A DNA stretch of 64,000 nucleotides from Halostella litorea. GTDB lineage: Archaea > Halobacteriota > Halobacteria > Halobacteriales > Natronoarchaeaceae. Position 1 is the stretch's first letter. The number at the start of each line of letters is the position of its first letter. Positions 1 to 64,000 of this stretch are shown here, piece by piece. A program made the translations under genes and the position numbers. The DNA lies in assembly GCF_004785955.1 (NCBI RefSeq), contig NZ_SJER01000008.1, positions 1 through 64,000 on the forward strand, written 5' to 3'. The notes under the pieces were generated by a model. The model searched no databases. It had not been told where the DNA came from and saw only the letters and a program-made list of their open reading frames with translations.

Positions 1-2
1 TC

Positions 3-737
3 GAAGCGGCCGGGAAACCCGCGGTGATCCTCTACCTATCAGACTTCGACGTGAACGGCCACGCGATGCCGGCTTCGATGGCAGGGAAGCTGGCGTGGCT
101 CAAGCAACGCGGCGACCTCGACCAGCGCGTGCTCGTCGAGCGACTGGCCGTCACGCCCGAGCAGATCGAGGAACTTGACCTTCCGCGCAAGCCCATCGAG
201 GAGAGCGAGGCGACGGGGACCGGCGGCGTCGCGTACAATCGCCGCGTCACCGAGTGGGAAGAGGAACACGGCGCGGGGGCCACGGAGTTGAACGCCCTCG
301 AACAGTACCCCGACGAGTACCGCCGGATCGTCGCGGAGGCCCTACGGCGCTACTCGGACCCGGAGATCCCGACGAAGAACCGCGAGGCCGCCGCCGACTG
401 GAAGCTGGAGGTCGAGGACCGCGTTCACGAAGAACTGCTGGCCGACGGCGTCGACGACGATCTTGACGAACTCCGGCAGTGGGTCGACGACTTCAACGAG
501 GCGTACGCGGCGGTCGCGGACGTGTTCGAGCGCCTGCGCGACCTGAAGGGCGACGATTCGGAGCTGGGCGAGTGGGAGGCCCGCGTCGAGGACGTGGTCG
601 GGGACGTCGAGTACCCCGTGGCGAGCGTCCCCGAGGGCGACGCGGCGCTGCCCGACGATCCGATCTACGACAGCGAGCGTGGCTACGTCGCGAACAAAGC
701 GCGGATCGACCGATATCGGGCGGGAGGAGACGGATGA
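3..737 (+). CDS. Toprim-domain protein, 5' end outside window
   Basis: The frame is open from the first codons of the window, so the start lies upstream. It reads EAAGKPAVILYLSDFDVNGH near the left edge. The segment LYLSDFDVNGHAMP is the acidic DxD part of a Toprim fold as found in phage and topoisomerase VI-A-like proteins, and ELNALEQYP further on is a second conserved patch of these phage Toprim proteins. The C-terminal third is acidic and helical. It overlaps the next gene by 4 nt (ATGA). The exact nucleic-acid activity cannot be decided without the N-terminal half. Confidence 0.6.
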   Translation, partial: EAAGKPAVILYLSDFDVNGHAMPASMAGKLAWLKQRGDLDQRVLVERLAVTPEQIEELDLPRKPIEESEATGTGGVAYNRRVTEWEEEHGAGATELNALEQYPDEYRRIVAEALRRYSDPEIPTKNREAAADWKLEVEDRVHEELLADGVDDDLDELRQWVDDFNEAYAAVADVFERLRDLKGDDSELGEWEARVEDVVGDVEYPVASVPEGDAALPDDPIYDSERGYVANKARIDRYRAGGDG

Positions 738-1042
738 CAGAGGACGAACCGACGTTCAACCGAGCCCACGCGTGGGCGTTTCGGGCCCTGCTGCTCACCG
801 TAGCCGCCCTGCCGTCGATCCCGTACGGCTGGATCTGGCACGAGACAGTCGCCCCCGTATTCGTCGTGCTGGCCCTGCTGGCGGTGTGGATGGTGCTCAC
901 GGTCGTTGCCGAACGGCTGGAGGGCCGGAGTGTGAGACGGCAGGGACAGGTGATGCTGGCCGAGCAGGCCGGTGTCCCGCTCGACCAGGACCAGCGAAAC
1001 GAGTGGAACGACCCGTACGACGCTGAGGAGCGTGATCGGTGA
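734..1042 (+). CDS. small two-helix membrane protein
   Basis: A 102-aa protein starting at the ATG of an ATGA overlap with the Toprim gene. Two hydrophobic segments (about residues 14-31 and 36-55) are separated by the short stretch WIWHET. A polar, charged tail rich in R, Q and D follows. No family is recognised. The coupling suggests one transcript with the Toprim gene and with the next small ORF. Confidence 0.6.
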   Translation: MTEDEPTFNRAHAWAFRALLLTVAALPSIPYGWIWHETVAPVFVVLALLAVWMVLTVVAERLEGRSVRRQGQVMLAEQAGVPLDQDQRNEWNDPYDAEERDR

Positions 1043-1200
1043 CGAAAGAAGTTCAGACAGACCTACGTCGCGACCCGGCACGCTATCCGGTACCACTGTC
1101 TCGTGGTGGCCGCGATCGCGTACCCGATCCCGTGCAGGAGTACCGTAGCGACAGCGAGTTCGACGAGCCCAGCGGGGGACACGGGCAGTTGCATCTGTAG
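1039..1200 (+). CDS. 53-aa hypothetical protein
   Basis: This short ORF starts at a GTG that overlaps the previous stop codon (GTGA), the same coupling used throughout the window, and ends in TAG. The product starts MTKEVQTDLRRDPARYPVPL, is polar with no hydrophobic segment, and belongs to no family I recognise. Translational coupling and lack of a gap are the main support. Confidence 0.4.
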   Translation: MTKEVQTDLRRDPARYPVPLSRGGRDRVPDPVQEYRSDSEFDEPSGGHGQLHL

Positions 1201-1233
1201 CGATAATCTAACGCGTTTCAGTTAAAAACTCGG

Positions 1234-2442
1234 TCACTCGTCGCCGAACACCTGACTCCCGATCTCGGACAGCTCACTCGCTTCGATGTGGCTGTACATC
1301 TTGCTTGTCGTCGCCGGGTCGGCGTGCCGAAGGGCTCGCTGCGCCGCCGAATGATCGGCCTCCCGGAAGTACATCTCACCGGCCCCACGCCGGCCGCCGT
1401 GCAGCGTCAGGTAGTCCTTCGAGTCCTCGCTGGTGTCGACGCCCGCGGCATCGCTCAGCCGCTTGAACAGCCGCCTGCCGCCGGAGGTAGACAGCGCCGG
1501 CGGCCGGCTGTCGAACTCCCGGATCGCTTCGAGCGGGTCGTCGAACGGTTCCAGCCACTCCTCCACGTCGGCCTCGTCGTGGCCGCGGTCGCGGAGGTCC
1601 TCGCGGACCGCACCCCACAGTGAGGGCCGGTGGAACGTCGGGAACAGCGGCCAGTCGTCGCTCGCGGGGTCGAGCACGTCGTGCCACCGCCGCAGCGCGG
1701 GGAGCGGCTTGTCGGTCAGCGGAGCCTGCTCGTCGTCCTGGCTCTTGCCGAACACGTCGATCGTCCGGTTCTCCAGATCGAGGTCAGCCCACGTCGCGCC
1801 GTTGCGGCCGTCGCGATCGTCGTCACTGCGGGACAGGACCTCCGCCCCACGGACGCCGGCGTAGCCGATGAGGTACGCGAGCGCGCGGTCACGAACGGGG
1901 GCGAGAGCGTCGCTTCCTTCCTCGTCGATGGCTTCGTGCGCCCGCTCGTCGACGTACTGCAGGAGCGTCTGTCGCTGCGCGGGACTCCAGAACTGCTGGT
2001 CGGCCGACGAGCGCGACGGCCGGTCGGGCATCTCGTCGATTACGGTCGCCGAGTCGGCGGGGTTGTCCTCGAGGTCGCGCCATGCGACACACCACGCCAG
2101 ATACGACCGGACGGCGTTGAAGTATGTCCACGCGGTCCCGCGGGTGATTCCGCCGTCGGCGTCTCCGTCGTTCGCCTTCACGCGCCGGGCAAGGTACTTC
2201 GGGTAGCGGGCGAGCGTGCGTTCGTCGATGCCCTCCAGGTACTCCGTTCCAGTATGCTCGTGCATCCAGTCGATCCACGTCGGGAGGATGCGTTCGAGCT
2301 GGGCGGCGTACGCGCCGGAGCGGTCGCCGCTCTCAGGGTCGACCGTCTTCGCCTTGTAGTCGAGGAAGTCGTCTAGTGGGTCAGCGAGTGGTGTGTTCCC
2401 GGCGCTGACCCCGGGAGTAGCGTCGTTCTGGCTGGGGTCCAT
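1234..2442 (-). CDS. tyrosine recombinase / integrase
   Basis: A 402-aa XerC/phage-integrase-type protein with an N-terminal SAM-like core-binding region. The catalytic set is visible: R in GVRGAEVLS (about residue 196), HGGRR (H348, R352), LRHADPATT (H373) and nucleophile Y383 in KMYSHIEA. HxxR appears as HGGR and the final W/H position is H. Length and motif spacing are normal, so it is probably active. It converges with the Toprim group and is separated by 230 bp from the end of the leftward operon. No tRNA or obvious att core is visible beside it. Confidence 0.85.
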   Translation of the reverse strand: MDPSQNDATPGVSAGNTPLADPLDDFLDYKAKTVDPESGDRSGAYAAQLERILPTWIDWMHEHTGTEYLEGIDERTLARYPKYLARRVKANDGDADGGITRGTAWTYFNAVRSYLAWCVAWRDLEDNPADSATVIDEMPDRPSRSSADQQFWSPAQRQTLLQYVDERAHEAIDEEGSDALAPVRDRALAYLIGYAGVRGAEVLSRSDDDRDGRNGATWADLDLENRTIDVFGKSQDDEQAPLTDKPLPALRRWHDVLDPASDDWPLFPTFHRPSLWGAVREDLRDRGHDEADVEEWLEPFDDPLEAIREFDSRPPALSTSGGRRLFKRLSDAAGVDTSEDSKDYLTLHGGRRGAGEMYFREADHSAAQRALRHADPATTSKMYSHIEASELSEIGSQVFGDE

Positions 2443-2674
2443 CGTGTCAGTGTACCCTACAGCGTCGACCCACTAGAATGTACTGTTGTTTTTCAGGCTA
2501 AACGTGAGTGGGTGCAGACACGGCGTTTCCGGTAGAGAATCGCAAGACGGCTGTACGATAGTCTTGTTGAGCGGTGGTTCTAAACCACATATGACTATAC
2601 AAAACTGTGGTCTCTATCGCTAGTCACGAACTCCGGCGCAACAAGCGTCTGACGCCCGCTCCCACCGCCCGAGC
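2443..2674. other. intergenic region with hairpin at operon end
   Basis: No gene is seen. It contains the perfect inverted repeat GTGGTT-CTA-AACCAC at 2573-2587, which lies downstream of the last gene of the leftward operon and could be a terminator or RNA-stabilising hairpin. The left part holds the promoter region of the recombinase. I see no convincing att site. Confidence 0.35.
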
Positions 2675-2929
2675 TTAGAACGTGAGAAGAACGCCGATGC
2701 CGATGCCGACGAGAACACCGATCGCCACGCCGATGAACACGCCATCCGCGGCTGTAAGCGGCGGCGACTCGTCCCAGCGTCCGCACTGCGTGCAGCGCTG
2801 TCCTGATCCCATGAACGCGTCGTCGACGTAGTCGTGGCCGTGGAGGCGGCAGTACAGCGGGGCAAACGGGCCGTACGGAAGCGACGGCGTGACGTGATCG
2901 GTGTCTGATTCGCTGTTCTCACCGGTCAT
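2675..2929 (-). CDS. zinc-ribbon protein with C-terminal membrane helix
   Basis: The 84-aa product has a putative metal site (C and H in LYCRLHGHDY, then CTQCGRW) followed by a single glycine-rich hydrophobic helix (GVFIGVAIGVLVGIGIGVLL) reaching the C-terminus. This predicts a tail-anchored membrane protein with a cytoplasmic zinc ribbon. It is the last gene of the long leftward operon and starts in an ATGA overlap with its neighbour. Confidence 0.55.
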   Translation of the reverse strand: MTGENSESDTDHVTPSLPYGPFAPLYCRLHGHDYVDDAFMGSGQRCTQCGRWDESPPLTAADGVFIGVAIGVLVGIGIGVLLTF

Positions 2930-3333
2930 AATTCCCTCCGAAGCAACGCCAGCGACCCCAATACCGGCTGCCAGAGGATTCGAACAACGTTCCCAGCGGC
3001 GAGGGCCGCCCTCGTCCTCATGGACAGCGAACCCGAATCGCGGTTCCGATAGTAGTCGTGGACTTCCTCGACGGCCTCGCCAGTCCCGAAGTAGTAGTCC
3101 AGATCGTTCGCGAACTCGTGGCGGAGGAGTCCGGTGAACGTCTTTGCGGCGTCCGTCGCGTGCCCTCGCTCGTGCTGGAGAATGAGATCGTGGGCTTTCG
3201 GATACTCTTTCAACTCCTCGTCGAGGACGATGACGTTGTACCGGTAATCGTAGTGGTTCTCAGCGCCGGGGAGGTAGTAGACCTCCGGGTCAGCGTCCTG
3301 CTCGCGGGTCGTCGTGCAGTTGCGTTCCATCAT
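2926..3333 (-). CDS. putative zincin-type metallopeptidase
   Basis: The 135-aa product carries LILQHERGHATDAAKTF, a match to the HExxH zinc-binding and catalytic motif on a predicted helix (around residue 52). An acidic patch and a YY-rich region follow and could supply the third ligand. A hydrophobic stretch near the C-terminus (NVVRILWQPVLGSLALL) may contact membrane. It is small for a peptidase, so activity is inferred only from the motif. It is ATGA-coupled on both sides. Confidence 0.5.
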   Translation of the reverse strand: MMERNCTTTREQDADPEVYYLPGAENHYDYRYNVIVLDEELKEYPKAHDLILQHERGHATDAAKTFTGLLRHEFANDLDYYFGTGEAVEEVHDYYRNRDSGSLSMRTRAALAAGNVVRILWQPVLGSLALLRREL

Positions 3334-3617
3334 GCGTTTTCTTCACGCCAGGAATGTTCGATTACGCTCTCGTCGTAGGTCACGTACTCACAGACTGCAC
3401 AGACGGCGACCGAGGCCGCGTCGGGCGTGGCGATCCAGTTTCGCGATCCACAGCTATCGCAGGGTTCGCCCATCGTCCCGTGGTCATACAGATCGCGGTG
3501 CTTCGCACAGAGCGGGCGGCCGTTCCGAGTCGCCGCAGGGTTCGTCTGGCACGCCGAGACGCCGCAGGACTCGCCTGCGACGGCTCCCGACAGCGCTGTG
3601 ATCAGGTCGTCAGCCAT
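3330..3617 (-). CDS. double zinc-ribbon protein
   Basis: I chose the ATG of MADDLITALS because a separate short gene ends just here. The product has about 95 aa with CGVSACQ, a C/H pair in PLCAKHRDLYDHG, then CDSCGSRNW and CAVCEY, consistent with two metal sites. No enzyme domain is seen. A longer reading frame upstream overlaps the neighbouring small gene and is less likely to be translated. Confidence 0.5.
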   Translation of the reverse strand: MADDLITALSGAVAGESCGVSACQTNPAATRNGRPLCAKHRDLYDHGTMGEPCDSCGSRNWIATPDAASVAVCAVCEYVTYDESVIEHSWREENA

Positions 3618-3759
3618 CGTCCTCGAACCCGTAGCCTTCTCGGAGATCACTTTCAGCACAGCCAAGCCGGTTCGCCGCCTCCATCCGGCAGTAGGATTCG
3701 TCGCCGCCGTCGACTTCGATCCACTCACCTGTCGTAGCGTCGTGGAACACGCGGGTCAT
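3610..3759 (-). CDS. 49-aa hypothetical protein
   Basis: This ORF starts at an ATG inside an ATGA overlap with the upstream gene and ends within the start region of the downstream gene (ATGGCTGA). The product begins MTRVFHDATTGEWIEVDGGD and contains one cysteine. The strict coupling on both sides is the main evidence. Its function is unknown. Confidence 0.5.
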   Translation of the reverse strand: MTRVFHDATTGEWIEVDGGDESYCRMEAANRLGCAESDLREGYGFEDDG

Positions 3760-3962
3760 GCCGTCTCACCGTCCTCCCGTTCGATCCGCAGTTCGCCCGT
3801 GACGCGAACCGTCTCGGGGAGCGTTCCGGCGCTGTCCGGTTCGCCGACGACCTCGACTGCCGCGTCGCCGACATCCACCATCCCGATGTTCGACAGGTCG
3901 ATCGAGTCGGCGACGGTCGTGTCGATTTCGACCGTGACGGTGTCGGGGTTCTCGTCGGTCAT
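3756..3962 (-). CDS. 68-aa acidic hypothetical protein
   Basis: An acidic protein with alternating valine/threonine strands (TVTVEIDTTVADSIDLS), probably a small beta-rich fold. It contains no cysteine and no recognised motif. It is ATGA-coupled to both neighbours. Confidence 0.5.
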   Translation of the reverse strand: MTDENPDTVTVEIDTTVADSIDLSNIGMVDVGDAAVEVVGEPDSAGTLPETVRVTGELRIEREDGETA

Positions 3963-4372
3963 CGGTCGGCCCCCGGTTCGCCGGCCTCCTTGTAGTCGAC
4001 CTCATACTGCCGCCCGTGGAACTGCCGCGTCCACGCCGGACAGTCGGTACACTTCCAGACGGTCACCATCTTCCCCTCGGAGACGGTCATCCCGCCGCGG
4101 ACCCACTGGTGGTTGTCACACTGCCAGCCGTCAGACTGAGGGATGAGGACGCTTCGGTTCGACTCCTTGTAGCCGCCATCCCACGTGCCGGCAAACTCTG
4201 AGAGCGTCTGCCGGTACTGATGCGACGCGTAGTCCCCGGAAAGCGACCACTCCAGATCGTGCAGGAGTTGAGCGATCCCCTCCAGCAGTTCCGCCTCGTC
4301 CTCGTCGAGCCGCGCGCGCCGCTTGACCTCGCGGACATCCTGGAACAGGTAGTCGAGACTGCCGCCGCTCAT
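3959..4372 (-). CDS. 137-aa zinc-ribbon protein
   Basis: The start is the ATG overlapping the upstream stop. The N-terminal half is helical (MSGGSLDYLFQDVREVKRRA). The C-terminal half has C and H in QCDNHQW and a CTDC pair in WKCTDCPAWTRQF, a likely zinc ribbon. No known family is recognised. Confidence 0.5.
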   Translation of the reverse strand: MSGGSLDYLFQDVREVKRRARLDEDEAELLEGIAQLLHDLEWSLSGDYASHQYRQTLSEFAGTWDGGYKESNRSVLIPQSDGWQCDNHQWVRGGMTVSEGKMVTVWKCTDCPAWTRQFHGRQYEVDYKEAGEPGADR

Positions 4373-4704
4373 GCCGAATCGGCCTCCGTAACCAGCAGTT
4401 TCTCCAGCCCCTCGCGGTCGTCGTAGTCCTCCGGCAGCGCGTCGGCCGACACGAGGTCGTACATCAGCGACGCCAGTTCCGAGACGACCATCTCGCGCCG
4501 CTCGGGGTCGTCCTGTTCGAGGTGCCGGACGTACACGTCGTGGCGGATCTTCGCCCACTGTTCGCCGTCGAGGTGGCTGATGTCGCGGGCTTCGTCCCAC
4601 GTGTGCTCGCAGGCGGTGCGTTCGGCGTCGCAGTCGGCCTTGACGTACTCGCGGCAGGGCACGCAGATGAGCAGGCCCGGCCAGTCAGTGTCGCTACTCG
4701 ACAT
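4369..4704 (-). CDS. 111-aa helical protein with N-terminal zinc site
   Basis: Starting at MSSSDTDWPG it contains LICVPCREYVKADCDAERTACEHTW, a CxxC...C...CxH arrangement typical of a zinc finger. A long acidic helical part (SELASLMYDLVSADALPED) follows. The start is placed in the overlap with the upstream gene. Function unknown. Confidence 0.5.
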   Translation of the reverse strand: MSSSDTDWPGLLICVPCREYVKADCDAERTACEHTWDEARDISHLDGEQWAKIRHDVYVRHLEQDDPERREMVVSELASLMYDLVSADALPEDYDDREGLEKLLVTEADSA

Positions 4705-4966
4705 CGATCTCCACCTCGTCGCGCTTCGCCGCCGGCGGCAGGCGGTCCTTCGCATCCAGGCGCTCGACCACGTCGTCTGGGAGGCCACCCGCGGCCGGGT
4801 CCATGACCGTCGTCACCTGCCGGTTCGCCAGCACCGAGACGATGAAGATGTCCGCCTCACACTCCGCACAGCGGATCACGCCGACGTCCCGGTCGGTGTC
4901 GAAGCGGAACTTCTGCCGGCGGTCGCCACAGTCCGGACACTCCGGACAGACGAGCGGCCCGCTCAT
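4694..4966 (-). CDS. 90-aa zinc-ribbon protein
   Basis: The product has four cysteine pairs in order: CPECPDCGD near the start, then CAECEAD, a standard zinc-ribbon layout separated by about 25 residues (FDTDRDVGVIR). The tail contains LPDDVVERLD. It overlaps both neighbours, and is probably a nucleic-acid or protein adaptor. Confidence 0.55.
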   Translation of the reverse strand: MSGPLVCPECPDCGDRRQKFRFDTDRDVGVIRCAECEADIFIVSVLANRQVTTVMDPAAGGLPDDVVERLDAKDRLPPAAKRDEVEIDVE

Positions 4967-5331
4967 GCGAAGTCCTCCAGGCTCGTCGGCTTTGGCCTCG
5001 GTTCGGTGTCGATCCGGTCTTTCGAGACGGTGCCGATCGGGTAGTCGTCGTTGGCGTAGCCGTGGAGTTGGTCGACGACCGTCTCGAACGGGCCGTACGC
5101 GTCGGGAACGGGGACGCGTTCCTGACACTTCCAGGTGTAGTCGAAGGCCCAGAACGCTAGGTCGCCGTCCTCGACGGTGACGTACATCGGATTCGGGTTC
5201 GAGTCGATCCGGACGGCCTTCGTGTCTGGGTTCTCCCACAGCAGTTTCAGCGCGCGTTCTGCCGTGTGGTTGCACTCCGTCTCGGTCGGTCGCAGGTTCG
5301 TACGGTCGATCTCCGTGTCTTGATCGTGCAT
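4963..5331 (-). CDS. 122-aa hypothetical protein
   Basis: A soluble mixed alpha/beta protein with aromatic strands (DLAFWAFDYTWKCQERVPVP). It has few cysteines and no recognised motif. The ATG overlaps the upstream stop (TAATG). Confidence 0.45.
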   Translation of the reverse strand: MHDQDTEIDRTNLRPTETECNHTAERALKLLWENPDTKAVRIDSNPNPMYVTVEDGDLAFWAFDYTWKCQERVPVPDAYGPFETVVDQLHGYANDDYPIGTVSKDRIDTEPRPKPTSLEDFA

Positions 5332-5621
5332 TAGGTCTCGCCTCCGTTGCCGTCGGTCGCCGTGTCGACTGAGCGAAGTTGATCCGCCAGCCCTCGTTTG
5401 AGCCTGACCTGCGTTTCGTCGTAGCCGTCGCCATAGCAGAGGGAAATCCCCTGATGGTATCTCCCCGCGTCCGTGGTCGTCTCCAGCGATTCCAGCACGT
5501 CATCGTAGTCCTCGCTCGGGACCACGATCATCCAGTCGTCGGGACTGTCAACCCACTCAGCGAACTCTCGTATCCGCTCTGCAATCTGCTCAGTCCCGCC
5601 CGTAGACGGCTCACTCGACAC
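5331..5621 (-). CDS. 96-aa hypothetical protein
   Basis: It starts at GTG (MSSEPSTGG) within the end of the upstream gene. An N-terminal helix (ERIREFAEWVD) is followed by short strands. No family is recognised. The overlap of 11 nt with the upstream gene is typical of this operon. Confidence 0.45.
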   Translation of the reverse strand: MSSEPSTGGTEQIAERIREFAEWVDSPDDWMIVVPSEDYDDVLESLETTTDAGRYHQGISLCYGDGYDETQVRLKRGLADQLRSVDTATDGNGGET

Positions 5622-6105
5622 GCCGGATCACCTCCCGCGGCCGCAGTTTCTCGCAGGTGTTCGCCTTCGAGTCGAGGTCGTAGGCCAGCGCCTTGCTGTC
5701 GTACTCCCGCTCCCACGGCGGGATTACGACGCGGTACTCGTGCCCGTCGACGGCTTCGACAGTAATGCCGGGACCGAGGCGGTCGGGGTCGATCCCCAGA
5801 TCGATCACCTCGAACTCGGCTTCGCCGTGCTCGACGAACTCGGTTTCCGAGTCACCATAGACGCGCTTGGTCGCGACGACGGGACTCCAGCCCTCGCGCG
5901 GGTCGTACTCGGCCGTCAGGTCCCACAGCGGGGCGCGGTGCCCGTCCTCGGCGACGGTGACCGCGTGGGTCGTGATCGCGCCTGTGCTGTGTTTTCGGAT
6001 GTCGTCGACCGTGCCGACGAACCGGTCCGCGTCGGCGGGCGTGACCCGGACCGTGTCGTCCGTCGCGAGTGGTTCGAGGTCGGGGTGGGTTGGTTCGTCC
6101 GCCAT
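5611..6105 (-). CDS. 164-aa hypothetical protein, beta-rich
   Basis: The ATG of a TGATG overlap is preferred to a GTG three bases upstream. The N-terminus (DTVRVTPADADRFVGTVDDI) reads like a small OB/SH3-type beta barrel, and a second strand-rich part (HEYRVVIPPWEREY) follows. No catalytic motif is visible. Confidence 0.45.
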   Translation of the reverse strand: MADEPTHPDLEPLATDDTVRVTPADADRFVGTVDDIRKHSTGAITTHAVTVAEDGHRAPLWDLTAEYDPREGWSPVVATKRVYGDSETEFVEHGEAEFEVIDLGIDPDRLGPGITVEAVDGHEYRVVIPPWEREYDSKALAYDLDSKANTCEKLRPREVIRRVE

Positions 6106-7013
6106 CACGCATCACCCTCGTTTTGCTGCGCGTTCGGCTCGATAGTCTGTAGCTCGTCGAGAAGGTCCTGCATCTCGGTGACCTTCTGCGAGATGTCTTG
6201 GAATCGGCGCTCGACGTTGTCCTCGAAGTGTTCCAGTTCGTTGTCGAGACTGTTGAACTGGCCGCCCTCCAGCGCCTGCACGAACTGCTTGGCCTTGTTC
6301 AGCCGTTCAATCCGATCGTCGCTGATCGGGTGGACGTACCCCAGTAGCCCAGCGTCCCGGAGTTTGTCGACCGTCTCGGCCTTGTCGTGCAGGTCCTCAG
6401 CCTCACGGTCGAGCCGACGGTCGGTCAGTTCCTCCTCCGCCTCCTCGTAGCCGCGCCGGCGGGCTTCCCGGAGGTCCTGTTTCGTATAGTTGGACTCCCC
6501 GCCGACGGTTTTCTGGATAAACCGCCCCCAGAACGCCTTGTCGGGCTCGCCCTGCTGGTGCTCGGTCAGCTCCGAGTCGACTTGCTTCCAAATCTGCTCG
6601 CTGTTCGGTTTGAGTTCGAACAGTCCCCAGCCCTCAGGTAGCTCCGACTCCTCGACGACGCCGGACCAGGCGACGACGTACCACTCGTCGCAGGCCGTGA
6701 CGAAGTAGTCCGCCTTCGCACCCTCGTTTTTCTCCGAGAGCCAGTCGGAGCGACTGGCCTTGAACTCGAAGCCGACGACCTTGAAGTTCCGCGACGGGAA
6801 CGTGTTGACCGCGATTGCGTCGGCCCGGCGGCCGTTCGGGCTGGCCAGTTCGAACGCCAGCGACCACTCCGGTGGGTCGAAGCGGCGTTTGATGGACAGC
6901 TTGATCTTGCTGGTTTTCTCCGCGTCGGTCAGGTTCTCCGGGGGTTTGTTCATCAACTCGCGCCACTCGTCCTGTTCTGTGTCGGTGAGTGTCTCCTGCT
7001 GTGCGTCGCTCAT
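6105..7013 (-). CDS. PD-(D/E)XK nuclease-like protein with coiled-coil tail
   Basis: The 302-aa product has an N-terminal module with ADAIAVNTFPSRNF then VVGFEFKASRSDWLSE, a D...ExK arrangement followed by SRSDW. This matches the MmcB-like restriction-fold families found in phages and near DNA-repair genes (D about residue 65, E/K about residues 85-87). YFVTACDEWYVVAW completes the core sheet. The C-terminal half is strongly helical and ends in a coiled coil. A nuclease or DNA-processing role is inferred. Confidence 0.6.
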   Translation of the reverse strand: MSDAQQETLTDTEQDEWRELMNKPPENLTDAEKTSKIKLSIKRRFDPPEWSLAFELASPNGRRADAIAVNTFPSRNFKVVGFEFKASRSDWLSEKNEGAKADYFVTACDEWYVVAWSGVVEESELPEGWGLFELKPNSEQIWKQVDSELTEHQQGEPDKAFWGRFIQKTVGGESNYTKQDLREARRRGYEEAEEELTDRRLDREAEDLHDKAETVDKLRDAGLLGYVHPISDDRIERLNKAKQFVQALEGGQFNSLDNELEHFEDNVERRFQDISQKVTEMQDLLDELQTIEPNAQQNEGDA

Positions 7014-7358
7014 TCAGGCATCGCCTCCGTTGCCGTCCCGTTCCGCCGGATGGATCGGCCCGAGTGTCTTCCAGATGTCCCTCTGCAGGTACGCCGCGTC
7101 CGTCCAGTACTCGTGTTCGCCGCCCCGATACGCCCGCACCACCTCGTAGTGTTCGGCGCAGCCGTCGGCGTCCTCAAGCAGGGGAACGATGTCATCGCCG
7201 AGTTCGTCAAGCAGCACGAACCCGACGCGGGTGGGATCCTTTTCGACGGCGATCTCCGTGACGACGGCCCACTGCCAGCCGTCGTACTCCAGCACCGTGC
7301 CTCGCGTGACGCCGTCGAGATGCGGGTGGTCGAACTGCAGGGTTTCGCCGCCGGCCAT
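7014..7358 (-). CDS. 114-aa hypothetical protein
   Basis: The ATG of a TGATG overlap is chosen over an upstream GTG. The N-terminus contains beta strands (RGTVLEYDGWQWAVVTEI) resembling a small barrel. A single C/H pair occurs in GCAEHYEV. No family is recognised. Confidence 0.45.
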   Translation of the reverse strand: MAGGETLQFDHPHLDGVTRGTVLEYDGWQWAVVTEIAVEKDPTRVGFVLLDELGDDIVPLLEDADGCAEHYEVVRAYRGGEHEYWTDAAYLQRDIWKTLGPIHPAERDGNGGDA

Positions 7359-7789
7359 CACTCGTCACCTCCAGCGAACGCGTCGAGCGACTGGTTCTGT
7401 GCCTCACGCATCGCCTGCTGGAGTTCGGCGACCGACTCTACGCCCTCGCGGTCGTCGTAGAACGTCAGCAGCCACACGGTCGCCTCACGGAGTTCCGAGC
7501 GGTCCGCCCCCGTTTCGACGCTGTGGACCTCCGTGCCGTCGATCGTGAACACGAAGGTGTCCTTCGGGCCGGGCGTGCGCTTGGACGTACGCGTGAGTGC
7601 CGTGCCATCCTGGTGTTCCCATTTGGTGTGGAACTTCCCGTGGTCGGCGATGTCCCAGCCGCCGGGGACGGGGTAGCGCAGGTTGGCCTTCGACCACGTC
7701 TCGACGTCTTCCCACTCCTCGTGCATCGGCGGGTCGGGGATCGACGGCGGTTCGTCCGGGACGCCGCTGTAGTCGGTGTCGTCCGACAT
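7358..7789 (-). CDS. 143-aa hypothetical protein
   Basis: It starts at MSDDTDYSGVPDEP in an ATGA overlap. A beta-rich centre (KFHTKWEHQDGTALTRTSKR) is followed by a helical tail ending DAFAGGDE. The same C-terminal DAFAGG motif ends two other proteins of the window (genes ending at 15978 and at 27... region not included); here the match is to the 15978-16376 gene. Function unknown. Confidence 0.4.
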   Translation of the reverse strand: MSDDTDYSGVPDEPPSIPDPPMHEEWEDVETWSKANLRYPVPGGWDIADHGKFHTKWEHQDGTALTRTSKRTPGPKDTFVFTIDGTEVHSVETGADRSELREATVWLLTFYDDREGVESVAELQQAMREAQNQSLDAFAGGDE

Positions 7790-7929
7790 CACTCGCCACC
7801 TCCGCCGGCACCCCGACAGCCGGGGCACCACTGTTCCTCGTTGCCGTCTACCTCAACGCGGGTGAGGTTCACGTCGTTCGTGATTTCGATCCCACAGCCG
7901 TCGCAGTTGTCGGGTTCGTTCTCGGACAT
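7789..7929 (-). CDS. 46-aa zinc-finger microprotein
   Basis: The product contains CDGCGIEI and, 27 residues later, CPGCRG, a complete CxxC...CxxC zinc ribbon in a 46-residue protein. It starts one base into the previous stop (TGATG) and ends in an ATGA overlap. Haloarchaeal zinc-finger microproteins of this size are known as a class; the role here is unknown. Confidence 0.6.
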   Translation of the reverse strand: MSENEPDNCDGCGIEITNDVNLTRVEVDGNEEQWCPGCRGAGGGGE

Positions 7930-8288
7930 CATTGCCACCGCTCGGGCGTGTCCGCGCTCCGGATAACTGTCGCACTATGCACGTCCATCCGCCAGCGTTC
8001 GAGCCGCAGCGACGCGTCGATACACTTCGTACACGGCCGCAGGTTGAACTTCATCACCGCTTCCTCGGCGTCGGCCGCCTCGACCGCCGACCACAGCGAC
8101 CCCTCGGGGAGCCGCTGGCCGCATTTGGGGTGGTACTCGTAGTCGTACTCGTCGCCGTCGCAGGCGGCCCGCTCGTGGACCGTCCCCGCCGGCGACGAGA
8201 CGAACCGGCAGTCCGCGGCCTCGTGGACGGTGTCGCCGTTCGGGAGCGTTCGGGTCCGGCGCTCCGGGCGGTCGGTGTCACTCGGCAC
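7929..8288 (-). CDS. 119-aa cysteine-containing protein
   Basis: A GTG start (MPSDTDRPERR) overlapping the upstream stop is inferred because no ATG is near. Metal-ligand-like residues occur as ADCRFVSS, RAACDGDEYDYEYHPKCGQ and RPCTKCIDASL. This probably forms one or two irregular zinc sites. Function unknown. Confidence 0.4.
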   Translation of the reverse strand: MPSDTDRPERRTRTLPNGDTVHEAADCRFVSSPAGTVHERAACDGDEYDYEYHPKCGQRLPEGSLWSAVEAADAEEAVMKFNLRPCTKCIDASLRLERWRMDVHSATVIRSADTPERWQ

Positions 8289-9072
8289 CGTGATCACCCC
8301 CTTCGACGCCGGGGTAGGTCGGCACCCGCAGCGCGACGTTGTGACTCCCGCGGTCGTCAGTCGACGGGAACACGTACCGATACACGCCCGCATCGGTGTC
8401 GCTCCCGACACTGCTGAACTCCGCGGCCTCGCCCCACGCGTCGTACACGCCCCACGACCGCGGGCCGTTGCTCGTCGGCGCGACCTCGATCGTCGTCTCA
8501 CCGTCGGGCGTGTGGAACCGAAACACGTGCTTGCCGACGAGTTCGCCGAGCTGCATCTCGACGCAGTCCTCGTACCCCAGGTCGAACTTGTCACCGTGGT
8601 ACGCGACGTTGACCGGGTGACCGCGGACGACCATCTCCGTGTCCTCGCTCACCCAGTGGTGGTAGTCCTCGTCGCCGACGTACTCGCGTGGCCCCCAGTC
8701 GTCGTGTTCCAGACGGCCGCCATCGGGGAGTGTTTCTGCATCTACGTCGTCGGCGTCGAGCACCTGCGGCGCGGCGAGCCCAGTCTGTAACTCCGAGAAG
8801 TTCGTCTCGTCGAGGCAGTCGCCGTGGACGGCGAACGCGTGGTCCTCACGCATCACGCGAGCGAGTTCGTAGTCCGCACCGCCGTCGCCGACACGTTCGA
8901 GTGCGTCGGCGATCGCCTCGGCGGCGTCCGCCACCGACAAGCCGTACTCCTCCCCCACGTCGTCGGGCATCTCGGCTTCTTGGATGACGAGGCGGTCACC
9001 GGACTCCATGTCGATCGGCTTCCCGCAGATGTCACAGCGGCCGGCGTTCTGCGTGATGGAGTGGTCCTGCAT
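8278..9072 (-). CDS. 264-aa protein with N-terminal zinc finger
   Basis: It starts MQDHSITQNAGRCDICGKPI. The CxxC pair plus a later HGDC (residues about 13-16 and 83) suggests a zinc-binding head like that of phage proteins that open with CDICGK. A beta-rich C-terminal half (FRFHTPDGETTIEVAP) follows. No catalytic motif is recognised. Confidence 0.45.
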   Translation of the reverse strand: MQDHSITQNAGRCDICGKPIDMESGDRLVIQEAEMPDDVGEEYGLSVADAAEAIADALERVGDGGADYELARVMREDHAFAVHGDCLDETNFSELQTGLAAPQVLDADDVDAETLPDGGRLEHDDWGPREYVGDEDYHHWVSEDTEMVVRGHPVNVAYHGDKFDLGYEDCVEMQLGELVGKHVFRFHTPDGETTIEVAPTSNGPRSWGVYDAWGEAAEFSSVGSDTDAGVYRYVFPSTDDRGSHNVALRVPTYPGVEGGDHGAE

Positions 9073-9260
9073 CACTGCCCCTCCCGCTGTTGGTCGAGTT
9101 CGTTCGTGAGCGCCGTCTCCAGTGCCTCGGTGTTCTCGACGGCGTCGAGCAGGCGGTCGTGCTGGTCGCCGCCCAGCGCCGCCGCGGAGACCTCGTTGAG
9201 CGCCGCCAGCGCGTCGCGGACCTTCGACTGGGCGCGCTCGGTAACGTCGGCGTCGGTCAT
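9072..9260 (-). CDS. 62-aa helical protein
   Basis: Starting at MTDADVTERAQSKVRDALAA, almost the whole chain is predicted helix (ALNEVSAAALGG, then ENTEALETALTNELDQQ), possibly a two-helix hairpin. The start is placed in the overlap with the upstream gene. Function unknown. Confidence 0.5.
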   Translation of the reverse strand: MTDADVTERAQSKVRDALAALNEVSAAALGGDQHDRLLDAVENTEALETALTNELDQQREGQ

Positions 9261-9745
9261 GCTGTGGCCTCCGTCGGTTCGTAGTGTTCGGCCCGGAACG
9301 CGTCGATCGCCTCGCCTTCCAGCAGCGGGACCCACGCACAAGTCTCGCACTTGTAGGGGCGGTTCTTGAACTTCGCCGGGTTGCCGACGAGTGGGTTCGT
9401 CGCCTCACAGCGCGGACAGACGAACGCCCAGTAGAACTTCCCGTCATCCAGCGCCGACTCGTCGAGACCGTGGTCGGTCGTGAACGTCAGGCAGATCCCC
9501 TCGTCGTTCTGCAGGCGCTCGCGGTAGGCGTCGTGGTGTTCGTCTTGGAACCACTGCATGAGGCGCGTCCGCGTCTGATCGCCGACGCCGTCGACGGTGC
9601 TAAGGTCGGCCCCCTCGCGGAGCGCGTCGACGAGGCTGTCCACCGACGGATAGGCCACTTCGACGGCGCTGGCCTCGCGGTCCCGCAGGCCGAGCGTGTC
9701 TGTGAGCGTGTCGTGCCAGTCGTCGGTAGTAGTCTGCGCCGTCAT
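9257..9745 (-). CDS. helix-hairpin-helix plus zinc-ribbon protein
   Basis: The 162-aa product has DLSTVDGVGDQTRTRLMQWF (about residues 48-67), a helix-hairpin-helix DNA-binding motif. A zinc ribbon CPRCEATNP...CETCAW follows at about residues 117-145. This combination suggests a DNA-binding protein. It is ATGA-coupled both ways. Confidence 0.6.
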   Translation of the reverse strand: MTAQTTTDDWHDTLTDTLGLRDREASAVEVAYPSVDSLVDALREGADLSTVDGVGDQTRTRLMQWFQDEHHDAYRERLQNDEGICLTFTTDHGLDESALDDGKFYWAFVCPRCEATNPLVGNPAKFKNRPYKCETCAWVPLLEGEAIDAFRAEHYEPTEATA

Positions 9746-10071
9746 GCTTCAGCCTCCCGGGGCTCCGTGATCTCCATCTGAACGAACTCCTCGACAGTCA
9801 GTCCACCCTTGAGCGCGGTGAGCACCTCATTCTGGAGTTCGGGTTTAACACCGGCTGTCCTAACGTCGAATCCCAGCGATGCATCGCCCGAACCGAAGGG
9901 ACTCTCGCAATGGATTCTTGTGATCGCGCCTTTGTCAACAACGTCGACGACCGTCTGTTCGGTCGTCTTCTCGTCGCCGTTGACTCTCAGCGTCGCTTCG
10001 ATCTGGTCCCCTTCGGAAAGTTCCAGCAGCGCCGCAGCAATCTCGGTTGGGTCGTTGTATGTTTCAACCAT
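9742..10071 (-). CDS. 109-aa hypothetical protein
   Basis: A soluble protein with beta strands (DQIEATLRVNGDEKTTEQTV) and a helical tail. No cysteine pair and no motif are recognised. It follows the upstream stop by only two bases. Confidence 0.45.
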   Translation of the reverse strand: MVETYNDPTEIAAALLELSEGDQIEATLRVNGDEKTTEQTVVDVVDKGAITRIHCESPFGSGDASLGFDVRTAGVKPELQNEVLTALKGGLTVEEFVQMEITEPREAEA

Positions 10072-10073
10072 GG

Positions 10074-10475
10074 TCAGCCCACCTTCGAGTAGCCGACCTG
10101 TTCGGTTTGCTCGCTGTCGACGGGGTAGCCGGTCTTGCGCTTGACCATCTCCTCCGCTTCAGCGGCGGTTTCGGCCGTCCGTTCGTACCGCTCGTAGCGC
10201 TCCCCGGACGGCGTGTCCGGATCGGGTTTCACGACGGTGACCCCCCAGTCGGCCATGAGATCAACGCCCTCCTCGAACGCGGCATCGTCGAGAACACCGA
10301 ACACCTCTCCGGCCGTGTCGTAGATGTCGCGCCAGGACTCGCCCTCGTCGCGGAGGTCCCGGACGATCTCGCTGAATGGGTTGTCGTCGGGGAGGCCGCC
10401 CTGCTCCGCGACGACTTTCGTGGCGCGTTCGGTCCCGTCGCGTGACTCGTCGAACTGCGGTTCGGGGCGGCTCAT
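10074..10475 (-). CDS. 133-aa helical hypothetical protein
   Basis: A mostly helical, charged protein (EGESWRDIYDTAGEVFGVLD) with a C-terminal helix around ETAAEAEEMVKRKTG. No family is recognised. It starts in an ATGA overlap. Confidence 0.45.
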   Translation of the reverse strand: MSRPEPQFDESRDGTERATKVVAEQGGLPDDNPFSEIVRDLRDEGESWRDIYDTAGEVFGVLDDAAFEEGVDLMADWGVTVVKPDPDTPSGERYERYERTAETAAEAEEMVKRKTGYPVDSEQTEQVGYSKVG

Positions 10476-10717
10476 GCTTCACCCCCGTCGGTATCGGCGG
10501 ATTCAGACGCGCCGTCGGCGGACACGGACAGTTGTGCTTCCCAGATACGGCCCGCCGTCAGCGGGCCGATCTTGTCGGCGCGTTGCAGCTCGTCAATCTC
10601 AGAGATCGGAACTTCGTCGGCGCTGCCGAACTCCGCGATGAGTGCCTCCAGCCGCGTCTCGCCGAGTTTCTCGACAGGTGTGCCGATCCGCTCTTTGAGG
10701 CGTTCTGTCTCGTTCAT
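10472..10717 (-). CDS. 81-aa HhH-like protein
   Basis: The product contains LGETRLEALIAEFGSADEVP and ISEIDELQRADKIGPLTAGRI, the pattern of tandem helix-hairpin-helix elements with an IGPLTAGRI turn. It is next to the sliding-clamp gene, so a DNA-binding accessory role is plausible but inferred. Confidence 0.5.
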   Translation of the reverse strand: MNETERLKERIGTPVEKLGETRLEALIAEFGSADEVPISEIDELQRADKIGPLTAGRIWEAQLSVSADGASESADTDGGEA

Positions 10718-11544
10718 ACTTCGACCTCGCCGTTCCGCTCGGCTCGCTTCTGCTGGATCGTGTCCTCCAGTCCGTTAGGGCGGTACGGGGCGAGTACGAA
10801 CCGCAGTCCGTCGCCGGTTTCGACGGCCATCGGGTACGCGTCAGAGAGCCGCAGCGTCACGTCGCCGCCCGGCGGCAACGCGGTAGCCATGTCTCGCAGG
10901 TACGACGCGGCGTACCGCGAGAGCGCCTGCCCCTCGATCGTCACGTCGTCGCTGATCGGCCACAACCCCCGGCCGCCCTTCGGCGGATCCGGGCAGAACG
11001 AGACAACCCGGGAGCCGATACTGATCCGAATCGGGTGCCCGCCAGCCACGTCGGCGACACCGACGCCCGCCTTGAACTGCCTGACTGGGACGGTCGCGGT
11101 CGCGGCCTCGCCTCGGATCGGGAGTTCGGGACGGGCAGGGGTCACGTCGAGGGTATCCAGCGCGACCATCCGGTGCCAGTCGATGGAGTTCGAACACGAG
11201 AACGACAGCGGCGAGTTCTCGTCGGGCTCGCGGTCGAGGCGGACCGTCACCGACTCGGTCGGCGCACCGGTGAAGGTTGCGGCCCGGTACAGCGATCCGG
11301 TCTCGACGCCGACGGTACACGCCTCGAAGTCGGTCGTGTACTCGGCGTCGATCGTCGTCTCGACGCTCGCCACGTCGTTGTCGCCGGCCGTATTGATGTA
11401 GAGGCCGTCCTCGGTGAACTGCAGTCGGCACCGCTCGACGATGCTCTTGACCGCCGCGAGCTTGCGGCGGAGTTCGGCCTGATCGACTTTGGCTTCGAGG
11501 TGGTGCTGGGTCAGCCCGTCAACCTCCGGGTATTCGCCCGTCAT
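10714..11544 (-). CDS. PCNA-like DNA sliding clamp
   Basis: A 276-aa protein matching archaeal and haloviral PCNA along its length. The N-terminal domain has RKLAAVKSIVERCRLQFTEDG, YINTAGDNDVASVETTID and YTTDFEACTVGVE. An interdomain region ends in DTLDVTP, and the C-terminus has RLSDAYPMAVETGDGLRFVL before LAPYRPN. It is slightly longer than cellular PCNA (about 247 aa). No DNA polymerase gene is in the window, so this clamp probably recruits host or distant replication proteins. It is the second gene of the leftward operon starting at 11801. Confidence 0.85.
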   Translation of the reverse strand: MTGEYPEVDGLTQHHLEAKVDQAELRRKLAAVKSIVERCRLQFTEDGLYINTAGDNDVASVETTIDAEYTTDFEACTVGVETGSLYRAATFTGAPTESVTVRLDREPDENSPLSFSCSNSIDWHRMVALDTLDVTPARPELPIRGEAATATVPVRQFKAGVGVADVAGGHPIRISIGSRVVSFCPDPPKGGRGLWPISDDVTIEGQALSRYAASYLRDMATALPPGGDVTLRLSDAYPMAVETGDGLRFVLAPYRPNGLEDTIQQKRAERNGEVEV

Positions 11545-11801
11545 GATTCGGCCTCCATCGCTTCGCGCCCCAGCTCCCGGCACTCGATTGTCGTGTCGTC
11601 ACAGATGGGCTTCGCTTCCAGATGTTCCTCGATGGTATCGTCGAAAATCTGGAACGTCTCTATCTCGTCGCCACACCCCACGCAGATGTGCGTCACCTCG
11701 GCGGTGGGGGCGTCATTCTCCTCGATTACCACACCACCATTCAGGAACTCACTTCGGTGTGTCTCGCCGTCTGTCGTCTCGGCAGTAGTGGTTTCTGCCA
11801 T
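11541..11801 (-). CDS. 86-aa zinc-ribbon protein, first gene of operon
   Basis: The product contains ICVGCGDEIETFQIFDD and a later PICDDTTIEC, consistent with one zinc site. It is the promoter-proximal gene of the 9-kb leftward operon and starts just beyond a TATA-like sequence, suggesting leaderless translation. It is ATGA-coupled to the clamp gene. Confidence 0.5.
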   Translation of the reverse strand: MAETTTAETTDGETHRSEFLNGGVVIEENDAPTAEVTHICVGCGDEIETFQIFDDTIEEHLEAKPICDDTTIECRELGREAMEAES

Positions 11802-11827
11802 ACGCGATCATACTATATCCGCTTACA

Positions 11828-11891
11828 AATAGTTTCTGCCTGTATAAGCACAGACTAAGACCACATAGAGATAGAACAGGCAGAACCTATT
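11828..11891. promoter_or_regulatory. divergent promoter with long inverted repeat
   Basis: AATAGTTTCTGCCT (11828-11841) and AGGCAGAACCTATT (11878-11891) are inverted copies matching at 13 of 14 positions. They lie between the leftward clamp operon (start 11801) and the rightward gene at 11945. A TATA-like CCTATATGG at 11911-11919 sits about 26 nt before the rightward ATG. The symmetric half-sites look like operators serving both promoters. Confidence 0.5.
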
Positions 11892-11944
11892 TCCCACGGG
11901 ATAGAATAAAGTCCTATATGGCCAGCCAGAGACACCGCGGAACA

Positions 11945-12253
11945 ATGGACCGTGGGCTGCTGACGGAGAGCCAGCGTGAATTTCTCCGCGGGGAGAAAGA
12001 CGACGTCGACGAGCAGACCTATCGCTACAACGTGCGGTCGGACTTCCGCCAGCGGATGGACCGATTAGAAGAGGATCTGGAACTGTTGGAACAGGCGGGC
12101 GAGGACGACCTGATCGACGAATTCAACGACCGGTTCGGTGCGAGTGAGTTCGAGCAGCAACTCGACCGGCTGGAAGAACAGTTCGAACAGCGGCTCGCAG
12201 GGTTTGAACAGGAACTCAACCGGCTCCGGGACGAGCAGGGGGACGACGAATGA
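11945..12253 (+). CDS. 102-aa coiled-coil protein
   Basis: I chose ATG 11945 (MDRGLLTESQREFLRGEKDD) because a TATA-like box lies 26 nt upstream and similar haloarchaeal proteins begin MDRG. An ATG at 11918 is the alternative. After the short N-terminal motif the chain is a long heptad-rich coiled coil (LEEDLELLEQAGEDDL, then QLDRLEEQFEQRL). It overlaps the ASCH gene by 4 nt. Role unknown. Confidence 0.6.
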   Translation: MDRGLLTESQREFLRGEKDDVDEQTYRYNVRSDFRQRMDRLEEDLELLEQAGEDDLIDEFNDRFGASEFEQQLDRLEEQFEQRLAGFEQELNRLRDEQGDDE

Positions 12254-12600
12254 GCCTGCTGTTCAAGCCCCGCCACATCGAGGCGATCCGGGAGGGGGTC
12301 AAGACCGCAACGCGACGAGACTGGGCCGACGGCTACCACCGGCCGTCTGAGGGCGATATCCGAATGGCGGTCACGGAGATGTTCACCAGCGACGAGGAGT
12401 GTGACTGCTACATCCGTGTCACCGACGTGTACCAGGAGCCGCTCGGCGAGATGGATCACGAGGACGCCCAGAAGGAAGGCGGCTACGACATGGCCGACTT
12501 CCGCGAAGCGTGGGAGCGGATCAACGGTGAGTGGGACCCGGAGCTCGTCGTCGACGTGGTCGAGTTCGAGTACGTCGGGCGAGAGCGGCCGAACTCATAG
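12250..12600 (+). CDS. ASCH-domain protein
   Basis: The 116-aa product begins MSLLFKPRHIEAIREGVKTA followed by TRRDW, the N-terminal signature of ASCH/PUA-like domains (LxF...I..G.KT.T.R). DPELVVDVVEFEYV forms the closing strand. ASCH domains bind RNA or modified nucleosides, but no substrate is indicated. It is ATGA-coupled to the coiled-coil protein and converges with the MCM-like gene. Confidence 0.65.
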   Translation: MSLLFKPRHIEAIREGVKTATRRDWADGYHRPSEGDIRMAVTEMFTSDEECDCYIRVTDVYQEPLGEMDHEDAQKEGGYDMADFREAWERINGEWDPELVVDVVEFEYVGRERPNS

Positions 12601-12642
12601 AACGGGATCCACCTGAAGTAAGGAATGGGGAATGATCTTCCT

Positions 12643-13902
12643 CTATGTTACTCGCAAATAGTCTGTCTGCGGTTCATAAGCTTCGCCTTGGTGTTTCAGA
12701 TGAGTAACCAACTCCTCGATTTTAGAATAGTCTCCCAGTCCGATTTCGACACCACGGTCTAAGACTAAATCGATGGGGGCTCCCTCGTCATACTCTGATT
12801 CTAGTTCGCTGATAACACGCTTTAGTTTGTCAAGTTCTTCTCGTTTTTCTTTATCTTCATGCGCTGCCGTGTCTACAACATCTGCGTCAAACCTCCCAGT
12901 TTCAAAGTCAACTCCAAGCGACAGAAGAATGTCCTTGAGCAACTGCCGCGATCTCACTGCATCTGACTCGGTGGTTCTTTCAGCGAGTCGAAGTCGGGCG
13001 TGAGCAACGGTAAATCGGATCAAGGTATCTGTGAGACGGCCCGTCCCAGGGTAATACTCGAGTTCTTTCTCAGCTACCACTTTCTTATATTCAGTTAGAA
13101 AATCAGAAATCTCGTCCCGGGATTCGTCGGTGAGCACAGGCGTATACGACTGTGCGAGTTCAAGGTACTGCTGGGCTAATTCCAGTGGAAGCTCATCTTC
13201 GTCTGTGTCCACCTGATTGCTCTCCTGTTGACGGTTCGTGATAGCAAGATCAACACTATGGAGAACAGACGGGGATAGATCGATCTGTTTGGAAATACTC
13301 TCGTACTGGTCAAAATCGCCATATTTGGGATTTTGAGCCAGCAAAACTGAACCTGAAGTAGAGACTGTTTCACGATAGTTCGCCTTCGCAAATGAATAGC
13401 GGCCAGTATCGAGGATCTGTTGAAACGACTCTTGAGTCTTTGAGCCAAGAGAATCGAACTGCTCGATGATGGTGAAGTCTGTCTCACTGTCTAAAAGAGG
13501 GCCAGGTGTGAGATCTCCCCCCGATACGCTTCCAATAGCACCTGCCTTGGTAGTGTTCGTCCCATTTAGGTGATGAACAGAGCCCGGGGCCAATTCTGAA
13601 ACCCGGGTCAAATATCGAGACAGGTTTGCACCTGCATCAGAGACGATCGCTAAGTGGATATCCCCAGATATTCCTTCACCGAAATCAACCTCAAAATCGT
13701 GGGAACCAGCTAGCTGGAGAACTACACAACGGGAGACATCTGCATCTATGTCTTGCTGGTCAAGCGTCGCCGAGAGCCGATCGTACATATCGTGTGTTGT
13801 GGCCAGTTTTTGGAGTTCTTCGTCATCTCCACTCTGAGACATACCGTTCTCAAACATCTGGGATGAATTAATAGTGCCGCTCGGTGTCCTCGTGTAGATC
13901 AT
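12643..13902 (-). CDS. degenerate, N-terminally truncated MCM-like protein
   Basis: The 419-aa protein aligns with the AAA+ and C-terminal parts of archaeal MCM but lacks the N-terminal DNA-binding domains. GDIHLAIVSDAGANLSRYL (80-98) replaces GDPGTGKS, so the Walker A lysine is gone. IIEQFDSL (145-152) replaces the DEFDK Walker B. LLAQNPKYGDFD (187-198) keeps sensor 1. LHSVDLAI (214-221) lacks the arginine of SRFDLI. The C-terminus (IEELVTHLKHQGEAYEPQ) is the MCM winged helix. The gene is visibly more AT-rich than its neighbours, yet starts in an ATGA overlap. It is probably an ATPase-dead regulator or decoy. Confidence 0.75.
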   Translation of the reverse strand: MIYTRTPSGTINSSQMFENGMSQSGDDEELQKLATTHDMYDRLSATLDQQDIDADVSRCVVLQLAGSHDFEVDFGEGISGDIHLAIVSDAGANLSRYLTRVSELAPGSVHHLNGTNTTKAGAIGSVSGGDLTPGPLLDSETDFTIIEQFDSLGSKTQESFQQILDTGRYSFAKANYRETVSTSGSVLLAQNPKYGDFDQYESISKQIDLSPSVLHSVDLAITNRQQESNQVDTDEDELPLELAQQYLELAQSYTPVLTDESRDEISDFLTEYKKVVAEKELEYYPGTGRLTDTLIRFTVAHARLRLAERTTESDAVRSRQLLKDILLSLGVDFETGRFDADVVDTAAHEDKEKREELDKLKRVISELESEYDEGAPIDLVLDRGVEIGLGDYSKIEELVTHLKHQGEAYEPQTDYLRVT

Positions 13903-14564
13903 ACCCACAACGACAGTCCGGACTGCTGCCCAATGCTGTCGTCGACGGGACACAGAAACCGCCACTTCGCACGCTCTCGAATCGCTTTCTCCGGTCGGTT
14001 CCCCGCCTGCGAGGGCGTCGTTTTCCCCGCCCGCTCCCAGCCTTTGTCCCGGAGCGCCCGAATCATCGCGCCGTCGTAGTCTGCGCGGACGAACGTCAGC
14101 AGCAGCGCCACACCGCGCCGGCGGGCGTGGTCGCGGACGAACCGCTCTTGCGAGGCGGCCAGCGCCGCCGACGCGAGGTTGGGCATCCGGACGCCGAGGC
14201 AGATCCGCGCGGCCTCGACGATCTCGTCGCCGGCGTACTCCCGGCCGTCGTATTCGAGCGCGCGAATCAGCGGGAACCGATACGTAATCGCACCGACGAG
14301 CTGGTCCTGAAAGAGCAGGCCATGGTGCGCGAGGTTGACCGTGGGGACGTCGGGCATATACGAGTGATGTGCGGCGTAGATGTCGCCGGCGACGTGCTGG
14401 GGGATCGGCTCGACCGTGACGTGGTCGGCGAACGCGCTCCCGAGCGGCACCGTCACGGGTGGGCGCTCGCGGTCGCGATGGATCGGGCAGTCGCAGTCCG
14501 GCCCGAGGTCGTCCTGATGGAACCGGTCCGTCGCTGGGGAGTCGGCGCTGACGGTCCTGGTCAT
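13899..14564 (-). CDS. GNAT-fold protein, XF1762/Mom-like
   Basis: The 221-aa product contains NLAHHGLLFQDQLVGAITYR, then ARICLGVRMPNLASAALAAS and FVRDHARRRGVALLLTFVRA, ending with LRDKGWERAG and KWRFLCPV. The pattern (conserved HH, V-G strand, L/V...N.AS..L..., GW) fits the XF1762-type acetyltransferases and, by fold, phage Mom proteins that modify DNA bases. It is ATGA-coupled to a methyltransferase and lies two genes from a DpdA homologue. A base-modifying role is inferred from this context. Confidence 0.5.
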   Translation of the reverse strand: MTRTVSADSPATDRFHQDDLGPDCDCPIHRDRERPPVTVPLGSAFADHVTVEPIPQHVAGDIYAAHHSYMPDVPTVNLAHHGLLFQDQLVGAITYRFPLIRALEYDGREYAGDEIVEAARICLGVRMPNLASAALAASQERFVRDHARRRGVALLLTFVRADYDGAMIRALRDKGWERAGKTTPSQAGNRPEKAIRERAKWRFLCPVDDSIGQQSGLSLWV

Positions 14565-15298
14565 GCTGACCCGCCCGCGAACGTCCCGAGCGTTTCCTGC
14601 CGGGCAAGTTCGTCGGCGCGCCGGCGTTCGTAGGCGGCCTTCGCGTCGGGTTCGATGTCGATCGCCAGCACGTCCGCTCGGTCGCCGTGGTCTAGCTCGG
14701 CGGCGATCGCCGTCGGCGCGGTCCCGGCACACGGCACGAGGACGCGGTCGCCGGGAACGGTCGTGGCGGCCAGCCACGCCCGATACGGTCCGAGCGGCTT
14801 GGCGGTCCCCCAGCCGTACTGCTCCCGTTGCCGCGGGGCGGGCTGGTGTGTCGGGACTTGCACCGGACAGGCCCCGGGCGAGGCCAGGACGACCGGGTAG
14901 CCACCGCTGGCGAGGTACTGCCCGGGCGTCGAGCGGTCGGGCGTCCCGTCGCTTGCGAGCGCCGTCACCGACCCGGTGGCGTACTGGTCGGGGCCGAGCC
15001 GGTCGGCAAGATACTCGACGAGGCGGGGGAGAAGCCATGAATCCGCGTCGACGACGAGCGTCCCGCCGGGTTCGCACACGCGCAGGCACTCGGCGAGGAC
15101 CTGCCGGACGGTGAGGTCGGGATCGCCGTCGACGTGATCGGCGTCGGCGCTGAATGGGTGGGTGGGGTACTCGACACCGAACGCGTTGCCTCGCTTCGGC
15201 CGCGCCCATGCGTCGTCGAGATGGATGAACGCGGCGCTGTCGGCGGGCTCGCCGGCCAGTACGTCACGGACATCCCCGATGCGGTACGTGACGCTCAT
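14561..15298 (-). CDS. DNA amino-methyltransferase with variant motif IV
   Basis: The 245-aa protein has the circular-permuted (beta) class order: motif IV-like FIHLDDAWARPKR near residue 30, ECLRVCEPGGTLVVDAD, and AdoMet motif I near the C-terminus as VLVPCAGTAPTAIAAE, followed by DVLAIDIEPDAK. Motif IV reads DDAW where DPPY/DSPY is usual. The start is the ATG overlapping the upstream stop. It could be an N4-cytosine or N6-adenine methyltransferase. The changed motif also allows a different nucleophile or loss of activity. Confidence 0.65.
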   Translation of the reverse strand: MSVTYRIGDVRDVLAGEPADSAAFIHLDDAWARPKRGNAFGVEYPTHPFSADADHVDGDPDLTVRQVLAECLRVCEPGGTLVVDADSWLLPRLVEYLADRLGPDQYATGSVTALASDGTPDRSTPGQYLASGGYPVVLASPGACPVQVPTHQPAPRQREQYGWGTAKPLGPYRAWLAATTVPGDRVLVPCAGTAPTAIAAELDHGDRADVLAIDIEPDAKAAYERRRADELARQETLGTFAGGSA

Positions 15299-15978
15299 CC
15301 CGACCACTCCGTGACGGTCGCCTGCGCGCTCTCCGGATCGCCAGGCTCGGGATCGGGCGAGCCGGTCTCGTCGGTCGCTTCCTCCAGCCGGTCGAGGTAA
15401 TGCCAGTACTGGTTCTGGAACACCGTCGTCGTGTCGCAGCTATCGAACCCCGTCTCGTAGGCCCACACGAGGCCGTCCGCACCGCTCGGGTTCCCCACGT
15501 GTGTCCGCAGCTCTCGCTCGCGAGCCTCGGCGACGATCTGCTCGCCGTGCGCCCGGAGCCACCGCTTGGATCCGCCGACGAACACGCCCTGACAGCCCTC
15601 GATCGCCTCGAACTGGGTCCGGATCGGAAGGCCGGGCTGGATGACCCAGTAGCGCATGAGTTCGCCAGCGCCGAGCGGGAGCGGCCGGTCGTACAGCCAC
15701 TCCCGATGCAGGTCGATCGTCGCCCGGGCGTCACCGGGGACATCGGGGAGGACGACGAAGTCCGGCGCGGTTGGCATCTCCGTCAGGGCCTCCTCTAGCG
15801 TGGCGATCCACAGCTCCCCGTCGAACCGATCGGAGAACGCGCCGTTGTCGAGGAAGTACGGGCCATCGTGGGGCGTCATCTTCTGGGGCGTCCACCCGTA
15901 GCCGTGCGTGTGCGACGGCGCGTGTTCACGGGCTTTCCGGAGGTTGTCGGGAGACGCGCCGGTGTAGTACAGCCGCAT
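15295..15978 (-). CDS. dpdA: DpdA-like DNA transglycosylase
   Basis: The 227-aa TIM-barrel protein shows the viral DpdA/TGT pattern: YFLDNGAFSDRF (41-52), VVLPDVPGDARAT (75-87), VIQPGLP, CQGVFVGGSKRWL (129-141), RTHVGNPSG and ETGFDSCDTTT (175-185). DpdA enzymes exchange guanine in DNA for a 7-deazaguanine, protecting phage genomes from restriction. No preQ0 synthesis genes are in the window, so the base would come from the host archaeosine pathway. It is TGATG-coupled to the zinc-ribbon gene upstream and ATGA-coupled to the methyltransferase downstream. Confidence 0.75.
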   Translation of the reverse strand: MRLYYTGASPDNLRKAREHAPSHTHGYGWTPQKMTPHDGPYFLDNGAFSDRFDGELWIATLEEALTEMPTAPDFVVLPDVPGDARATIDLHREWLYDRPLPLGAGELMRYWVIQPGLPIRTQFEAIEGCQGVFVGGSKRWLRAHGEQIVAEARERELRTHVGNPSGADGLVWAYETGFDSCDTTTVFQNQYWHYLDRLEEATDETGSPDPEPGDPESAQATVTEWSG

Positions 15979-16376
15979 CACTCCCCACCTCCGGCGAACG
16001 CGTCGAGGCCGAACTGCGTGCCTGCCGCGGCGGGATCGTCGTCGACGTCCGGCCGCCGGCGCTCGGCATCGGCCTCGCGGATCCCACTCGATTTGAGCGC
16101 CAGCCGCTCACAGACGCGCTCCAGAAACCGGCCGGGGTCGGGCGCGTCGGCGTCAAGCGGTTCGAGCCGGTCCTGTTCTCGGATCGGGTCGTACAGACGG
16201 CCCGCCACCAGTGCGGTCGCGTATCCGAGGTCCCGCGGCGGCAGGACGACAAAGCGCGGGGTATGGGCCTCCGGGCAGGCCCAGTAGGGTGTCTCACCGG
16301 GGGCCTCGCCGTAGGTCTCCACGGTGGCCCCACAGTGGGGGCACCGGCCGGGCTCGCGCTCCGGTTCGACGTTCAT
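15978..16376 (-). CDS. 132-aa zinc-ribbon protein
   Basis: The N-terminus contains RCPHCGATVETYG and a later ACPEAH, giving a C-C-C-H metal site. A helical middle (YATALVAGRLYDPI) and a tail ending DAFAGGGE follow. It lies between the DpdA-like and DUF6884 genes in a fully overlapping operon, so a link to base modification is possible. Confidence 0.45.
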   Translation of the reverse strand: MNVEPEREPGRCPHCGATVETYGEAPGETPYWACPEAHTPRFVVLPPRDLGYATALVAGRLYDPIREQDRLEPLDADAPDPGRFLERVCERLALKSSGIREADAERRRPDVDDDPAAAGTQFGLDAFAGGGE

Positions 16377-17260
16377 CGCTCACCACCGTCCGTCACGACC
16401 TCGACGGCGTCGCTCATCCAGCCGATCTGCTCGAACAGCCCGCCCTGCGCTTGCTCGACCTCCTGAAACGGGAACGACACCGCCAACGCGCCAGGGATCC
16501 GAAGTGCGTCGAACACGCCGCGGGCCGCCAGCGGGTCGCGGTAGTCCGTGCCGAGCAGGATCTCCAGGTCCACGTCCCGCGGGTCGATCCCGCCGGCGGC
16601 CTCGTGGAGCCACGCGGCGAGCTGTTCGTGTACGTCAAGCGCCCACCGGTCGAGTAACGTCGTCACGGCGTCGCCGTTCGGGAGCCGCTGGTCCGAGTCG
16701 ATCGGGATGCCCCGCAGGTCGTCGGGCGTCTTCTCGTAGTAGTCGATCGGCGTCCCGGGGTGGAGGACGGCGTGTTCCGCGGAGATGATCCGCCCGTCGT
16801 CGGCACACGTCTCGTAGTAGCGGCGCTTGTTGACCCAGTACGCGCCCTTGTACCGATCCTTCGCCGGCATCGGGTCGTCGTCCTCGAACTTCGACCCAGA
16901 ACAGCCGACGGCCGCCAGTCGGAGCGGGTCGCGGTCGCGGTAGTCGGCGATCGCGTCGCGGACGCGCTTGCAGTAGCCCATCCCCCAGCCGACGCCGCCG
17001 ATGTCGGCCCGGCCCCGGTCGATGTTGTCGACGGCGTCACGGACGGCGACGAGGTCGTCGCAGGCCGTCGCGAGGCGGGCGGGCATCAGGTCAGGGACCC
17101 ACACGTCGCCGAGAATGTCCATGAGCAGGCGGTACAGGTCCCGGTCCGCCGCGGGGACCGTCGTCACGTCCCGGACGCCATGCACCCAGTGACTCGACAC
17201 CGCGAGGTCGCCGCTCGGGAGACCGTGCTCGCGAGGGCGCGGGACGTGCGTGGCCGTCAC
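16373..17260 (-). CDS. DUF6884-domain protein
   Basis: A GTG start (MTATHVPRPREHGL) overlapping the upstream stop gives 295 aa. The core LAAVGCSGSKFEDDD, AKDRYKGAYWVNKRRYYE, GRIISAEHAVLHPG and IDYYEKT matches DUF6884 (GC..SK, P.A..LY, SA..GL, PY). This domain is common in phages and resembles the C-terminal catalytic region of archaeosine-synthase-type proteins. Its position next to DpdA suggests it acts on the inserted deazaguanine, but that is inference. Confidence 0.6.
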   Translation of the reverse strand: MTATHVPRPREHGLPSGDLAVSSHWVHGVRDVTTVPAADRDLYRLLMDILGDVWVPDLMPARLATACDDLVAVRDAVDNIDRGRADIGGVGWGMGYCKRVRDAIADYRDRDPLRLAAVGCSGSKFEDDDPMPAKDRYKGAYWVNKRRYYETCADDGRIISAEHAVLHPGTPIDYYEKTPDDLRGIPIDSDQRLPNGDAVTTLLDRWALDVHEQLAAWLHEAAGGIDPRDVDLEILLGTDYRDPLAARGVFDALRIPGALAVSFPFQEVEQAQGGLFEQIGWMSDAVEVVTDGGER

Positions 17261-17871
17261 GCCGACCACCCCGTGAGCGCTACCTGTTCACCGGGCGTCG
17301 CGTCGGCGGTGTCGTCAGCTTCCTCTTGCTGGGGGGTGAGCACGCCGTCATCAACGGCCGCCTCGATGCGGGCGCTGTGGGAGGACCGCACGCGGTGGCC
17401 GCTTGGGCGCTGGCACTTGCGGCCGGAGTTTGCGTTGCACTTCGGACAGACGACCCCACGGGCGGCCTCGTCGCGCTCGTCGTGGTTCCCATCTATCGGC
17501 TCCGGTTCGGCCTCGTCTGCCAGTTCGCGGGCGCGCTCCCGGATCTGCTGACGTTGCTGGGCGTACGTTCCGGTGCCGTGTTCGCGGGGCGTGTGCGGAT
17601 TGAGTGCGTACCAGCCGTCAGCGGCCGCATCGAGGCGAAGCCACTCCGCCGGCGTCGGGTCGTTCGCGCCGATCATGACGAGGTGGTCCCGCGTCGGGTG
17701 GGGCTGACTGTTCGCCTCGGTGAGCGGTTCGCCGCCACAGACACAGGCGACGACGAACTCCCCGCCGTCCCAGAACATGATCCGAACCTCGTCGCCGGGG
17801 GGCGCGTGCTGGCCACCGAGCGGGCAGTCATACGTCACGATCGCCTCGTCGGTTGGTTCCGCACTCTGCAT
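17257..17871 (-). CDS. 204-aa protein with two zinc sites
   Basis: The product has YDCPLGGQHAPPGD and CVCGG in the N-terminal half, and VVCPKCNANSGRKCQRPSGH...HSARIEAA near the C-terminus, the CxxC...C...H finger seen in many phage proteins. The ATG lies two nucleotides after the discriminator-position base of a tRNA-like element (17873-17914), so processing there would give a nearly leaderless mRNA. It is GTGA-coupled to the DUF6884 gene. Confidence 0.55.
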   Translation of the reverse strand: MQSAEPTDEAIVTYDCPLGGQHAPPGDEVRIMFWDGGEFVVACVCGGEPLTEANSQPHPTRDHLVMIGANDPTPAEWLRLDAAADGWYALNPHTPREHGTGTYAQQRQQIRERARELADEAEPEPIDGNHDERDEAARGVVCPKCNANSGRKCQRPSGHRVRSSHSARIEAAVDDGVLTPQQEEADDTADATPGEQVALTGWSA

Positions 17872-17872
17872 A

Positions 17873-17914
17873 GGCCCCGCCGCGGAGTCGAACCGCGGAC
17901 CGCCCGGTCGGGGC
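17873..17914 (-). ncRNA. tRNA-like element A (acceptor stem plus T-arm)
   Basis: Reading the minus strand, GCCCCGA (17914-17908) can pair with GCGGGGC (17880-17874) at six of seven positions. A 10-nt linker follows, then a perfect 17-nt T-arm, CGCGG-TTCGACT-CCGCG (17897-17881), with consensus T-loop. One base (17873) sits at the discriminator position. There is no D-arm or anticodon arm. It fills the 63-nt gap between two genes of the operon and ends one nucleotide before the next ATG. Function as an RNase P/tRNase Z site is inferred. Confidence 0.6.
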
Positions 17915-17934
17915 AGGTCGTGTCCGTCGTCGCG

Positions 17935-18408
17935 CTACGCCTGCGATTCGGCGACGCCCGTCACCGCGCCCGTCTCCGGGTCCTGCTCGACCGTCGCGCC
18001 GCAGTGGCCGCACACCCAGCCTGCAACGCCGTCAGCGTGCCCGAGGTGGTACGCCTCCACGTCGCTCTCCCCACAGCCCGGACAGTCGAGCCGCGTCGAC
18101 TGTCGCAGGTCGACGCTGTGGCCGTGGACCTCAGCGTCGAGCGTGTCGCGGACGACCCGCTCGGCCAGCACGCCGATCGCTTCGTTGCACGCCCGCCGCG
18201 CTTCGGCGAGGTGGCCGACCGCCGCCGGCTCGTCACCGTCGAACGTCCGGAGGTTCCCCTGCCGGTCGTCGGCCGCGTACTGCGCCTTCCACAGCGCCCG
18301 GAGCGTCTCGTCGTTGACCAACTCCTCCTCGGCGCGTTCCCGGGCGTAGCCGGTGAGGTCGCGGTCGTCGACGAACTCCCAGACCCACGCCCCGAACGAC
18401 AGGCTCAT
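17935..18408 (-). CDS. 157-aa protein with C-terminal zinc ribbon
   Basis: The N-terminal two thirds are helical (ERAEEELVNDETLRALWKAQ). The C-terminal part has LDCPGCGESD and WVCGHCGATVE, a complete zinc ribbon. It overlaps the upstream gene by 4 nt. The downstream gap carries tRNA-like element A. Confidence 0.5.
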   Translation of the reverse strand: MSLSFGAWVWEFVDDRDLTGYARERAEEELVNDETLRALWKAQYAADDRQGNLRTFDGDEPAAVGHLAEARRACNEAIGVLAERVVRDTLDAEVHGHSVDLRQSTRLDCPGCGESDVEAYHLGHADGVAGWVCGHCGATVEQDPETGAVTGVAESQA

Positions 18409-18788
18409 CGCTGGCCCTCCGTGTCGGTCGGGGTGTGGGTCGGCTCGGGCAGGTCAGCGGCGTCCGTGACGCCGTTCGCGCCGGCCTGGGGACCGGGCGC
18501 GTGGTTGGCGCGTTGGGCCGACTGGTACCGCTCGGGCGTGTAGAGCTTGTAGGTCCGGAAGCCGCGGATTTCCGTCTCGCCGGCGAGGATCGCCGCCGTG
18601 TCAATGCGGTGGGTCGTGTCCTCCGACTCGGGCGACGCGGTCAGCGTCTTGCCCGTGCTGGAGGTCTCGCCCTCGACGATCGCCGGCGTGTGCATGACCC
18701 GCGTGATCCCGACGATGAGTCGCACCGTCTCGTTGGCGGGCGTTCGGGAGTCGGCCTGTGCGTCGGTCGGAGTCGCTTCCGCGCTCAT
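18405..18788 (-). CDS. 127-aa hypothetical protein, first gene of operon
   Basis: ATG 18788 (MSAEATPTDAQADSR) is chosen because a TATA-like AAGTATAAG lies 25-33 nt upstream, giving a leaderless message. The product has beta-rich segments (ETVRLIVGITRVMHTPAI) and no metal site. It opens the leftward operon that contains the DpdA-like and MCM-like genes. Confidence 0.5.
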   Translation of the reverse strand: MSAEATPTDAQADSRTPANETVRLIVGITRVMHTPAIVEGETSSTGKTLTASPESEDTTHRIDTAAILAGETEIRGFRTYKLYTPERYQSAQRANHAPGPQAGANGVTDAADLPEPTHTPTDTEGQR

Positions 18789-18819
18789 ATCTATACAGTA
18801 CAGCCCCAATCCCTTATAC

Positions 18820-18856
18820 TTTACTGAGTATAGTAGTCTGTACTATTCTGAGTAAA
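18820..18856. promoter_or_regulatory. 37-bp palindromic operator between divergent genes
   Basis: TTTACTGAGTATAGTA (18820-18835) and TACTATTCTGAGTAAA (18841-18856) are inverted copies matching at 13 of 16 positions around a 5-nt centre. The left arm touches the TATA box of the leftward operon. The small winged-helix gene at 18891 is the obvious candidate for the regulator that binds here. Confidence 0.5.
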
Positions 18857-18890
18857 CTACTTGAGTCAAGACCGTAGATATTGAAGTAGC

Positions 18891-19163
18891 ATGGCTACGG
18901 CGCTACACACAGTGACAGTGAACGAAGATCACACCCCCGGTGACGCGGAGGAACGCGTATTACGGGCGTTCAAGCACGATGTCGAGACGTTTGGCGAGTC
19001 GCGCATGAGTCCCGGCCTGATTCGGGACCGGCTGGAGGTCGTGGATGACGGCGCGACGAAGCAAAACGTGAACTACGCCCTGCGACAGCTCACCGCCGCC
19101 GGCTGGGTCAAGAAGATTTCTGACGGGTTATACGAGTTCGTCGACGATCCCCGCGAAGAATAA
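18891..19163 (+). CDS. winged-helix regulator
   Basis: The 90-aa product has AEERVLRAFKHDVETFG, MSPGLIRDRLEVVDD, QNVNYALRQLTAAGWVKKIS and GLYEFVDDP, a complete winged helix ending in the wing. It diverges from the 18788 operon across a palindromic site and is probably its repressor or activator. Confidence 0.65.
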   Translation: MATALHTVTVNEDHTPGDAEERVLRAFKHDVETFGESRMSPGLIRDRLEVVDDGATKQNVNYALRQLTAAGWVKKISDGLYEFVDDPREE

Positions 19164-19169
19164 CGCGAT

Positions 19170-19628
19170 CTACTTCTCACCGACTTGCCCGATGAAGTCG
19201 TCGTCGACGAGCAGCGGCGTCTCGCCGTGCTGCGCGAGGTTGTCGGCCATGCCGAGCGCCTGAACGACCGGGTGGCGCTGGTTGACCTGATAGAGCGGAC
19301 TCCCGTTCATCCGCCGGGTTTCCTCGACCGCTTCGAGGGCGGTCAGCGCGTCGATCTGCCGCGTGAACGTTGCGGGACTCACGTCGGCCAGTCCCTCGTC
19401 GTCGCCCGACCCGTAGATGTCGCTCGCGGACAGCTCCTCGTTGGGCCACCCGACGAACGCCCGGAGGATCCGCGCCCGGGACGCCGGCGTGAGGTAGAAA
19501 TCGAGGACGGCCGCGCCCTCGGTTGCGTCCGGATTGGCTTCGCGGTAGTCCTGGTGGATCTGCATGAGCCGCTCGCGAGTGAACGGCTCCGGGTCGGCGT
19601 CGCCAGTCTGGGACGGGGTTGGTGTCAT
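19170..19628 (-). CDS. winged-helix regulator, 152 aa
   Basis: Starting at MTPTPSQTGDADPEPF, the product carries TPASRARILRAFVGWPNEEL, ASDIYGSG and SPATFTRQIDALTALEAVEE with a wing (MNGSPLYQVN), typical of haloarchaeal helix-turn-helix proteins with an extended C-terminus. A GGAGG-like sequence inside a GTGGGG/CCCCAC hairpin precedes the ATG. An upstream ATG at 19682 is possible but adds a poor sequence. Confidence 0.55.
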   Translation of the reverse strand: MTPTPSQTGDADPEPFTRERLMQIHQDYREANPDATEGAAVLDFYLTPASRARILRAFVGWPNEELSASDIYGSGDDEGLADVSPATFTRQIDALTALEAVEETRRMNGSPLYQVNQRHPVVQALGMADNLAQHGETPLLVDDDFIGQVGEK

Positions 19629-19820
19629 CGTGGGGTGCCTCCACCCCATGCTTGTAGCCCCATTGGTAAAAGTGTTTTGCATAAGTGAGCAATATCAATT
19701 CAGTTTTGAGTCTACACTTTTCATAGATGAAAACCTATAAGTGACTATAGCATATACTGTTAGGTGTGAGACAGGGACGAACCCCTTGCCCTCGCGGGCT
19801 AATCACAGGAGGTGACAAAA
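19629..19820. promoter_or_regulatory. promoter and leader of the 19821 gene
   Basis: No coding feature is seen. CCTATAAGTG near 19734-19743 is a good TATA box, placing the start of transcription near 19765. The roughly 55-nt leader ends with AGGAGGTGA (19808-19816), a near-perfect Shine-Dalgarno sequence, which is unusual in a window dominated by leaderless and overlapping starts. Confidence 0.45.
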
Positions 19821-19979
19821 ATGGGACAACCGAAATGCGACCGTTGTGGTCTCGAAGGCACGATCCTGTACGAGGAACGGTTCTGGTCCGGCTCCTACAC
19901 GGAAACCCTTCCCGACGGGACGACCGCGACCTTCGAGACGCTCTGTGACGACTGTCACAGTTCCCTCGTCCGCAACTAA
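19821..19979 (+). CDS. 52-aa zinc-finger microprotein
   Basis: The product begins MGQPKCDRCGLEGTILYEER and ends LCDDCHSSLVRN, so it has two CxxC pairs about 34 residues apart and little else. It is a stand-alone gene with its own TATA box and a very strong Shine-Dalgarno sequence, suggesting high expression. A T-rich run after the stop may terminate transcription. Confidence 0.65.
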   Translation: MGQPKCDRCGLEGTILYEERFWSGSYTETLPDGTTATFETLCDDCHSSLVRN

Positions 19980-20041
19980 GCGGACGGGTTGACTTCCCAT
20001 ATTTTTTTCGGGGTAACACCGTCGAGAACGGTTCTCCGAGA

Positions 20042-20347
20042 TTACGCGTCGGTCAGGTCGACGATCATCTCTTGCTCGCGAACGTCGACCGTCGTTCCGT
20101 GCCGGTAGTGGACGCGCTCGTACAGCACCCGCCCCTCCCCATCGGTTTCGAGTCGCTCTTGCTCATGTAGTTGCTCGCCGGCGTCAGCATCGGGATCGAC
20201 CAACCCGCGGGAGTGAATCACGGTCGCTTCGGCGGTGCCGTCGGCGTACCGCGTCGTTTCGATCCGCCACTCGTCGCCCCAGCGGTCCCGCGCCGCGCGT
20301 TCGAGGCGGTCGATCATCGCGGGCAGATCGTCGAGGTCGGCGGCCAT
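20042..20347 (-). CDS. 101-aa hypothetical protein
   Basis: An acidic protein starting MAADLDDLPAMIDRLERAA, with a helical N-terminus and strands (RWGDEWRIETTRYADGTAEA). No family is recognised. It is coupled to the AbrB-like gene upstream, with the ATG overlapping its stop. Confidence 0.45.
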   Translation of the reverse strand: MAADLDDLPAMIDRLERAARDRWGDEWRIETTRYADGTAEATVIHSRGLVDPDADAGEQLHEQERLETDGEGRVLYERVHYRHGTTVDVREQEMIVDLTDA

Positions 20348-20742
20348 CACTCTGGCACCTCGTCCTTGAACACGGTGACATCCAGCTCGTCGGCGGCCCG
20401 AAGCGCGATCACGCCGTCGTCGGCGTACACCGACAGCCGGCCTCCGTCGTCGCGGACCGACTCCGGATCGATCCCCAGCACGTCGTGATAGGACTCCGGG
20501 ACGATGAACCGCCCCCGCTGTTGGACGGGGCTGGCGTCGGGGTAGCTCCGACCGTCGACCTTCCGATCGACACCGACTGCGACGAGGACGCCGTCCGTCT
20601 CGGACTGAAAGAACAGCGACCAGCCCGGCCCGATCCCGGCGGCGTCGAGCGCCGGCTTGGGCGTCACCTCGATCGAGCCGGTCCGGTATTTCGGCACAAC
20701 CGTCTGTATCAGCGGCAGGCGACGATCCTCGACCTGTGGCAT
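20347..20742 (-). CDS. AbrB-like double swapped-hairpin protein
   Basis: The 131-aa product contains two similar segments: PKYRTGSIEVTPKPALDAAG leading to SLFFQSETDGVLVAV, and QRGRFIVPESYHDVLGID leading to RLSVYADDGVIALR. Each has the strand-helix-strand pattern of AbrB/SpoVT DNA-binding domains, so one chain may supply both halves of the swapped fold. It is probably a transcription regulator. Confidence 0.5.
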   Translation of the reverse strand: MPQVEDRRLPLIQTVVPKYRTGSIEVTPKPALDAAGIGPGWSLFFQSETDGVLVAVGVDRKVDGRSYPDASPVQQRGRFIVPESYHDVLGIDPESVRDDGGRLSVYADDGVIALRAADELDVTVFKDEVPE

Positions 20743-20816
20743 ACTTGGAGAATGTACAAGCACAGGCAAAAAAGTAGCGACCGAACCGCGGTGGCCCTGT
20801 GGGGGCCGTCAGCGCG

Positions 20817-21335
20817 TCAGTCGTCGGCCAGCAGCGGGTCCGCCGCCACGGACTGCCGCAGGTAGTCGTAGGTGTCGTACTCGTCACGGCGGCGCTGAGC
20901 GACCTCGCGGCGGTCGTCGTCGCGGGCCGTCCGAATCGCCGTTTCGAGGACACGCCGGCGGGCGTCGAGCGTGTCGAGCAGGTCCCGGAGATCGGCGACG
21001 TAGGCGCGCACGTCGTCGCCCGGGGCGGGGAACGACGAGTCGTCGCCGGCCATGAGCATCCGCACGCGGCGGACGTGCTTACAGCCGTTGTCAGGGTCCC
21101 GACGCCGCGCGTCCGGGCAGTCGCAGGTGGCGTTGCCGAGGTCGACCGTGTACTGCGACTGGCTCGCCGAGTAGACGTGGTAGATCGTCGTCGCGGTTCC
21201 GTCGTCGGTCGCGTGGGGAACGACGATCATCGATTCCGTGACGGCGCGGGCCGTGCGCCGGTGGTTCGCGGACAGTTCGTCCATCGCGTACTCGCCGTCG
21301 GATTTGACGGCCAGCAGGTCGGTTTCGTTCGACAT
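20817..21335 (-). CDS. SWIM zinc-finger protein
   Basis: The 172-aa protein has YTVDLGNATCDCPDARRRDP followed by NGCKHVRRVRM, the CxC...CxH SWIM signature at about residues 70-90. A helical C-terminus follows. Its leader carries the conserved hairpin plus GACTCCCTAC sequence shared with the divergent gene at 21508. Confidence 0.65.
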   Translation of the reverse strand: MSNETDLLAVKSDGEYAMDELSANHRRTARAVTESMIVVPHATDDGTATTIYHVYSASQSQYTVDLGNATCDCPDARRRDPDNGCKHVRRVRMLMAGDDSSFPAPGDDVRAYVADLRDLLDTLDARRRVLETAIRTARDDDRREVAQRRRDEYDTYDYLRQSVAADPLLADD

Positions 21336-21337
21336 CG

Positions 21338-21507
21338 GTAGGGAGTCACGGGCGTTTGCCCGTACTTGTACATTGTACGAGTAGATAATAAAGTTTGTGG
21401 TTTATTATAGGCCCTAAATTCGGCTCCCCTCGTGCGTTTTCAATCGGTATCTTTAAGGTTCTTCTTGTATATAATGGTAGTACGGGCGGAAGCCCGTGAC
21501 TCCCTAC
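21338..21507. promoter_or_regulatory. divergent region with mirrored leader hairpins
   Basis: Both divergent genes are preceded by the same leader. For the leftward gene the minus strand reads ACGGGC-AAAC-GCCCGT then GACTCCCTACCG then ATG. For the rightward gene the plus strand reads ACGGGC-GGAA-GCCCGT then GACTCCCTAC then ATG (21482-21507). The 15-mer CCCGTGACTCCCTAC is identical in both. The centre of the region is AT-rich (TATTATAGG) and holds the promoters. Confidence 0.55.
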
Positions 21508-21852
21508 ATGACCGAGCAACAGACCACTCCCGCCGCGCCCGACTCCCGGCCCGACACGCCGACGGGCAAGCCGGCGGGGATGCCAACCGAGGAGTACAGT
21601 CAGCAGATCGCGCGCCTTGTCGCGGTTCGGGACGCGTTCGACGCCGCGCCGCAGGTCACGTCCCACAGCATGTCGCTCGGAGACTCCGGGGCCGTGTCGG
21701 GCGTCGTCCGCGTCCTGACGACCGGGCGGCTCGCCGAACTCAACGGGATTCTCGACGAGCATGGACTGGCCGCGTCTGCGGTCACGCTCGGCACCGAGCG
21801 GATCGACGGCGAGCGCACGCAGACGCTCGGGTTGGTGCTGACCGAGGCGTAG
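21508..21852 (+). CDS. 114-aa hypothetical protein
   Basis: The ATG at 21508 directly follows the conserved leader; a GTG at 21496 is in frame but lies in the hairpin arm. A proline/threonine-rich N-terminus precedes a mixed alpha/beta part (LVAVRDAFDAAPQVTSHSMS, then TLGTERIDGERTQTLGLVLT). No family is recognised. Confidence 0.45.
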   Translation: MTEQQTTPAAPDSRPDTPTGKPAGMPTEEYSQQIARLVAVRDAFDAAPQVTSHSMSLGDSGAVSGVVRVLTTGRLAELNGILDEHGLAASAVTLGTERIDGERTQTLGLVLTEA

Positions 21853-21876
21853 GGGACCGATCCCCGACGCCCCGCC

Positions 21877-22140
21877 ATGGCTCCGTCCCAATCACGGTGG
21901 GCGGCGGCCACGGTCGGGAGCGCGGCCCGCCGGCGTGCGTTCCGCGAGGCCGTGCTGGCCGAGCTGGGTGAGCGCGGCGATCGCTATCGTGAGCGTGCTG
22001 CAGTCGCCTATCGGCGGCCCGACACCGTCGATCCGACCGGGATCGCGCTCGACCGCGGCCTCCCGCTGTCCGCTGGGGCCGCCGAGTCGGTCGCTGACGC
22101 GTTCGTTGACCGCGTCGACCGTGGCGTCGGCGACGTGTGA
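21877..22140 (+). CDS. 87-aa basic helical protein
   Basis: The N-terminus is rich in R and A (RRRAFREAVLAELGERGDRY) and the rest is helical. It lies 24 bp after the previous gene in the same direction. Function unknown. Confidence 0.4.
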   Translation: MAPSQSRWAAATVGSAARRRAFREAVLAELGERGDRYRERAAVAYRRPDTVDPTGIALDRGLPLSAGAAESVADAFVDRVDRGVGDV

Positions 22141-22381
22141 GGCGGCGCGTGGCGGCCGGCAGGCGGCGCTCGTCGCAAGCTTTTTCGGCGGGTGGACGGT
22201 AGGTTCAGATGCGGACAGTCGGCATCGTGATGTAGGGAGTCACGGGTCGTTCGGTCTCGCCGACTGTCTTTGCTTTCGGAGGTTCGTTCTGGAGCGACAG
22301 CAGTTCCTCGCGACAGGCCACAGTAAGCAGTCATTACTGTCCGGTAATGTTTTCATAGTTCGGACAGACAAACCAGTTTGT
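22141..22381. promoter_or_regulatory. parA upstream region with inverted repeat
   Basis: No gene is seen. A third copy of the leader 15-mer lies in minus orientation at 22232-22246 without its hairpin arm or a long ORF. ACAGTAA-GCAGTCA-TTACTGT (22320-22340) is a perfect 7-bp inverted repeat 42 bp before the ParA start, a likely ParA-autoregulation or centromere-type site. Confidence 0.45.
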
Positions 22382-23191
22382 ATGGCAAAACCCGCAAAAC
22401 TCGCTGTGACAAATCAGAAGGGCGGCGTCGGAAAGACGACCGTCGCCATCAACGTCGCCGGCGCGCTCGCAGACCGTGGCCGTGAGGTGCTGTTCGTCGA
22501 CCTCGACCCACAGGGCAACGCGACGGAGAACCTCGGCATGATGGAGGCCTATGACGAGCAACCGCCGTCGCTGTTCAACGTCCTCACCGAACCCGACAAG
22601 CGCGACGCAATCACGGAGATCACGCGGACGCACCCAGCAATGGGCATCGACGTGGTCCCGTCGAACATCGACATGACGGCGGCCGAGCGGGAACTGACGC
22701 TGTCCCGCCGTGGGGCAGAGCAGCTCGCGCTCGCACTCGACGGCGTCGACGACGCGTACGATTACATCCTCGTCGACTGTCCGCCGAACCTCGGCGACCT
22801 CGTTGACAACGCGCTGTACGCGACGCAGAACGTTCTCATCCCCGCACTGGCCGAGACGACGAGTAAGCGCGCGTTCGAGCTGCTCCACGACCACATCACG
22901 ATGCTCGAAGGTGACTACCAGGACGAGGACCTGTCGATCCGTGAGGTCGGCGTCGTGACCAACCGGATCGACGTGCGGAAGAAACAGGCCAAAGAGATGG
23001 TCGACTGGATCAACGAGGCCTATCCCGATGTGCCCGTGTGGGAGATTCGGGAACGCGCGGCGATCCAGCGGTCGCTCGACGAGGGCGCGTCGCTGTTCGA
23101 GGTTGAGCCCGAGTGCGACCAGCGGGAGGCATTCGAGTCGATCGCCGCGTCGCTGGATGAACAGTTCGGCATGGCGGAGGTCGAACCATGA
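22382..23191 (+). CDS. parA: ParA-family partition ATPase
   Basis: The 269-aa protein carries the deviant Walker A KGGVGKTT (13-20), FVDLDPQGNAT (switch I/A' motif) and YILVDCPPNLG (Walker B region). It has no N-terminal DNA-binding domain, so it is the short ParA/Soj type, starting MAKPAKLAVTNQKGG. It overlaps the next gene, its likely partner, by 4 nt. Plasmid partition is the expected role and supports a plasmid origin for the window. Confidence 0.9.
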   Translation: MAKPAKLAVTNQKGGVGKTTVAINVAGALADRGREVLFVDLDPQGNATENLGMMEAYDEQPPSLFNVLTEPDKRDAITEITRTHPAMGIDVVPSNIDMTAAERELTLSRRGAEQLALALDGVDDAYDYILVDCPPNLGDLVDNALYATQNVLIPALAETTSKRAFELLHDHITMLEGDYQDEDLSIREVGVVTNRIDVRKKQAKEMVDWINEAYPDVPVWEIRERAAIQRSLDEGASLFEVEPECDQREAFESIAASLDEQFGMAEVEP

Positions 23192-23631
23192 CCGACGACC
23201 GCGCAGAGCGGATGCGCCAGCGCCGGCAGCAATCCCAACGCTCACAACCGGACGGGGACGAACAAACAGCACAACAAGCAGAACCATCACAACCATCACA
23301 ACCAGCAGAACAGTCCGAACCAGCAGAGACAGGCGAACCAGACAAACCAGACGAACAAGTCGAGACGGCCGAGCAGGACGAACCGGGCGAGACAGGCGAA
23401 GAGTCTGTGAAAGACGAACACGAAGGCGTGTATGTCTATCTCCCGAAAGCACAGAAGAAGCAGCTAAAGCACGTGTACACCGCCGCCAAGGCGACGTACG
23501 AACCCGAGTACGACACGGATTTCGAGAAGAACCGCCACTACTACCCGCTCGTCGTCGAGTTCGGTCTGGAGCGCGTCGCCGACGCGGACGCTGAGGAGTT
23601 AGACGAGATGCTCGACGAACTGGATTACTGA
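23188..23631 (+). CDS. ParA partner protein with disordered N-terminus
   Basis: The 147-aa product begins with about 70 residues of low-complexity Q/P/E repeats (PSQPSQPAEQSEPAET), then a compact domain (GVYVYLPKAQKKQLKHVYTA ending in DEMLDELDY). It is ATGA-coupled to parA. It resembles the small haloarchaeal proteins that follow parA, probably a centromere-binding partner rather than a classical ParB. Confidence 0.6.
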   Translation: MTDDRAERMRQRRQQSQRSQPDGDEQTAQQAEPSQPSQPAEQSEPAETGEPDKPDEQVETAEQDEPGETGEESVKDEHEGVYVYLPKAQKKQLKHVYTAAKATYEPEYDTDFEKNRHYYPLVVEFGLERVADADAEELDEMLDELDY

Positions 23632-23780
23632 CGGCCGCCCGCTTTTTCGTAGTCGTGCCCGAGCGCGTCGACGATCGTCTGGAGTGAGATCCCGCACTTG
23701 TCGCAGACTTCTGCCTCCCCGTCGTGGACGATCACGTGTTCGCCATCCGGACAGGCGTCGTGAAGGTGTGGCGAGTCCAT
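23625..23780 (-). CDS. 51-aa zinc-finger microprotein
   Basis: It starts MDSPHLHDACPDGEHVIVHD and ends with CDKCGISLQT...GHDYEKAGGRQ. C and H in the first part and CDKC in the second can form a zinc ribbon. Its end overlaps the convergent parA-partner gene by 7 nt. Confidence 0.5.
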   Translation of the reverse strand: MDSPHLHDACPDGEHVIVHDGEAEVCDKCGISLQTIVDALGHDYEKAGGRQ

Positions 23781-23815
23781 AGCTACCCATCTCGCTGTGA
23801 ACGTAAGAACCCACG

Positions 23816-24181
23816 CTACGCCCGGAGATACTCGAGTATCGCCCGCGCCCGGTCCTCGCCGACGCCGGGCACGGCCTCCAACTCCGCCCGGTCGGCGTTC
23901 GCGACCGCCTCGATCGACGCGAACTCCCGGGCGATCGCCTTGCTCGTCGCCGGCCCGACGCCGTTGACCTGCTCGACGGCCGCCCGGATACGAGCGTTGC
24001 GCTCGTCGAGATGCAGTTCGAGCCGGCGTTCCAGTTCCTGGCGAGTGATGTCACCGTTCTCGTACGCCCGTTTGGCCTGCTCGACGGGGTCGGGGTCACT
24101 CTGGAGGTGGTCGTACAGGACGCTCGCGGCCGCGAGCGCGAGTATGAAAACCGTCAGCCAGTCCGGCGATCCGTGGGTCAT
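23816..24181 (-). CDS. TM-SHOCT-HhH fusion protein
   Basis: The 121-aa chain has an N-terminal membrane helix (WLTVFILALAAASVLYDHL). A SHOCT-like motif (VEQAKRAYENGDITRQELER) follows, then a helix-hairpin-helix domain (VNGVGPATSKAIAREF and LEAVPGVGEDRARAILEYL). A membrane-anchored DNA-binding module is the direct reading. It is the last gene of the 16.7-kb leftward operon. Confidence 0.6.
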   Translation of the reverse strand: MTHGSPDWLTVFILALAAASVLYDHLQSDPDPVEQAKRAYENGDITRQELERRLELHLDERNARIRAAVEQVNGVGPATSKAIAREFASIEAVANADRAELEAVPGVGEDRARAILEYLRA

Positions 24182-24468
24182 GCGTCGTCGGCGTTGTCCT
24201 CGCTGTCGAAGGGGTCCACACCGTGGTACTCACCGTACTCCATCCAGAGCGGCTCGACGCCGTGGATGCGACACCAGTCCTTCCGGGCGGCGGCGAACGA
24301 CAGCACCGCGAACAGCCAGCAGAAAGCGATCCCGCTCAGTCGGAGCAGTGGGTCGGCCAGGTCCGGATGGTCGACCACCGCGATCGCGCCACCGGCCGCC
24401 GCCGTCACGATCGCCAGCATGAGGTCGCAGTAGTAGGCCAGCCAGCCGGGGCTGTCGTCGGCGGTCAT
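24178..24468 (-). CDS. 96-aa membrane protein
   Basis: Two hydrophobic helices (about residues 15-32 and 42-60; GIAFCWLFAVLSFAAAR) precede a polar tail with DWCRIHGVEP. It is ATGA-coupled to both neighbours, including another membrane-anchored protein. Function unknown. Confidence 0.5.
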   Translation of the reverse strand: MTADDSPGWLAYYCDLMLAIVTAAAGGAIAVVDHPDLADPLLRLSGIAFCWLFAVLSFAAARKDWCRIHGVEPLWMEYGEYHGVDPFDSEDNADDA

Positions 24469-24944
24469 CGCACGGCCGCCAGCACTTGCTCGGCGCGTTC
24501 GGACGGCTGGTCGCCGGTGATGAAGCCCCGTCGCGTCCCGGCCTCGAACGGCGGCAGGTCGACCGGCGGCGTCGTCGGCAGCGCCAGGTCGATAAAGCGG
24601 CCCTCGTCGGGCTCGCGCAGATACCAGTGCGTGCCCGCGTAGTCGGGATCCACGTCGGCCCAGTTGAGACAGAAGACGTCGAGGTCGCAGTCCCGGAGGT
24701 GGTAGTAGCACTCGGCGGCCGGGTAGCACAGCCCCAGCAGCGGGTCGGCGTCGCCCGTGTCGTAGTCGTCATGCTGGAGTTCGGGGTGGTCGCGCAGATA
24801 CGCGCGAATTTCACGGGCGCGTTCGTCGGGCACGATCAGCGCCGTCTCAGTGTCGGTTGGACACGTACAGCCCGGAGTCGGGTGTTCGCACAGGCGGCAC
24901 ACTTCGAGTGGAAGAAACGCGGGATCGATGGTGCTGGCCGTCAT
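24465..24944 (-). CDS. YunG-like protein with N-terminal zinc finger
   Basis: The 159-aa product has CRLCEHPTPGCTCP near the N-terminus, a metal site. It then has LCYPAAECYYHLRD and GTHWYLREPDEGRFIDLA, matching the C...YH and HW.L...G.iiD pattern of YunG/transglutaminase-like phage proteins. Enzyme activity is not established. Confidence 0.45.
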   Translation of the reverse strand: MTASTIDPAFLPLEVCRLCEHPTPGCTCPTDTETALIVPDERAREIRAYLRDHPELQHDDYDTGDADPLLGLCYPAAECYYHLRDCDLDVFCLNWADVDPDYAGTHWYLREPDEGRFIDLALPTTPPVDLPPFEAGTRRGFITGDQPSERAEQVLAAVR

Positions 24945-25612
24945 GAGTGGGTGAAGAAGTCGTCGATGGTCCGTGTCTCAATCGGCAGCTCGCGTGCCCA
25001 CAGCGTCATCTCGCAGCGACAGGCCACGTCGTTGCTCGGCCACGATCCGCAGTCGGGACACGCGTCGCGGGACTCGGCGTAGTGCTTCGGGAACTGCTGG
25101 ATGGGCACGAAGTCGTAGGCCTCGAACAGCGGGCGACTCGTCCGCCCCGCATGCCGTTCCCAGCCGAACGCGAACACCATGCCCGCGCCGTGGCGTTCGG
25201 CCCACTCGAGCCGGCGCTCGAACAGCGCCCGGCCGATGCCCTGCCCGCGCCACGCCGGGTCGACCGCCCCGAAGCACAGGTACGCGTTCCGGTCGCCAGC
25301 GAGCGCACCGGCGTCGAACCGGCCGTCGGGCAGTTCGTCGACAGCCTCGGCGTGGTCCATGATCGACACGATCCCGCCGCCGATCTGCACGTCCCGGTGG
25401 CGGGCGACGACACCGCAGGAGTCGAGGAGTGGGTTGTCGTCGTTGTCCCACCCCATCGCGTCGTGCAGCGGCCACGGGAGTGCGTTGTGGGAGTAGCCGG
25501 TCCCGAAGTAGTGATGCCAGAGGCCGGCGAGGTAGAACGCGTCGTCGCGGCCGTCCGCGCGGTCGATGGTCCACGACTGAGGGACTGATCTGTGTGCCGA
25601 CTTGTGAGCCAT
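24941..25612 (-). CDS. GNAT acetyltransferase
   Basis: The 223-aa product contains the acetyl-CoA pyrophosphate loop AVDPAWRGQGIGRALFERRL (the R/QGIG motif, about residues 122-141) and a typical following helix (EWAERHGAGM). A C-terminal zinc site is suggested by DACPDCGSW and CRCEM. The substrate is unknown. It is TGATG-coupled to the upstream gene. Confidence 0.75.
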   Translation of the reverse strand: MAHKSAHRSVPQSWTIDRADGRDDAFYLAGLWHHYFGTGYSHNALPWPLHDAMGWDNDDNPLLDSCGVVARHRDVQIGGGIVSIMDHAEAVDELPDGRFDAGALAGDRNAYLCFGAVDPAWRGQGIGRALFERRLEWAERHGAGMVFAFGWERHAGRTSRPLFEAYDFVPIQQFPKHYAESRDACPDCGSWPSNDVACRCEMTLWARELPIETRTIDDFFTHS

Positions 25613-26613
25613 CATCCCTCGTACGTCCCTCCGATCCGGCGCTGGCCCCCGAGGCGCTGGGCGCGTTCGTCTCTCGCCTCCGCGACGGCCTCGGCGGTGT
25701 AGTACCGCTCCATGTCGAACTCGACGGCGCGGTCGGCGCAGTTGTCACAGACACGCATCGTCCGCCCCTCGTCACGGCCACGGCGTTGGACGTGGAGGAA
25801 CTGTTCGGCGGGCGCGACGGCGGCACACTGCCGGCAGTAGCTCCAGTCGTCAGCGCCGACGACATCCAGCGCGACGAGGTGGCGGTGGTCATCGATCGCC
25901 GGTGCGTGGACGCCCCGGATACGTTCGCGAGCGACCGTGAACATCCGATACCCGAAGCCAGCGATCGTTCGGAAGTCGCCAAGCTGTGCGTCTTTCCGCA
26001 TCCACGCCATGTCGTACAGGTGTTCCCGATCCCGGTCCTCGCTGTACTTGCTGCCGGGGTCCCACTCCGAATCGAGGTCGATCGGGTGTCCCCGGCGCGG
26101 GTGGAGTTTGCGAGCCCGGAACGCGGCGTGTTCGATCTCCTCCTGCAGCGTCGTCAGCACGCGGTGGCGGTGGTCGGCGTCGGCGATCACCGCGTCGAGG
26201 CAGTCGAACCGGTCGAGGTCCTGATCACGGATTGCTGAGCGCAGGTCCTCGGGATGGGGGATCTCGAACTCGCACACCGTCTCGGGGCGGCGGCTGCCCC
26301 CGTGGATGAACGTCGACTCGCACCACTCGATTTCGGCGTCGGTCAGCTCCCGCTCGGTGAGCGGGACCTCCGCGTAGATGCCGTTCGCGCCGTGGATGTG
26401 GTTGCCCTCGGTGTCGCCGATGTGGGCCGCCGTGCCGATTCGGACGCGGTCGGGGCCGTTGTGGGCGGCGAACAGGTCTTCGTACTCCCGCGTGAGGACC
26501 GACGTGCTGCCGCGTTCGTGGTCGTCGAGATCGTGGCGGCACTTCGCGACGACGCGGAGGCGGTCCCCCAAGTCTTCGACGCGGCGGATCGGATCGCCCG
26601 GTTGGTCGGTCAT
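25612..26613 (-). CDS. 333-aa hypothetical protein with zinc ribbon
   Basis: A large soluble protein with many charged residues. The C-terminal third contains WSYCRQCAAVAPAEQFL and MRVCDNCADRAVEF, a clear zinc ribbon. The middle has histidine-rich segments (GDTEGNHIHGANGIYAEVPL). I recognise no enzyme family. Confidence 0.45.
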   Translation of the reverse strand: MTDQPGDPIRRVEDLGDRLRVVAKCRHDLDDHERGSTSVLTREYEDLFAAHNGPDRVRIGTAAHIGDTEGNHIHGANGIYAEVPLTERELTDAEIEWCESTFIHGGSRRPETVCEFEIPHPEDLRSAIRDQDLDRFDCLDAVIADADHRHRVLTTLQEEIEHAAFRARKLHPRRGHPIDLDSEWDPGSKYSEDRDREHLYDMAWMRKDAQLGDFRTIAGFGYRMFTVARERIRGVHAPAIDDHRHLVALDVVGADDWSYCRQCAAVAPAEQFLHVQRRGRDEGRTMRVCDNCADRAVEFDMERYYTAEAVAEARDERAQRLGGQRRIGGTYEG

Positions 26614-26849
26614 GCGTCCGGGGGCACCTCCTGTAGGTCGACGATCTGCACCGTGTGGTTCAGCGGCGAGACGCTGTCCGTCTGGGACCGCATCTCGTCG
26701 GCCAGCGTTGCGGCTTCGTCGTGGGTGCGAGCGTACTGGTAGTCGTTGTCCGACCGGACGACGGCGTACTCGTCCTCGGGCTTGGCGTGCTCGACCGCGG
26801 CGGCGATCACGTAGAACGGGATCGCACGGGGCATGGCAGTGTCCGTCAT
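26610..26849 (-). CDS. 79-aa hypothetical protein
   Basis: Starting at MTDTAMPRAIPFYVIAAAVE, it has strand-like segments (DEYAVVRSDNDYQYARTHDE) and a short helix. It overlaps both neighbours by 4 nt. Function unknown. Confidence 0.45.
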   Translation of the reverse strand: MTDTAMPRAIPFYVIAAAVEHAKPEDEYAVVRSDNDYQYARTHDEAATLADEMRSQTDSVSPLNHTVQIVDLQEVPPDA

Positions 26850-27202
26850 CGGTCGTCCTCCAGCAGTTCCACGGGCTCGCATTCCTCCAGCAGCACGACC
26901 GGCTCGTCGAGCCACTCCCGAAGGAGGTACCGTCCGCGATTCCCCGCGTACTCGTGGAACAGCTTGACCGTCCGGGCGTCTGCGTCGTAGTACGCCTCGC
27001 AGACCGACCCCTCGTAGAGGACGGCGTCGGCGTGGATCATCGCCCGCGGGTTGCGTGACTCCCCGACGACGCGGTAGCAGTCGACCAGGCGCTCGGGGAC
27101 GTCGTGAACGACCAGCGTCTCGCCGGCGTGCTCGACAGCGGTCCACTCCCGCGGGTACGACTGGTCGGCGTGGGGCGTCGGGGACAGCGCGGTGACGGTC
27201 AT
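26846..27202 (-). CDS. 118-aa hypothetical protein
   Basis: A mixed alpha/beta protein (EHAGETLVVHDVPERLVDCY) ending in acidic LLEECEPVELLEDDR. No family is recognised. It is ATGA-coupled on both sides. Confidence 0.45.
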   Translation of the reverse strand: MTVTALSPTPHADQSYPREWTAVEHAGETLVVHDVPERLVDCYRVVGESRNPRAMIHADAVLYEGSVCEAYYDADARTVKLFHEYAGNRGRYLLREWLDEPVVLLEECEPVELLEDDR

Positions 27203-27522
27203 GCTGTCTCACGCTCCGGGTCGACCTGCCGCCAGACGGTTTCGTGCGACTCGTCCTCGAACGTCTGCTTCTCCCGTTCGTGGGAGTTGCCCTCCTGCTG
27301 CACGCGCTGTTTCGCCGCGTGGCGGTTCGTCGCGCGTTCCTCGCAGCGATAGCTCCAGCCGCAGTCGAGACACTCCGCGACGAACGCGACCGGGGCGTTG
27401 ATGCAGTCCCGGCAGATGAGCCGGCCGCCAGCGACGCCGGCCTGCTCCCCGTCGGCGGCGACCGTCTCCCGACACTCCGCGCAGGTGCCGCTTCGGTCCG
27501 TGGTGGTCTGGTCGGTGCTCAC
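27199..27522 (-). CDS. 107-aa double zinc-ribbon protein
   Basis: Three CxxC pairs are visible: TCAECRETV, LICRDCINA and AECLDCGWSYRC, enough for two zinc sites. The tail is polar and charged. It is ATGA-coupled on both sides. Confidence 0.5.
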   Translation of the reverse strand: MSTDQTTTDRSGTCAECRETVAADGEQAGVAGGRLICRDCINAPVAFVAECLDCGWSYRCEERATNRHAAKQRVQQEGNSHEREKQTFEDESHETVWRQVDPERETA

Positions 27523-27821
27523 ACCTCGGCCCTCCGTGTCGTGCGGACGTCAGGTTGGCCGCCGTCCTCCGCGGACCCGTCCTGTAGATAGCGACCCGCA
27601 CACCAGCCACAGCAGAACGGACCGGCCAGACAGCCGCCTGCCTGGTGGAACCGCCACGGGTGATCCTCGGTGGCCGCGCGGCCACAGACGATACACCAGA
27701 CCGCCGTGAGACGGTCGCGATTGTGCATCGCGACGCCCACGTCCATCCGGAGTTCGGCCCACGAGCGGCCGTCGAAGATGCGGGCGAGTCGGGTGGTGGG
27801 TTTGGGCTTACTCGGTTGCAT
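27519..27821 (-). CDS. 100-aa cysteine/tryptophan-rich protein
   Basis: It starts MQPSKPKPTTRLARIFDGRS. The core has WCIVCGRAATEDHPWRFHQAGG and FCCGWCAGRYL, giving C, H and C ligands of a probable treble-clef or zinc finger. The start lies within the end of the upstream gene. Confidence 0.45.
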   Translation of the reverse strand: MQPSKPKPTTRLARIFDGRSWAELRMDVGVAMHNRDRLTAVWCIVCGRAATEDHPWRFHQAGGCLAGPFCCGWCAGRYLQDGSAEDGGQPDVRTTRRAEV

Positions 27822-28242
27822 CGTCACCACCTCTCCGGCCGTACGTCTCTGGTTCGAGGACCTGGCTCCCCGAACGATATCGGAGGCCGACCAGCCCGTG
27901 GTCGGGATGCTCGAACACGAGCGCCCGGTCGCCCTGCAACTCCGAGACGGCGACGTCGACGAACTCTGCGTCGGCCAGATCGTGCCAGTCCTGCTCGGAC
28001 ACCTTCGAGACGGGGCCGTCCGGGCCGTCGAACGACAGCGTGTCCGGGCGGGCCTCCGAGAGCGTGACCGAGTCGTCGGCCAGCAGGTGCATCGCCGTCT
28101 CGACGTGTTCGAGCGCCTCGTTCACCTCGCCCGGGGCGTCGGCGGCGCTGTCGTAGGCGTTGCCGATGGACAGCAGCGCCGACAGTAGTTGGTACTGGAT
28201 CTGGCTCGGGCGGAGGTCCTCGCGGGACACGTCGGCGTTCAT
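27808..28242 (-). CDS. 144-aa hypothetical protein
   Basis: The N-terminal half is helical (QYQLLSALLSIGNAYDSAAD) and the C-terminal half beta-rich (ALVFEHPDHGLVGLRYRSGS). No recognised family. ATGA-coupled upstream. Confidence 0.4.
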   Translation of the reverse strand: MNADVSREDLRPSQIQYQLLSALLSIGNAYDSAADAPGEVNEALEHVETAMHLLADDSVTLSEARPDTLSFDGPDGPVSKVSEQDWHDLADAEFVDVAVSELQGDRALVFEHPDHGLVGLRYRSGSQVLEPETYGRRGGDDATE

Positions 28243-28967
28243 GCGTCGGAGACCTCCACGCGCCGCAGTTCGATCGCGAAGTCGTACTCGTCGTGATCGG
28301 CGAGGAACACGTAGGGGGCGTCACTACGTTCGTCGGCACGCTTGCACGAGAGCAGCACCAGATCCTCGTGACTCTCGGCGTCCATCACAGCGGCCCCGAC
28401 GCCGAGCCCGCCCTCCCAGGACACGCCGGCTTCGATGATCGTCTCGTCGCGATGTAGTGATACGTCGACGTGTGGGCCGTCAGCGTCGACCCGCTCCATC
28501 AGTTCAACATCGACCGACTCGTCGTTCGGCTCCGGATCGAACCACGCATCCAGCCCGTAGCCGTCCTCGGTCTGGATGTGTGCGTCCTGCGGGAGTCGCG
28601 GCCGGTCGATCTCGGCCGTGGTGACTGCCGCGAGGTCGTAGCTCTCCCAGTCCGGTAGGGCACGTTCCATCGCGTCGAGCGTGTCGACGACCCGCTTGTG
28701 GTCGCTGCCGTAGTCGGAACGGACCCAGCACATGACGCGCCGGAACCGCGGGTGGCCCTCGACGTCGATCGTGACCCGGGTTTCGCGGGTGTCGCCGTCG
28801 TTCGTGTTCGAGTGCTTCACGTCCTCGACGGTACCCGTGATGCCGTAGACGCCGGCCTCGTCGGCCAGTTCGAACTCCATGTAGAGTTCGTCCTGTTCAC
28901 GGGCCGCACCGAGGATGTCGGCGTGGCTTCGCTCCAGGTCGTCGTCCGGGGTGAGCGAGACGCTCAT
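28239..28967 (-). CDS. 242-aa acidic hypothetical protein
   Basis: A beta-rich acidic protein (YMEFELADEAGVYGITGTVE, with repeated strands). No metal or catalytic motif is visible. It follows the PadR-like regulator gene with a 4-nt overlap. Confidence 0.4.
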   Translation of the reverse strand: MSVSLTPDDDLERSHADILGAAREQDELYMEFELADEAGVYGITGTVEDVKHSNTNDGDTRETRVTIDVEGHPRFRRVMCWVRSDYGSDHKRVVDTLDAMERALPDWESYDLAAVTTAEIDRPRLPQDAHIQTEDGYGLDAWFDPEPNDESVDVELMERVDADGPHVDVSLHRDETIIEAGVSWEGGLGVGAAVMDAESHEDLVLLSCKRADERSDAPYVFLADHDEYDFAIELRRVEVSDA

Positions 28968-29323
28968 TCGTGCTCGTCCTCCAGCAGGTGTCCGACACGC
29001 TGGCGGTTCCACGCCTCGTTCGCACGGATCACGCGCCGGCCGCGGTCGGTCAGCTCGTAGGAGTTGGTCCGGCGGTCCTTCTCACGCTTGGCCACGAATC
29101 CGCGCTCGACGAGCACGTCGAGGTTCGGATACAAGCGCGAGTGGTTCAGTTCATCGTAATCAGCTTCGAGGTACTCCTTGATCGCCAGGCCCTTCGGCGC
29201 GCCGAGGTCGGCGATCGCCACGAGGAGATCCCGCTGGAACTCTGTGTGTTCGGGGAGCGTTCGCGCGTCGTCGCTGGTTGTCGTGCTGTCGTCGGTCTCG
29301 GAAGTCGGTGTGGTACTGCTCAT
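28964..29323 (-). CDS. PadR-like winged-helix regulator
   Basis: The 119-aa product contains EFQRDLLVAIADLGAPKGLA, IKEYLEADYDELNHSRLYPN, LDVLVERGFVAK and SYELTDRGRRVI, the PadR-type order (helix, recognition helix with LYPNLD, wing). It is probably a regulator of this operon or of host genes. Confidence 0.7.
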   Translation of the reverse strand: MSSTTPTSETDDSTTTSDDARTLPEHTEFQRDLLVAIADLGAPKGLAIKEYLEADYDELNHSRLYPNLDVLVERGFVAKREKDRRTNSYELTDRGRRVIRANEAWNRQRVGHLLEDEHE

Positions 29324-29859
29324 GCTGTGAATTCAGTAAGAGTCGCTTGCGTTCGGGCCGTCTGTTCGATCTGGTCGTTTTCTGCCGATTGCCGGCGCTC
29401 CCAGTACTCCTTGGAGTGGTACTGGCCATGGTCCGAGGCATCCATCAGTTCGATGTTCTCGGGGCGGTTATCCCAAGGAACGTGGTTGGAGTGATGGACA
29501 TCGCTATCAGCGACCGCTTCAAAGCCGTGCTCTGCAACGGCTAGAAGCCGGTGAACGTAGACGATTCGTCCAGTCCGATCCTCGCCCTCTTTCGACGTCC
29601 AGTACTCGTAGCCGGCCGGGAGTGTTCGGAGCGTGACTTTCTCGACGCGGTTTGCTTCTCGGGCAGCTTCGACCCCGGCTTTCCAGTTTGGCCGGGTGTC
29701 GATATCGAACTCGTTGAGGTACTTGCTCACCGTTCCGTTCGTACACCCCAACTCGTCCGCAATTTCCCTCGTCGTCAGACCGCGGTCGTGGTAGAGTTCC
29801 CGAAGCCGTTCCTCGTCTCGGTACGGCTTCGAAGTACTCGACTGGTCTGAGTCGGTCAT
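29320..29859 (-). CDS. HTH-HNH endonuclease
   Basis: The 179-aa protein joins an N-terminal helix-turn-helix (LTTREIADELGCTNGTVSKY) to an HNH domain. YVHRLLAVAEHG is followed by DVHHSNHVPWDNRPENIELM (H, N, H core at about residues 121-140). This resembles homing HNH nucleases of haloarchaeal viruses. Two tRNA-like elements lie in the gap just upstream. An in-frame TTG at 29913 directly after element B is a possible alternative start. Confidence 0.75.
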   Translation of the reverse strand: MTDSDQSSTSKPYRDEERLRELYHDRGLTTREIADELGCTNGTVSKYLNEFDIDTRPNWKAGVEAAREANRVEKVTLRTLPAGYEYWTSKEGEDRTGRIVYVHRLLAVAEHGFEAVADSDVHHSNHVPWDNRPENIELMDASDHGQYHSKEYWERRQSAENDQIEQTARTQATLTEFTA

Positions 29860-29913
29860 GATCTGTGTGTCGGTCGGCGGTACGTCGCCACCGTAGTTGC
29901 CGCACGATTCCAA

Positions 29914-29954
29914 CGCCCTCCCGCGGACTCGAACCGCGGCACCGCCGCGAGGGC
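29914..29954 (-). ncRNA. tRNA-like element B (acceptor stem plus T-arm)
   Basis: On the minus strand GCCCTCG (29954-29948) pairs with GGAGGGC (29921-29915) at six of seven positions. A 9-nt linker leads to the T-arm CGCGG-TTCGAGT-CCGCG (29938-29922) with a consensus T-loop. A G occupies the discriminator position, followed by TTG. The layout is the same as elements A and C, including the mismatch at the innermost acceptor pair. It lies in the leader of the HTH-HNH gene. Confidence 0.55.
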
Positions 29955-30030
29955 ACGCAGGGGCCGGAACTGGGGGGAAGTCGTGGGTGGAGCGGCCATT
30001 TCGGGCATCCGTGGACACCGTCGGCCCCAA

Positions 30031-30074
30031 GGCCCGCCACCGGGAGTCGAACCCGGCGTCGCAACCGGACGGGC
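30031..30074 (-). ncRNA. tRNA-like element C (acceptor stem plus T-arm)
   Basis: On the minus strand GCCCGTC (30074-30068) pairs with GGCGGGC (30038-30032), seven pairs including one G-U. The linker is 11 nt and the T-arm is CCGGG-TTCGACT-CCCGG (30056-30040). It begins 12 nt after the stop of the 30087 gene and sits 76 nt upstream of element B. The stem sequences differ from A and B while pairing is kept, which supports a selected structure. Confidence 0.6.
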
Positions 30075-30086
30075 ACCGCATCGCGG

Positions 30087-30293
30087 TCAGTCCTCTCTCG
30101 GGTCGTCGGGCAGCGCCGTCTCGTCGGGCGTCCGGTCCGGATCGGGGCGCGGGCGGCGAGTCGTTCGCGAGCCCGTGTCCCGTGACAGCCACACCGCGAC
30201 CGTCTCACCGCACAGGCCGACGAACAGCACGCCCGACACGGCCGCCAGCGCCAGCAGGCCGACCAGCGCACCAGCGTGCTCAGTCCCCAGCAT
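30087..30293 (-). CDS. 68-aa single-span membrane protein
   Basis: ATG 30293 (MLGTEHAGALVGLLALAAVS) opens directly into one long hydrophobic helix (to about residue 34), followed by a basic then acidic tail rich in R, P and D. A GTG six bases upstream is an alternative start. It overlaps the RHH gene. Confidence 0.55.
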   Translation of the reverse strand: MLGTEHAGALVGLLALAAVSGVLFVGLCGETVAVWLSRDTGSRTTRRPRPDPDRTPDETALPDDPRED

Positions 30294-30474
30294 TGGCACC
30301 CTCCACGGCGTCGAGCCCCCGTGCGACGAGCTGGCGCAGCGCCTCCGAGCGGTTCGGGAACACGTCCTCGTCGACCAGCGCCTCGACGCGGTCGACCAGC
30401 GGGTCGTCGTAGCGGACCGTGATGCGCGTGTGATCGGTCGTCGCGGCGCTGCCGCGGCGCTGGTCCGTGCTCAT
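30280..30474 (-). CDS. ribbon-helix-helix DNA-binding protein
   Basis: The 64-aa product has the RHH pattern ITVRYDDPLVDRVEALVDED followed by FPNRSEALRQLVARGLD: a beta strand, helix A, an N-R-S-E-A turn and helix B. It is a small transcription regulator. ATGA-coupled upstream. Confidence 0.75.
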   Translation of the reverse strand: MSTDQRRGSAATTDHTRITVRYDDPLVDRVEALVDEDVFPNRSEALRQLVARGLDAVEGANAGD

Positions 30475-30806
30475 CGCTCGGTCCTCCGTGGTCGGTCGCC
30501 GAACAGCGCCGTCGCGACGTTGAGCAGGCGGATCGCGTCCGTGGTCCGGGCGGTCGCGTAGAGCCGCCGGTCGTCGCAGGTCAGCAGGGCGGCGGCGTGG
30601 AGTTTGGGGAGGTGGCGATGCACGAGGTCGACGTAGACGTCGCGACGCTCGTCGGGCGAGGGCTCGTGGACCGGGCCGACCTCCCGCTCGGCGACCCGCG
30701 ACGCCAGGTCCGCAACCGGGAGCGGCTCGGCAACGTCGAGGATTCGAACGGTGTGTTGTCGGCGCGGCGCGCGGAGTGCGTCGCAGATCGCGGCGACAGT
30801 CGTCAT
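30471..30806 (-). CDS. DUF7344-type winged-helix protein
   Basis: The 111-aa product shows ICDALRAPRRQHTVRILDVA, VADLASRVAEREVG and VYVDLVHRHLPKLHAAALLT, the pattern of the haloarchaeal DUF7344 family (ALs.prRr..l, VYv.LyH.HLPKL). These are winged-helix regulators. ATGA-coupled on both sides. Confidence 0.7.
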   Translation of the reverse strand: MTTVAAICDALRAPRRQHTVRILDVAEPLPVADLASRVAEREVGPVHEPSPDERRDVYVDLVHRHLPKLHAAALLTCDDRRLYATARTTDAIRLLNVATALFGDRPRRTER

Positions 30807-31705
30807 CGATTCCCACCCGTCTCGGCTTGCAGTAGCGTCGTCTGTTCGCCATCCTCGAGGAACTGCGCGCGTGTCGCCGGGTCGAAGTTACAGACCAGAT
30901 GTTCGGTAGCCTCGCTCGTCCCGCGGCACATCCGGTGGCGTCGATCCCGGTGGACAACGTGGAACTCCTCGCCAGTCGTTCGCGTCGCACCGATCAGTCG
31001 GGCCACGAGCGCATCGGGGAGTTCCGCGTACGAGACCATCCAGTCGCTCTGCAGACCGACGAGTGCGTCCGCGAGGTCGGCGTGGGCGAACTCGACGGGG
31101 TAGTAGTGCTCCCCACCGGGGTACGGCGGGTCGCAGTAGAACAGCACGTCGACGCTCCCGTCGTCGTAGGTTCGGAGGACACGCTCGAAGTCGCGGCACT
31201 CGATGATCACGTCCCGGAAGCGGTCTGCCAGTTCGTGAACCCGCTCGCGAGCGTTGTCGAACGTCCGGGCCGGCGACCGTTTCGCCCGCGTCTTGAACCC
31301 GTTGACCATCGACAGGTCGCCGGCGAACTGCATGTATCGGAGTGCGAAGAACCGACCAGCACGCTCGACTGGGTCTTCCGGGCGGTGGCCGTTGAAGAAG
31401 GCGTTGACCCACTCCTCGTACACGCTCCGAGCGTAGGGCACGTCCCGAAGCCAGTCGATCAGGTCGTCCTCGCGTTCCCGGAGGACGCGGAAGAACTGCA
31501 CGAGGTCCTCGTTCGCGTCGTTGTAGACCTCATTCTTGGACGGTGGCTTGTTGTAGATGATCGCGCCGCTTCCGCCGAAGACGTCGACGAACGTGTCGTG
31601 GGGTGGCATCCGGTCGAGGATCCAGTCGACCTCGCGGCCCTTGCCGCCTGGATACGGGAACACCGAGACGTGGTTGTCCGGGCGGCCAGTACCGTTGCGC
31701 TGCAT
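30803..31705 (-). CDS. Dam-type (D12 class) adenine methyltransferase
   Basis: The 300-aa protein has FPYPGGKGREVDWIL (motif X), FVDVFGGSGAIIYNKPP (motif I, 39-55) and VLFYCDPPYPGGEHYY (motif IV, near residue 190), in the order of the DpnM/T4 Dam family. An orphan N6-adenine methyltransferase in a virus-like operon would protect the element from host restriction. No cognate nuclease is next to it. Confidence 0.85.
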   Translation of the reverse strand: MQRNGTGRPDNHVSVFPYPGGKGREVDWILDRMPPHDTFVDVFGGSGAIIYNKPPSKNEVYNDANEDLVQFFRVLREREDDLIDWLRDVPYARSVYEEWVNAFFNGHRPEDPVERAGRFFALRYMQFAGDLSMVNGFKTRAKRSPARTFDNARERVHELADRFRDVIIECRDFERVLRTYDDGSVDVLFYCDPPYPGGEHYYPVEFAHADLADALVGLQSDWMVSYAELPDALVARLIGATRTTGEEFHVVHRDRRHRMCRGTSEATEHLVCNFDPATRAQFLEDGEQTTLLQAETGGNR

Positions 31706-32190
31706 TACGCACCGCCCCCGTTAGCGTCGGCACGAACTTCCTCGAGTGTCGTCGCGATGAACTCGTAGGCGTCGCCGCGACTGTCGAGGTGCCCGACGCG
31801 GTCGGTTAGCGCGTCCGCGAGTTCGCCGAGTGTGTCCTCGGTACCTGCTTTCGCGCGCCGGACGTCGGCCGGCATCCCGCCGAGGTAGTAGGCGTCTCGC
31901 CGGGAGCGCGGCGTGCCGCGCAGGTCGACGCCGGAGAATCCGATCCACGCTTCGCACGTGAAGCAGTAGGTGTCGGGGATCTCCGCGTCGGCTTCGACCT
32001 CCATTCCCGGGCCGGGTTCGTCGGGGTCGACCGACAGTTGTGAGGTGGTGTCCCGTACGAGGTGGCCGTCGTGTGCCTTCCGGAGCGCCCGCTTTTCCTC
32101 GGCGCTCGGTTCCTGCGCTTCGAGGTGCTTGCGGACTGAGTCCGAGACGGAGGTCTCGACGTCGGCCTCGGTGCGGTCGACCTCAGACAT
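31705..32190 (-). CDS. 161-aa hypothetical protein
   Basis: An acidic, largely helical protein with one CxxC (YCFTCEAWIGFSG) that may bind zinc with other residues. The C-terminal helix has YEFIATTLEEVRAD. It overlaps the methyltransferase by one base. Function unknown. Confidence 0.45.
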   Translation of the reverse strand: MSEVDRTEADVETSVSDSVRKHLEAQEPSAEEKRALRKAHDGHLVRDTTSQLSVDPDEPGPGMEVEADAEIPDTYCFTCEAWIGFSGVDLRGTPRSRRDAYYLGGMPADVRRAKAGTEDTLGELADALTDRVGHLDSRGDAYEFIATTLEEVRADANGGGA

Positions 32191-32864
32191 TATCCATGCA
32201 CCTCCCCGAGCGCCCGGGCAGTCATCTGGCCGTCGACGGCGATGTAATTACGCGCCGTCGAGAGGTCCCGCCAGCCGAACATCGACTGGAGCGGCCCCGC
32301 ATCGAGGCCGCGACCAGCGTGATACGACGCCGCGGTCGCGCGAAGGCCGTGTAGCGTCGTATCGCTCTCGTCGAGTCCGTCGGCTAACTCCAGTGCCGTT
32401 TCGAGCCGGCGCTGAAGCGTCGAGAACGAGTGTGGCCAGCCGCCGTACGTGTCGATCAACCACTCGATGGCGACCGCGATCCGCTGGTCCCAGCCGAACG
32501 GCACGTCCCGGACAGCGGCCTCGGTCTTCGGGTTCCAGTACTCGTCGAGGACCGTTTCGAGGTCCTTGTCGGCGTCGTGGTCGAGTTGCTGCTTGGCGGC
32601 CTGTGTGCAGTAGCCGCAGGGACCGCCGTTGCGGCCCTTCTTGCACGAGTCGTGGCTGGGGATCGACAGCATCTCCCGCCGGCGGTTGACCCACGACGCG
32701 TCAATGTGCGTCACCTCGCCGGGGCGGAGGCCCATCCGGCCCCCGATGAGTAGCATGGCCCGCGTCTCCATGCTTCGCTGGGTGTCGTCCATCCGCATCG
32801 CGCCGATAAGCAGGCGTTCGAACTCCCGTTCGGTCAGCGCCTTCTCGCGGGTTTGCTGTCTCAT
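32190..32864 (-). CDS. second tyrosine recombinase, catalytic domain only
   Basis: The 224-aa protein has R47 in GGRMGLRPGEV, HGLRATAASYH (H172, R175), FGWRDLS (W198) and ARNYIAV (Y207), the full tyrosine recombinase set. It lacks an N-terminal core-binding domain, and carries an inserted zinc-ribbon-like CKKGRNGGPCGYC. It is embedded in the operon rather than at an element boundary, so it may act on plasmid or viral DNA. Confidence 0.75.
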   Translation of the reverse strand: MRQQTREKALTEREFERLLIGAMRMDDTQRSMETRAMLLIGGRMGLRPGEVTHIDASWVNRRREMLSIPSHDSCKKGRNGGPCGYCTQAAKQQLDHDADKDLETVLDEYWNPKTEAAVRDVPFGWDQRIAVAIEWLIDTYGGWPHSFSTLQRRLETALELADGLDESDTTLHGLRATAASYHAGRGLDAGPLQSMFGWRDLSTARNYIAVDGQMTARALGEVHG

Positions 32865-33121
32865 GCGCTATCGGCCTCCGATTCGGCCGCAGCGACGAGC
32901 GCGTTGTACGCCGAGTGGTCCTGGTCCTGCTCGGACTGGTTCAGCTCGCCCGAGCAGATCTTGCACTCCTCGATATCGTCAGGGTACGCCTCCCGGGAGC
33001 GTGGCAGCGGGTTCCGGGCCTCCTTCAGGCCGGGGCAGTCCGGGTCAGTGTGGACCTTCCGGTCGCCGTGCCCGCCGTTGCTGCGGCCGGCGACGTAGAC
33101 CGTCTCAGTCTGGTTAGTCAC
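32861..33121 (-). CDS. 86-aa zinc-binding protein
   Basis: A GTG start overlaps the upstream stop (GTGA). HTDPDCPGLKEARN and CKICSGE give an H/C...CxxC metal site of the type used to hold small haloarchaeal proteins together. The C-terminal tail is helical and acidic. Confidence 0.5.
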   Translation of the reverse strand: MTNQTETVYVAGRSNGGHGDRKVHTDPDCPGLKEARNPLPRSREAYPDDIEECKICSGELNQSEQDQDHSAYNALVAAAESEADSA

Positions 33122-33282
33122 GCCGACTCACCTCCTTCGACGTGGGCGACGTGGCCGGTGACGTCGTTGTGTGCGAGGCCACGGCCGATTGCGATATCCT
33201 TCTCGCTGTAGGGTTCATCGAGGTCGCAGTCGGTACAGACGACGCGGTACTGTTGGGTTCCAGTCACGGATTGATCAGTCAT
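33118..33282 (-). CDS. 54-aa zinc-finger microprotein
   Basis: The product starts MTDQSVTGTQQYRVVCTDCD and has H residues in GLAHNDVTGHVAHVEGG, giving a CxxC...H...H site. This is a compact C2H2-like microprotein as found widely in haloarchaeal mobile elements. It is coupled on both sides. Confidence 0.55.
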   Translation of the reverse strand: MTDQSVTGTQQYRVVCTDCDLDEPYSEKDIAIGRGLAHNDVTGHVAHVEGGESA

Positions 33283-33547
33283 CGGTCTCACCGCCTTCGA
33301 GAGCGCCTAAATCGGCCGTCGAATGGTCTGCCAGCCATGCCGCTGCGTCGGCGTCGTACTCTTGCAATCGGAGTTCGGTGATGAAATCCCGCAAACCATC
33401 TTCGGTGAGTCGGAGTGTCAGACGGCGGTCGTCGCAGTCTTTCAGTCCCGCACTCGTAACCTCGCATTCTGCCCCTCCGACAGACAATGTCGCGTCAACC
33501 GTGTCGTGCTCAGACTCCCTCCCACACGTACCGGATTCGTCGCTCAT
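33275..33547 (-). CDS. 90-aa hypothetical protein
   Basis: An acidic protein starting MSDESGTCGRESEHDTVDAT, with a beta-rich centre and a helical tail (EYDADAAAWLADHSTADLG). Three cysteines are not in a standard pair. Unknown function. Confidence 0.4.
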   Translation of the reverse strand: MSDESGTCGRESEHDTVDATLSVGGAECEVTSAGLKDCDDRRLTLRLTEDGLRDFITELRLQEYDADAAAWLADHSTADLGALEGGETDD

Positions 33548-33981
33548 CCCTCAACCACCTCGGCACCGACGACCCAGCCGTGGCTCGCGAGGTCGGTCAT
33601 GTCGGCGATCCCGGCCTCGGGCTCGTACGGACAGCTCACGATCTCCCACGGGTCCATCTCGGCGTTGCCACGCCCGGTCATGTAGAGCCGGAACAGGTCG
33701 CCGTCGTGATGCAGCAGCGAGACGCGACGCTCGAAGCCAGCCACCTCCGTCTCGGTCCGCAGGCACTTCATGACGCTCGTGCCGCCCGTCCGGCCGGTAC
33801 TGGGGTGGGCGATGGCCATCCCGATCTTGACGAGGTCGCCCGCTGCAACGCGGTCGAGTGTCTCGGTGACAGCCGCGGTATCCCGCTCGGGTTCGGAAAC
33901 GCGGTCGTTCGGGATCGACTTTCGGCGGGTCATCGCGACGCCGCCGTCGAAGCCGTCCCACGTCGCGGAGTCGTCGCTCAC
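33544..33981 (-). CDS. 145-aa hypothetical protein
   Basis: Beta-rich (AGDLVKIGMAIAHPSTGRTG, then LFRLYMTGRG) with no recognised motif. ATGA-coupled on both sides. Confidence 0.4.
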   Translation of the reverse strand: MSDDSATWDGFDGGVAMTRRKSIPNDRVSEPERDTAAVTETLDRVAAGDLVKIGMAIAHPSTGRTGGTSVMKCLRTETEVAGFERRVSLLHHDGDLFRLYMTGRGNAEMDPWEIVSCPYEPEAGIADMTDLASHGWVVGAEVVEG

Positions 33982-34679
33982 GCCCGCTCACCCCCAGTCT
34001 GCCGCGCCCGAAACCCGCGCTCATAGAACGCCTTCCACTCGGGATGCGAGTCGAAGGGCCAGTACGCCCGGAACCCACACGCGGGGCAGTGGACCTCGGG
34101 ATAGCCGACCGCCTCCCAGTGTAAGCAAAACAGCAGCCGGCCACAGCCCGGACAGCGGACGTTGCGATACCGCGTGACCGGGTCCTGCCGGGGATCGTCG
34201 CCCTCCCACCCCGGCGTAATGGCGTCGACTTTGACCGTCGCGTAGTGCGGGACCGCACTCGTGCCGGCCTCGACAGCGCCGCCGTCGGCCACCGCCTCCC
34301 CGCCGACCTGCGTAATCCCCGTCGCCGGATGCAGTTCCCACGCCGCCTGCTCGGACCAGCCACCATCGTGGCGTTCGTGCCGGACGTAGGCCCGCGGGGC
34401 GTGGTCGTGGGTCTCGACCAGGACGCGGTCGTTCCCGTGGCGCGTGCCGATCTCCAGCTTGCGCTCGACATCGGCGGTCGGCTCGACGGTCACCGCGTCG
34501 ATCGTCCCCTCTCGGGGGTCGCGGTCGTCGTACGGGTCCGGATGGTCGATCCGTTCGTGGCGGACGGTGATCGCCGGGCGCGACGCGTCCTGTTCGAGGA
34601 CGAGGCGCTGGATGACCTTGCCGTTCGCGAGGCCGAGGCCCGCCGTCTGGGTTTCGGCGAGGATCTGGCGGTCAGTCAT
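33978..34679 (-). CDS. 233-aa protein with C-terminal zinc ribbon
   Basis: The first 160 residues are beta-rich (AITVRHERIDHPDPYDD). The C-terminus has VRCPGCGRLLFCLHWEAVGY and VHCPACGFRAYWPF, a full zinc ribbon. It overlaps the C5-methyltransferase gene by 8 nt. Confidence 0.45.
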   Translation of the reverse strand: MTDRQILAETQTAGLGLANGKVIQRLVLEQDASRPAITVRHERIDHPDPYDDRDPREGTIDAVTVEPTADVERKLEIGTRHGNDRVLVETHDHAPRAYVRHERHDGGWSEQAAWELHPATGITQVGGEAVADGGAVEAGTSAVPHYATVKVDAITPGWEGDDPRQDPVTRYRNVRCPGCGRLLFCLHWEAVGYPEVHCPACGFRAYWPFDSHPEWKAFYERGFRARQTGGERA

Positions 34680-36555
34680 CGCCGACCACCTCGTCGTAGT
34701 CGGGGACCTCGGCGTCGGGATCGGACGACAGCCCTGCGTCGAAGTTCGACAGCGACGGCGTGTCGTCGGCGAGCAGATGGCCGACGAGCGACGCCGCGAG
34801 GTTGACCGGGACGGCGTTCCCGATCTGCGCCGTGATGTCCTTCTTGCGGTCGCCGGCCAGCTCGTAGTCGGCAGGGAACCCCTGTGCCTGCTTGAGTTCG
34901 CGCGGCTGGAGCATCCGGTAGCGGACGTCGAGCCCCCACGGGTAGCACTCCGGAACGACGAGGGCGAACGTGTCCTTCGACGTGACTGTCGGCAGCGGGT
35001 CGTCGAGCGGCTGCGGACCGTCGGAGTTGCCGTAGTACTCGACGAGATACGGCGTCGCGAGCCCGCTCGGACTCTTGGAGGCCGGCACCGTCATGATCGG
35101 CCGGTCGGGTGAGCGCGTCCGCGGGCGCTGGCTCCCGGACGCATTGTACATCGGCGTCAGGTACGGCGCGGTCAGGGCGAACGCCCCGCCCTTCTCGGTC
35201 GCGACGGTCGGGAGCGGGTCGGCGATGTCCCGGAGCGCGCCGCCGTGGGAGTAGTGGATCAGCGTCGGCGTGACGAGATGGCCGTCGTGGTTCCGTGCTG
35301 TGACCGTGTGCAGCGGGCGGTCCTCGGGGGCGTACAGCGCGTTCGAATGGTCGCCGCCACGCGGCCCGTTCCGCGGTTGGACGAGCGTGCCCAGGTCCGC
35401 CGTCGCCATCCCGATCGCGCCGGCCTTCGAAACCGTCGGGAGCGGCGTGTCCGGTGTTGCCGGCACGCCGCCCGACTGCTGCCGGAGGATGACCGAATCC
35501 GTGTTGAAGTGATGGATCTTCCCACCGGCAGCGACCGTCGACAGCGGCCGTTCAGTTACGTCCCGGGCGATCGCGTTGCCGTGCTGGCCCATCACGAACG
35601 AGCCAGTGGTCACCGCCGGAGTCTGGTTCCGGACGAGGAACGGTTCGTCGAGGATCTGTGCGACGCGGGCGGCGTGCTCAGCCGGGACCACACGCTCCCG
35701 CAGACGCTCCAGTTCGTCCGGGCCGATGCCCTCCAGTGCGTCCGCGAACGGCTGGAGCGCGTCCTCGCAGTGCCGGCGGATGCCCTCTGCGATCCGGCCC
35801 ATCGTAGTTTCCGAGAGCGGCTGGACACGGGCGTGTTCGAGGTCGCGCGTCCAGATGGACGTCCCGCGGTCCGACCAGTCGATGATCTCCGCGGCCGGGC
35901 GGCGGTCCGGCTTGTCCGGGTCCGCGTCGTCGTGGGTCGGTTCGGGGGGCGTCGGGCGCTTGGAGCGCGAGGCCAGGACGAACAGGCGCTCCCGGCTCTG
36001 GGCGTCGCCGTAGTCGGCGGCGTTGAGGACGGTGCCGTACGCGTCGTCCTCGGTGTCGTACAGCACGGAGTAGCCCAGCGCTTCGAGCATGCCGACCCAC
36101 CGCTCGAAGATCGACCCGTCACGCGTGGGTTCGCCGTCGATGATCGGTCCCCAAGAGCGAAATTCTGGGACGTTTTCGAGCAGGACGTGTTCAGGGCGCA
36201 GTTTTTCGACCCAGTCGAGGACGTGCCAGCCCGACGCCCGCTTTTGCTCCTTGACGGGCTTGCCGCCGCGGGCCGTCGAGTAGTGCGTGCAGGACGGCCC
36301 GCCACAGAGGAGGTCGACCGTTCCCGGTTCGACGACCTCCGGTGGGTGCAGTTCTTCGATCTTGGCGTGGTAGTGGTGCGCCCACGGGTGATTCTGCTCG
36401 TGGGTCTGGATGGCCGGTTCCCAGTGGTTGACCGCGTGGAGTTCGACATCTTCCGACGGGTCGAGGTTGCCGTTCTCGCAGGCACGGGCCACGCCCGTCG
36501 AGAGACCACCAGCGCCGGCGAACAGGTCGACCACGGTGAGGGCGGCGTCGCTCAC
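34672..36555 (-). CDS. C5-cytosine DNA methyltransferase
   Basis: The 627-aa protein has motif I VVDLFAGAGGLSTG (8-21), motif IV GGPSCTHYSTARGGKP with catalytic C89 in the PSC variant common in phage enzymes, and motif VI VLLENVPEF (125-133). A C-terminal QIGNAVPVNLA gives motif X. The long middle holds repeated G..H..A-type segments for target recognition. The GTG start overlaps the upstream stop. Confidence 0.85.
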   Translation of the reverse strand: MSDAALTVVDLFAGAGGLSTGVARACENGNLDPSEDVELHAVNHWEPAIQTHEQNHPWAHHYHAKIEELHPPEVVEPGTVDLLCGGPSCTHYSTARGGKPVKEQKRASGWHVLDWVEKLRPEHVLLENVPEFRSWGPIIDGEPTRDGSIFERWVGMLEALGYSVLYDTEDDAYGTVLNAADYGDAQSRERLFVLASRSKRPTPPEPTHDDADPDKPDRRPAAEIIDWSDRGTSIWTRDLEHARVQPLSETTMGRIAEGIRRHCEDALQPFADALEGIGPDELERLRERVVPAEHAARVAQILDEPFLVRNQTPAVTTGSFVMGQHGNAIARDVTERPLSTVAAGGKIHHFNTDSVILRQQSGGVPATPDTPLPTVSKAGAIGMATADLGTLVQPRNGPRGGDHSNALYAPEDRPLHTVTARNHDGHLVTPTLIHYSHGGALRDIADPLPTVATEKGGAFALTAPYLTPMYNASGSQRPRTRSPDRPIMTVPASKSPSGLATPYLVEYYGNSDGPQPLDDPLPTVTSKDTFALVVPECYPWGLDVRYRMLQPRELKQAQGFPADYELAGDRKKDITAQIGNAVPVNLAASLVGHLLADDTPSLSNFDAGLSSDPDAEVPDYDEVVGDD

Positions 36556-37130
36556 AGCGACCACCCCCAGTCACGGCGGACGAGGTCACCGCGCTCGGCC
36601 AGCTCCGAGAACAACGAGTCCGGCCAGTCGGTGCCGAGGAAGTGCAGCGCCGTGTTGAACGACACACCGGAGGCCTGCTCGCCGGGCGTGACATCCTCGT
36701 ATCCGTCGAACAGGTCCGGGTAGCCCTCAGGAACGACGAAGTCGAGGCGCGAGGTCTCGAACCACGTGACCGGGAAGTACGTCGCGACGTAGCTGTGCCA
36801 CCACGACGCCGGAGACGTCGAGTCCGGCGTCAGGAAGATCACCCGGTCGACGTTCCCGACCATGTACTGGCCGACCGCGCGCTGGAGCCAGCGGATCTTC
36901 TCGGAGAACGGCGGGTTCACGAACGCCGTCGTGTTCTCGCGAACGCCCCACGGCGTTTCGAGGCCGTCCGTCTCCGGGAGCCGGAAGTTGACCGCGCCGT
37001 GGTCGGTGTCCCGGCCTGGGCAGGGGTCGAGGTCGATCGTGACATGGGCGTCGAGCGTGTCGATCAGCTCCGCCGGCGTCTGCCACACGTCGTTCTTGGA
37101 GCGGGCCTCGACGAACTGCATCGCGCTCAC
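36552..37130 (-). CDS. phage-type N6-adenine methyltransferase
   Basis: The 192-aa protein shows DVWQTPAELIDTLDAHVTID, ETPWGVRENTTAFVNPPFSE (NPPF motif IV at 72-75) and IFLTPDSTSPASWWHS. This is the signature of the phage Dam family (PF05869): W.TP..l, pW....FvNPP. It is directly coupled to the C5-methyltransferase, so two different modifications are co-expressed. Confidence 0.8.
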   Translation of the reverse strand: MSAMQFVEARSKNDVWQTPAELIDTLDAHVTIDLDPCPGRDTDHGAVNFRLPETDGLETPWGVRENTTAFVNPPFSEKIRWLQRAVGQYMVGNVDRVIFLTPDSTSPASWWHSYVATYFPVTWFETSRLDFVVPEGYPDLFDGYEDVTPGEQASGVSFNTALHFLGTDWPDSLFSELAERGDLVRRDWGWSL

Positions 37131-37414
37131 GCCTGCTCACCCCACGTTTCGAGGGAGGCGTTGTGGTTGCGGCCGCGAACCGTTCTCGACTTGTCCTCCA
37201 ACACGCGGACTTCGGCGTCATCATCTTCTCGGAGTTCCTCCAGATGCGACTGGCAGATAGGCTGTCCCCAGCGCCGCGTCGATTTCATCGGGTCATCAGG
37301 CTCCTTTGCCACCCGAACGTACACGTCGGCCGCGCTGGGGTCGTCGCACTCCCAGCAGGCAATCTCGAAGTCGGCTTCCGGCGGCGCACGACTTTTCCGG
37401 CCTTCGAGATTCAC
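37127..37414 (-). CDS. 95-aa hypothetical protein with metal site
   Basis: It contains ACWECDDPSAADVYVR and later PICQSHLEELREDDD, a CxxC...CxxH zinc site. The tail is basic. ATGA-coupled on both sides. Unknown function. Confidence 0.45.
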   Translation of the reverse strand: MNLEGRKSRAPPEADFEIACWECDDPSAADVYVRVAKEPDDPMKSTRRWGQPICQSHLEELREDDDAEVRVLEDKSRTVRGRNHNASLETWGEQA

Positions 37415-37776
37415 GCCTCATCGCCTCCGTTGAGGTGGTACTGCCCTATCCTTTCGTGGTACGTCTGGCTCAGGGACCACGGGACACGAATCCCGCTGCC
37501 ACGCTCGATGGCGATTCGGGAGGGAAGTTGGTCATCCGGGCCGACGCTTCGCCGGACCGCCCAGTTCCCGGTCACGGTGGCGTAGACCGCCTCGAACTCC
37601 GCCTCCCCGAGCGGCGTGCGGAAGTGGTGGAGTTCGACCAGGTACCCCGTCTGCTCGTCGGGCGCGAGGGCGATCTCCGGAGCGTCGAACGGCTCACTCG
37701 GGACGCGGGCGTTGACGTGCTCGCGGTCCTGGGGGGCGATGCTGCTGTCGGTCGTCGTGGAATGGTCGGTACTCAT
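37411..37776 (-). CDS. 121-aa hypothetical protein
   Basis: A beta-rich protein (GYLVELHHFRTPLGEAEFEA, YATVTGNWAVRR) with no cysteine and no recognised motif. ATGA-coupled upstream. Confidence 0.4.
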   Translation of the reverse strand: MSTDHSTTTDSSIAPQDREHVNARVPSEPFDAPEIALAPDEQTGYLVELHHFRTPLGEAEFEAVYATVTGNWAVRRSVGPDDQLPSRIAIERGSGIRVPWSLSQTYHERIGQYHLNGGDEA

Positions 37777-38210
37777 GCAGTCTCACCGCCGTCGCTGCTG
37801 ATGGTTGCTATCGGGCCGATACCCCAGCCGTCGTCGGGACCGACACCGTCGAACTGGTCGAGGACGATCGGCGACGCGTCGTACTCCCGCAGGTCCGCCG
37901 CCAGGTCCCGCGGCGCGTACTCGTCGGTCGTCGTGGCCGCGTGGACCGCCTGCTTGTCGAGGCGGCCGTGTGCGGCGTCGTAGCGGACGACCCACGCCCG
38001 GCCGCGCTGGTCTGGTGTCGGGTTCTCGGGCTGCAGCAGGATCGCGGCCTCGCCGTTGGTCTCGGTGAGGACGTGTGCCCAGTCCTGGTACGTCAGGTCG
38101 GCTTTGGTGAGCCGGCCGGCGTCGGTGATCGCGCTCGCGACGCGCTTGATGTGTTGCGAGGGGAGCGCGCGTTCGAACACGCGGAGGATGGCGGGCGTGT
38201 CGTCAGTCAT
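37773..38210 (-). CDS. 145-aa hypothetical protein with HTH-like N-terminus
   Basis: The N-terminal part (HIKRVASAITDAGRLTKADL) has the spacing of a helix-turn-helix. A beta-rich middle (RGRAWVVRYDAAHGRL) follows. The DNA-binding assignment is weak. Confidence 0.4.
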   Translation of the reverse strand: MTDDTPAILRVFERALPSQHIKRVASAITDAGRLTKADLTYQDWAHVLTETNGEAAILLQPENPTPDQRGRAWVVRYDAAHGRLDKQAVHAATTTDEYAPRDLAADLREYDASPIVLDQFDGVGPDDGWGIGPIATISSDGGETA

Positions 38211-38348
38211 CTACCCGAACACCTCCAGTTCGAAGGCCACGCGACAGGGCTGGCACCGCCAGATGTGCGACCCGTCGTGACGCTGGCCGCCGTAGCGGTG
38301 CAGCGTTTCCTCGTCGCAGTCCTCGCAGTAGCGACGTTCACTCGTCAT
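38211..38348 (-). CDS. 45-aa zinc-ribbon microprotein
   Basis: It reads MTSERRYCEDCDEETLHRYG then GSHIWRCQPCRVAFELEVFG. Two CxxC pairs 20 residues apart form a zinc ribbon that makes up nearly the whole protein. The ATG lies inside the end of the upstream gene and the stop is followed closely by the next ATG. Confidence 0.6.
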   Translation of the reverse strand: MTSERRYCEDCDEETLHRYGGQRHDGSHIWRCQPCRVAFELEVFG

Positions 38349-39003
38349 CGTTGCCCTCCGTGCAGATCGCCGTCACCCAGTCACACAGGTCCTGAGCCAA
38401 CTCCTCGTCGTCCGTTTCTTCGGCGTAGCGGATCAGCGCCTCCCGGGCGGCCGGGTCGGTCTCCGGTTCGAGCACGAAGCAGTCTGCGACCGGCTCACCG
38501 TCCTCGAACACGGCGTACTTGTCGTGGAGGCCTGCCTCGTCGGTGGCGTCGGTCTGCAGGACTGCAACCGAGAGGTCGCGGGCCTCGTGCTGGAGCGGGG
38601 CGGTCGGCGTCGACTGTGGGATCAGGTCGTTGTCTTTGCCCCGCTCGATCGCGGCTTCGCGAAGGTCGTCGACATCGGCCAGTACCGGGCCGACGCTCAT
38701 CTGGGCCTGCCCGAGTTTGGTGAACCGCCGTTCGACCTCGTCGAGCAGCGCGACGAGTTCGATCAGCTCCTGGCGGGCGTCGTCCGTTTCGGTGCCGCCG
38801 TCGGTGGCGATGCACCGGCCCGTACAGACAGGCTTCTCGTCGTCGGCGTCGTCAGGGATGTGCGTGTGGTCGACATCTTTCCACGTCCCACACCGGCTGC
38901 ACTGCTTCATCCACTCGTAGTCCGGCGAGTCGCAGATGCACGCGTTCTCGCCGAACTGGGGGAGCCCGCACCAGGTGCAGCGATGTTCGCGGGCTCCCGT
39001 CAC
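38338..39003 (-). CDS. 221-aa protein with multiple zinc sites
   Basis: The N-terminal 65 residues hold CTWCGLPQFGENACICD, CSRCGTWKDVDHTHI and VCTGRCIA, enough for two or three zinc sites. A long helix (ELIELVALLDEVERRFTKLG) and an acidic C-terminal domain follow. ATGA-coupled upstream. Confidence 0.5.
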   Translation of the reverse strand: MTGAREHRCTWCGLPQFGENACICDSPDYEWMKQCSRCGTWKDVDHTHIPDDADDEKPVCTGRCIATDGGTETDDARQELIELVALLDEVERRFTKLGQAQMSVGPVLADVDDLREAAIERGKDNDLIPQSTPTAPLQHEARDLSVAVLQTDATDEAGLHDKYAVFEDGEPVADCFVLEPETDPAAREALIRYAEETDDEELAQDLCDWVTAICTEGNDDE

Positions 39004-39287
39004 GCCTGCTCACCCCCGTCCTCGTCGAGCGTGATCCGGTAGGTCGTCGGCGTGCCGTTGCCCCACGTTTCGAGATCGCCTGCCTCGCGGAGTTGCCCCA
39101 TGTTCGCGCCGACGACGCTGGTCGACAGGCCCAGCGCTCGCGCCACGTCCCGGCTCTTGCAGTACGGGCCGGTCCGCTCGCGGTACTCCCGGAGGAACGC
39201 CCGAATCGCGTCGCGGACGGCTTCGGGGTCGTCGCTCCTGGGCGCGAGATCCGGCCGGAGCGCGGCCGGGGTCCGAGCGTCGCTCAT
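39000..39287 (-). CDS. winged-helix protein
   Basis: The 95-aa product has DPEAVRDAIRAFLREYRERT, KSRDVARALGLSTSVVGANM and GQLREAGDLETWGN with a wing, the order of a winged helix. It is a probable DNA-binding regulator. The start overlaps the zinc-ribbon gene upstream. Confidence 0.6.
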   Translation of the reverse strand: MSDARTPAALRPDLAPRSDDPEAVRDAIRAFLREYRERTGPYCKSRDVARALGLSTSVVGANMGQLREAGDLETWGNGTPTTYRITLDEDGGEQA

Positions 39288-39463
39288 GGCGGCTGCTCTC
39301 CGAGGTGGGTGCGGGCTTCGCGGCCTTCGATCGCGCCCGCGCCGCTGTTCAGGTCGGCCTGCGTGCCGCAGTTCTTGCAGGTCTTGAGTTGGTCGTTGTT
39401 GTCGCCGAACACGCGGGCGAAGCGGTCGCTGACCGGAGCCCCGCAGTTCTGACACTCGTCCAT
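39284..39463 (-). CDS. 59-aa zinc-ribbon microprotein
   Basis: MDECQNCGAPVSDRFARVFG and LKTCKNCGTQADLN give two CxxCG knuckles typical of a zinc ribbon. The start is the ATG of a TGATG overlap; longer frames upstream are not credible. Confidence 0.6.
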   Translation of the reverse strand: MDECQNCGAPVSDRFARVFGDNNDQLKTCKNCGTQADLNSGAGAIEGREARTHLGEQPP

Positions 39464-39891
39464 CAGGCACCACCCCCGAACACGGCCTCGATCGTCGCGC
39501 GGTCGTGGATCGTTCCGCAGTCCTTGCATTCGTACTCGTCGTTGCCGACGGTCACGAAGCCGGTGTGCGGAGCCACGTCGCTACACGGCAGGGCGTCGTG
39601 GTCGGCCTCTAACGTCTGCTGGATGATGTGGTAGGCGTCCTCTTTGACCTGCCACTGCTTGACGGTGCGATAGACAGGCGTGTCGTCCTCGCGCTCGTCG
39701 TACTGGAGTTTCTGCCGGCCGACCTGCTCGACGATCTCCTTTTCGTCGAGGGTTTGGATGCGGAGCGACTCCGCCAGATCGTCGACGACGAACGTCTCGT
39801 CGGGGGCCGGGAGTTTGGCGAGGCGGGTGATGTTGTTGCGGATCCACGCTCTGCTGAGCGACCGGCTTGCGGTATGGGTTGTCGCGGGCAT
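39463..39891 (-). CDS. 142-aa protein with C-terminal zinc site
   Basis: A helical basic N-terminus (SRAWIRNNITRLAKLP) leads to an acidic middle. YECKDCGTIHDRATIEAVFG supplies a CxxC...H metal site. The ATG is that of a TGATG overlap. Unknown function. Confidence 0.45.
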   Translation of the reverse strand: MPATTHTASRSLSRAWIRNNITRLAKLPAPDETFVVDDLAESLRIQTLDEKEIVEQVGRQKLQYDEREDDTPVYRTVKQWQVKEDAYHIIQQTLEADHDALPCSDVAPHTGFVTVGNDEYECKDCGTIHDRATIEAVFGGGA

Positions 39892-40283
39892 CACGCGCTC
39901 ACCCCGCTGTTGCGGACGGTCAGTTCACGGTGCTCGCCGTCCTCGCGGTCGGCCCAGGTCACGACGCTCTCGGTCGGCTCGACGGCGTCGCGGTCGACGT
40001 TGAGTTCGTCGGGGCGCTCGCCGTTCGCTTCGAGATGGGCCTTCCGCTGGTTCAGCCGTTTGATGACCTCTTGGCGTGGCCCTCGATCGAGCTGGGTTTC
40101 GGCTTCGATCCAGCCCTCGACGACGTGGACGTGGTCGATCCCGCGGATGCGCGCCTGGGCTCGCAGTTTGGCGTCGGTGTCGCCGTCGAACAGCGCGTGA
40201 TCGAGGAAGCGTGCCGGGTCCTCGCCGATCTCCGTGGCGATGTCCGGACACTCTTGGTGGTCCGAATCGGCGGCGGCTCTCAT
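39891..40283 (-). CDS. 130-aa helical hypothetical protein
   Basis: Charged helices (KRLNQRKAHLEANGERPDEL) follow an acidic N-terminus with one C/H pair. No recognised family. ATGA-coupled upstream. Confidence 0.4.
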   Translation of the reverse strand: MRAAADSDHQECPDIATEIGEDPARFLDHALFDGDTDAKLRAQARIRGIDHVHVVEGWIEAETQLDRGPRQEVIKRLNQRKAHLEANGERPDELNVDRDAVEPTESVVTWADREDGEHRELTVRNSGVSA

Positions 40284-40477
40284 GGCCGTGCCCCCATCTG
40301 TCGGTACCGGTCGAGGTACGCTGCAGAAACCGAGTGGCCGCACGGTTCGGCCTCGTGCGTTCCCGGCCCGCGCGTCGAAATCGCGGTAATCGCGGCCCCG
40401 CAGGTCGGGCAACTGGTTGGTTCGCAGGCAGTTCGGCTGTCGTTGGACTTTAGTCCTAGCGCGTTTGATGGTCGCAT
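40280..40477 (-). CDS. 65-aa zinc-ribbon protein, first gene of 16.7-kb operon
   Basis: From ATG 40477 (MRPSNALGLKSNDSRTACEP) the product has TSCPTCGAAI and EPCGHSV metal ligands. The frame stays open upstream to an ATG at 40522, whose first codons ATG GCA form the loop of a conserved hairpin; starting there adds MAHPRTAVPRSNQGT. The correct start is uncertain, and that choice may be the regulated step. Confidence 0.5.
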   Translation of the reverse strand: MRPSNALGLKSNDSRTACEPTSCPTCGAAITAISTRGPGTHEAEPCGHSVSAAYLDRYRQMGARP

Positions 40478-40507
40478 GGTTCCTTGGTTTGATCGGGGAA
40501 CCGCCGT

Positions 40508-40531
40508 TCGCGGGTGTGCCATCACCCGTGG
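40508..40531 (-). promoter_or_regulatory. ATGGCA-loop hairpin, copy 1
   Basis: On the minus strand CGGGTG-ATGGCA-CACCCG forms a perfect 6-bp stem with ATGGCA as the loop. It is followed about 20 nt later by GATCAAACC and then the ATG of the first gene of the operon. Two other copies (42464-42484 and 61808-61831) have different stems that still pair fully, so the structure is conserved rather than the sequence. Confidence 0.55.
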
Positions 40532-40582
40532 ACATTCTCGACGGAATCAACCGACGAGCATGGCGAGCGGCGGTTCTGATTC

Positions 40583-40634
40583 GTATATTATCATCAGGCC
40601 ACTTAGTAATTTCCCTTTGACGAGTCGCAAAGGG
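40583..40634. promoter_or_regulatory. promoter region with operator of divergent genes
   Basis: GTATATTATC at 40583-40592 is AT-rich and may serve as a TATA box in either direction. CCCTTTG-8 nt-CAAAGGG (40613-40634) is a perfect 7-bp inverted repeat just before the rightward winged-helix gene. This protein is the likely ligand and may control the long leftward operon. Confidence 0.5.
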
Positions 40635-40662
40635 TTTGTAGGTGCTTGCTGTAGTAGTGCCC

Positions 40663-40917
40663 GTGACAGACGGGCCATACGACGAGCGCGACGAGGATAC
40701 TCAACAATTCACGTCGACGTATCCCGACTCTGCGTTCTTCGACGCGATTTCCGATTGCCGAAGCCAGGATCAGCTCGCAACGACCGTCGCGATCGCCGAG
40801 CGTGTAGGGTGTACGAGGCAGTCCGCATACTATCGGTTGTCAAAACTGGAGGACGCCGGTAAAGTCGAAAGTCGTGATGCTGGCGGATCACGTGTCTGGC
40901 GGCTCGTTGAGGAGTAA
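40663..40917 (+). CDS. winged-helix regulator, 84 aa
   Basis: I prefer GTG 40663 (MTDGPYDERDEDTQQF) to GTG 40642. The core DQLATTVAIAERVGCTRQSA, YYRLSKLEDAGKVESRDAGG and VWRLVEE is a complete winged helix. It diverges from the 16.7-kb operon across an inverted repeat. Confidence 0.65.
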   Translation: MTDGPYDERDEDTQQFTSTYPDSAFFDAISDCRSQDQLATTVAIAERVGCTRQSAYYRLSKLEDAGKVESRDAGGSRVWRLVEE

Positions 40918-41180
40918 TCCATTCTCGCGGTCGCGTACGGTGTTCCATGTGGAAGGTTCCGGAGGCCGTTCTGAGACAGCGGGTCGCGGTTCGTTCCGCC
41001 GACACTCGTCGTCTAGGGCATCACCTCCACACCCCGTCCTCGGTGATCCACCGCCTACACCGCTCTAGCACGATATACGCACTAGTAACGATACGCTAGT
41101 AGCGGCGGGTTCGTGGGGTGTGTCAGTGTGGTCGTGTTAGATCGTGAACGCTCTCGCGTGCTGTTGGCCCCCTACCGACA
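40918..41180. other. intergenic region
   Basis: No gene is supported. TTCCATGTGGAA (near 40942-40953) is palindromic. GATATACGCACTAGTA and GATACGCTAGTA (about 41069-41100) form an imperfect direct repeat that could be a protein-binding site. Confidence 0.3.
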
Positions 41181-42035
41181 CTACTCACCACCGACGTCAT
41201 CTGTCGGCGGGGACTCACCGGGGATCTCCGCATCCGCCGGGAGCGTGAGCCGCCGTTCCTTGTACTCCAAGCCGTCCTTGCGGCGCTTCCGGAGTTTCAC
41301 GTAGGTACGGTTCTTGGTGAGCTCGACGAGTGAGTCCATCGCCCGCTCGGCGAGTTTCTGGGAGTACTCCTTCGAGACGCCAGTCTCCCACGAGCGGATC
41401 TCACTCGCCAGGTCCGAGGCGTCCATGTACAGTTCGACCTCGTTGCTGCCCTTGCTCCAGAGACCGTAGTCACCCGTGTCGTCACGGTTCTGCCAGGCCT
41501 TCACAGCCAGTTGGACGGGGCGGGCCTCGTTGGCGAGCATGTCCTCGTCGAGCCGGGCGAGTTGCTGGATCGGGAGGAGATCCGCGTCGGTAAGCACGTT
41601 CTCGCCAGACCGGCCGAGCGGGTCAGCCTCACCGGGCAGACGGGCGTACTCCTCGTCGTCCTCAGTACTGAACCGTTCGAGCCGGTCACCGGAGATCGTG
41701 AGTTCCTCCGTGAACGGTTCGACGTTCTCCCAAGACAGGTGCGCACCCTTCTCCAGTTCGCGGGATGCCAGTTCGCTGTGACCGTCGACGAGCAGGTCTT
41801 GGGTGTGAACGACGCCGTCAACTTGGCTCTTGAGGATCTGATTCTGGCGTTCGAGGTCCTCGATCGCATCCTCAAGTTCGGACCGTCGAGCGCGTTCCTC
41901 CGCTAGTTCTTCGTGGAGTCGTTCGTTTTCCTCTCGGAGCTCCGCGGTTTCCTCGCGGACGCGTTCGTCGACCACGTCTTCGATGTAGGTTTCGAGGTCC
42001 TGGCCGTCGACGGTCGGTGTGGCACCAGCGCTCAT
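41181..42035 (-). CDS. coiled-coil protein, DLLPIxQ family
   Basis: The 284-aa protein has a long N-terminal coiled coil (ELREENERLHEELAEERARR) and a C-terminal globular half with TDADLLPIQQLARLDEDMLA and KLAERAMDSLVELTKNRTYV. The 60669 gene product has the same layout and a matching GDLLPIHQMYNTVTELDAS, so they are diverged paralogues. The C-terminal part looks like a winged helix. It is ATGA-coupled to the 84-aa gene upstream. A DNA-binding role is inferred. Confidence 0.55.
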   Translation of the reverse strand: MSAGATPTVDGQDLETYIEDVVDERVREETAELREENERLHEELAEERARRSELEDAIEDLERQNQILKSQVDGVVHTQDLLVDGHSELASRELEKGAHLSWENVEPFTEELTISGDRLERFSTEDDEEYARLPGEADPLGRSGENVLTDADLLPIQQLARLDEDMLANEARPVQLAVKAWQNRDDTGDYGLWSKGSNEVELYMDASDLASEIRSWETGVSKEYSQKLAERAMDSLVELTKNRTYVKLRKRRKDGLEYKERRLTLPADAEIPGESPPTDDVGGE

Positions 42036-42286
42036 GCGATACTCACCTCCCGGAGCCGGTCGACATCGATACGGTCGTCGTCCCGAAGCGTCTCGATCTC
42101 GTCGTCGGTGAGGTCGAATGTTAGCACACGTGAAAGGTCGGCGTCGAGAACGTGGGCAGCGTAGCGCTGTGTGATGATGCTCCCTGCCGTCTCGTCGAGG
42201 CTCGCGTCGTACACACGGTCAGCGAGCACGGATAGTTTTTTAGCGGTCGAGCGCGGAATTTCAACTGGGTTATCTCGGTTTTTCAT
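42032..42286 (-). CDS. 84-aa hypothetical protein
   Basis: Starting MKNRDNPVEIPRSTAKKLSV after GATCAAACC, it is helical (DETAGSIITQRYAAHVLDAD) and acidic. It is co-transcribed with the coiled-coil protein and could be its partner. Confidence 0.5.
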   Translation of the reverse strand: MKNRDNPVEIPRSTAKKLSVLADRVYDASLDETAGSIITQRYAAHVLDADLSRVLTFDLTDDEIETLRDDDRIDVDRLREVSIA

Positions 42287-42295
42287 GGTTTGATC

Positions 42296-42430
42296 TCAGT
42301 AATGAGCGACTGCGATGGCTGACTGCACGATTCGCGAAAACACACAGGCAGAGAACTCCAACCGTATCTGGCCGCGGTCGGCCGCGTCGGTCAAATCGCG
42401 TAGGCTACGTTGTGTCGAACACTCTGCCAT
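42296..42430 (-). CDS. 44-aa hypothetical peptide
   Basis: The ORF begins MAECSTQRSLRDLTDAADRG right after GATCAAACCCAC and ends 9 nt before the next ATG. A hydrophobic stretch (FSACVFSRIVQSAIAVAHY) closes it. Support comes from position within the conserved leader module. Confidence 0.35.
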   Translation of the reverse strand: MAECSTQRSLRDLTDAADRGQIRLEFSACVFSRIVQSAIAVAHY

Positions 42431-42463
42431 GTGGGTTTGATCGGGGTTCCGCCGTAATCTCGC

Positions 42464-42484
42464 TCCACAAAGCCTGTGCCATCA
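42464..42484 (-). promoter_or_regulatory. ATGGCA-loop hairpin, copy 2
   Basis: On the minus strand AGCCTG-ATGGCA-CAGGCT is a perfect stem with the same loop as copies 1 and 3. ATG GCA opens a 25-codon ORF (MAQALWSEITAEPRSNPHGR and 5 more residues) that ends in TAG and overlaps the 42430 ORF. The RSN motif is shared with the peptides of copies 1 and 3. Confidence 0.5.
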
Positions 42485-42505
42485 GGCTGGGGGAGGTGCC
42501 GGTCT

Positions 42506-42826
42506 TCAGGCGTCGACGTCGTCGTAGCCAGCCTCCAGCAGCACGCGCTGAAGCCACCCCGGAATCGCGGTGATTCGCGAGGGCGACCCGTGGTCGTGCC
42601 GCCGGCGCTGGGGGTCGAGCGTCCCGTCGTGGGTCAGTTCGAACACCCACGTGGTTGTGTGCGCGTCGACCTCGACGCGAGCTGCGGCGTCCGGATGGGA
42701 TGACTGGCGGACCGTGACCGTCTCGGGGCGGTCGTCGCCGATCGCGTCCGGGTTGATCCCGCAGTCCCGCACGAGGTGGACAGTGAATCGCTCGTGAACG
42801 ACGCCGTCGCGTGTGGTTGCTCCCAT
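42506..42826 (-). CDS. 106-aa hypothetical protein
   Basis: Starting MGATTRDGVVHERFTVHLVR, this is a beta-rich protein (VEVDAHTTTWVFELTHDGTL) with a helical tail (GWLQRVLLEAGYDDVDA). It lies upstream of the ATGGCA hairpin module. Unknown function. Confidence 0.45.
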   Translation of the reverse strand: MGATTRDGVVHERFTVHLVRDCGINPDAIGDDRPETVTVRQSSHPDAAARVEVDAHTTTWVFELTHDGTLDPQRRRHDHGSPSRITAIPGWLQRVLLEAGYDDVDA

Positions 42827-43207
42827 TGTCGGTCCCCGTCCCACTGGTTCGCGTGAGCGCTACTTCAGTATAGGAGGGGGGGTGGGGGAGCGCGCCCGAG
42901 ACAGCGCGCGCGGTCCACTCGAAGGAACTGCTTACGAACGGACCTATCATTTTATCCGTCGCCGTAGTGACGGACAAAACGGCGCTGTCCGGTGATTCGG
43001 GACAGATGCCACTCGCCACGGGTGCCCCGAGCACCCGTTGGCTTTCGTCGGCGAGCCAATCTATCGTGACGAGCGACATCTGTAGCTAGTCGTGTTAGAC
43101 TGGGGTTACTTAGTCTTTTGGACGTTAGTGTACGAGAACGGGACTTCTATGTACGAGGAGCTATACAATGCAAATACGGTAAATAATGGTCGTTCGAACT
43201 GCCCTCA
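42827..43207. other. intergenic region with hairpins
   Basis: No gene is supported. TCCGTC-8 nt-GACGGA (about 42957-42976) and ACGGGTGC-CCCGA-GCACCCGT (43018-43038) are inverted repeats. The second is a strong 8-bp stem, possibly a terminator or regulatory hairpin. AT-rich sequence around 43170-43190 precedes the winged-helix gene. Confidence 0.35.
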
Positions 43208-43471
43208 ATGGCACGCCGTCGACGACGGGGGGCATGGATGAATAAAGCATCCGACCCCGTACTCGAATTTCTACACGAGCATGAGATCGGTGTGCCGATC
43301 GGCGTGCTGAACAACGAACTCAACGAGGGACGCGGCACGATCGCTGACGCTCTCGACGAAATGCTCGACCGCGGTTTCGTGAAGAAAGACGAGGACTACA
43401 GCTCGTACTACCGCATCACCGAGCGCGGCCGGAAGTACCTCGACGGCGAGATCGACGCGGACGACTACTGA
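43208..43471 (+). CDS. winged-helix regulator, 87 aa
   Basis: After a basic start (MARRRRRGAWMNK; an ATG at 43238 is possible), the chain has DPVLEFLHEHEIGVPIGVLN, GRGTIADALDEMLDRGFVKK and YYRITERGRKYLDG, a PadR/MarR-like winged helix. It lies just left of an inverted repeat and an iteron array. Confidence 0.65.
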   Translation: MARRRRRGAWMNKASDPVLEFLHEHEIGVPIGVLNNELNEGRGTIADALDEMLDRGFVKKDEDYSSYYRITERGRKYLDGEIDADDY

Positions 43472-43510
43472 CGCGCCTGTTCTCGACACTCCGCCCGCCG
43501 GCCCGAGGCC

Positions 43511-43552
43511 TTAACCAACATCCCGTCCCGGACGCGCCAGCCTGTTGGTTAA
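43511..43552. repeat. TTAACCAACA inverted repeat, copy 1
   Basis: TTAACCAACA (43511-43520) and TGTTGGTTAA (43543-43552) form a perfect 10-bp inverted repeat around 22 nt. The same repeat occurs at 54684-54725 with a 24-nt centre of different sequence. Conserved arms with variable centres suggest a protein-binding or recombination site. Confidence 0.5.
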
Positions 43553-43604
43553 GAGCGAGGCCGCCACGACCAGTCGAACTCGGCCACCGACTAAATTACA
43601 GCGA

Positions 43605-43688
43605 AACTTCGATCGATATCTCGCGAACTTCGATCGGTTTCCCCGAAACTTCGATCGGTTCGGCGGGAACTTCGATCGGTATAATAAT
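43605..43688. repeat. 21-bp iteron array 1 (4 units)
   Basis: Four units begin with AACTTCGATCG at 43605, 43626, 43647 and 43668, exactly 21 bp apart, each with a 10-bp variable part (ATATCTCGCG, GTTTCCCCGA, GTTCGGCGGG, GTATAATAAT). The array runs into AT-rich sequence. Exact two-turn spacing puts all CGATCG cores on one DNA face, as for initiator or partition-protein binding. Confidence 0.65.
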
Positions 43689-43693
43689 ATAGT

Positions 43694-44278
43694 TTACATG
43701 AAGTTCAGATCGTCGACCATCGAATCGAGCTGACGCTTTGTCTCTAAGATTCTGTGGGTTCGGTAGATCACATAGATACTGGAAGCAATTCCAATGGCGA
43801 TGAGGCCGCTCGCTAGATTAATTGCCCAAGTGTTGTTCGGGAGAGTAAACGAAAGTACTACAGCAGGAGCACTGGCACCGAATGCAACCATCACGCCGTA
43901 GAACGCTTTTCGCCAACACGCCCGACATTCTTCGTAGATCTCGCGTGGCTCACGTACATCCCGCAATGCCGTGGCGACTGTATCCAAGCGGTCCGGTTCG
44001 AGGGTCTGTCGGATAAGTACGCTTGCTTTTGCAGTAGTGTCGAGATCTTCCTGTTTGTAATCAGATCCATCGTGCTTGATGGTGCTCATGATCTCGTCGA
44101 CGACGACATCCGCGAGTTCGTTGCTGACAACGTCCCATCGGTCTTCTTGGAGGTCCTGAACGTCGTCTTCGTACTGCTTTTTCGGATTCTCGATGGCCTG
44201 AATTGTAATACCGGCTAGTAAGTGAATGCCTGCCAACAGCGCGGAGGTCGCACGAAGGATAGCGTCAACCTCCGCCAT
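43694..44278 (-). CDS. membrane protein paired with YwgA-like gene
   Basis: The 194-aa protein has a hydrophobic N-terminus (LRATSALLAGIHLLAGITIQ), a charged middle, then two membrane helices (YGVMVAFGASAPAVVLSFTL and LASGLIAIGIASSIYVIY). It begins 3 nt after the stop of the YwgA/Panacea-like gene. A membrane-active effector controlled by its partner is a reasonable hypothesis. The pair is more AT-rich than the operons to the left. Confidence 0.55.
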   Translation of the reverse strand: MAEVDAILRATSALLAGIHLLAGITIQAIENPKKQYEDDVQDLQEDRWDVVSNELADVVVDEIMSTIKHDGSDYKQEDLDTTAKASVLIRQTLEPDRLDTVATALRDVREPREIYEECRACWRKAFYGVMVAFGASAPAVVLSFTLPNNTWAINLASGLIAIGIASSIYVIYRTHRILETKRQLDSMVDDLNFM

Positions 44279-44281
44279 GCA

Positions 44282-44794
44282 CTACTTCAGTACAGACTTT
44301 GTCGTATAGTCCGGATACTGACTGTAGACAGAGGCAAGAAGCTGCCCAAGTGGCACCATCGCCTTATCGTACTTCACCCACTTCACCAGACGGATCTGGT
44401 TTTCGGATAACCGGGTGAAGTACTCCTTGGCCTTATTTGTACCCTCTGCTGTGATCGCATACCGAGTCCCATCGTAATCGCCGTCGTGATCGCCGTTTTC
44501 GTCAACGTCAATCAATCCACGATCTTCGAGCCGGTCGACCGCGTCGTAGACACCGGGGTCTAATGGCCCGTATTTGTCAGCGTGGAACTCGAAGCCAGTC
44601 TCAGTACCGAACGCTTCGTCCATTTTCTGGTCGATGAGAAAACACGCCTTCATCAACCGCGTGGTACCGTAGATGGGACAGGATTCGCCATTCTGGTTCG
44701 GCGCGTACAGGAGGCAGAGTATCCACTTATCGCGGCTGCCTGGTCCGTCCGAACCAGATGACATCTCGTTTGCACACCCCACCTTGGTACTCAT
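44282..44794 (-). CDS. YwgA/Panacea-like protein
   Basis: The 170-aa product contains GTTRLMKACFLIDQKMDEAF, GFEFHADKYGPLDPGVYDAV and DRLEDRGLIDVD, the TRLxKl.fl...f.YGP.s..v...v..L...glI pattern of YwgA and DUF4065/Panacea-type proteins. Panacea domains are known antitoxin modules often paired with membrane toxins. It precedes a membrane-protein gene in an operon. Confidence 0.55.
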   Translation of the reverse strand: MSTKVGCANEMSSGSDGPGSRDKWILCLLYAPNQNGESCPIYGTTRLMKACFLIDQKMDEAFGTETGFEFHADKYGPLDPGVYDAVDRLEDRGLIDVDENGDHDGDYDGTRYAITAEGTNKAKEYFTRLSENQIRLVKWVKYDKAMVPLGQLLASVYSQYPDYTTKSVLK

Positions 44795-44924
44795 AGTAAC
44801 GTACTCCTTACTCGTAACAGGTGGTGGTTGTAACTAGAGTATTATAAGCTCTTCTGACAAACAATCACCCTGATATAAAGAATTCCGAAGCCGAACGGCT
44901 AGCACTCTGTGTCACCGATGTAAC

Positions 44925-44985
44925 CCTGAGTCGGAAGTCAGCAAGGCGCTGATCCGCCTCGACGCCGCGGTCAACGCTGTCGGTG
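44925..44985 (+). pseudogene. 3' fragment of winged-helix gene
   Basis: The plus strand encodes ESEVSKALIRLDAAVNAVGV, nearly identical to the C-terminal end of the 47518 gene product (ESEVSEALIRLDG AVNAVG). The upstream part of the gene is missing and the frame runs into the iterons. It is a decayed duplicate or insertion scar. Confidence 0.6.
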
Positions 44986-44997
44986 TGTTTTCACACG

Positions 44998-45060
44998 AAC
45001 TTCGATCGATTTCTCGCGAACTTCGATCGGTTCGGCCGCTACTTCGATCGCTTTCCTCAA
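44998..45060. repeat. 21-bp iteron array 2 (3 units)
   Basis: Units start at 44998, 45019 and 45040 (the last with T for the first A), each with ACTTCGATCG and a 10-bp variable part related to arrays 1 and 3 (ATTTCTCGCG, GTTCGGCCGC, CTTTCCTCAA). It begins a few bases after the pseudogene fragment. Confidence 0.6.
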
Positions 45061-45191
45061 CCAGCGTACCATATATCGAGCTCGGACAACGTACCGGGGC
45101 CAGTACTGTCAGATGTGCAGTAGTTCAGAGTGCCAATTGAATCGCCAAGGTCTGGTCGGGACATTTTAGTATAAATGGTTTTCGAAGATGA

Positions 45192-45686
45192 GTGTCAAGA
45201 ATCAAAAAAGCCGTATACGAGGAACCACAAGAACTAATTGAGATGGAAAAACGGCTGATGCCCTTGATGCTGTTAGAAGCAAATGAGGGTGAATCAGTCG
45301 AGGGTATAACCCGTCTGCAGAAGTTGATTTTCCTTGCGCAGAAAGAGGGGGACGGAATCGACGAAGAGTATCAGTTCAAGCCGGGGAAGTATGGTCCGTA
45401 CTCACGCCCACTTTATGATGATGTTGATCGGCTCGTTGACGAGGACTTCATCAGCGAAAGCATTGAGCCGAACCCCTTTGGAAATGAAAAGAAAGTCTAC
45501 GAGCTGGAAGACAATGGTGAACAACTCCTTGAGAATCCGTCACAGTTCGTAGACAACCCAGGGGAATTGAGAGACAGTATCGAGAAGATCAAGGAAGAAT
45601 ACAACGAAATGGGCTTCTGGGAGTTGTTGGAATACGTCTACGAGAACTACCCGAAGATGGCGGAGAACAGCGAACTGAATATTTAA
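45192..45686 (+). CDS. YwgA/Panacea-like protein, second copy
   Basis: The 164-aa product has RLMPLMLLEANEGESVEGIT, RLQKLIFLAQKE, YQFKPGKYGPYSRPLYDDVD and RLVDEDFISE, the same YwgA-type pattern as the 44282 gene but clearly diverged. It converges with a DUF6338-like membrane gene. The two copies lie back to back around iteron array 2. Confidence 0.6.
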   Translation: MSRIKKAVYEEPQELIEMEKRLMPLMLLEANEGESVEGITRLQKLIFLAQKEGDGIDEEYQFKPGKYGPYSRPLYDDVDRLVDEDFISESIEPNPFGNEKKVYELEDNGEQLLENPSQFVDNPGELRDSIEKIKEEYNEMGFWELLEYVYENYPKMAENSELNI

Positions 45687-46528
45687 TCCTCTCTGTCCAT
45701 CTCATCTACGCTTTCACTCTCGTCAGAGGTATCTGTAGAATCAATCGACTCAGACTCAAGAACTTCTTCAACTGTCGGCATGGGTCCGTCATACTCCTCT
45801 CTATCGAAGGAATCCGGGTCTTCTACAGTTTCGAGGAACACATCGATTACCTCTTCACGTTCTTGGTTTTCTTCTTCATCGGATTCCTCGTCCTTCAGAG
45901 CAATCATATCGGCATCCCAGAGGGAATCGACCTGTACCTGCGAAATATTCTCAGATTCGATGTAGACTTCACCCGTCCAATTCTCAATTTCGTCCTTATA
46001 TCCAGCGTCAGTCACTGTCTGTGTCTTCGGGTTCTCTAGAATAAGGTCCCGGTTTTGGGCCGTTGGCCCGTACTTGCTTACCGTGCCGATAACCCGTTCG
46101 CCCTCTGTTGTAATAACGCGAACAACGTAGCTTTCTGTATCTTTAACGACCTCCTCAATGTAGTATTCCCAGAGATTCCGGCGCGATCTGACTTCTTCTT
46201 CTCTCCGATCGTAAAGTTTCCCGACACTGAAACCGACAATGAGGGAGGCTACAAAGACAACAGAATAGTGGCCCAGAAAACTTGGAAGCGAGTTCAGCTT
46301 GGGCTCTAGGAGCTCAATTGTTGCCCACTGCCCAAACCGCGCTGTATAGTACAAATAGACGACAGCCATACAGGAAATACTCAGTAGAACGCTCCAAGCT
46401 ACTGTTTCAGTTCTAGAGAGAGGATCTGCCTTCTCAGAGGCTTTGAAATATGCTCGAATGCCCATCAGTCCTGGCAAAATGAACAGAATAACGCTAATGA
46501 GGCCTAATCTCGGTACGACCGGTGGCAT
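45683..46528 (-). CDS. DUF6338-like membrane protein
   Basis: The 281-aa protein has three N-terminal membrane helices (LISVILFILPGLMGIRAYF, TVAWSVLLSISCMAVVYLYY, YSVVFVASLIVGFSVGKLYD). A cytoplasmic beta-rich domain (VVRVITTEGERVIGTVSKYG, EVYIESENISQVQV) and a very acidic tail follow. This layout fits DUF6338. It overlaps the end of the convergent YwgA-like gene by 4 nt. Confidence 0.55.
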   Translation of the reverse strand: MPPVVPRLGLISVILFILPGLMGIRAYFKASEKADPLSRTETVAWSVLLSISCMAVVYLYYTARFGQWATIELLEPKLNSLPSFLGHYSVVFVASLIVGFSVGKLYDRREEEVRSRRNLWEYYIEEVVKDTESYVVRVITTEGERVIGTVSKYGPTAQNRDLILENPKTQTVTDAGYKDEIENWTGEVYIESENISQVQVDSLWDADMIALKDEESDEEENQEREEVIDVFLETVEDPDSFDREEYDGPMPTVEEVLESESIDSTDTSDESESVDEMDRED

Positions 46529-46675
46529 CGGTAATAGGACTATTCGAGGACCCGTAATTTACTATTTGGTATCTTGTCAAAGTCGATTAAGAGACTGTCT
46601 AAGCACGTGTTCTCACAGTTCAACAGCAAAAATGGTTGTCACAATATGATGCGCCAACCGGTTGAGCAGATATCT

Positions 46676-47053
46676 CTATTGCACGGTGGCCCCCTCGGGA
46701 TCGGGAGTGGCAGTCTCAGCGACATCGCCCTCGTACACGACGGGTTCGATCAGAACGGTGTCGTGGGTGAGGACGGGGCGCTTCGACCGACCGTCTTGCT
46801 CATAGTCGATAACGCGCGCCTCGAACAGGATGTCGAGGTCGCGACTTACGATGCTGATATCCCGGTCGACGGCACGGGCCAGTTCACGCTTCGACGCGGG
46901 CTCCTGGTCAGCGATCACGTCGACCAGCTCCATCCGCTTGTCAGTGAGCACTTCCTGCGCGGTATCACGGCGCAGGATCAGGGCATCGTCCAACCCAGCG
47001 GTACTGAGTTGCTTCAGGAACGCAACGTTCGTGAGTCCATCTTTCGTATTCAT
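46676..47053 (-). CDS. HVO_A0114-type antitoxin/regulator
   Basis: The 125-aa product has RMELVDVIADQEPASKRELA, RAVDRDISIVSRDLDILFEA and RVIDYEQDGRSKRPVLTHDT, the winged helix of the HVO_A0114 family. These are partners of TumE-type (DUF6516) toxins. An inverted repeat 29 nt upstream suggests autoregulation. The divergent 47174 gene is the likely toxin. Confidence 0.65.
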   Translation of the reverse strand: MNTKDGLTNVAFLKQLSTAGLDDALILRRDTAQEVLTDKRMELVDVIADQEPASKRELARAVDRDISIVSRDLDILFEARVIDYEQDGRSKRPVLTHDTVLIEPVVYEGDVAETATPDPEGATVQ

Positions 47054-47081
47054 AGTGCTGTCACACGAGGCACCGAATCCA

Positions 47082-47102
47082 TGTTGACATAGTAGGTCAA
47101 CA
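47082..47102. promoter_or_regulatory. operator of the divergent TA-like pair
   Basis: TGTTGAC-ATAGTAG-GTCAACA is a perfect 7-bp inverted repeat. It lies between the TATA-like TTTATATG (minus strand, 47110-47103) and the ATG at 47053, so a bound protein would block the antitoxin promoter. Confidence 0.6.
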
Positions 47103-47173
47103 TATAAATACTTGCGGGATCAAAGGCCCGATAGACGGGTACACCAGCAAACCAAACATACCCGGAATACACA

Positions 47174-47473
47174 ATGACTCGGCCTGTGGATTACGATTGG
47201 GCGTTAGACGAGTATCGAGGACGTATGTACTACATACACGCATACGGAGAGCAAGACGACTTCTCGGTCTCAGTATACTTCGCGAGTGGCGACGGCGACG
47301 ACAAAACGGAAATCGTACGCGTCGACACCGCACACGGGACGACTCATTTTCACAAACTCTACCGTCGGGACGAACCCGCTCCAGAAGTCGACTGGGGACT
47401 CTGGGAGACGGTCACCAAGTTCACGGAGAACTGGCGGGAGTACGCACGTCGCTACGAGCAACGATCAGGGTAA
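47174..47473 (+). CDS. DUF6516/DUF7718-like putative toxin
   Basis: The 99-aa product (RGRMYYIHAYGEQDDFSVSV, VRVDTAHGTTHFHKLYR, WETVTKFTENWREYARRY) has the short beta-rich N-terminus, an R/H centre and a C-terminal helix seen in haloarchaeal DUF7718 and TumE-like proteins that sit beside HVO_A0114 regulators. Toxicity is inferred from pairing. Confidence 0.55.
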   Translation: MTRPVDYDWALDEYRGRMYYIHAYGEQDDFSVSVYFASGDGDDKTEIVRVDTAHGTTHFHKLYRRDEPAPEVDWGLWETVTKFTENWREYARRYEQRSG

Positions 47474-47517
47474 CAATTACACGGCACCCAATTCGTCTGA
47501 ATAGTATACAGCTGGAA

Positions 47518-47886
47518 ATGGCAAATCCTAACTCTGCCCCATCGGACGATGGAAACCCCGATCCAGACGACGACTCGTTTCGTACCCACTACCCTTCGGG
47601 GTGGCTCATGATCGCACAACACGAAAGCGTCGCGCTCATGGTCGACGCTCTGCTCGATCTCCCACCCCACCGGGAGTTCAACCAGTCGGAACTCGCAAAC
47701 CTCGCTGGCGTCAGCCGACAGTCGGTAAGCCGGCATCTGGATCTCCTCACGACACTTGGAATCATTGAACCGGCGGAAAACCCGGGCACACCGCGTTACC
47801 GGTTCAACCCTGAATCGGAGGTCAGCGAGGCGCTGATCCGCCTCGACGGCGCGGTCAACGCTGTCGGCGCGGAGACTTCGTCGTAA
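47518..47886 (+). CDS. winged-helix regulator, 122 aa
   Basis: The product contains LPPHREFNQSELANLAGVSR, QSVSRHLDLLTTLGIIEPAE and RYRFNPESEVSEALIRLDG, an HTH with a conserved haloarchaeal C-terminal tail. Fragments of closely related genes remain at 44925-44985 and 49003-49101, so this locus has been duplicated and eroded. Confidence 0.65.
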   Translation: MANPNSAPSDDGNPDPDDDSFRTHYPSGWLMIAQHESVALMVDALLDLPPHREFNQSELANLAGVSRQSVSRHLDLLTTLGIIEPAENPGTPRYRFNPESEVSEALIRLDGAVNAVGAETSS

Positions 47887-48021
47887 AACACCGTCCCGTG
47901 GTTGGCCTCCCACCCGCTGGCCCGACCGGGACCGGACGAGGTGTTTTGCACACCGATGCGAGGTCATTGCCCGTCCACGGCGTTATCGGCGTCTGGGTGT
48001 ACATACGCGATTGGGAAAAGA

Positions 48022-48267
48022 TCACTCACCGTCAAGTGCATCGCTAAAGTCATCGCGTGACGGTAGATCCGCAAGAACTGCGCCAGATCCCTGCATGAGG
48101 ACGTCGTCGAGGTCGTCGGCGGTCGCAGCCTCACCGTCTGCGAGCTGTTGTATCGACTCTTGCACGGCCTCCGCGAGGGACGGCTCCCGGTCCTCAAACG
48201 ATCTGACAGCGTCGACAACCGCTTCGTCCGACGCATCATCGTCGGGATCCGATGCTGGAGGGCTCAT
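48022..48267 (-). CDS. 81-aa acidic protein, putative antitoxin
   Basis: The start is ATG 48267 (MSPPASDPDDDASDEAVVDA). The chain is acidic and helical (SLAEAVQESIQQLADGEAAT). It follows the RelE-like gene by 50 bp in the same direction, the position and character of an antitoxin. Confidence 0.5.
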   Translation of the reverse strand: MSPPASDPDDDASDEAVVDAVRSFEDREPSLAEAVQESIQQLADGEAATADDLDDVLMQGSGAVLADLPSRDDFSDALDGE

Positions 48268-48317
48268 CGCATCCCAGAGAAACTGCCCACTCAGTCTTGA
48301 ATGTGTTGACGGATGGA

Positions 48318-48755
48318 CTACAACCGTGCTTTCAGATCCCGAAGCTCGTCGACACTCAGCGCCTGCTGGTCGGCAAGATATGCTTCGACGTCGTCGACGG
48401 ATTCGATCGGATTGAACGCCGCGACCTTCCGGCACGCCCGCGCGTCGAACTTGCCGAGATTCCGGTACCGATGCTTCTTGACCGCAAACACCCAGAGGAC
48501 GACATATTCGGGAATGTCGGTGACGAGTTTTACGTAGATACGAAGATCGCCCTGTCGAAGCTGTTCGAGCTCCTCGCAGGTGGCATAGGCTTTCTCGACG
48601 ACTGACTCGGGTGCCGGACTCGCGAGACAGGTGATCATCGCCGAGAGCGCGTTTCGGGACTTAGTGGCGTCGAGATCGTGGATTTCGGCTGCAGCCTTCT
48701 CGTGGAAGATCGCAACGCCCTCGTCGGTATCGGACAACGAATGCTCGCGAACCAC
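48318..48755 (-). CDS. RelE/HigB-like putative toxin
   Basis: A GTG start at 48755 has a TATA-like CTTTTATTC 28-35 nt upstream. The 145-aa product has GDLRIYVKLVTDIPEYVVLW then VFAVKKHRYRNLGKFDARAC, a strand-turn-strand core with K/H/R residues like RelE/HigB-type RNases. Together with the acidic 81-aa gene it forms a probable toxin-antitoxin pair. Confidence 0.5.
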   Translation of the reverse strand: MVREHSLSDTDEGVAIFHEKAAAEIHDLDATKSRNALSAMITCLASPAPESVVEKAYATCEELEQLRQGDLRIYVKLVTDIPEYVVLWVFAVKKHRYRNLGKFDARACRKVAAFNPIESVDDVEAYLADQQALSVDELRDLKARL

Positions 48756-48820
48756 ACCTACCGACTACTCCACACTACCGGCGAATAAAAGATCGGGATG
48801 CAAAGAGAACCAGTCTGGCG

Positions 48821-48958
48821 TCAGGACGACAGGAAGGCCTCTTTCACGTCCTCGGCGTCGGCCACTTCCTCGTCGGAAAAGTCTTCAACACGTCGCTCAA
48901 GCTCGTCAGCCAGCGACTCGTCGTCGCCGCCCTCCCGCTCCGGCGTTGAATGACTCAT
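48821..48958 (-). CDS. 45-aa acidic peptide
   Basis: It reads MSHSTPEREGGDDESLADEL then ERRVEDFSDEEVADAEDVKE and six further residues. It is strongly acidic and resembles free antitoxin tails. A TATA-like TATAAATG lies upstream near 48990. It could be an orphan antitoxin. Confidence 0.4.
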   Translation of the reverse strand: MSHSTPEREGGDDESLADELERRVEDFSDEEVADAEDVKEAFLSS

Positions 48959-49002
48959 TGAGTTACTAGGTCAATACCGGCCCATGTGTATAAATGTGTA
49001 TG

Positions 49003-49101
49003 CCGACCGGCACACCGCGTTACCGTTACAACCCCGAATCGGAGGTCAGCAAGGCGCTGATCCCGCTCGACGGAGCGGTCAACGCTATCGGCGCAGAGTA
49101 A
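49003..49101 (+). pseudogene. 3' fragment of winged-helix gene
   Basis: The plus strand encodes GTPRYRYNPESEVSKALIPL then DGAVNAIGAE and a stop, matching the last 30 residues of the 47518 product. The N-terminal HTH part is absent. Together with the 44925 fragment it shows three copies of the same gene end within 4 kb. Confidence 0.6.
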
Positions 49102-49105
49102 CAGA

Positions 49106-49426
49106 CTACGATCGTACCCACACGGAATCCCGCGCCCGCTCGTTTATCTTAGCGGCCGTTTCGTCGGACGGTTCCGGAGCCACCCGCGCCGACCAGACGG
49201 CCGGCGCTCCCTGGCTGTCACGTCGCGCGACAAGCTGTTCGGCCTCCATCCGATCGAGAAGTCGTGTTGTCGTCTCGACTGTCTGATTGATCCCGAACTG
49301 TTGAAGGCCATCGGCGACGTCCTGGGCCGTCAGTTCAGCATCATCGGCGTAGTCAAAGACCTTGAGGATCGCCTGAAAGCTAGCAGACGCTGCGTCCTGT
49401 CCGTGGTGCTCGCGGTCGTCGGCCAT
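49106..49426 (-). CDS. winged-helix protein, 106 aa
   Basis: The product has FQAILKVFDYADDAELTAQD, VADGLQQFGINQTVETTTRL and LDRMEAEQLVARRDSQGAPA, a haloarchaeal winged helix. The C-terminus (DETAAKINERARDSVWVRS) is helical. It ends just after the pseudogene fragment on the other strand. Confidence 0.6.
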   Translation of the reverse strand: MADDREHHGQDAASASFQAILKVFDYADDAELTAQDVADGLQQFGINQTVETTTRLLDRMEAEQLVARRDSQGAPAVWSARVAPEPSDETAAKINERARDSVWVRS

Positions 49427-49526
49427 AGTTCACGCCACCTCTGGGATATTTTCTTTAGCTATTCGTTGAACTCAATGCTATTAACAGTTGCTGAACCACC
49501 GCCAGCATATGCGAACAACGGCCGTT

Positions 49527-49730
49527 TCACAGATCCTCTAGAGTCTGGTTCTCGTCGAGTACCGCGTCTGGGGGTGGCGAATAACTGGGAGAAAGCCCCA
49601 GCCGCTCCCGGAGTTCGTCAGTCGAACACGCCGATGCATCGTCGCAGCCTATCTCCGCGATCCGTTCCGCAAGACTATCCCCGTTCCCCAGCTCGATGCG
49701 ATCCAGATCGTCGTGTTCGTCGTCAGCCAT
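49527..49730 (-). CDS. 67-aa acidic hypothetical protein
   Basis: It starts MADDEHDDLDRIELGNGDSL and is acidic with two unpaired cysteines (IGCDDASACS). Iteron array 3 begins about 45 bp upstream of its start, so the repeats may control it. Confidence 0.45.
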   Translation of the reverse strand: MADDEHDDLDRIELGNGDSLAERIAEIGCDDASACSTDELRERLGLSPSYSPPPDAVLDENQTLEDL

Positions 49731-49773
49731 ACGGACAGCCTACGGTACGGTGGCCTTTCACGGTACTGGTGCC

Positions 49774-49872
49774 GATCGGTTCGGCCGAAACTTCGATCGA
49801 TATCTCGCGAACTTCGATCGGTTTCCCCTAAACTTCGATCGGTTCGGCGCGAACTTCGATCGGTTTTCTCGG
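49774..49872. repeat. 21-bp iteron array 3 (4 units plus partial)
   Basis: Full units start at 49789, 49810, 49831 and 49852, preceded by a partial unit from 49774. The first three variable parts (ATATCTCGCG, GTTTCCCCTA, GTTCGGCGCG) repeat the order of array 1 almost exactly, so arrays 1 and 3 are copies. It lies 450 bp from the leftward orc1 gene. Confidence 0.65.
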
Positions 49873-49875
49873 AGT

Positions 49876-50323
49876 TTTGAGAGTAAAGACACGTCTCACC
49901 GTCGGTTGAAACCCCGGCATGCTGGGAGCGAAACTGAATCGCTCCACCGATGACCTCTATTCGGAAGGCCGGCCCGACGCCGGCCCCCTTTACCATAGTG
50001 GGCACCCTTGCGGGTTACCCGAGCGCAAGCTGCAACGCCGTCGCGATGATGCCGGCGATATTGACCACGATCGCCAGCAGGATCACCGCCGTCGACGGCG
50101 TACTGCAGCCCGCATGAAGGAGGTCAACCAGCATGCGGGTTGAGGGCATGAACTGCCCTCGATAATCTCTATGCGGAGTTCCGCTGAAAAATGTATCGGC
50201 ACCCGATACGCGTCGCTCACCGGCGGAGACTGCTGCGGGTGAAAAACGCCCTCACCCGCACGCTGGTTGACCCAGGTGGATATGGGGCGAGATATTACTT
50301 AAAATCAACGGTTCATAAGGTTT
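49876..50323. other. intergenic region left of orc1
   Basis: Apart from a 39-aa membrane-peptide ORF (50015-50134) no gene is seen. GGCCGGC-CCGAC-GCCGGCC (about 49967-49985) and GAGGGCA-7 nt-TGCCCTC (about 50144-50162) are inverted repeats. AT-rich sequence near 50290-50330 covers the end of orc1. Confidence 0.35.
50015..50134 (-). CDS. 39-aa hydrophobic peptide
   Basis: The ORF reads MLVDLLHAGCSTPSTAVILL then AIVVNIAGIIATALQLALG, a single membrane helix covering most of the chain, with TAA as stop. It sits between the initiator gene and iterons. Small membrane peptides of this kind include type I toxins, but that role is speculative here. Confidence 0.4.
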   Translation of the reverse strand: MLVDLLHAGCSTPSTAVILLAIVVNIAGIIATALQLALG

Positions 50324-51346
50324 TCAGGCAATTTCCGGCACACCACCCGGCACCTCGGTCGCGCGGTAAACGGTCCCGCTCGTCGCCCCCTCGGCGACGA
50401 CACTCTCGTACTCTTTCAGCTTCGCGACCGCGCGGGTGAACTGCCCGCGGGACAGCTCCTCGCCGAACGCCTCGGCGTATCGCTGCCGGACTTCACGTGA
50501 CCCGATCGGGCCGTCGGCCTCAATGATTTCGAACACGCGGCCGTGCCGTTCCGGCAGGCGTTCGATCGCGTGCTTTCGCAGCGTCTCGTAGACCTCCTCT
50601 TTGGCCTCGGCGACATCTTCGGCTGTGATCGGTGGGGACTGCACCTCGTCGGCGGTCGTCTCCAGATACGTGACCGCCACGCGTGCGTTGCTCGCCGCCA
50701 CGGCGATCGTCCGGAGGGCGCGTTCGTTGATCGCACCCTCCGCAAGCCCCGCCTCCTGGCGCGCTTCGATGATCCGATAGAGTTCGCGGTCAGAATACGG
50801 TTCGAAGTGGATCTCTCGTGAGCCTTCGAACCGAGACTCGTAGATGCCATCCAGCCCGCCGAGGAACGTATCGCGGTCGTTGACGATCAGGATCAGCGAC
50901 ACCCAGTTGATCCCATACAGGTTGTGGAGAACGTTGTACTCGCTCGGTTCGAGTGTGTCGACCTCGTCGATGACCACGACGAACGGCTCGTTCACACGGT
51001 TTTTGATGCGCCGAACCAGCCCCGACGCGCTTTCGGCGTCGAGCGCCGAGCTGTTGATGGGGAGTTCCTCGGCGACGCCGCGGAGGATCGACCGCCGGTC
51101 AGTCGCGTTGATGCAGGATACATAGGCGGTTTTGAAATCCGCCAAGCTGTTCTCGTCGAGATTCGCGAGCATATATCGCGTCGTCGCCGTTTTCCCCGTG
51201 CCTGTCCCACCAAAGAGAACCGTGTCCGTGGCCCGCTCGCCGTCCGTGATCGGGTCGAGAACGCTGGCGAGGGCCTTTTTCTCGGTCCGTCGCCCGACGA
51301 TCTGGGGGACGTAGGCCTCGTCGAACACCCGGGAGTTCTCGATCAT
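50324..51346 (-). CDS. orc1: Orc1/Cdc6-type replication initiator
   Basis: The 340-aa protein has Walker A FGGTGTGKTATTR (45-57), Walker B VVVIDEVDTLEP (123-134), sensor 1 SLILIVNDRDTF and a C-terminal winged helix (RVFEIIEADGPIGSREVRQR). It is a short plasmid-type family member. It diverges from a second orc1 gene across a repeat-rich region, the usual haloarchaeal origin layout. Confidence 0.85.
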   Translation of the reverse strand: MIENSRVFDEAYVPQIVGRRTEKKALASVLDPITDGERATDTVLFGGTGTGKTATTRYMLANLDENSLADFKTAYVSCINATDRRSILRGVAEELPINSSALDAESASGLVRRIKNRVNEPFVVVIDEVDTLEPSEYNVLHNLYGINWVSLILIVNDRDTFLGGLDGIYESRFEGSREIHFEPYSDRELYRIIEARQEAGLAEGAINERALRTIAVAASNARVAVTYLETTADEVQSPPITAEDVAEAKEEVYETLRKHAIERLPERHGRVFEIIEADGPIGSREVRQRYAEAFGEELSRGQFTRAVAKLKEYESVVAEGATSGTVYRATEVPGGVPEIA

Positions 51347-51973
51347 ACTGGTAACTATCTGGTACCTGCGAAATAAACCCACGCCGACCGGAGTAAAAGT
51401 ATAATTCGGTGACAACACCGACCCACCCGCGTCAGACACACCGATTTGCGAGTGTCCACACTCACTGTTGAGCCAATCCCAAAGTGGGGGGACACACCGA
51501 TTTGCGCGTGTTCAGCCAAACACACACCGTCTTGCACGTGTTCCACCCCACCCACACACACCGTTTTGCGAGTGTCCACGGGCCAGCGGGTACCCATCCG
51601 TTTGGAGAGTGGCAAAGACTCGACGTACGACGGCCGAGGGGCGGTGCCTCCACGAGGACAGGAAACCAGCAGCAAGCTCGGGGAAGCGGCCGGACAACGT
51701 CCGTCCTTGCTTCCCACTTATCGCTCGTACGGTCCCTGTTCAGAACAGCGCAGTATAAAACTTTCCACTAGTGGGAAGTTTCTGACATGGACGGGGACCG
51801 TGATCCTCCGCCGCTACCGACCGCGTAGCTCGGGTTCACGCACCCGCCCTCCGCCACTTCGGGATGAACACTTGCAAACCGGTGTGTCTGTGTTTTATAA
51901 CGACCGGGACACACGAAACACTCGCAACACTCGCAACGGGGGTTATTTATGCCCGGGCTCTGTGACATCTCTC
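51347..51973. other. probable replication origin (intergenic, between orc1 genes)
   Basis: This 627-bp region holds four direct repeats, one inverted copy (51867-51888), a partial pair ACACTCGCAA twice near 51918-51937, an inverted repeat around CACTAGTG (about 51759-51783) and a TATA box TTATTTAT (51944-51951) 27 nt before the rightward initiator. No protein gene is supported, though a frame is open across it. Confidence 0.65.
51436..51577. repeat. origin-type direct repeats (4 copies)
   Basis: Four 22-bp repeats of consensus ACACACCGNTTTGCGAGTGT start at 51436, 51492, 51522 and 51556 in the same orientation. An inverted copy lies at 51867-51888. They are between two divergent orc1 genes and are the best candidates for origin recognition boxes. 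ORB identity needs binding or mapping data. Confidence 0.7.
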
Positions 51974-53161
51974 ATGGCGCGGTTCGCTCAGGGAAGCGAT
52001 ATCTTCGACAACGAGGACGCCCTTCGGGATAACTACACGCCCGACGAACTGATCGAGCGCGACGACGAAATCGAAACGTACGAGGCCGCCCTCCAGCCGA
52101 CCGTCAACGGGGCGCGACCGCGGAACATCTTCGTCTATGGCGAGACGGGCGTCGGGAAAACCCTCGCGACGCGGTACATCCTCGACGACCTCGAAGCAGA
52201 CCAGGAACACTTCGAGGGCGTGTCGATCCGCGTGGAGTGGTTGAACTGCAAGGACCTGACGAGTTATCAGATCGTCACCCAGCTCGTGAACAAGTTCCGC
52301 GAGCCACCGAACGAGATCAGCCCGTCGGGGTACGGCCGCGGAACCGTCAACCGGATGCTCTGGAGCGAACTCAACGACCTCGACGAGACGCACGTCCTGT
52401 TCGTCCTCGACGAAGTGGACTCCATCGGCAGCGACGACGATTTGCTCTATCAACTCCCGCGGTGCAACGACAATCAGGTCACTGAGACGAAGGTGGGCCT
52501 GATCGGTATCTCGAACGACTTTACCTTCCGCGAATCCCTGAGCGCACGCGTGCAGTCGAGTCTCTGCGAGCACGAGATTCACTTCAAGCCGTACGACGCG
52601 AACCAGCTTCGCCGGATCCTCGAACAGCGCGCCGGCGAGGCCTTCCTCCCGGACGTGCTGGCCGACGACGTGATTCCGAAGGTCGCGGCGCTGGCCGCCC
52701 AGGATACGGGGAGCGCCCGGCACGCACTCGACATCCTGTACAAGGCCGGATCGCTTGCTCGCGAACGACAACAAAGCGACGTCACAATCGAGAACGTGAA
52801 CGAGGCAAAGGATCTGGTCGAACGGGGCGTCATCGAGGACGAACTTCGGGCACTGCCAACCCAGAGTCACCTCGTCTTACTCGCGATCCTGCGGCTCCAT
52901 CGGGAAGGCAAGGACCCCGTCCGTCGCAAGACGATCTACAACGTCTACGAAAACGCCGCGGAGATGATCGACACGGACGTCAAAGCCTCCCGGACGATCC
53001 AGAACCGGCTCAGTCAACTTTCGCTGAAAGGCTTCCTCGCTGTGGATGAACGGAACGAGGGCGTCAAGGGCGGGAAGTACTACCAGTACAGCCTCGACGT
53101 CCGCGAGGAGATCGTCGAGGATGCGTTGCGACAGGATCGGCGGATCGAGGATCTAATCTAA
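51974..53161 (+). CDS. orc1: second Orc1/Cdc6-type replication initiator
   Basis: ATG 51974 follows the TATA box TTATTTAT by 27 nt, so the message is leaderless; longer upstream frames cross the origin repeats. The 395-aa protein has Walker A YGETGVGKTLATR (55-67), Walker B FVLDEVDSIG (143-152), the ISNDFTFRESLSARVQSSL sensor/ISM region, and a C-terminal winged helix (RTIQNRLSQLSLKGFLAVDE). It is the full-length type. Confidence 0.9.
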   Translation: MARFAQGSDIFDNEDALRDNYTPDELIERDDEIETYEAALQPTVNGARPRNIFVYGETGVGKTLATRYILDDLEADQEHFEGVSIRVEWLNCKDLTSYQIVTQLVNKFREPPNEISPSGYGRGTVNRMLWSELNDLDETHVLFVLDEVDSIGSDDDLLYQLPRCNDNQVTETKVGLIGISNDFTFRESLSARVQSSLCEHEIHFKPYDANQLRRILEQRAGEAFLPDVLADDVIPKVAALAAQDTGSARHALDILYKAGSLARERQQSDVTIENVNEAKDLVERGVIEDELRALPTQSHLVLLAILRLHREGKDPVRRKTIYNVYENAAEMIDTDVKASRTIQNRLSQLSLKGFLAVDERNEGVKGGKYYQYSLDVREEIVEDALRQDRRIEDLI

Positions 53162-53848
53162 ATCCAATTTCTGTTTGAGAAGTTCTGTACGGTACCAAAA
53201 CGGCATATTTAGAGCGGAAACGTGGGGTGTGGGCGTTCCGACCGCGATCCCCTCGGAAATCGCACCGGGCTTTTTCTGCACCCGCGACGCAGTCACACGT
53301 GCGTGTTTCTCCTCGGTTGGGGGAGCGTGCATCAGCGAAGTGATCGCCGGGCTGCTGGTGACAGCCCGGCGACTGGGGGCCTACCCCAGGCTATTGCTGG
53401 CGAAAACGCCACTATCGGTTCTTTGCGGTTTACCCAACGTCCTGCCCATCCGGTGGCAGTGGCGGGCAGGACTGACCCATTGTTGATTAGTTTTGTACAG
53501 CCCACAAACTATTAGTTGGTTCCCGGCTGTGTATCGATCGTAGGACTCACGCCATCACCTGTGAGCCTACAGCTGAACGGGCAGTTCGAACAGACTGCGA
53601 CCAACAGCCAGCCAACCAGCCAATACACCCATCCCGTTTTCAGCCCTTGCCGACACCACCGAAAGCGACTACTGACTTCTGGTGACAGGCCAGCGGCCGT
53701 TCGAGTAACGCTGTCGACTCGTTAGGTACGGATCGAATACCTGTTTATATCCTAGAGGATAATAGCCGGAAAGTTAATGTGAGCCTAACCATGAGCTAAC
53801 ATGTAGAACTACCCGAGAAGTCCGTCCGTAACAAAGGGAAAACACAGC
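53162..53848. other. 687-bp intergenic region
   Basis: No protein gene is convincing. It contains three strong hairpins (53345-53472), a further hairpin TAGG-A-CTCAC / GTGAG-CCTA near 53541-53569, and the palindrome TATCC-TAGA-GGATA (about 53747-53760) within an AT-rich promoter region for the UPF0175/PIN pair. Confidence 0.5.
53345..53472. ncRNA. candidate structured RNA (three hairpins)
   Basis: Three perfect stems follow each other: CGCCGGGCTG/CAGCCCGGCG (53345-53371, 7-nt loop), CTGGGG/CCCCAG (53373-53389, 5-nt loop) and GTCCTGCCC/GGGCAGGAC (53439-53472). They lie outside coding sequence, 180 bp after an orc1 gene. The strand cannot be decided. Alternatives are a terminator cluster or part of the replication region. 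Confidence 0.4.
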
Positions 53849-54106
53849 ATGACTCAAACTGGGATGCCCAACAGCGGCGATCGTGACGGTCGGCCAAACG
53901 GCGGCAGTGGTGATCTATCGGAGATCATCCGCGCCTATGCAGCCGAGGAGCTGTCGCTGGGGCAGGCCGCGAACCGGGCCAACGTGTCGCGGTTCCGAAT
54001 GCGGGAGATCCTCCACGAGAACGGTGTCGAACTCCGTCTCGGACCGGGTTCGATGGAGGAGCTCAAGCGGGAACTTGAAGTCGCTCGCAACGCCGGCGAG
54101 GAATGA
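53849..54106 (+). CDS. UPF0175-family antitoxin
   Basis: The 85-aa product has LSEIIRAYAAEELSLGQAAN and RANVSRFRMREILHENGVEL, the UPF0175 HTH pattern (A...y..g.iSlg.AA..agvs...f...L...gi). These precede PIN-domain toxins. It overlaps the PIN gene by 4 nt. Confidence 0.75.
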   Translation: MTQTGMPNSGDRDGRPNGGSGDLSEIIRAYAAEELSLGQAANRANVSRFRMREILHENGVELRLGPGSMEELKRELEVARNAGEE

Positions 54107-54624
54107 GCCCGGGCGGGTCTGCGAGCGGGCAGCGCTACATTCTTGACGCGACGGTCCTTTCGAACTTCGCCGCTACCAACTCACTACAGATACCTGATGC
54201 ACTCTTCCCTTCAGTCGCCACGACGCGGACTGTCCACCAGGAACTCAAAGATGGTGTCGAGCAATATCCCTATCTCAGGGATGCACTCGTCTGGGCAGAG
54301 ACTGAATGGGAAGTAATCGAACCGAATGAACTAGCGCGTGCGAAACGGGCTGAATTATCCGGCCACATAGATCTCGGCGAAGCGAGTGTGTTGGCAATCG
54401 GGGCGATCAACACTGATCCGGTCGTCACCGATGACGGCGAAGCCCGTGACCTGGCGAACGCGATCGATGTTGAGTACACCGGCTCTATTGGGATCCTCCT
54501 GCATGCGGCCGAGCGAGAAATTATTAGCCTCGCTGAAGCAGAGAGATTACATCACAAATGGGTCCACGAACACGGGTTCCGATCTCCTGTTGAGAGTCTG
54601 CTTGAACTGGCCGACACCCACTGA
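54103..54624 (+). CDS. PIN-domain (DUF3368-like) toxin
   Basis: The 173-aa protein begins with a short disordered leader then RYILDATVLSNFAATN, with the first PIN aspartate. VHQELKDGVEQYP, HIDLGEASVLAIGA and PVVTDDGEARDLAN supply the remaining acidic residues. The set matches DUF3368/VapC-like RNases. With the UPF0175 gene it forms a complete toxin-antitoxin pair. Confidence 0.75.
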   Translation: MSPGGSASGQRYILDATVLSNFAATNSLQIPDALFPSVATTRTVHQELKDGVEQYPYLRDALVWAETEWEVIEPNELARAKRAELSGHIDLGEASVLAIGAINTDPVVTDDGEARDLANAIDVEYTGSIGILLHAAEREIISLAEAERLHHKWVHEHGFRSPVESLLELADTH

Positions 54625-54682
54625 TAGAATCCGTCTCTTTTCATGACCGTGGCAAAACACGCCGCTATCGATTTGTTCCGGG

Positions 54683-54726
54683 CTTAACCAACACGTCTGG
54701 CGGAGACTGCCCGACCGTTGGTTAAG
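54683..54726. repeat. TTAACCAAC inverted repeat, copy 2
   Basis: CTTAACCAAC (54683-54692) and GTTGGTTAAG (54717-54726) form a perfect 10-bp inverted repeat with a 24-nt centre. Arms match copy 1 at 43511-43552; centres do not. The two copies bound an 11-kb segment that carries the iterons, TA-like pairs and both initiators. Confidence 0.5.
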
Positions 54727-54927
54727 ACTGCGGCTTGCACCCCCGCGTTTCCAGTGCAATATTCGCCCGACCTATCAGATTCTCGACTGTGATTAGATAG
54801 ATGGCCTAGACGAACACTCACGAGTGTGCAACAGCGCTGAGACCGTTGAATTCGAACCCATGCTATCCCCGAACCTATCGGCTCATAGTAACTACTAAGT
54901 GGGTGGCCGCCAACTAGAGAAATGACT

Positions 54928-54983
54928 CACACGGGCTTGCTCGGCAAAAGCCCGGGCCGGTGGTGGGACACCGAGCCCGTGTG
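54928..54983 (+). promoter_or_regulatory. leader with mutually exclusive hairpins
   Basis: CACACGGGCT (54928-54937) can pair with AGCCCGTGTG (54974-54983), or its CGGGCTT part can pair with AAGCCCG just downstream (about 54948-54955). The two stems exclude each other, as in attenuators. The gene at 54999 starts 15 nt after the second arm. Confidence 0.4.
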
Positions 54984-54998
54984 GTCTACGACAAGACC

Positions 54999-55427
54999 AT
55001 GAGCAAATCTACGCCCGCCGCTCAAAAGTCTAGCGGCACGACCCGCACCGACACGTACGACCAGTCCCGCTTTACCGCCGTCGACGAGATTCCGCGTTGC
55101 CTCGACGCGAACGACCTCGACGCGTGTGCCCCGCCGCGGGCTCGCGAGGGCGACACCGAGCGGTTCTACGCCGTCGGCCGGCTGAACGGCGTCATCTCCT
55201 ACGGCCCGGACGAACTGCAGAACGCCGACGGCTGCCGGGTGCTCTACATGTCGCCGGGCCAGCGCGTCGTCGAGTACCAGTTCGCCGCGACGGCCGACGA
55301 GTTTGCGGACATCCCGGTGTCGATCGACGTCCCCACCGACGCCGAGGCGATCGCCACACCGGCCGACCGCGTGGCTGACCGCTACGCGCCGGTCCTGGCG
55401 ATCCACGCCGAGCGGGAGGGCCGGTAG
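54999..55427 (+). CDS. 142-aa hypothetical protein
   Basis: ATG 54999 (MSKSTPAAQKSSGTTRTDTY) is chosen after the hairpin leader. The chain has RFYAVGRLNGVISYGPDELQ and VLYMSPGQRVVEYQFAATAD, beta-rich with no metal site. One base separates it from the next gene. Unknown function. Confidence 0.5.
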   Translation: MSKSTPAAQKSSGTTRTDTYDQSRFTAVDEIPRCLDANDLDACAPPRAREGDTERFYAVGRLNGVISYGPDELQNADGCRVLYMSPGQRVVEYQFAATADEFADIPVSIDVPTDAEAIATPADRVADRYAPVLAIHAEREGR

Positions 55428-55574
55428 ATGTGTCGCTACTGCGACCGCCCTAACGACGCCCACGAGGGACGGTTCTGCTCGACGCGATGCGAACTGAAGT
55501 TCGAGCATCTGATGGCCGAGGCCCGTGAAGCAGAGCGTGACGCCCGACGATCTCGCCGGCATCAAGAGTCGTGA
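55428..55574 (+). CDS. 48-aa zinc-finger microprotein
   Basis: It starts MCRYCDRPNDAHEGRFCSTR and continues CELKFEHLMAEAREAER, a CxxC...C...C site followed by a basic helix (RRSRRHQES). The ATG follows the previous stop directly. Confidence 0.6.
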   Translation: MCRYCDRPNDAHEGRFCSTRCELKFEHLMAEAREAERDARRSRRHQES

Positions 55575-55689
55575 GAGCGAGGGTATCACGCTGGACCAAT
55601 CGGCGCTCGCGACGACGTCCATCCGCCAGCAGCACTGGCTCTCGCTAGTGCTGGTCGACGTACTGGAGTGGCGCGAGCCGGCTGAGTGA
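55525..55689 (+). CDS. 54-aa hypothetical protein
   Basis: A GTG-started ORF in another frame overlaps the end of the zinc-finger gene by 50 nt. It reads MKQSVTPDDLAGIKSRESEG then HWLSLVLVDVLEWREPAE. A GTG at 55537 is an alternative start. Codon use is normal for the replicon; support is otherwise limited. Confidence 0.35.
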   Translation: MKQSVTPDDLAGIKSRESEGITLDQSALATTSIRQQHWLSLVLVDVLEWREPAE

Positions 55690-55699
55690 GTAGGTGGGG

Positions 55700-55843
55700 C
55701 TAGTGCCGGATCGATTCCAGTTTGAAATCCGGACGCCGATATGACATGGATAGATCGAGAACGCGATTCGTGAGTTCTTCTAGGTCGTCTTTCACGTTTT
55801 CTGGGATCGGTTCGTTTTCCTCCATCGTTTCCCACGTCGACAT
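55700..55843 (-). CDS. 47-aa hypothetical protein
   Basis: It reads MSTWETMEENEPIPENVKDD then LEELTNRVLDLSMSYRRPDF and seven more residues. The N-terminal part is an acidic helix. It follows the broken metallopeptidase gene on the same strand and is probably a small real gene, but no family is recognised. Confidence 0.4.
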   Translation of the reverse strand: MSTWETMEENEPIPENVKDDLEELTNRVLDLSMSYRRPDFKLESIRH

Positions 55844-55903
55844 TCGGGAGAGGATATCCAGCGAGAACGATCAGACTGCCAGAGTATTCCCATTTATTCT
55901 GAG

Positions 55904-56358
55904 CTATTCGCGGCGTTCTTCGTAGTCCGGGATTAGAGCACCAACCGTACTCCAGAACGAGTCAGAGTGCTCCTCATGTGCTGAGTGCGCCAACTCGTGA
56001 ACTTTGACGTAGTCCTGAATGCGGACGGGCACCTGTATTAGCAGCCAATTGAGGCGGCCAGTGTCATCGTCGTATTCTCCTCCTAGCCATCGATTTCTCC
56101 AACCTCGCTGTGTCTCTTCCAGTCCCAATCTCGATCTAAAACGGGATGCTCGTTCTGGAAATTCCTCTTCAGCACGTTTGACGAACCAGTCAACAACGGT
56201 CTAGTGCTTTCGGCGAACACTGACCTTGTCAGGGTCTGCATCGAAACGGTGGACACGGAGCGTAAACGTCTGATCGTCAAACGATAGTTCAGGCTGGGGA
56301 ACATCCACATCAACGACTTCGAGCGGGTACTGCTTCCCCCTGTCTGTTGGGAAACGAT
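55904..56358 (-). pseudogene. broken YgjP-like (DUF45) metallopeptidase
   Basis: The 3' part encodes VPVRIQDYVKVHELAHSAHE and FWSTVGALIPDYEERRE, the HExxH...H signature of YgjP/WLM-type zinc metallopeptidases. Going upstream in the same frame there is QKDRFPTDRGKQYPLEVVD, a beta-rich N-terminal part, an in-frame TAG (RRKH-stop-TVVDWF), and no start codon after an earlier stop. So the gene has lost its start and contains a nonsense codon. Intact homologues often accompany restriction loci. Confidence 0.65.
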
Positions 56359-56467
56359 CTTTCTGCTATAGTCTGTCAGCAGGATTTAAGATGGTCACCT
56401 AAGAAAGGCTGAACAACCGAGTGCTCGCGTCGTTCCGATCACCAGACAGCGGGCCAAGAGGAATCAG

Positions 56468-59400
56468 ATGTCCACTGATGAATCCCTATCCGAGATTGAA
56501 CAACACGTTCGTAACATTGCTGAAGGCTATGTCGATGAACTAAACGGCCGACTCTCTACGCACGACCTGGAAGCCGTCCTGCACGGAGAAAAAGACGACC
56601 TGACGAGTCGGGACCTCGGATCGAAACCTGAGACGCACGTTCAAAACAACTTCATCCACCCGTTACTCGACGCGATGGGCTTAATGTACACCGAAGAGCC
56701 CTACGGTAGTGGCGGTGGTGGTGACAACACACGAGACATCGTCTGGCCAGATTTCGAACTCGACAACATCACTGAATACACCATTGGAGAGAACAAAGCC
56801 CCAAACAATCTCGAGGAGTCGCATCAGCAAGTGCTAGATTACCTCGACCGGCGGTCTATTGGGGCAGACTACGCTATCGCCACGGACGGACTTCGTTGGC
56901 GAGTGTACCGTGTTGAGCAGGGCGGAGACACGACTGAGTTCCCGATTGTCCGGTGCATCGATCTGCGCGACCTGCTATGCGAGATAGCGCACGAAAAATC
57001 CTATATTGCGGCAACAACGCTGAACAATGTAGAAATTCCTGAAGAAATCAGAAGGTTCACCAAATTGTTCGAGCACGAAGCGTTCGAGCAGTTCGTCACG
57101 CAAACTGCACCACAGGAACTTCGAGACAGTCGGCAGCAGGATGTCGAGGAGTTCTATCAGCTTTATATTGAGTACCTGTTCGGAGAATCGAGTGAATACG
57201 ACGAGGCGACATGTCTCATGGACGATATTCGTGCGCCTGACGAGGCGACCGACCACGAACAGCGTCGGTTCGCGGTCACGCTGATGAACCGGTTGCTGTT
57301 CATCAAGTTCCTGGAGAAGAAGGACGTAGTACCGCCAGGAACGCTGATTGACCGCGTAACAGCGTACGAAGAGAACGGCGACCAGTTCGCAGGGAACTTC
57401 TATGAGACACAAATCAAACCGCTGTTCTACGACCTGTTCAACCAGCGTCGCGGCGAACGCGAATCCAAACACCAGACTGGCTGGTTCGACGACATCCCGT
57501 ACCTAAATGGCGGTCTATTCAGGCCGAATGTAACCAACGAAGGTGACTACCGACTGGAAGACCGCACGCTGCCAGACATCATCCGCGAAGTCGTGGAAGG
57601 TGAGCGGCTGTCCGACCCAGATGGGACGCTCGATCCCGCGATTCTCGGTAGTGTATTCGAGATGACTATCAACCATATCGGTGGAGAGTTCGGATCGCAA
57701 AAGGACATCGGGGCGTACTACACGCCGGGTGACGTAACTGACCACATCACCAAGAAGGCAGTTGATCCGAAGGTCAAAGAAGTGGTCGTCGACGCGTTCG
57801 CCGAAGATTACGACGACTCCGTCAGGGAGCAGATGGAGTCGTACTCGCTCGGTGACATCCTACGGAAGGTTGAGGAAGGGGAAGGGTGGTTCGGTGACCC
57901 CGAGGCAACACAAGATGCCTACGACAAGCTCGGCGAACTGCGTGTTGTTGACCCCGCGTGCGGTTCTGGCCACTTCCTCACGACTGCCATGGAAGAAATC
58001 CATCGTGTCCGGCGTGGGCTGCTCCGTGGACTGAATCGTGGTGATGCGCCGAGTGAAGCAGACGACTACGAGTCGAAGAAAGAACTTGCGCTAAACAGCA
58101 TCTACGGCGTCGACGTAGACCCCATTGGCGTGGAGATCGCGCGGTTGCGGGTATGGCTAAAAATCATTGAGGACGAGTGGCGTGAAGAGTTCGGTCGCCT
58201 GCCGAACATCGAATTAAACGTTGTTGCTGGAAACAGCCTCGTTGGTCTACCGGTCGAGCAGGAAGGACAGATTCAGGCGGACGTCTGGGATGACAGCTTG
58301 GATGAGCTGGTTGAGCTTCGGCGGCAGTACAAAGACGAAGACGAAGAAACGGAGAAGTCGGAAGTCATCGATGCACTCAATGACATTCGTGGTGACCTCG
58401 ACGATGAATACCTGAAGCGCCTGACGCACACATATGAGTCCGAAATCGAGACAATAGAGGAGTGGGAGAGCGTCATCAGTAGCATCCAAGGCAGTACGCT
58501 GCATCCCACAATCAAATCGATTCAGATTCAACGGGAGGATGGCGAACCGCTGACCGACGATCAGATAGAGCGCCTCGACTCAATGGATTGTCGGACACAC
58601 ACTTATTCGGCACGTATGGACGTACAGAGTCGGCATGAGGATTTAAAGGAAGTCGACGGAAGGAGTACCCGATCACATGCTAGCGTTCGTGATGAGATTG
58701 TCGAAGAACTAACTGAGTTGTTTGAAGATGGGTTTGTGTTCTCTGAGGTGGTGAGGCAACCGGTCAAGTACGACCTTGACGAGATTCTGGGTGATCCGTT
58801 CCACTGGATTGCCGAATTTCCTGAAGTCGCTGCTAAAGGCGAGAATGGTAGTCATGATATTGAGTTTGACATCGTCGTTGGTAACCCTCCATATGGCGAT
58901 ATTATGGGCGATGCGTCTCAATTATTGACGGACGGGTTCGAAACTGGAGGAATGCAGGACATTGCTGCTCACTTTGTTGAGCGGCAAATCCAACTTCTCT
59001 CGAATACTGGATATTTTGGAAATGTCACTACGCTAAAACTCATATACCGATCGAATCTAAAAAAGTTGCGTGATCACCTACGTGGCCACTTCGAGCAATT
59101 GGATGTCGCATGTTTCGCTCATCGTCCCCAGCAGGTCTTTCCGAATGCAATTGTCCGTGTAGCAATTATGACCGGTCAACGGATGGATATGGATGGCGAC
59201 GGAACGATTAGGACCTCTCAGTTCCTACAATTCAATAAAGAAAACCGTCAAGAGGTATTTAATAATATCTCGTTCAAGAGTGTTGAGGGGTACGAATTAC
59301 GGGACTGTATTGGTGGTTCTGCGGATACTGATTACGAGGTAATTCCAAAGATTGGTACAGATATCAATATTTCATTCCTTAATAGTCTCAAGGATAAATC

Positions 59401-59950
59401 TGATAGAATTATTGCTGATGTCGAATCTGAGGGAGAAACGCCAAACGTTGTCTATCGTCGTCGTGGAGGTGGCTACTGGCTGAACGCTGTTCCGGAGAAT
59501 ATTCATGGCGAAGATGCGACCACTATCGACGAATTGTATTTTGACGACAGGCTCACACAGAATATGGTTTTTCTAATTGTGAACTCTTCAACCTTCTATG
59601 TCTATTGGGTTGTTTATGGGTTCTTCTACGTTCTTAACACCGGGCATATTACGAGGTTCCCCATTCCCGAAGAAGAGACGCTTGAAGAGAACTCAGATGA
59701 AATTAATCAACTGGCGGATGAACTGTGGAATGGGATGCAGAAAGTGTATAGTGGTGGTTCACGAGACCAATTCAATATGCCTGCATTGAAACCGATCATT
59801 GACCGTATCGATGATCTATTTGGTGAATTGTATGACTTCGATGAGGATGTGGTGGAGTACCTGAAGGATTATAATTCAGAATACGGTCGTAAGGGTAGCG
59901 ATTCAGAGGAACTCAGCTCGTACATAGAGGCAGAAAGTGTGGACAGTTAA
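56468..59950 (+). CDS. type IIG restriction-modification enzyme
   Basis: The 1160-aa protein combines an N-terminal PD-(D/E)XK-like nuclease (YTIGENKAPNNLEESHQQVL, E108-x-K110), a helical connector, an N6-adenine methyltransferase with motif I VVDPACGSGHFLTTAM (about 494-509) and motif IV DIVVGNPPYGDIMG (about 800-813), and a C-terminal target-recognition region. Length and order fit the Eco57I/MmeI-like type IIG class. The second half is clearly more AT-rich, suggesting recombination of the specificity part. It appears intact and stands alone. Confidence 0.85.
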   Translation: MSTDESLSEIEQHVRNIAEGYVDELNGRLSTHDLEAVLHGEKDDLTSRDLGSKPETHVQNNFIHPLLDAMGLMYTEEPYGSGGGGDNTRDIVWPDFELDNITEYTIGENKAPNNLEESHQQVLDYLDRRSIGADYAIATDGLRWRVYRVEQGGDTTEFPIVRCIDLRDLLCEIAHEKSYIAATTLNNVEIPEEIRRFTKLFEHEAFEQFVTQTAPQELRDSRQQDVEEFYQLYIEYLFGESSEYDEATCLMDDIRAPDEATDHEQRRFAVTLMNRLLFIKFLEKKDVVPPGTLIDRVTAYEENGDQFAGNFYETQIKPLFYDLFNQRRGERESKHQTGWFDDIPYLNGGLFRPNVTNEGDYRLEDRTLPDIIREVVEGERLSDPDGTLDPAILGSVFEMTINHIGGEFGSQKDIGAYYTPGDVTDHITKKAVDPKVKEVVVDAFAEDYDDSVREQMESYSLGDILRKVEEGEGWFGDPEATQDAYDKLGELRVVDPACGSGHFLTTAMEEIHRVRRGLLRGLNRGDAPSEADDYESKKELALNSIYGVDVDPIGVEIARLRVWLKIIEDEWREEFGRLPNIELNVVAGNSLVGLPVEQEGQIQADVWDDSLDELVELRRQYKDEDEETEKSEVIDALNDIRGDLDDEYLKRLTHTYESEIETIEEWESVISSIQGSTLHPTIKSIQIQREDGEPLTDDQIERLDSMDCRTHTYSARMDVQSRHEDLKEVDGRSTRSHASVRDEIVEELTELFEDGFVFSEVVRQPVKYDLDEILGDPFHWIAEFPEVAAKGENGSHDIEFDIVVGNPPYGDIMGDASQLLTDGFETGGMQDIAAHFVERQIQLLSNTGYFGNVTTLKLIYRSNLKKLRDHLRGHFEQLDVACFAHRPQQVFPNAIVRVAIMTGQRMDMDGDGTIRTSQFLQFNKENRQEVFNNISFKSVEGYELRDCIGGSADTDYEVIPKIGTDINISFLNSLKDKSDRIIADVESEGETPNVVYRRRGGGYWLNAVPENIHGEDATTIDELYFDDRLTQNMVFLIVNSSTFYVYWVVYGFFYVLNTGHITRFPIPEEETLEENSDEINQLADELWNGMQKVYSGGSRDQFNMPALKPIIDRIDDLFGELYDFDEDVVEYLKDYNSEYGRKGSDSEELSSYIEAESVDS

Positions 59951-60668
59951 CAAAGACAGGTCCCAACCAGTTTCAGGGCGTATGACCCGAGGGGAGTGGG
60001 TCCAAGTATTGTTAGTAAGACTCCATGCCCGCGTCTACGACACTCGTTGTTCGGTTGTCTATGTTTTTGGATATGACTTAGACTCCGCCGTCACCTATCA
60101 TCGGAAGGCAATCCGGGTTTGATTCGATACCAGAACCTAGGACAGGCTCAGTTGTAAGGATTCGAACCTCGGAAGTCATAGTCCCAAAGCGGAGTTACGA
60201 AGAGATCTACAACGAAGGGAAGGTAAAGATACTAAGAAACGAACCAGAACCGGAAGGAATGGACGATGCAATGGAGTTGCGCCTCCAACGTCTTGATGAA
60301 GCGACAGACGGAGCATTGGACGGTTAAAAAGTGCAGGACGGTGACCTAATTGAGGACGGCGAGATGGACCATGAAAAACTGTATGAAGCAACAGAGATTT
60401 CACGCCTCTAAGCAGCTAACTCTAACCCGCGAAGATCATACCATTATGATCACCGTGTCCTCAGTGGCATGATCAACTCTACTCACAGTTTTCTCTCGCT
60501 CATACCGAGAAGAAAACGAGAAGTGATCACACCTCACAGTAACGAACCGTTTGTACGGCATCAGGCGGGAGGCAATTTACCGTTCCGCTTTCCCGCCCTC
60601 ATCTGTGAGGGGATCGTCAGGGGTTGCGTGATCAGGCCTTCGTCTACACGGCGATCATAACGGTGTGA
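59951..60668. other. intergenic region with gene debris and TGATCA cluster
   Basis: No intact gene is seen. From about 60149 to 60411 one plus-strand frame reads EVIVPKRSYEEIYNEGKVKI, then a stop after ALDG, then DGDLIEDGEMDHEKLYEATE and a stop, looking like remains of a coding sequence. TGATCA occurs five times between 60447 and 60671. Confidence 0.4.
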
Positions 60669-61451
60669 TCACTCGGCGGTCTCACCACTGTCCTCACCGT
60701 CGTCATGGGCGGCGTCCATTACGTCGTTGGTGTACTCGATCCAGCGGTCGCGGTCGCCGACGAGCCGATTCGTTTTCTCGTCGGTGTCGAACTCGATTAT
60801 CCCGTCGCTGTACTCGGCGATCCACCGCATCACCTGTTTCACCGTTTCGTTGTGTGGCTCGACGATGTCGAGTCGGTCTTTGAGCCGCCGCGTCGGCAAC
60901 TCCCGTTCGATGATGTCCTTCACCTTCGTCGACGGCAGGACGAGCCGCCCTTCGTTGCTGTAGGCGTAGTCGTCGAAGTAGGGGAACACCCGCGCGGCGA
61001 GTTCCTTCCGCTTGGGCACGCCATGGTCGCTGGCGTCGAGTTCCGTCACCGTGTTGTACATCTGGTGGATCGGGAGGAGGTCTCCGGGATCGGGGCCTTT
61101 GCCAGCCTCGGCGACGACCTCGCCGGGATCGATCTCCCCGATCTCAATATCGTACACCCGATCGTCTAGCTCTTTCACTTCCCGTTTCCGGTTGGTGACC
61201 ATATTCCCCATGGGAAGGCCACCGATCCAGATATTCCCGATTTCTTTCTTGTCGCCCCGCATTTCGACCGCGGGGCGTTCCTCCAGGTCGGCGACGCGCT
61301 CGCGAAGGGCGTCGCGTTCGTCCTCCGCTTGCTCGCGCCGCTTTCGTTCTTCGGCCAGCTCGGTGGCGAGCCCTTCGACTTGCTCTTGCAGATCCTCGAC
61401 GACCGCGGCGAGTGACTGGCCGTCGGCGGCCGGGCCGGCGTCGACACTCAT
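60669..61451 (-). CDS. coiled-coil protein, DLLPIxQ family, second copy
   Basis: The 260-aa protein has a coiled coil (ELAEERKRREQAEDERDALR) then MGNMVTNRKREVKELDDRVY, DPGDLLPIHQMYNTVTELDA and a winged-helix-like end (NETVKQVMRWIAEYSDGIIE). It is the diverged paralogue of the 41181 gene. Both lie downstream of an ATGGCA-loop hairpin module, so they form a conserved unit. It is ATGA-coupled to the ORF upstream. Confidence 0.55.
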   Translation of the reverse strand: MSVDAGPAADGQSLAAVVEDLQEQVEGLATELAEERKRREQAEDERDALRERVADLEERPAVEMRGDKKEIGNIWIGGLPMGNMVTNRKREVKELDDRVYDIEIGEIDPGEVVAEAGKGPDPGDLLPIHQMYNTVTELDASDHGVPKRKELAARVFPYFDDYAYSNEGRLVLPSTKVKDIIERELPTRRLKDRLDIVEPHNETVKQVMRWIAEYSDGIIEFDTDEKTNRLVGDRDRWIEYTNDVMDAAHDDGEDSGETAE

Positions 61452-61819
61452 GCCGACACCCCGGCGACTGATCGGATACTCTTACAACGATACGTCGTGG
61501 TAGTTGTGACTGGTGGCATTGGAATCACCTGTGACATTGGAAATCGGATCGATGCCACGGGACCGCGCCCGCGGCGGTTATCGCGGGTCACCGTCATGGT
61601 GACTGAAGCGTGTGTCTCGCCCGGCCGCACCCGCTCCAACGGGTAGCCGGGCCGTGCCCGCTGCAACGGGCACTTTCTGCCCCGAAACGCTGGCGACGAG
61701 ATGCCTCCGTGGGTTGGGACACTGCTGGGTTTGAACCATTCCGTAGTGCCAGCGAACCGGGGCGCGTGGTTTGACCGGGAGACCGTGATCGCTGTTGCAC
61801 CGTCGCGGCGGTGTGCCAT
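61448..61819 (-). CDS. 123-aa ORF opening in the ATGGCA hairpin
   Basis: The ORF starts with ATG GCA in the hairpin loop (MAHRRDGATAITVSRSNHAP) and ends in an ATGA overlap with the coiled-coil gene. The first 30 residues share MA(H/Q)...RSN with the peptides of hairpin copies 1 and 2. The rest is P/R/T-rich and may be a low-complexity or untranslated tail, so full translation is uncertain. Confidence 0.4.
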   Translation of the reverse strand: MAHRRDGATAITVSRSNHAPRFAGTTEWFKPSSVPTHGGISSPAFRGRKCPLQRARPGYPLERVRPGETHASVTMTVTRDNRRGRGPVASIRFPMSQVIPMPPVTTTTTYRCKSIRSVAGVSA

Positions 61820-61831
61820 CACCGCCGCGGG
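61808..61831 (-). promoter_or_regulatory. ATGGCA-loop hairpin, copy 3
   Basis: On the minus strand GCGGCGGTG-ATGGCA-CACCGCCGC forms a 9-bp perfect stem with the same loop as copies 1 and 2. GGTCAAACC follows about 30 nt downstream, as in the other copies. The stem sequence differs in nearly every pair outside the TG/CA next to the loop. Confidence 0.55.
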
Positions 61832-62256
61832 GGAGTCGGTATGTGTGATCGCCCGGGCCGCTGGTCCCAGCCCGGGACGATCCTGATGTAGGCTCTGCTG
61901 CCTCACTCTGATCCTCGCTTGGCTGAACGCCACTATGGACGGGGGCGCAACCCCACGCGGGAAAACGCGACGGTGCCCAAACACCGCCCAAAGCGTTTTG
62001 TGCGCCCACCTTGCAGGACCACACGGCGGTTCTGCCAGCCACAGACGCCACTCTCCGGGGGCTCCTGATACGCCCGCCCCCGGACATCCTGCCTTCGGTG
62101 ACAGTCGGTGTGAGCGACATCTGTGACAGTAGACCAGTCATAACGCAAGTACAATAAACCTACCGCTGGTAGGCTACCAATAAGCACCAATCGATAATAC
62201 CCAACCAGTAGCATGAAATCACTGGATGACCAAAACAATCTAACGTGATCTCTGAG
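61832..62256. other. intergenic region with operator-like repeat
   Basis: No gene is supported. CCTACC-GCT-GGTAGG (62159-62173) is an inverted repeat about 85 bp before the winged-helix gene at 62257. The left part belongs to the promoter of the ATGGCA hairpin module. Confidence 0.4.
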
Positions 62257-62577
62257 ATGGGTAGAACACCGATGAAGCTCCGCCCTGTGGACTTTTCACT
62301 ACTTGATGAGCTTACTGAGGGGCGGAATGTTGCGGGGAATCTCCATCAACTATTGGACGTATCCCGTCAGTACGTCAACGAACGCATGGGCCTTCTCCAC
62401 GACTACGGCCTGATTGAGCGTGTAGGCCCGAATGAGAGCGTTGGCCTGTATGAGATTACAGAGTCGGGCCATGCTGCACTGGAGCTACGCGAGTACTATG
62501 GTGAAATTGAAGACTTTGATGCAGCGATCGAGGACTATCTCGCGGGTAACTTTGATCCGGGCGAATTAGAGGAGTAA
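62257..62577 (+). CDS. winged-helix regulator, 106 aa
   Basis: ATG 62257 (MGRTPMKLRPVDFSLLDELT) is preferred to a GTG at 62245. The core FSLLDELTEGRNVAGNLHQL, LDVSRQYVNERMGLLHDYGL and LYEITESGHAAL is a classic haloarchaeal winged helix. An inverted repeat upstream may be its operator. Confidence 0.7.
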   Translation: MGRTPMKLRPVDFSLLDELTEGRNVAGNLHQLLDVSRQYVNERMGLLHDYGLIERVGPNESVGLYEITESGHAALELREYYGEIEDFDAAIEDYLAGNFDPGELEE

Positions 62578-62581
62578 ATCG

Positions 62582-62650
62582 CTACGATGCCCCGAACCCG
62601 TGTTTGGTGAGCGCTTTAACTTCCCGTGAGGAAAACGTCGTTCGGCCCAA
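62582..62650 (-). pseudogene. truncated HicA toxin remnant
   Basis: Reading from a TTG just after the hicB stop, the minus strand gives LGRTTFSSREVKALTKHGFG, matching the start of haloarchaeal HicA (xRTTFSGREVVKvL...G). It then reaches a stop after two more residues, before the catalytic histidine region. Only the first third of the gene is left. Confidence 0.55.
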
Positions 62651-62651
62651 A

Positions 62652-62918
62652 CTACTCCAGCCACGGCGGCGTGCCGGACCCGCCGACCTCTACATCGATC
62701 CCGAGCCCTTTCAGGTACTCTTCGGGATCTTCGATCGTCTCACCCTCCCCGAAGTGACTATCCAGGGCATCGGCGAGCTGTCGGAGCGCCTCGGCTTCGG
62801 AGTCACCAAACGAGGCAACACCCGTCTTGACGTGCCGGGCCGTTACCCGGCCGTCGTCCTCGTGAACGAACTCGACCCCATCGGGCCCCTCCCCGTTCGG
62901 CTCCGAAACCGTTGCCAT
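62652..62918 (-). CDS. HicB-like antitoxin (orphan)
   Basis: The 88-aa product contains VTARHVKTGVASFGDSEAEA and LRQLADALDSHFGEGETIED, the partial RNase-H-fold pattern of archaeal HicB (va.qGdt.eEAl.nL.ea...). The adjacent HicA is broken, so this antitoxin is probably an orphan under relaxed selection or with another partner. Confidence 0.65.
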   Translation of the reverse strand: MATVSEPNGEGPDGVEFVHEDDGRVTARHVKTGVASFGDSEAEALRQLADALDSHFGEGETIEDPEEYLKGLGIDVEVGGSGTPPWLE

Positions 62919-62966
62919 ATCTACCGGTATGCCGTGAGGGGTGCTGAAACCTTTGACCGGAGGAAA

Positions 62967-63104
62967 CTACTCAGTACGCGGATCGCCAACGATCTCATAC
63001 AGCCCTGGCGCGATTTTTTCAACGTGGCGGTGTTCGACAAACCGATTGAGCCGTTCGCTCGCATACGGCCTCGAAATGTCGAGTTCGTCGGCGACGACGG
63101 CGAA
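62967..63104 (-). pseudogene. C-terminal half of a winged-helix gene
   Basis: The minus strand encodes FAVVADELDISRPYASERLN, RFVEHRHVEKIAPGLYEIVG and DPRTE, the recognition helix and wing of a winged-helix protein. An in-frame TAG lies just before it and no start is available. It is either truncated or frameshifted; the 63172 gene lies directly upstream. Confidence 0.5.
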
Positions 63105-63171
63105 TTTCTACGAGACACGGCACCTCCTGATGCGCTACCGCGACCTAGGATGGGTGAGACGGGCGAGTGTC

Positions 63172-63327
63172 CTACTCCTCAACGATGTCCGCCTCAGCCG
63201 GTGGGGCGATCTCCAGGTTCTCGGCTCCGCGTTCGATTGCCTCGGTCGTCGACCCGGTCGCGTCGGCAAGCTCCGCGCTCAACTCTGTAAGTGAAAGCGC
63301 GTCCTCGGTTGGAGACTCACGGCCCAT
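63172..63327 (-). CDS. 51-aa acidic peptide
   Basis: It reads MGRESPTEDALSLTELSAEL then ADATGSTTEAIERGAENLEI and 11 more residues. It is acidic and helical, resembling small antitoxin-like or regulator proteins. It precedes the broken winged-helix gene in the same direction. Confidence 0.45.
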   Translation of the reverse strand: MGRESPTEDALSLTELSAELADATGSTTEAIERGAENLEIAPPAEADIVEE

Positions 63328-63366
63328 GCTTCCCTCTATCCCGCCGCGACAGAATAAATCCGCCAG

Positions 63367-63495
63367 TTAGTCTTCGGAGTCACCGCTCTTCGGGTCACCG
63401 TCGCCCGCGTGACCGAGCAACAGTCGGAGGAACGACGGCGCTTTATCTGCCGTTTCGCCGCCGAGTTCACGGCCGGATTTGGGTGACTTGACCAT
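63367..63495 (-). CDS. 42-aa hypothetical peptide
   Basis: It reads MVKSPKSGRELGGETADKAP then SFLRLLLGHAGDGDPKSGDS and two more residues. A short hydrophobic helix (FLRLLLGHAG) lies in an otherwise polar chain. Support is the intact start and stop in a row of similar tiny genes. Confidence 0.35.
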   Translation of the reverse strand: MVKSPKSGRELGGETADKAPSFLRLLLGHAGDGDPKSGDSED

Positions 63496-63518
63496 CTTGA
63501 CCGAGAAACCTGAACCCG

Positions 63519-63632
63519 CTAATCGTCGTTTCCGGACCGCTGTCGGCCCTTTGCAACACGCTCGCCACCGCTCAACAGGCTCTCCTCTGCCTGCTGATTA
63601 GCGTCACTGTCTGCAGCCTCATCTTCGGGCAT
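63519..63632 (-). CDS. 37-aa acidic peptide
   Basis: It reads MPEDEAADSDANQQAEESLL then SGGERVAKGRQRSGNDD. A mixture of acidic N-terminus and basic C-terminus. One of four consecutive tiny leftward ORFs. Function unknown. Confidence 0.3.
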   Translation of the reverse strand: MPEDEAADSDANQQAEESLLSGGERVAKGRQRSGNDD

Positions 63633-63736
63633 ACTAGGGGATTGCTGATTCAGACGGATAGCCGTTTGCCGACACATAGACAACAGAATGGACGATTAGT
63701 GTTAGCTACAGGGCTTCGTCGGCCAACGTAGCGCGT

Positions 63737-63841
63737 CTACTCGCCAGACTCGCCGCTCTCACGAAAGTCGCGGATGACACGGCGCACGGCTCCCCAACCG
63801 CCACGATACCCTCGGGCCGGTTCGGTGTTAGTCTGGCTCAT
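63737..63841 (-). CDS. 34-aa peptide with leaderless promoter
   Basis: It reads MSQTNTEPARGYRGGWGAVR then RVIRDFRESGESGE. A TATA-like GTTTTATC lies 27-34 nt upstream of the ATG, giving independent support for expression. Function unknown. Confidence 0.4.
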   Translation of the reverse strand: MSQTNTEPARGYRGGWGAVRRVIRDFRESGESGE

Positions 63842-63886
63842 TTCACTCGTATGTTGCCCGCCTTGACTGATAAAACCTGTGTCTGC

Positions 63887-64000
63887 TCAAAACCGTCTCG
63901 ATGAGTATCCGATCAGGAATCCAGTGGCGAGAAGTATGAGTACAAGGGGAACTCCATGTACAAGAGACCCTTTGAAATCCACCAACACATTTCTCACGGG
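63887..64000 (-). CDS. membrane protein, 5' end at or beyond window edge
   Basis: The minus strand from the right edge reads DFKGSLVHGVPLVLILLATG then FLIGYSSRRF and a stop, one clear membrane helix with a basic tail. A GTG at 63997 could be the start, or the gene continues beyond the window. Confidence 0.4.
   Translation of the reverse strand, partial: PVRNVLVDFKGSLVHGVPLVLILLATGFLIGYSSRRF

Follow-up and report, generated by a model that had tools for sequence, protein, structure and literature searches.

Putative tRNA-like punctuation elements in operons of a Halostella litorea replicon, and their relatives in haloviruses, phages and haloarchaeal chromosomes

tRNA-like signals described elsewhere

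The t-element of the 5S rRNA of Haloferax volcanii, reportedly described by Hoelzle in 2008 and 2012, resembles the elements analysed here in being a tRNA-like signal in a haloarchaeon. Several computed H. volcanii tRNA-like elements are said to have been studied in vitro by Hoelzle et al. in 2012, with cleavage at the 5S element only. The tRNA-like domain of tmRNA and mascRNA also consist of an acceptor and a T-arm with a reduced D region and are processed by tRNA enzymes, but they belong to non-coding RNAs, whereas the elements here are operon spacers. The mRNAs of animal mitochondria are near-leaderless. In haloarchaea, tRNase Z is described as cutting the 3' side of the t-element upstream of the Haloferax 5S rRNA (PMC4326828), a pair of t-elements released a guide RNA in vivo (PMC4326828), RNase P cut at the 5' side when the t-element was used as a tool (PMC4326828, PMC4946936), and the RNase P RNA has been knocked down (PMC4946936). 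tRNA-shaped spacers of animal mitochondria release RNAs via RNase P and RNase Z (PMC8437803).

The present elements differ from each of these systems. The 5S t-element precedes an rRNA, whereas the elements here stand before the start codons of proteins or after stop codons, and they are set apart by their 6+6 pairs, a GG in the linker and recurrence in viruses; this comparison is by description rather than by sequence, and no 5S match was found in the assembly. The mitochondrial spacers are tRNA-shaped gene spacers, as is proposed here, but they are functional tRNAs rather than minimal mimics that lack D and anticodon arms. The halovirus HF2 has intergenic repeats (PMC8707807) as well as minihelices, at 2905–2945 and 4375–4414, but the repeats are AT-rich promoters (PMC8707807), unlike the minihelices.

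Three minihelices in the window

Three elements, E1, E2 and E3, were found in the window (the whole 64,000-nucleotide stretch of H. litorea DNA) at the positions originally predicted, on the minus strand, which is the sense strand. The features are:

17257..17871, minus strand: gene downstream of E1, with a phage zinc-finger domain (Pfam Phage_zn_bind_8, 2.9e-7)
17869..17873, minus strand: 3' border of E1; discriminator base C (17873), followed by a single T and by the ATG (17871-17869) that starts the zinc-finger gene
17874..17914, minus strand: E1, mini-tRNA-like element; acceptor 17914-17909/17879-17874, linker 17908-17899, T-stem 17898-17893/17885-17880, loop TTCGACT 17892-17886
17915..17937, minus strand: stop codon of the gene upstream of E1 (17937-17935), then a 20-nt spacer
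29320..29913, minus strand: HNH endonuclease-like gene with a helix-turn-helix, 3' of E2 and E3
29911..29914, minus strand: 3' border of E3; discriminator base G (29914), directly followed by TTG 29913-29911
29915..29954, minus strand: E3, mini-tRNA-like element; 6+6 pairs, loop TTCGAGT, linker GCGGCGGTG
30028..30031, minus strand: 3' border of E2; discriminator base C (30031), directly followed by TTG (30030-30028), which shares the frame of the HNH open reading frame
30032..30074, minus strand: E2, mini-tRNA-like element; 7-bp acceptor and 6-bp T-stem including G-T pairs, loop TTCGACT, linker CGGTTGCGAC
30075..30089, minus strand: stop codon of the ORF upstream of E2 (30089-30087), then a 12-nt spacer

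The prediction of an acceptor and T-arm minihelix between genes, with no D or anticodon arm, is borne out by the pairing tests, the codon positions and the relatives elsewhere. Its 5-bp T-stem register, however, leaves pair 7 mismatched in E1 and E3; a 6-bp acceptor and 6-bp T-stem form 12 of 12 pairs in both, and 7+6 forms 13 of 13 in E2, counting G-T pairs. Each element thus has an acceptor and a T-arm able to stack (12–13 pairs, loop TTCGANT), joined by a linker with a GG that recalls the D-loop. Neither ARAGORN nor Rfam reported a tRNA gene in the window, and no Rfam family reached its gathering score there. A terminator was considered and rejected – no T run follows the stems. When E1 and E3 are folded alone, the predicted minimum-energy structure retains the acceptor in both and re-pairs the T-arm, by 3.1 kcal/mol in E1 and 1.3 in E3; E1 folded in context is predicted to lose the acceptor, and other folds are also predicted to be preferred for HF2 element 1 and for the element of contig L324.

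E1 and E2 lie on the sense strand between a stop and a start codon, and E3 lies downstream of E2 with no upstream stop of its own. In all three the start codon (ATG for E1, TTG for E2 and E3) comes 0–1 nt past the discriminator, an abutment absent from the original prediction, and the spacing seen at E1 recurs at elements E4 and E5 in the host chromosome. The TTG at 29913-29911 is the likely start of the HNH protein, because the 17 residues from it to a shared TDTQ motif equal the length of the N-terminus in one viral homologue, which starts with ATG (L078); the Pfam match (HNH_3, 2.6e-8) was scored on the longer ORF 29320-30192.

The elements had been said to occupy the only sizeable gaps in their operons. 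E1 sits in a 63-nt gap of a crude gene chain, the sole gap in the leftward run at 14.6–18.8 kb, and E2 and E3 lie downstream of the stop at 30087 and ahead of the HNH gene, so the statement holds for these runs; elsewhere the same chain has gaps of 171–367 nt, some of which may be missed genes.

Relatives of the neighbouring genes were also read. The E1 protein had no relatives in the viral contigs and matches in 28 of 392 genomes, many of them weak or partial. No tRNA-like element lies just upstream of its relatives at the 11 loci read, nor just upstream of the HNH relatives in eight viral contigs. Among the relatives read, elements at equivalent gaps are therefore lacking for these two genes, which goes part of the way towards refuting the proposed processing sites, whereas in nine HF2-like viruses the elements are retained at corresponding positions (below). 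The E1 region gave only partial matches to plasmids, and the DNA at 28000–32000 of the window gave no match in the phage collection.

Departure from chance and distribution

A strict 12-pair scan of the whole of contig C7 (101,553 nt), to which the window belongs, returned five perfect minihelices – E1, E2, E3 and two outside the window – while 300 dinucleotide shuffles returned four in total (mean 0.013, maximum 1), which puts the real count far above chance. A looser scan restricted to the window found three places, where 60 shuffles averaged 0.55 and gave at most 2. Two E2-like copies elsewhere on C7, E6 and E7, are near-copies of E2 and did not figure in the original prediction; E6, E7 and E8 of C7 are not beside the evident start of the gene that follows.

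A covariance model, R1, was built from 21 elements, none of them from the host genome. E1 (52.1 bits, the best), E3 (38.9), E6 (the sister copy) and E2 (34.3) were its top four in the genome and E4 the fifth, a ranking that covers the 150 of 8,967 first-look candidates that were scored. The R1 members were found with a pattern modelled on E1–E3 and picked for complete pairing, so the covariation and E-values of R1 overstate the case. Permuted T-stem pairs, orthologues and positions are less biased. Among 48 distinct pattern matches from 392 genomes, on average 2.54 of the three T-stem pairs left free by the pattern were formed, against 1.39 with permuted partners (maximum 1.77, 2000 permutations). 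The pattern matched 51 times in the 392 genomes and the reversed-pattern control did not match at all. GG at linker positions 2–6 was present in 29 of 35 elements, with 16.6 expected and a maximum of 25 in 2000 permutations. Three MAFFT alignments (A1, A2 and A5) placed the stems out of register and were set aside.

Nine HF2-like haloviruses have two elements in common, at matching places. Within one orthologous element, two acceptor pairs show double, compensatory changes; the model-fitted count of six double-change pairs mixes two different elements. An HF2 'tRNA-Pro' upstream of the terminase was rejected as a member, as its strand is opposite to the genes.

The 44 elements counted in phage contigs are 47 matches less three repeats of one phage; some of them were used to train R1, and some come from contigs that are nearly identical (L377/L437, L406/L445, L420/L461). 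Of the 44, 26 lie 6–9 nt after a stop codon; 37 have an ORF stop at most 60 nt upstream, 29 of them within 12 nt, compared with 27% of random same-strand places within 60 nt of a stop. An ATG 2 nt past the element was seen in only three. Several elements may occur in one operon – five in L479, four in L432. Members from the viral pattern scans are those among the matches listed; the viral scan with GGTTCGANTCC N11 TATG was left uncounted, because the matches listed were mostly real phage tRNA genes. Of 22 other haloarchaeal mini-elements with a full T-stem, six are followed by an ORF start within 4 nt, and 15 come no more than 60 nt after an ORF stop. Abutment to a start codon is thus not general for mini-elements.

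A tRNA-like structure also precedes a conserved gene of about 100 amino acids in many salt-loving archaea. Of the 90 loci that were read, 83 have a tRNA-like leader and, 1–4 nt past its position 73, an in-frame ATG. A T-arm is present in 84 leaders (58 with 5/5 pairs, 26 with 4/5), and one of these, L162, was dropped for lack of an in-frame ATG. Some leaders are near-complete, with ARAGORN calling tRNA-Glu at L134, L137 and L052; in many the anticodon arm varies or is a short hairpin, and at four loci of genus g19 the T-arm has been lost. The protein has the topology E-H-E-E-H-E, and a fold search gave no match at E 0.001 (best 8.3e-3). Not all matches to the TATG pattern are members: of 30 loci fetched, 11 precede the conserved gene, the T-stems of the other 19 form no more than 4/5 pairs, and 20 further, hand-picked matches comprised three mini-elements, one conserved-gene leader, three real tRNAs and an unconvincing remainder.

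A putative role in mRNA processing

Stems that lie between genes, near start codons, and recur in viruses and before the conserved gene probably mark cut points in transcripts. The reading we favour, with somewhat more belief than doubt, is that E1–E3 are putative tRNA-like punctuation at which RNase P and tRNase Z would cut, so that haloarchaeal messages become near-leaderless. The elements would be transcribed within polycistronic mRNAs; acceptor and T-arm would stack into a coaxial helix of 12–13 bp, with the GG of the linker docking on the T-loop in a D-loop-like elbow contact, and the enzymes of tRNA ends would recognise the minihelix. RNase P would cut before its first base, leaving the upstream message with a 3' end just past its stop codon, and tRNase Z would cut after the discriminator and free the downstream message. 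Where the element abuts a start codon, as it does in the window, the downstream message would begin 0–4 nt before the start and be leaderless or nearly so, with a possible effect on translation. Leaderless messages are common in haloarchaea; in two of them they make up about 70% of transcripts (PMC8303175). Several observations weigh against this reading: the 5' end at T-4384 of HF2 (below), the absence of elements before those relatives of the E1 and HNH genes that were read, the many members with no start codon beside them, the competing predicted folds, the annotated coding regions that cover some elements, and the reported lack of cleavage at computed H. volcanii elements other than that of 5S.

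A tRNA mimic could also regulate without being cleaved, by binding a tRNA-binding protein (a modification enzyme, CCA-adding enzyme or synthetase) or by masking the start codon, and so control initiation or shield mRNA ends. The near-complete leaders with tRNA-Glu calls invite specific tRNA-binding proteins, and an in-frame start codon stands 1–4 nt behind the acceptor end in the 83 leaders. However, initiation control leaves the 6–9 nt post-stop placement in phages unexplained, and the anticodon arms are variable or short in many leaders and absent from the window and phage elements; recognition must then rest on the acceptor and T-arm, which is what RNase P and tRNase Z recognise. We regard such regulation as unlikely, though it deserves to be kept in view.

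The other explanations are less probable still. That the elements are attachment sites or mobile repeats – copies of tRNA 3' halves for integrases, or a spreading short repeat – is improbable. A tRNA T-arm with the 3' strand of the acceptor is common in attachment sites, E2, E6 and E7 are near-copies on one replicon, and single matches in the viral scans may be such sites. HF2 has a tRNA-type attachment site elsewhere in its genome (PMC8707807). Among the GGTTCGANTCC places listed, inspection by eye showed no host tRNA with the stems of E1–E3. Copies of this kind need neither a 5' acceptor strand nor compensatory changes, however, while the elements pair beyond the positions fixed by the pattern, their stems change in step, and they lie on the sense strand between genes, several to an operon. 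Decayed tRNA genes, now functionless and between genes by chance, would account for leaders that look like full tRNAs and for the g19 loci without a T-arm, but decay would not preserve pairing through double changes, the linker GG or the stop and start spacing, and we think this very improbable. Chance stem-loops are suggested by the GC content of the window (0.63), at which GCCC/GGGC stems are easily made. For the class this reading is already refuted by the shuffles of C7 (five real against four in 300) and the reversed pattern (none against 51) and has next to no probability, although single weak members elsewhere may still be chance.

Punctuation by cleavage may extend beyond H. litorea. 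Tentatively, and with belief a little short of even, we propose that largely unannotated, minimal tRNA mimics punctuate operons in haloarchaeal plasmids and viruses and in bacterial phages, and that in haloarchaea the cut leaves leaderless mRNAs, including that of a gene conserved in most genera of the order that were sampled. Cutting may be tied to translation termination, because the 6–9 nt from stop to element in phages match the leader stretch bound by the RNase P protein. If true, the punctuation principle of mitochondrial tRNAs would extend to archaea and phages, and there would be a second route to leaderless mRNA besides the transcription start.

The proposal addresses the question of how long haloarchaeal viral transcripts become short mRNAs, for which the elements are a concrete, mutable candidate signal. 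HF2 transcripts reach ca. 35 kb by RT-PCR, as against Northern bands of 0.5–9 kb (PMC8707807), and the authors name processing as one explanation, with the signal left unnamed (PMC8707807). One published transcript end was found near a member: the 5' end at T-4384 of HF2, a transcription start according to its authors (PMC8707807), which is nucleotide 10 of the element at 4375–4414 and falls at neither predicted cut.

The annotations that were read miss the element. In the HF2 record no feature is assigned to the two minihelices, and four of the nine HF2-like records extend an annotated CDS over the second element. In phage Trine the three tandem elements, near 31980–32250, fall within annotated gene 40. 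At lax thresholds Rfam gave only weak matches in the window and leaders, which were taken as chance; one of them, to tRNA-Sec, fell on a tRNA-like stretch that follows the conserved gene in L105.

Minihelices of contig C7

The original prediction described three tRNA-like minihelices (an acceptor stem plus a T-arm) in the window, and all three are present there on the minus strand. E1, E2 and E3 share a 6–7 bp acceptor-like stem, a 9–10 nt linker and a 6-bp T-stem; the loop consists of the seven bases TTCGANT, and a single discriminator base (position 73 in tRNA numbering) comes next. Neither ARAGORN nor Rfam (at gathering level) reported anything in the window. The window encodes an MCM helicase, DNA methyltransferases and an integrase, and C7 is therefore plasmid- or provirus-like. 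The contig measures 101,553 bases; the genome, 3.7 Mb in size, falls with haloarchaea on the evidence of its relatives. A strict scan of the whole contig, requiring all 12 pairs and a linker of 7–12, found five elements. In 300 dinucleotide shuffles of C7 there were 4 in total, which puts the real count above chance.

Elements of contig C7
17914–17874, minus strand: E1
30074–30032, minus strand: E2
29954–29915, minus strand: E3
77.1 kb: E6, an E2-like copy (strict scan)
79.4 kb: E7, an E2-like copy (strict scan)
77,880: E8, weaker (25.6 bits, E 0.07), 6 nt past a stop codon

E1 begins 20 nt past a stop codon; a T and then the ATG of a zinc-finger gene (17257–17871, minus strand) come after its discriminator. 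In a crude gene chain it occupies the sole gap in the leftward run at 14.6–18.8 kb, in agreement with the prediction. E2 lies 12 nt past a stop codon. Directly 3’ of the discriminator in both E2 and E3 is a TTG in the frame of an HNH gene (29320–29913, minus strand). There are 17 residues between the TTG behind E3 and a shared TDTQ, the same number as in a viral homologue (L078) with an ATG start, and this sequence comparison favours that TTG as the genuine start codon. In a second C7 operon, E6, E8 and E7 fill three consecutive gaps on our reading of the sequence. The HNH frame stays open from E2 across E3 (29911–30030), so unprocessed RNA could yield a longer HNH protein.

Elements in other haloarchaea, viruses and phages

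The pattern GCCC N13-20 GGTTCGANTCC N4-8 GGGC matched 51 times across 41 of 392 genomes, and its reversed version matched in none of the same 392. Among 48 distinct matches (four from C7), on average 2.54 of the three T-stem pairs left free by the pattern were formed, vs 1.39 when permuted, and 35 of the 48 formed all three. Of these 35 fully paired elements, 34 carried GG in the linker; shuffling the linkers gave an expectation of 28.3 and reached 34 in 6 of 2000. In 29 the GG was at linker positions 2–6 (16.6 expected, maximum 25). In tRNA the D-loop GG touches the T-loop; by analogy, the linker GG suggests that the mini-elements keep a tRNA-like elbow. Thirty loci were fetched, of which 8 had an incomplete T-stem. 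In the other 22, an ORF stop lay within 60 nt upstream of 15 elements, and an ORF start within 4 nt of 6 (L346, L351, L353, L354, L363, L365). ATG also directly adjoins the elements of L322, L323 and L324.

The same pattern was scanned against IMG/VR, and loci were taken from among the matches listed. A covariance model, R1, built from 21 elements outside this genome, had 47 matches at E ≤0.05 on 86 loci (44 once a repeated phage was removed). An ORF stop was found within 60 nt upstream of 37 of the 44, compared to 27% of random places on the same strand; it was within 12 nt for 29 and at 6–9 nt for 26. The metagenomic contig L479 packs five elements into 1.6 kb: as read from the sequence, four come directly after a stop codon and the first contains one. 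Each of the four copies in L432 is 6–8 nt past a stop codon. Gordonia phage Trine (L514) has three tandem copies, spanned by annotated gene 40 with no RNA feature at that place, and an ATG 32 nt past the last. In L377, L437 and L421, the element is followed by two bases and ATG.

That homologous elements lie at equivalent gaps in related replicons was supported in part: R1 matched twice in each of nine HF2-like viruses (18 matches), namely HJTV-2 (Haloarcula virus, L398), HF2, HRTV-8, HRTV-14, HRTV-9, HRTV-19, HCTV-9, Serpecor1 and Hardygib1. In HF2 these are the sole R1 matches below E 0.01, and neither is annotated. The stems of the first element are invariant, and its outermost pair is an A-C mismatch. 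Covariation is seen in the second, where acceptor pairs 3 and 5, two pairs in all, have changed on both sides: two viruses have GCCCCG/CGGGGC, six have GCTCCG/CGGAGC and one has GCTCTG/CAGAGC. In the gaps read as far as the ATG, a second hairpin and then GTGACACC-ATG lie 3’ of the elements; four of the nine records place the start of the annotated CDS ahead of the second element. Another HF2-like gene gap (L618, L620, L622-L625) has no minihelix; the hairpin that precedes its ATG is longer and conserved (GTTGTCT ... GGACAAC).

Chromosomal leaders of a protein family of ~100 residues

The pattern GTTCGANTC + 12 nt + TATG has exactly three sites in the Halostella litorea genome: E1 and two chromosomal elements 360 nt apart, E4 and E5, both conserved in one sister species. 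It matched in 195 of the 392 genomes of the order, not every match being a member, and its reversed control matched once in each of 16 genomes (both counted from the matches listed). E4 precedes an ORF of only 33–40 codons. The gene behind E5 encodes a ~100-residue protein of predicted topology E-H-E-E-H-E, with no Pfam or NCBIfam family above cut-off; the family motifs are VSLRVPRG ... RPTxTDIRVD ... LxDGFG. A profile search located the gene in 224 of 392 genomes, spread over 64 of 95 genera; named carriers include Haloarcula pellucida, Haloarcula rara and Halomicrobium katesii.

We read 90 loci of this gene (L092-L181), the 30 best matches and 60 picked for spread, and 84 had a TTCGA T-arm upstream. 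In these 84 leaders the first ATG was 1 nt (44), 2 nt (28), 3 nt (7) or 4 nt (5) past position 73, in frame with the protein in 83. The leader’s 5’ acceptor strand formed 6.36 pairs with its own partner vs 6.01 with permuted ones (maximum 6.17 of 200), a positive, weak signal. Six loci lack the TTCGA T-arm. Four belong to genus g19, and two of these, L140 and L142, by eye retain the acceptor stem alone; the remaining two, L147 and L151, carry another kind of tRNA-like leader. This g38 leader (probably also in L162) has by eye an ATCGA T-loop before the same protein family, and may be an independent recruitment.

Some leaders are almost complete tRNA-like molecules; in others the anticodon arm is short or absent. 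ARAGORN called one leader among 31 loci, and 11 by coordinates among 13 hand-picked loci, often with an incomplete anticodon. It reported tRNA-Glu at L134, L137 and L052. These tRNA-Glu-like leaders are joined to the start codon, and genome annotations may list them as true tRNA genes.

Proposed punctuation of transcripts

The sequences themselves establish the pairing, the covariation, the position and the spread of the elements. We consider it somewhat probable, and the best reading, that the elements punctuate transcripts, being cut by RNase P on the 5’ side and by tRNase Z after the discriminator. RNase P protein is reported to touch leader positions -8 to -3 (PMC11143913), which the 6–9 nt spacer between stop codon and element would fit. 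The linker GG would contact the T-loop at the elbow, and the product of cutting would be a leaderless message. Abutment on a start codon is seen in the window and in the chromosomal leaders but is a minority arrangement among mini-elements elsewhere, so the elements may more generally serve to free the upstream message past its stop codon. A broader proposal is more tentative: that minimal tRNA mimics punctuate operons across domains, in haloarchaeal plasmids and viruses and in phages, with cutting tied to termination in phages and to leaderless mRNAs in haloarchaea.

The strongest single contrary fact is T-4384, a primer-extension end of HF2 that falls within an element (PMC8707807). Possibly it marks transcription initiating from a promoter there; the intact helix would then be confined to read-through transcripts.

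In the literature, t-elements are described for a single haloarchaeal rRNA and have also served as a tool in the laboratory (PMC4326828, PMC4946936). Full-text searches of a collection with few subscription papers returned no description, for archaea or phages, of tRNA-like elements adjoining the start or stop codons of mRNAs. On this partial coverage we place the elements as a variant of t-elements, the apparent novelty, judged from sequence, being their position at those codons.

One gene gap of HF2 also contains a predicted hammerhead ribozyme (L627:10292-10359), other gaps contain tRNA genes, and the virus has an RtcB ligase; spacers that cut themselves and spacers cut by enzymes may have the same purpose.
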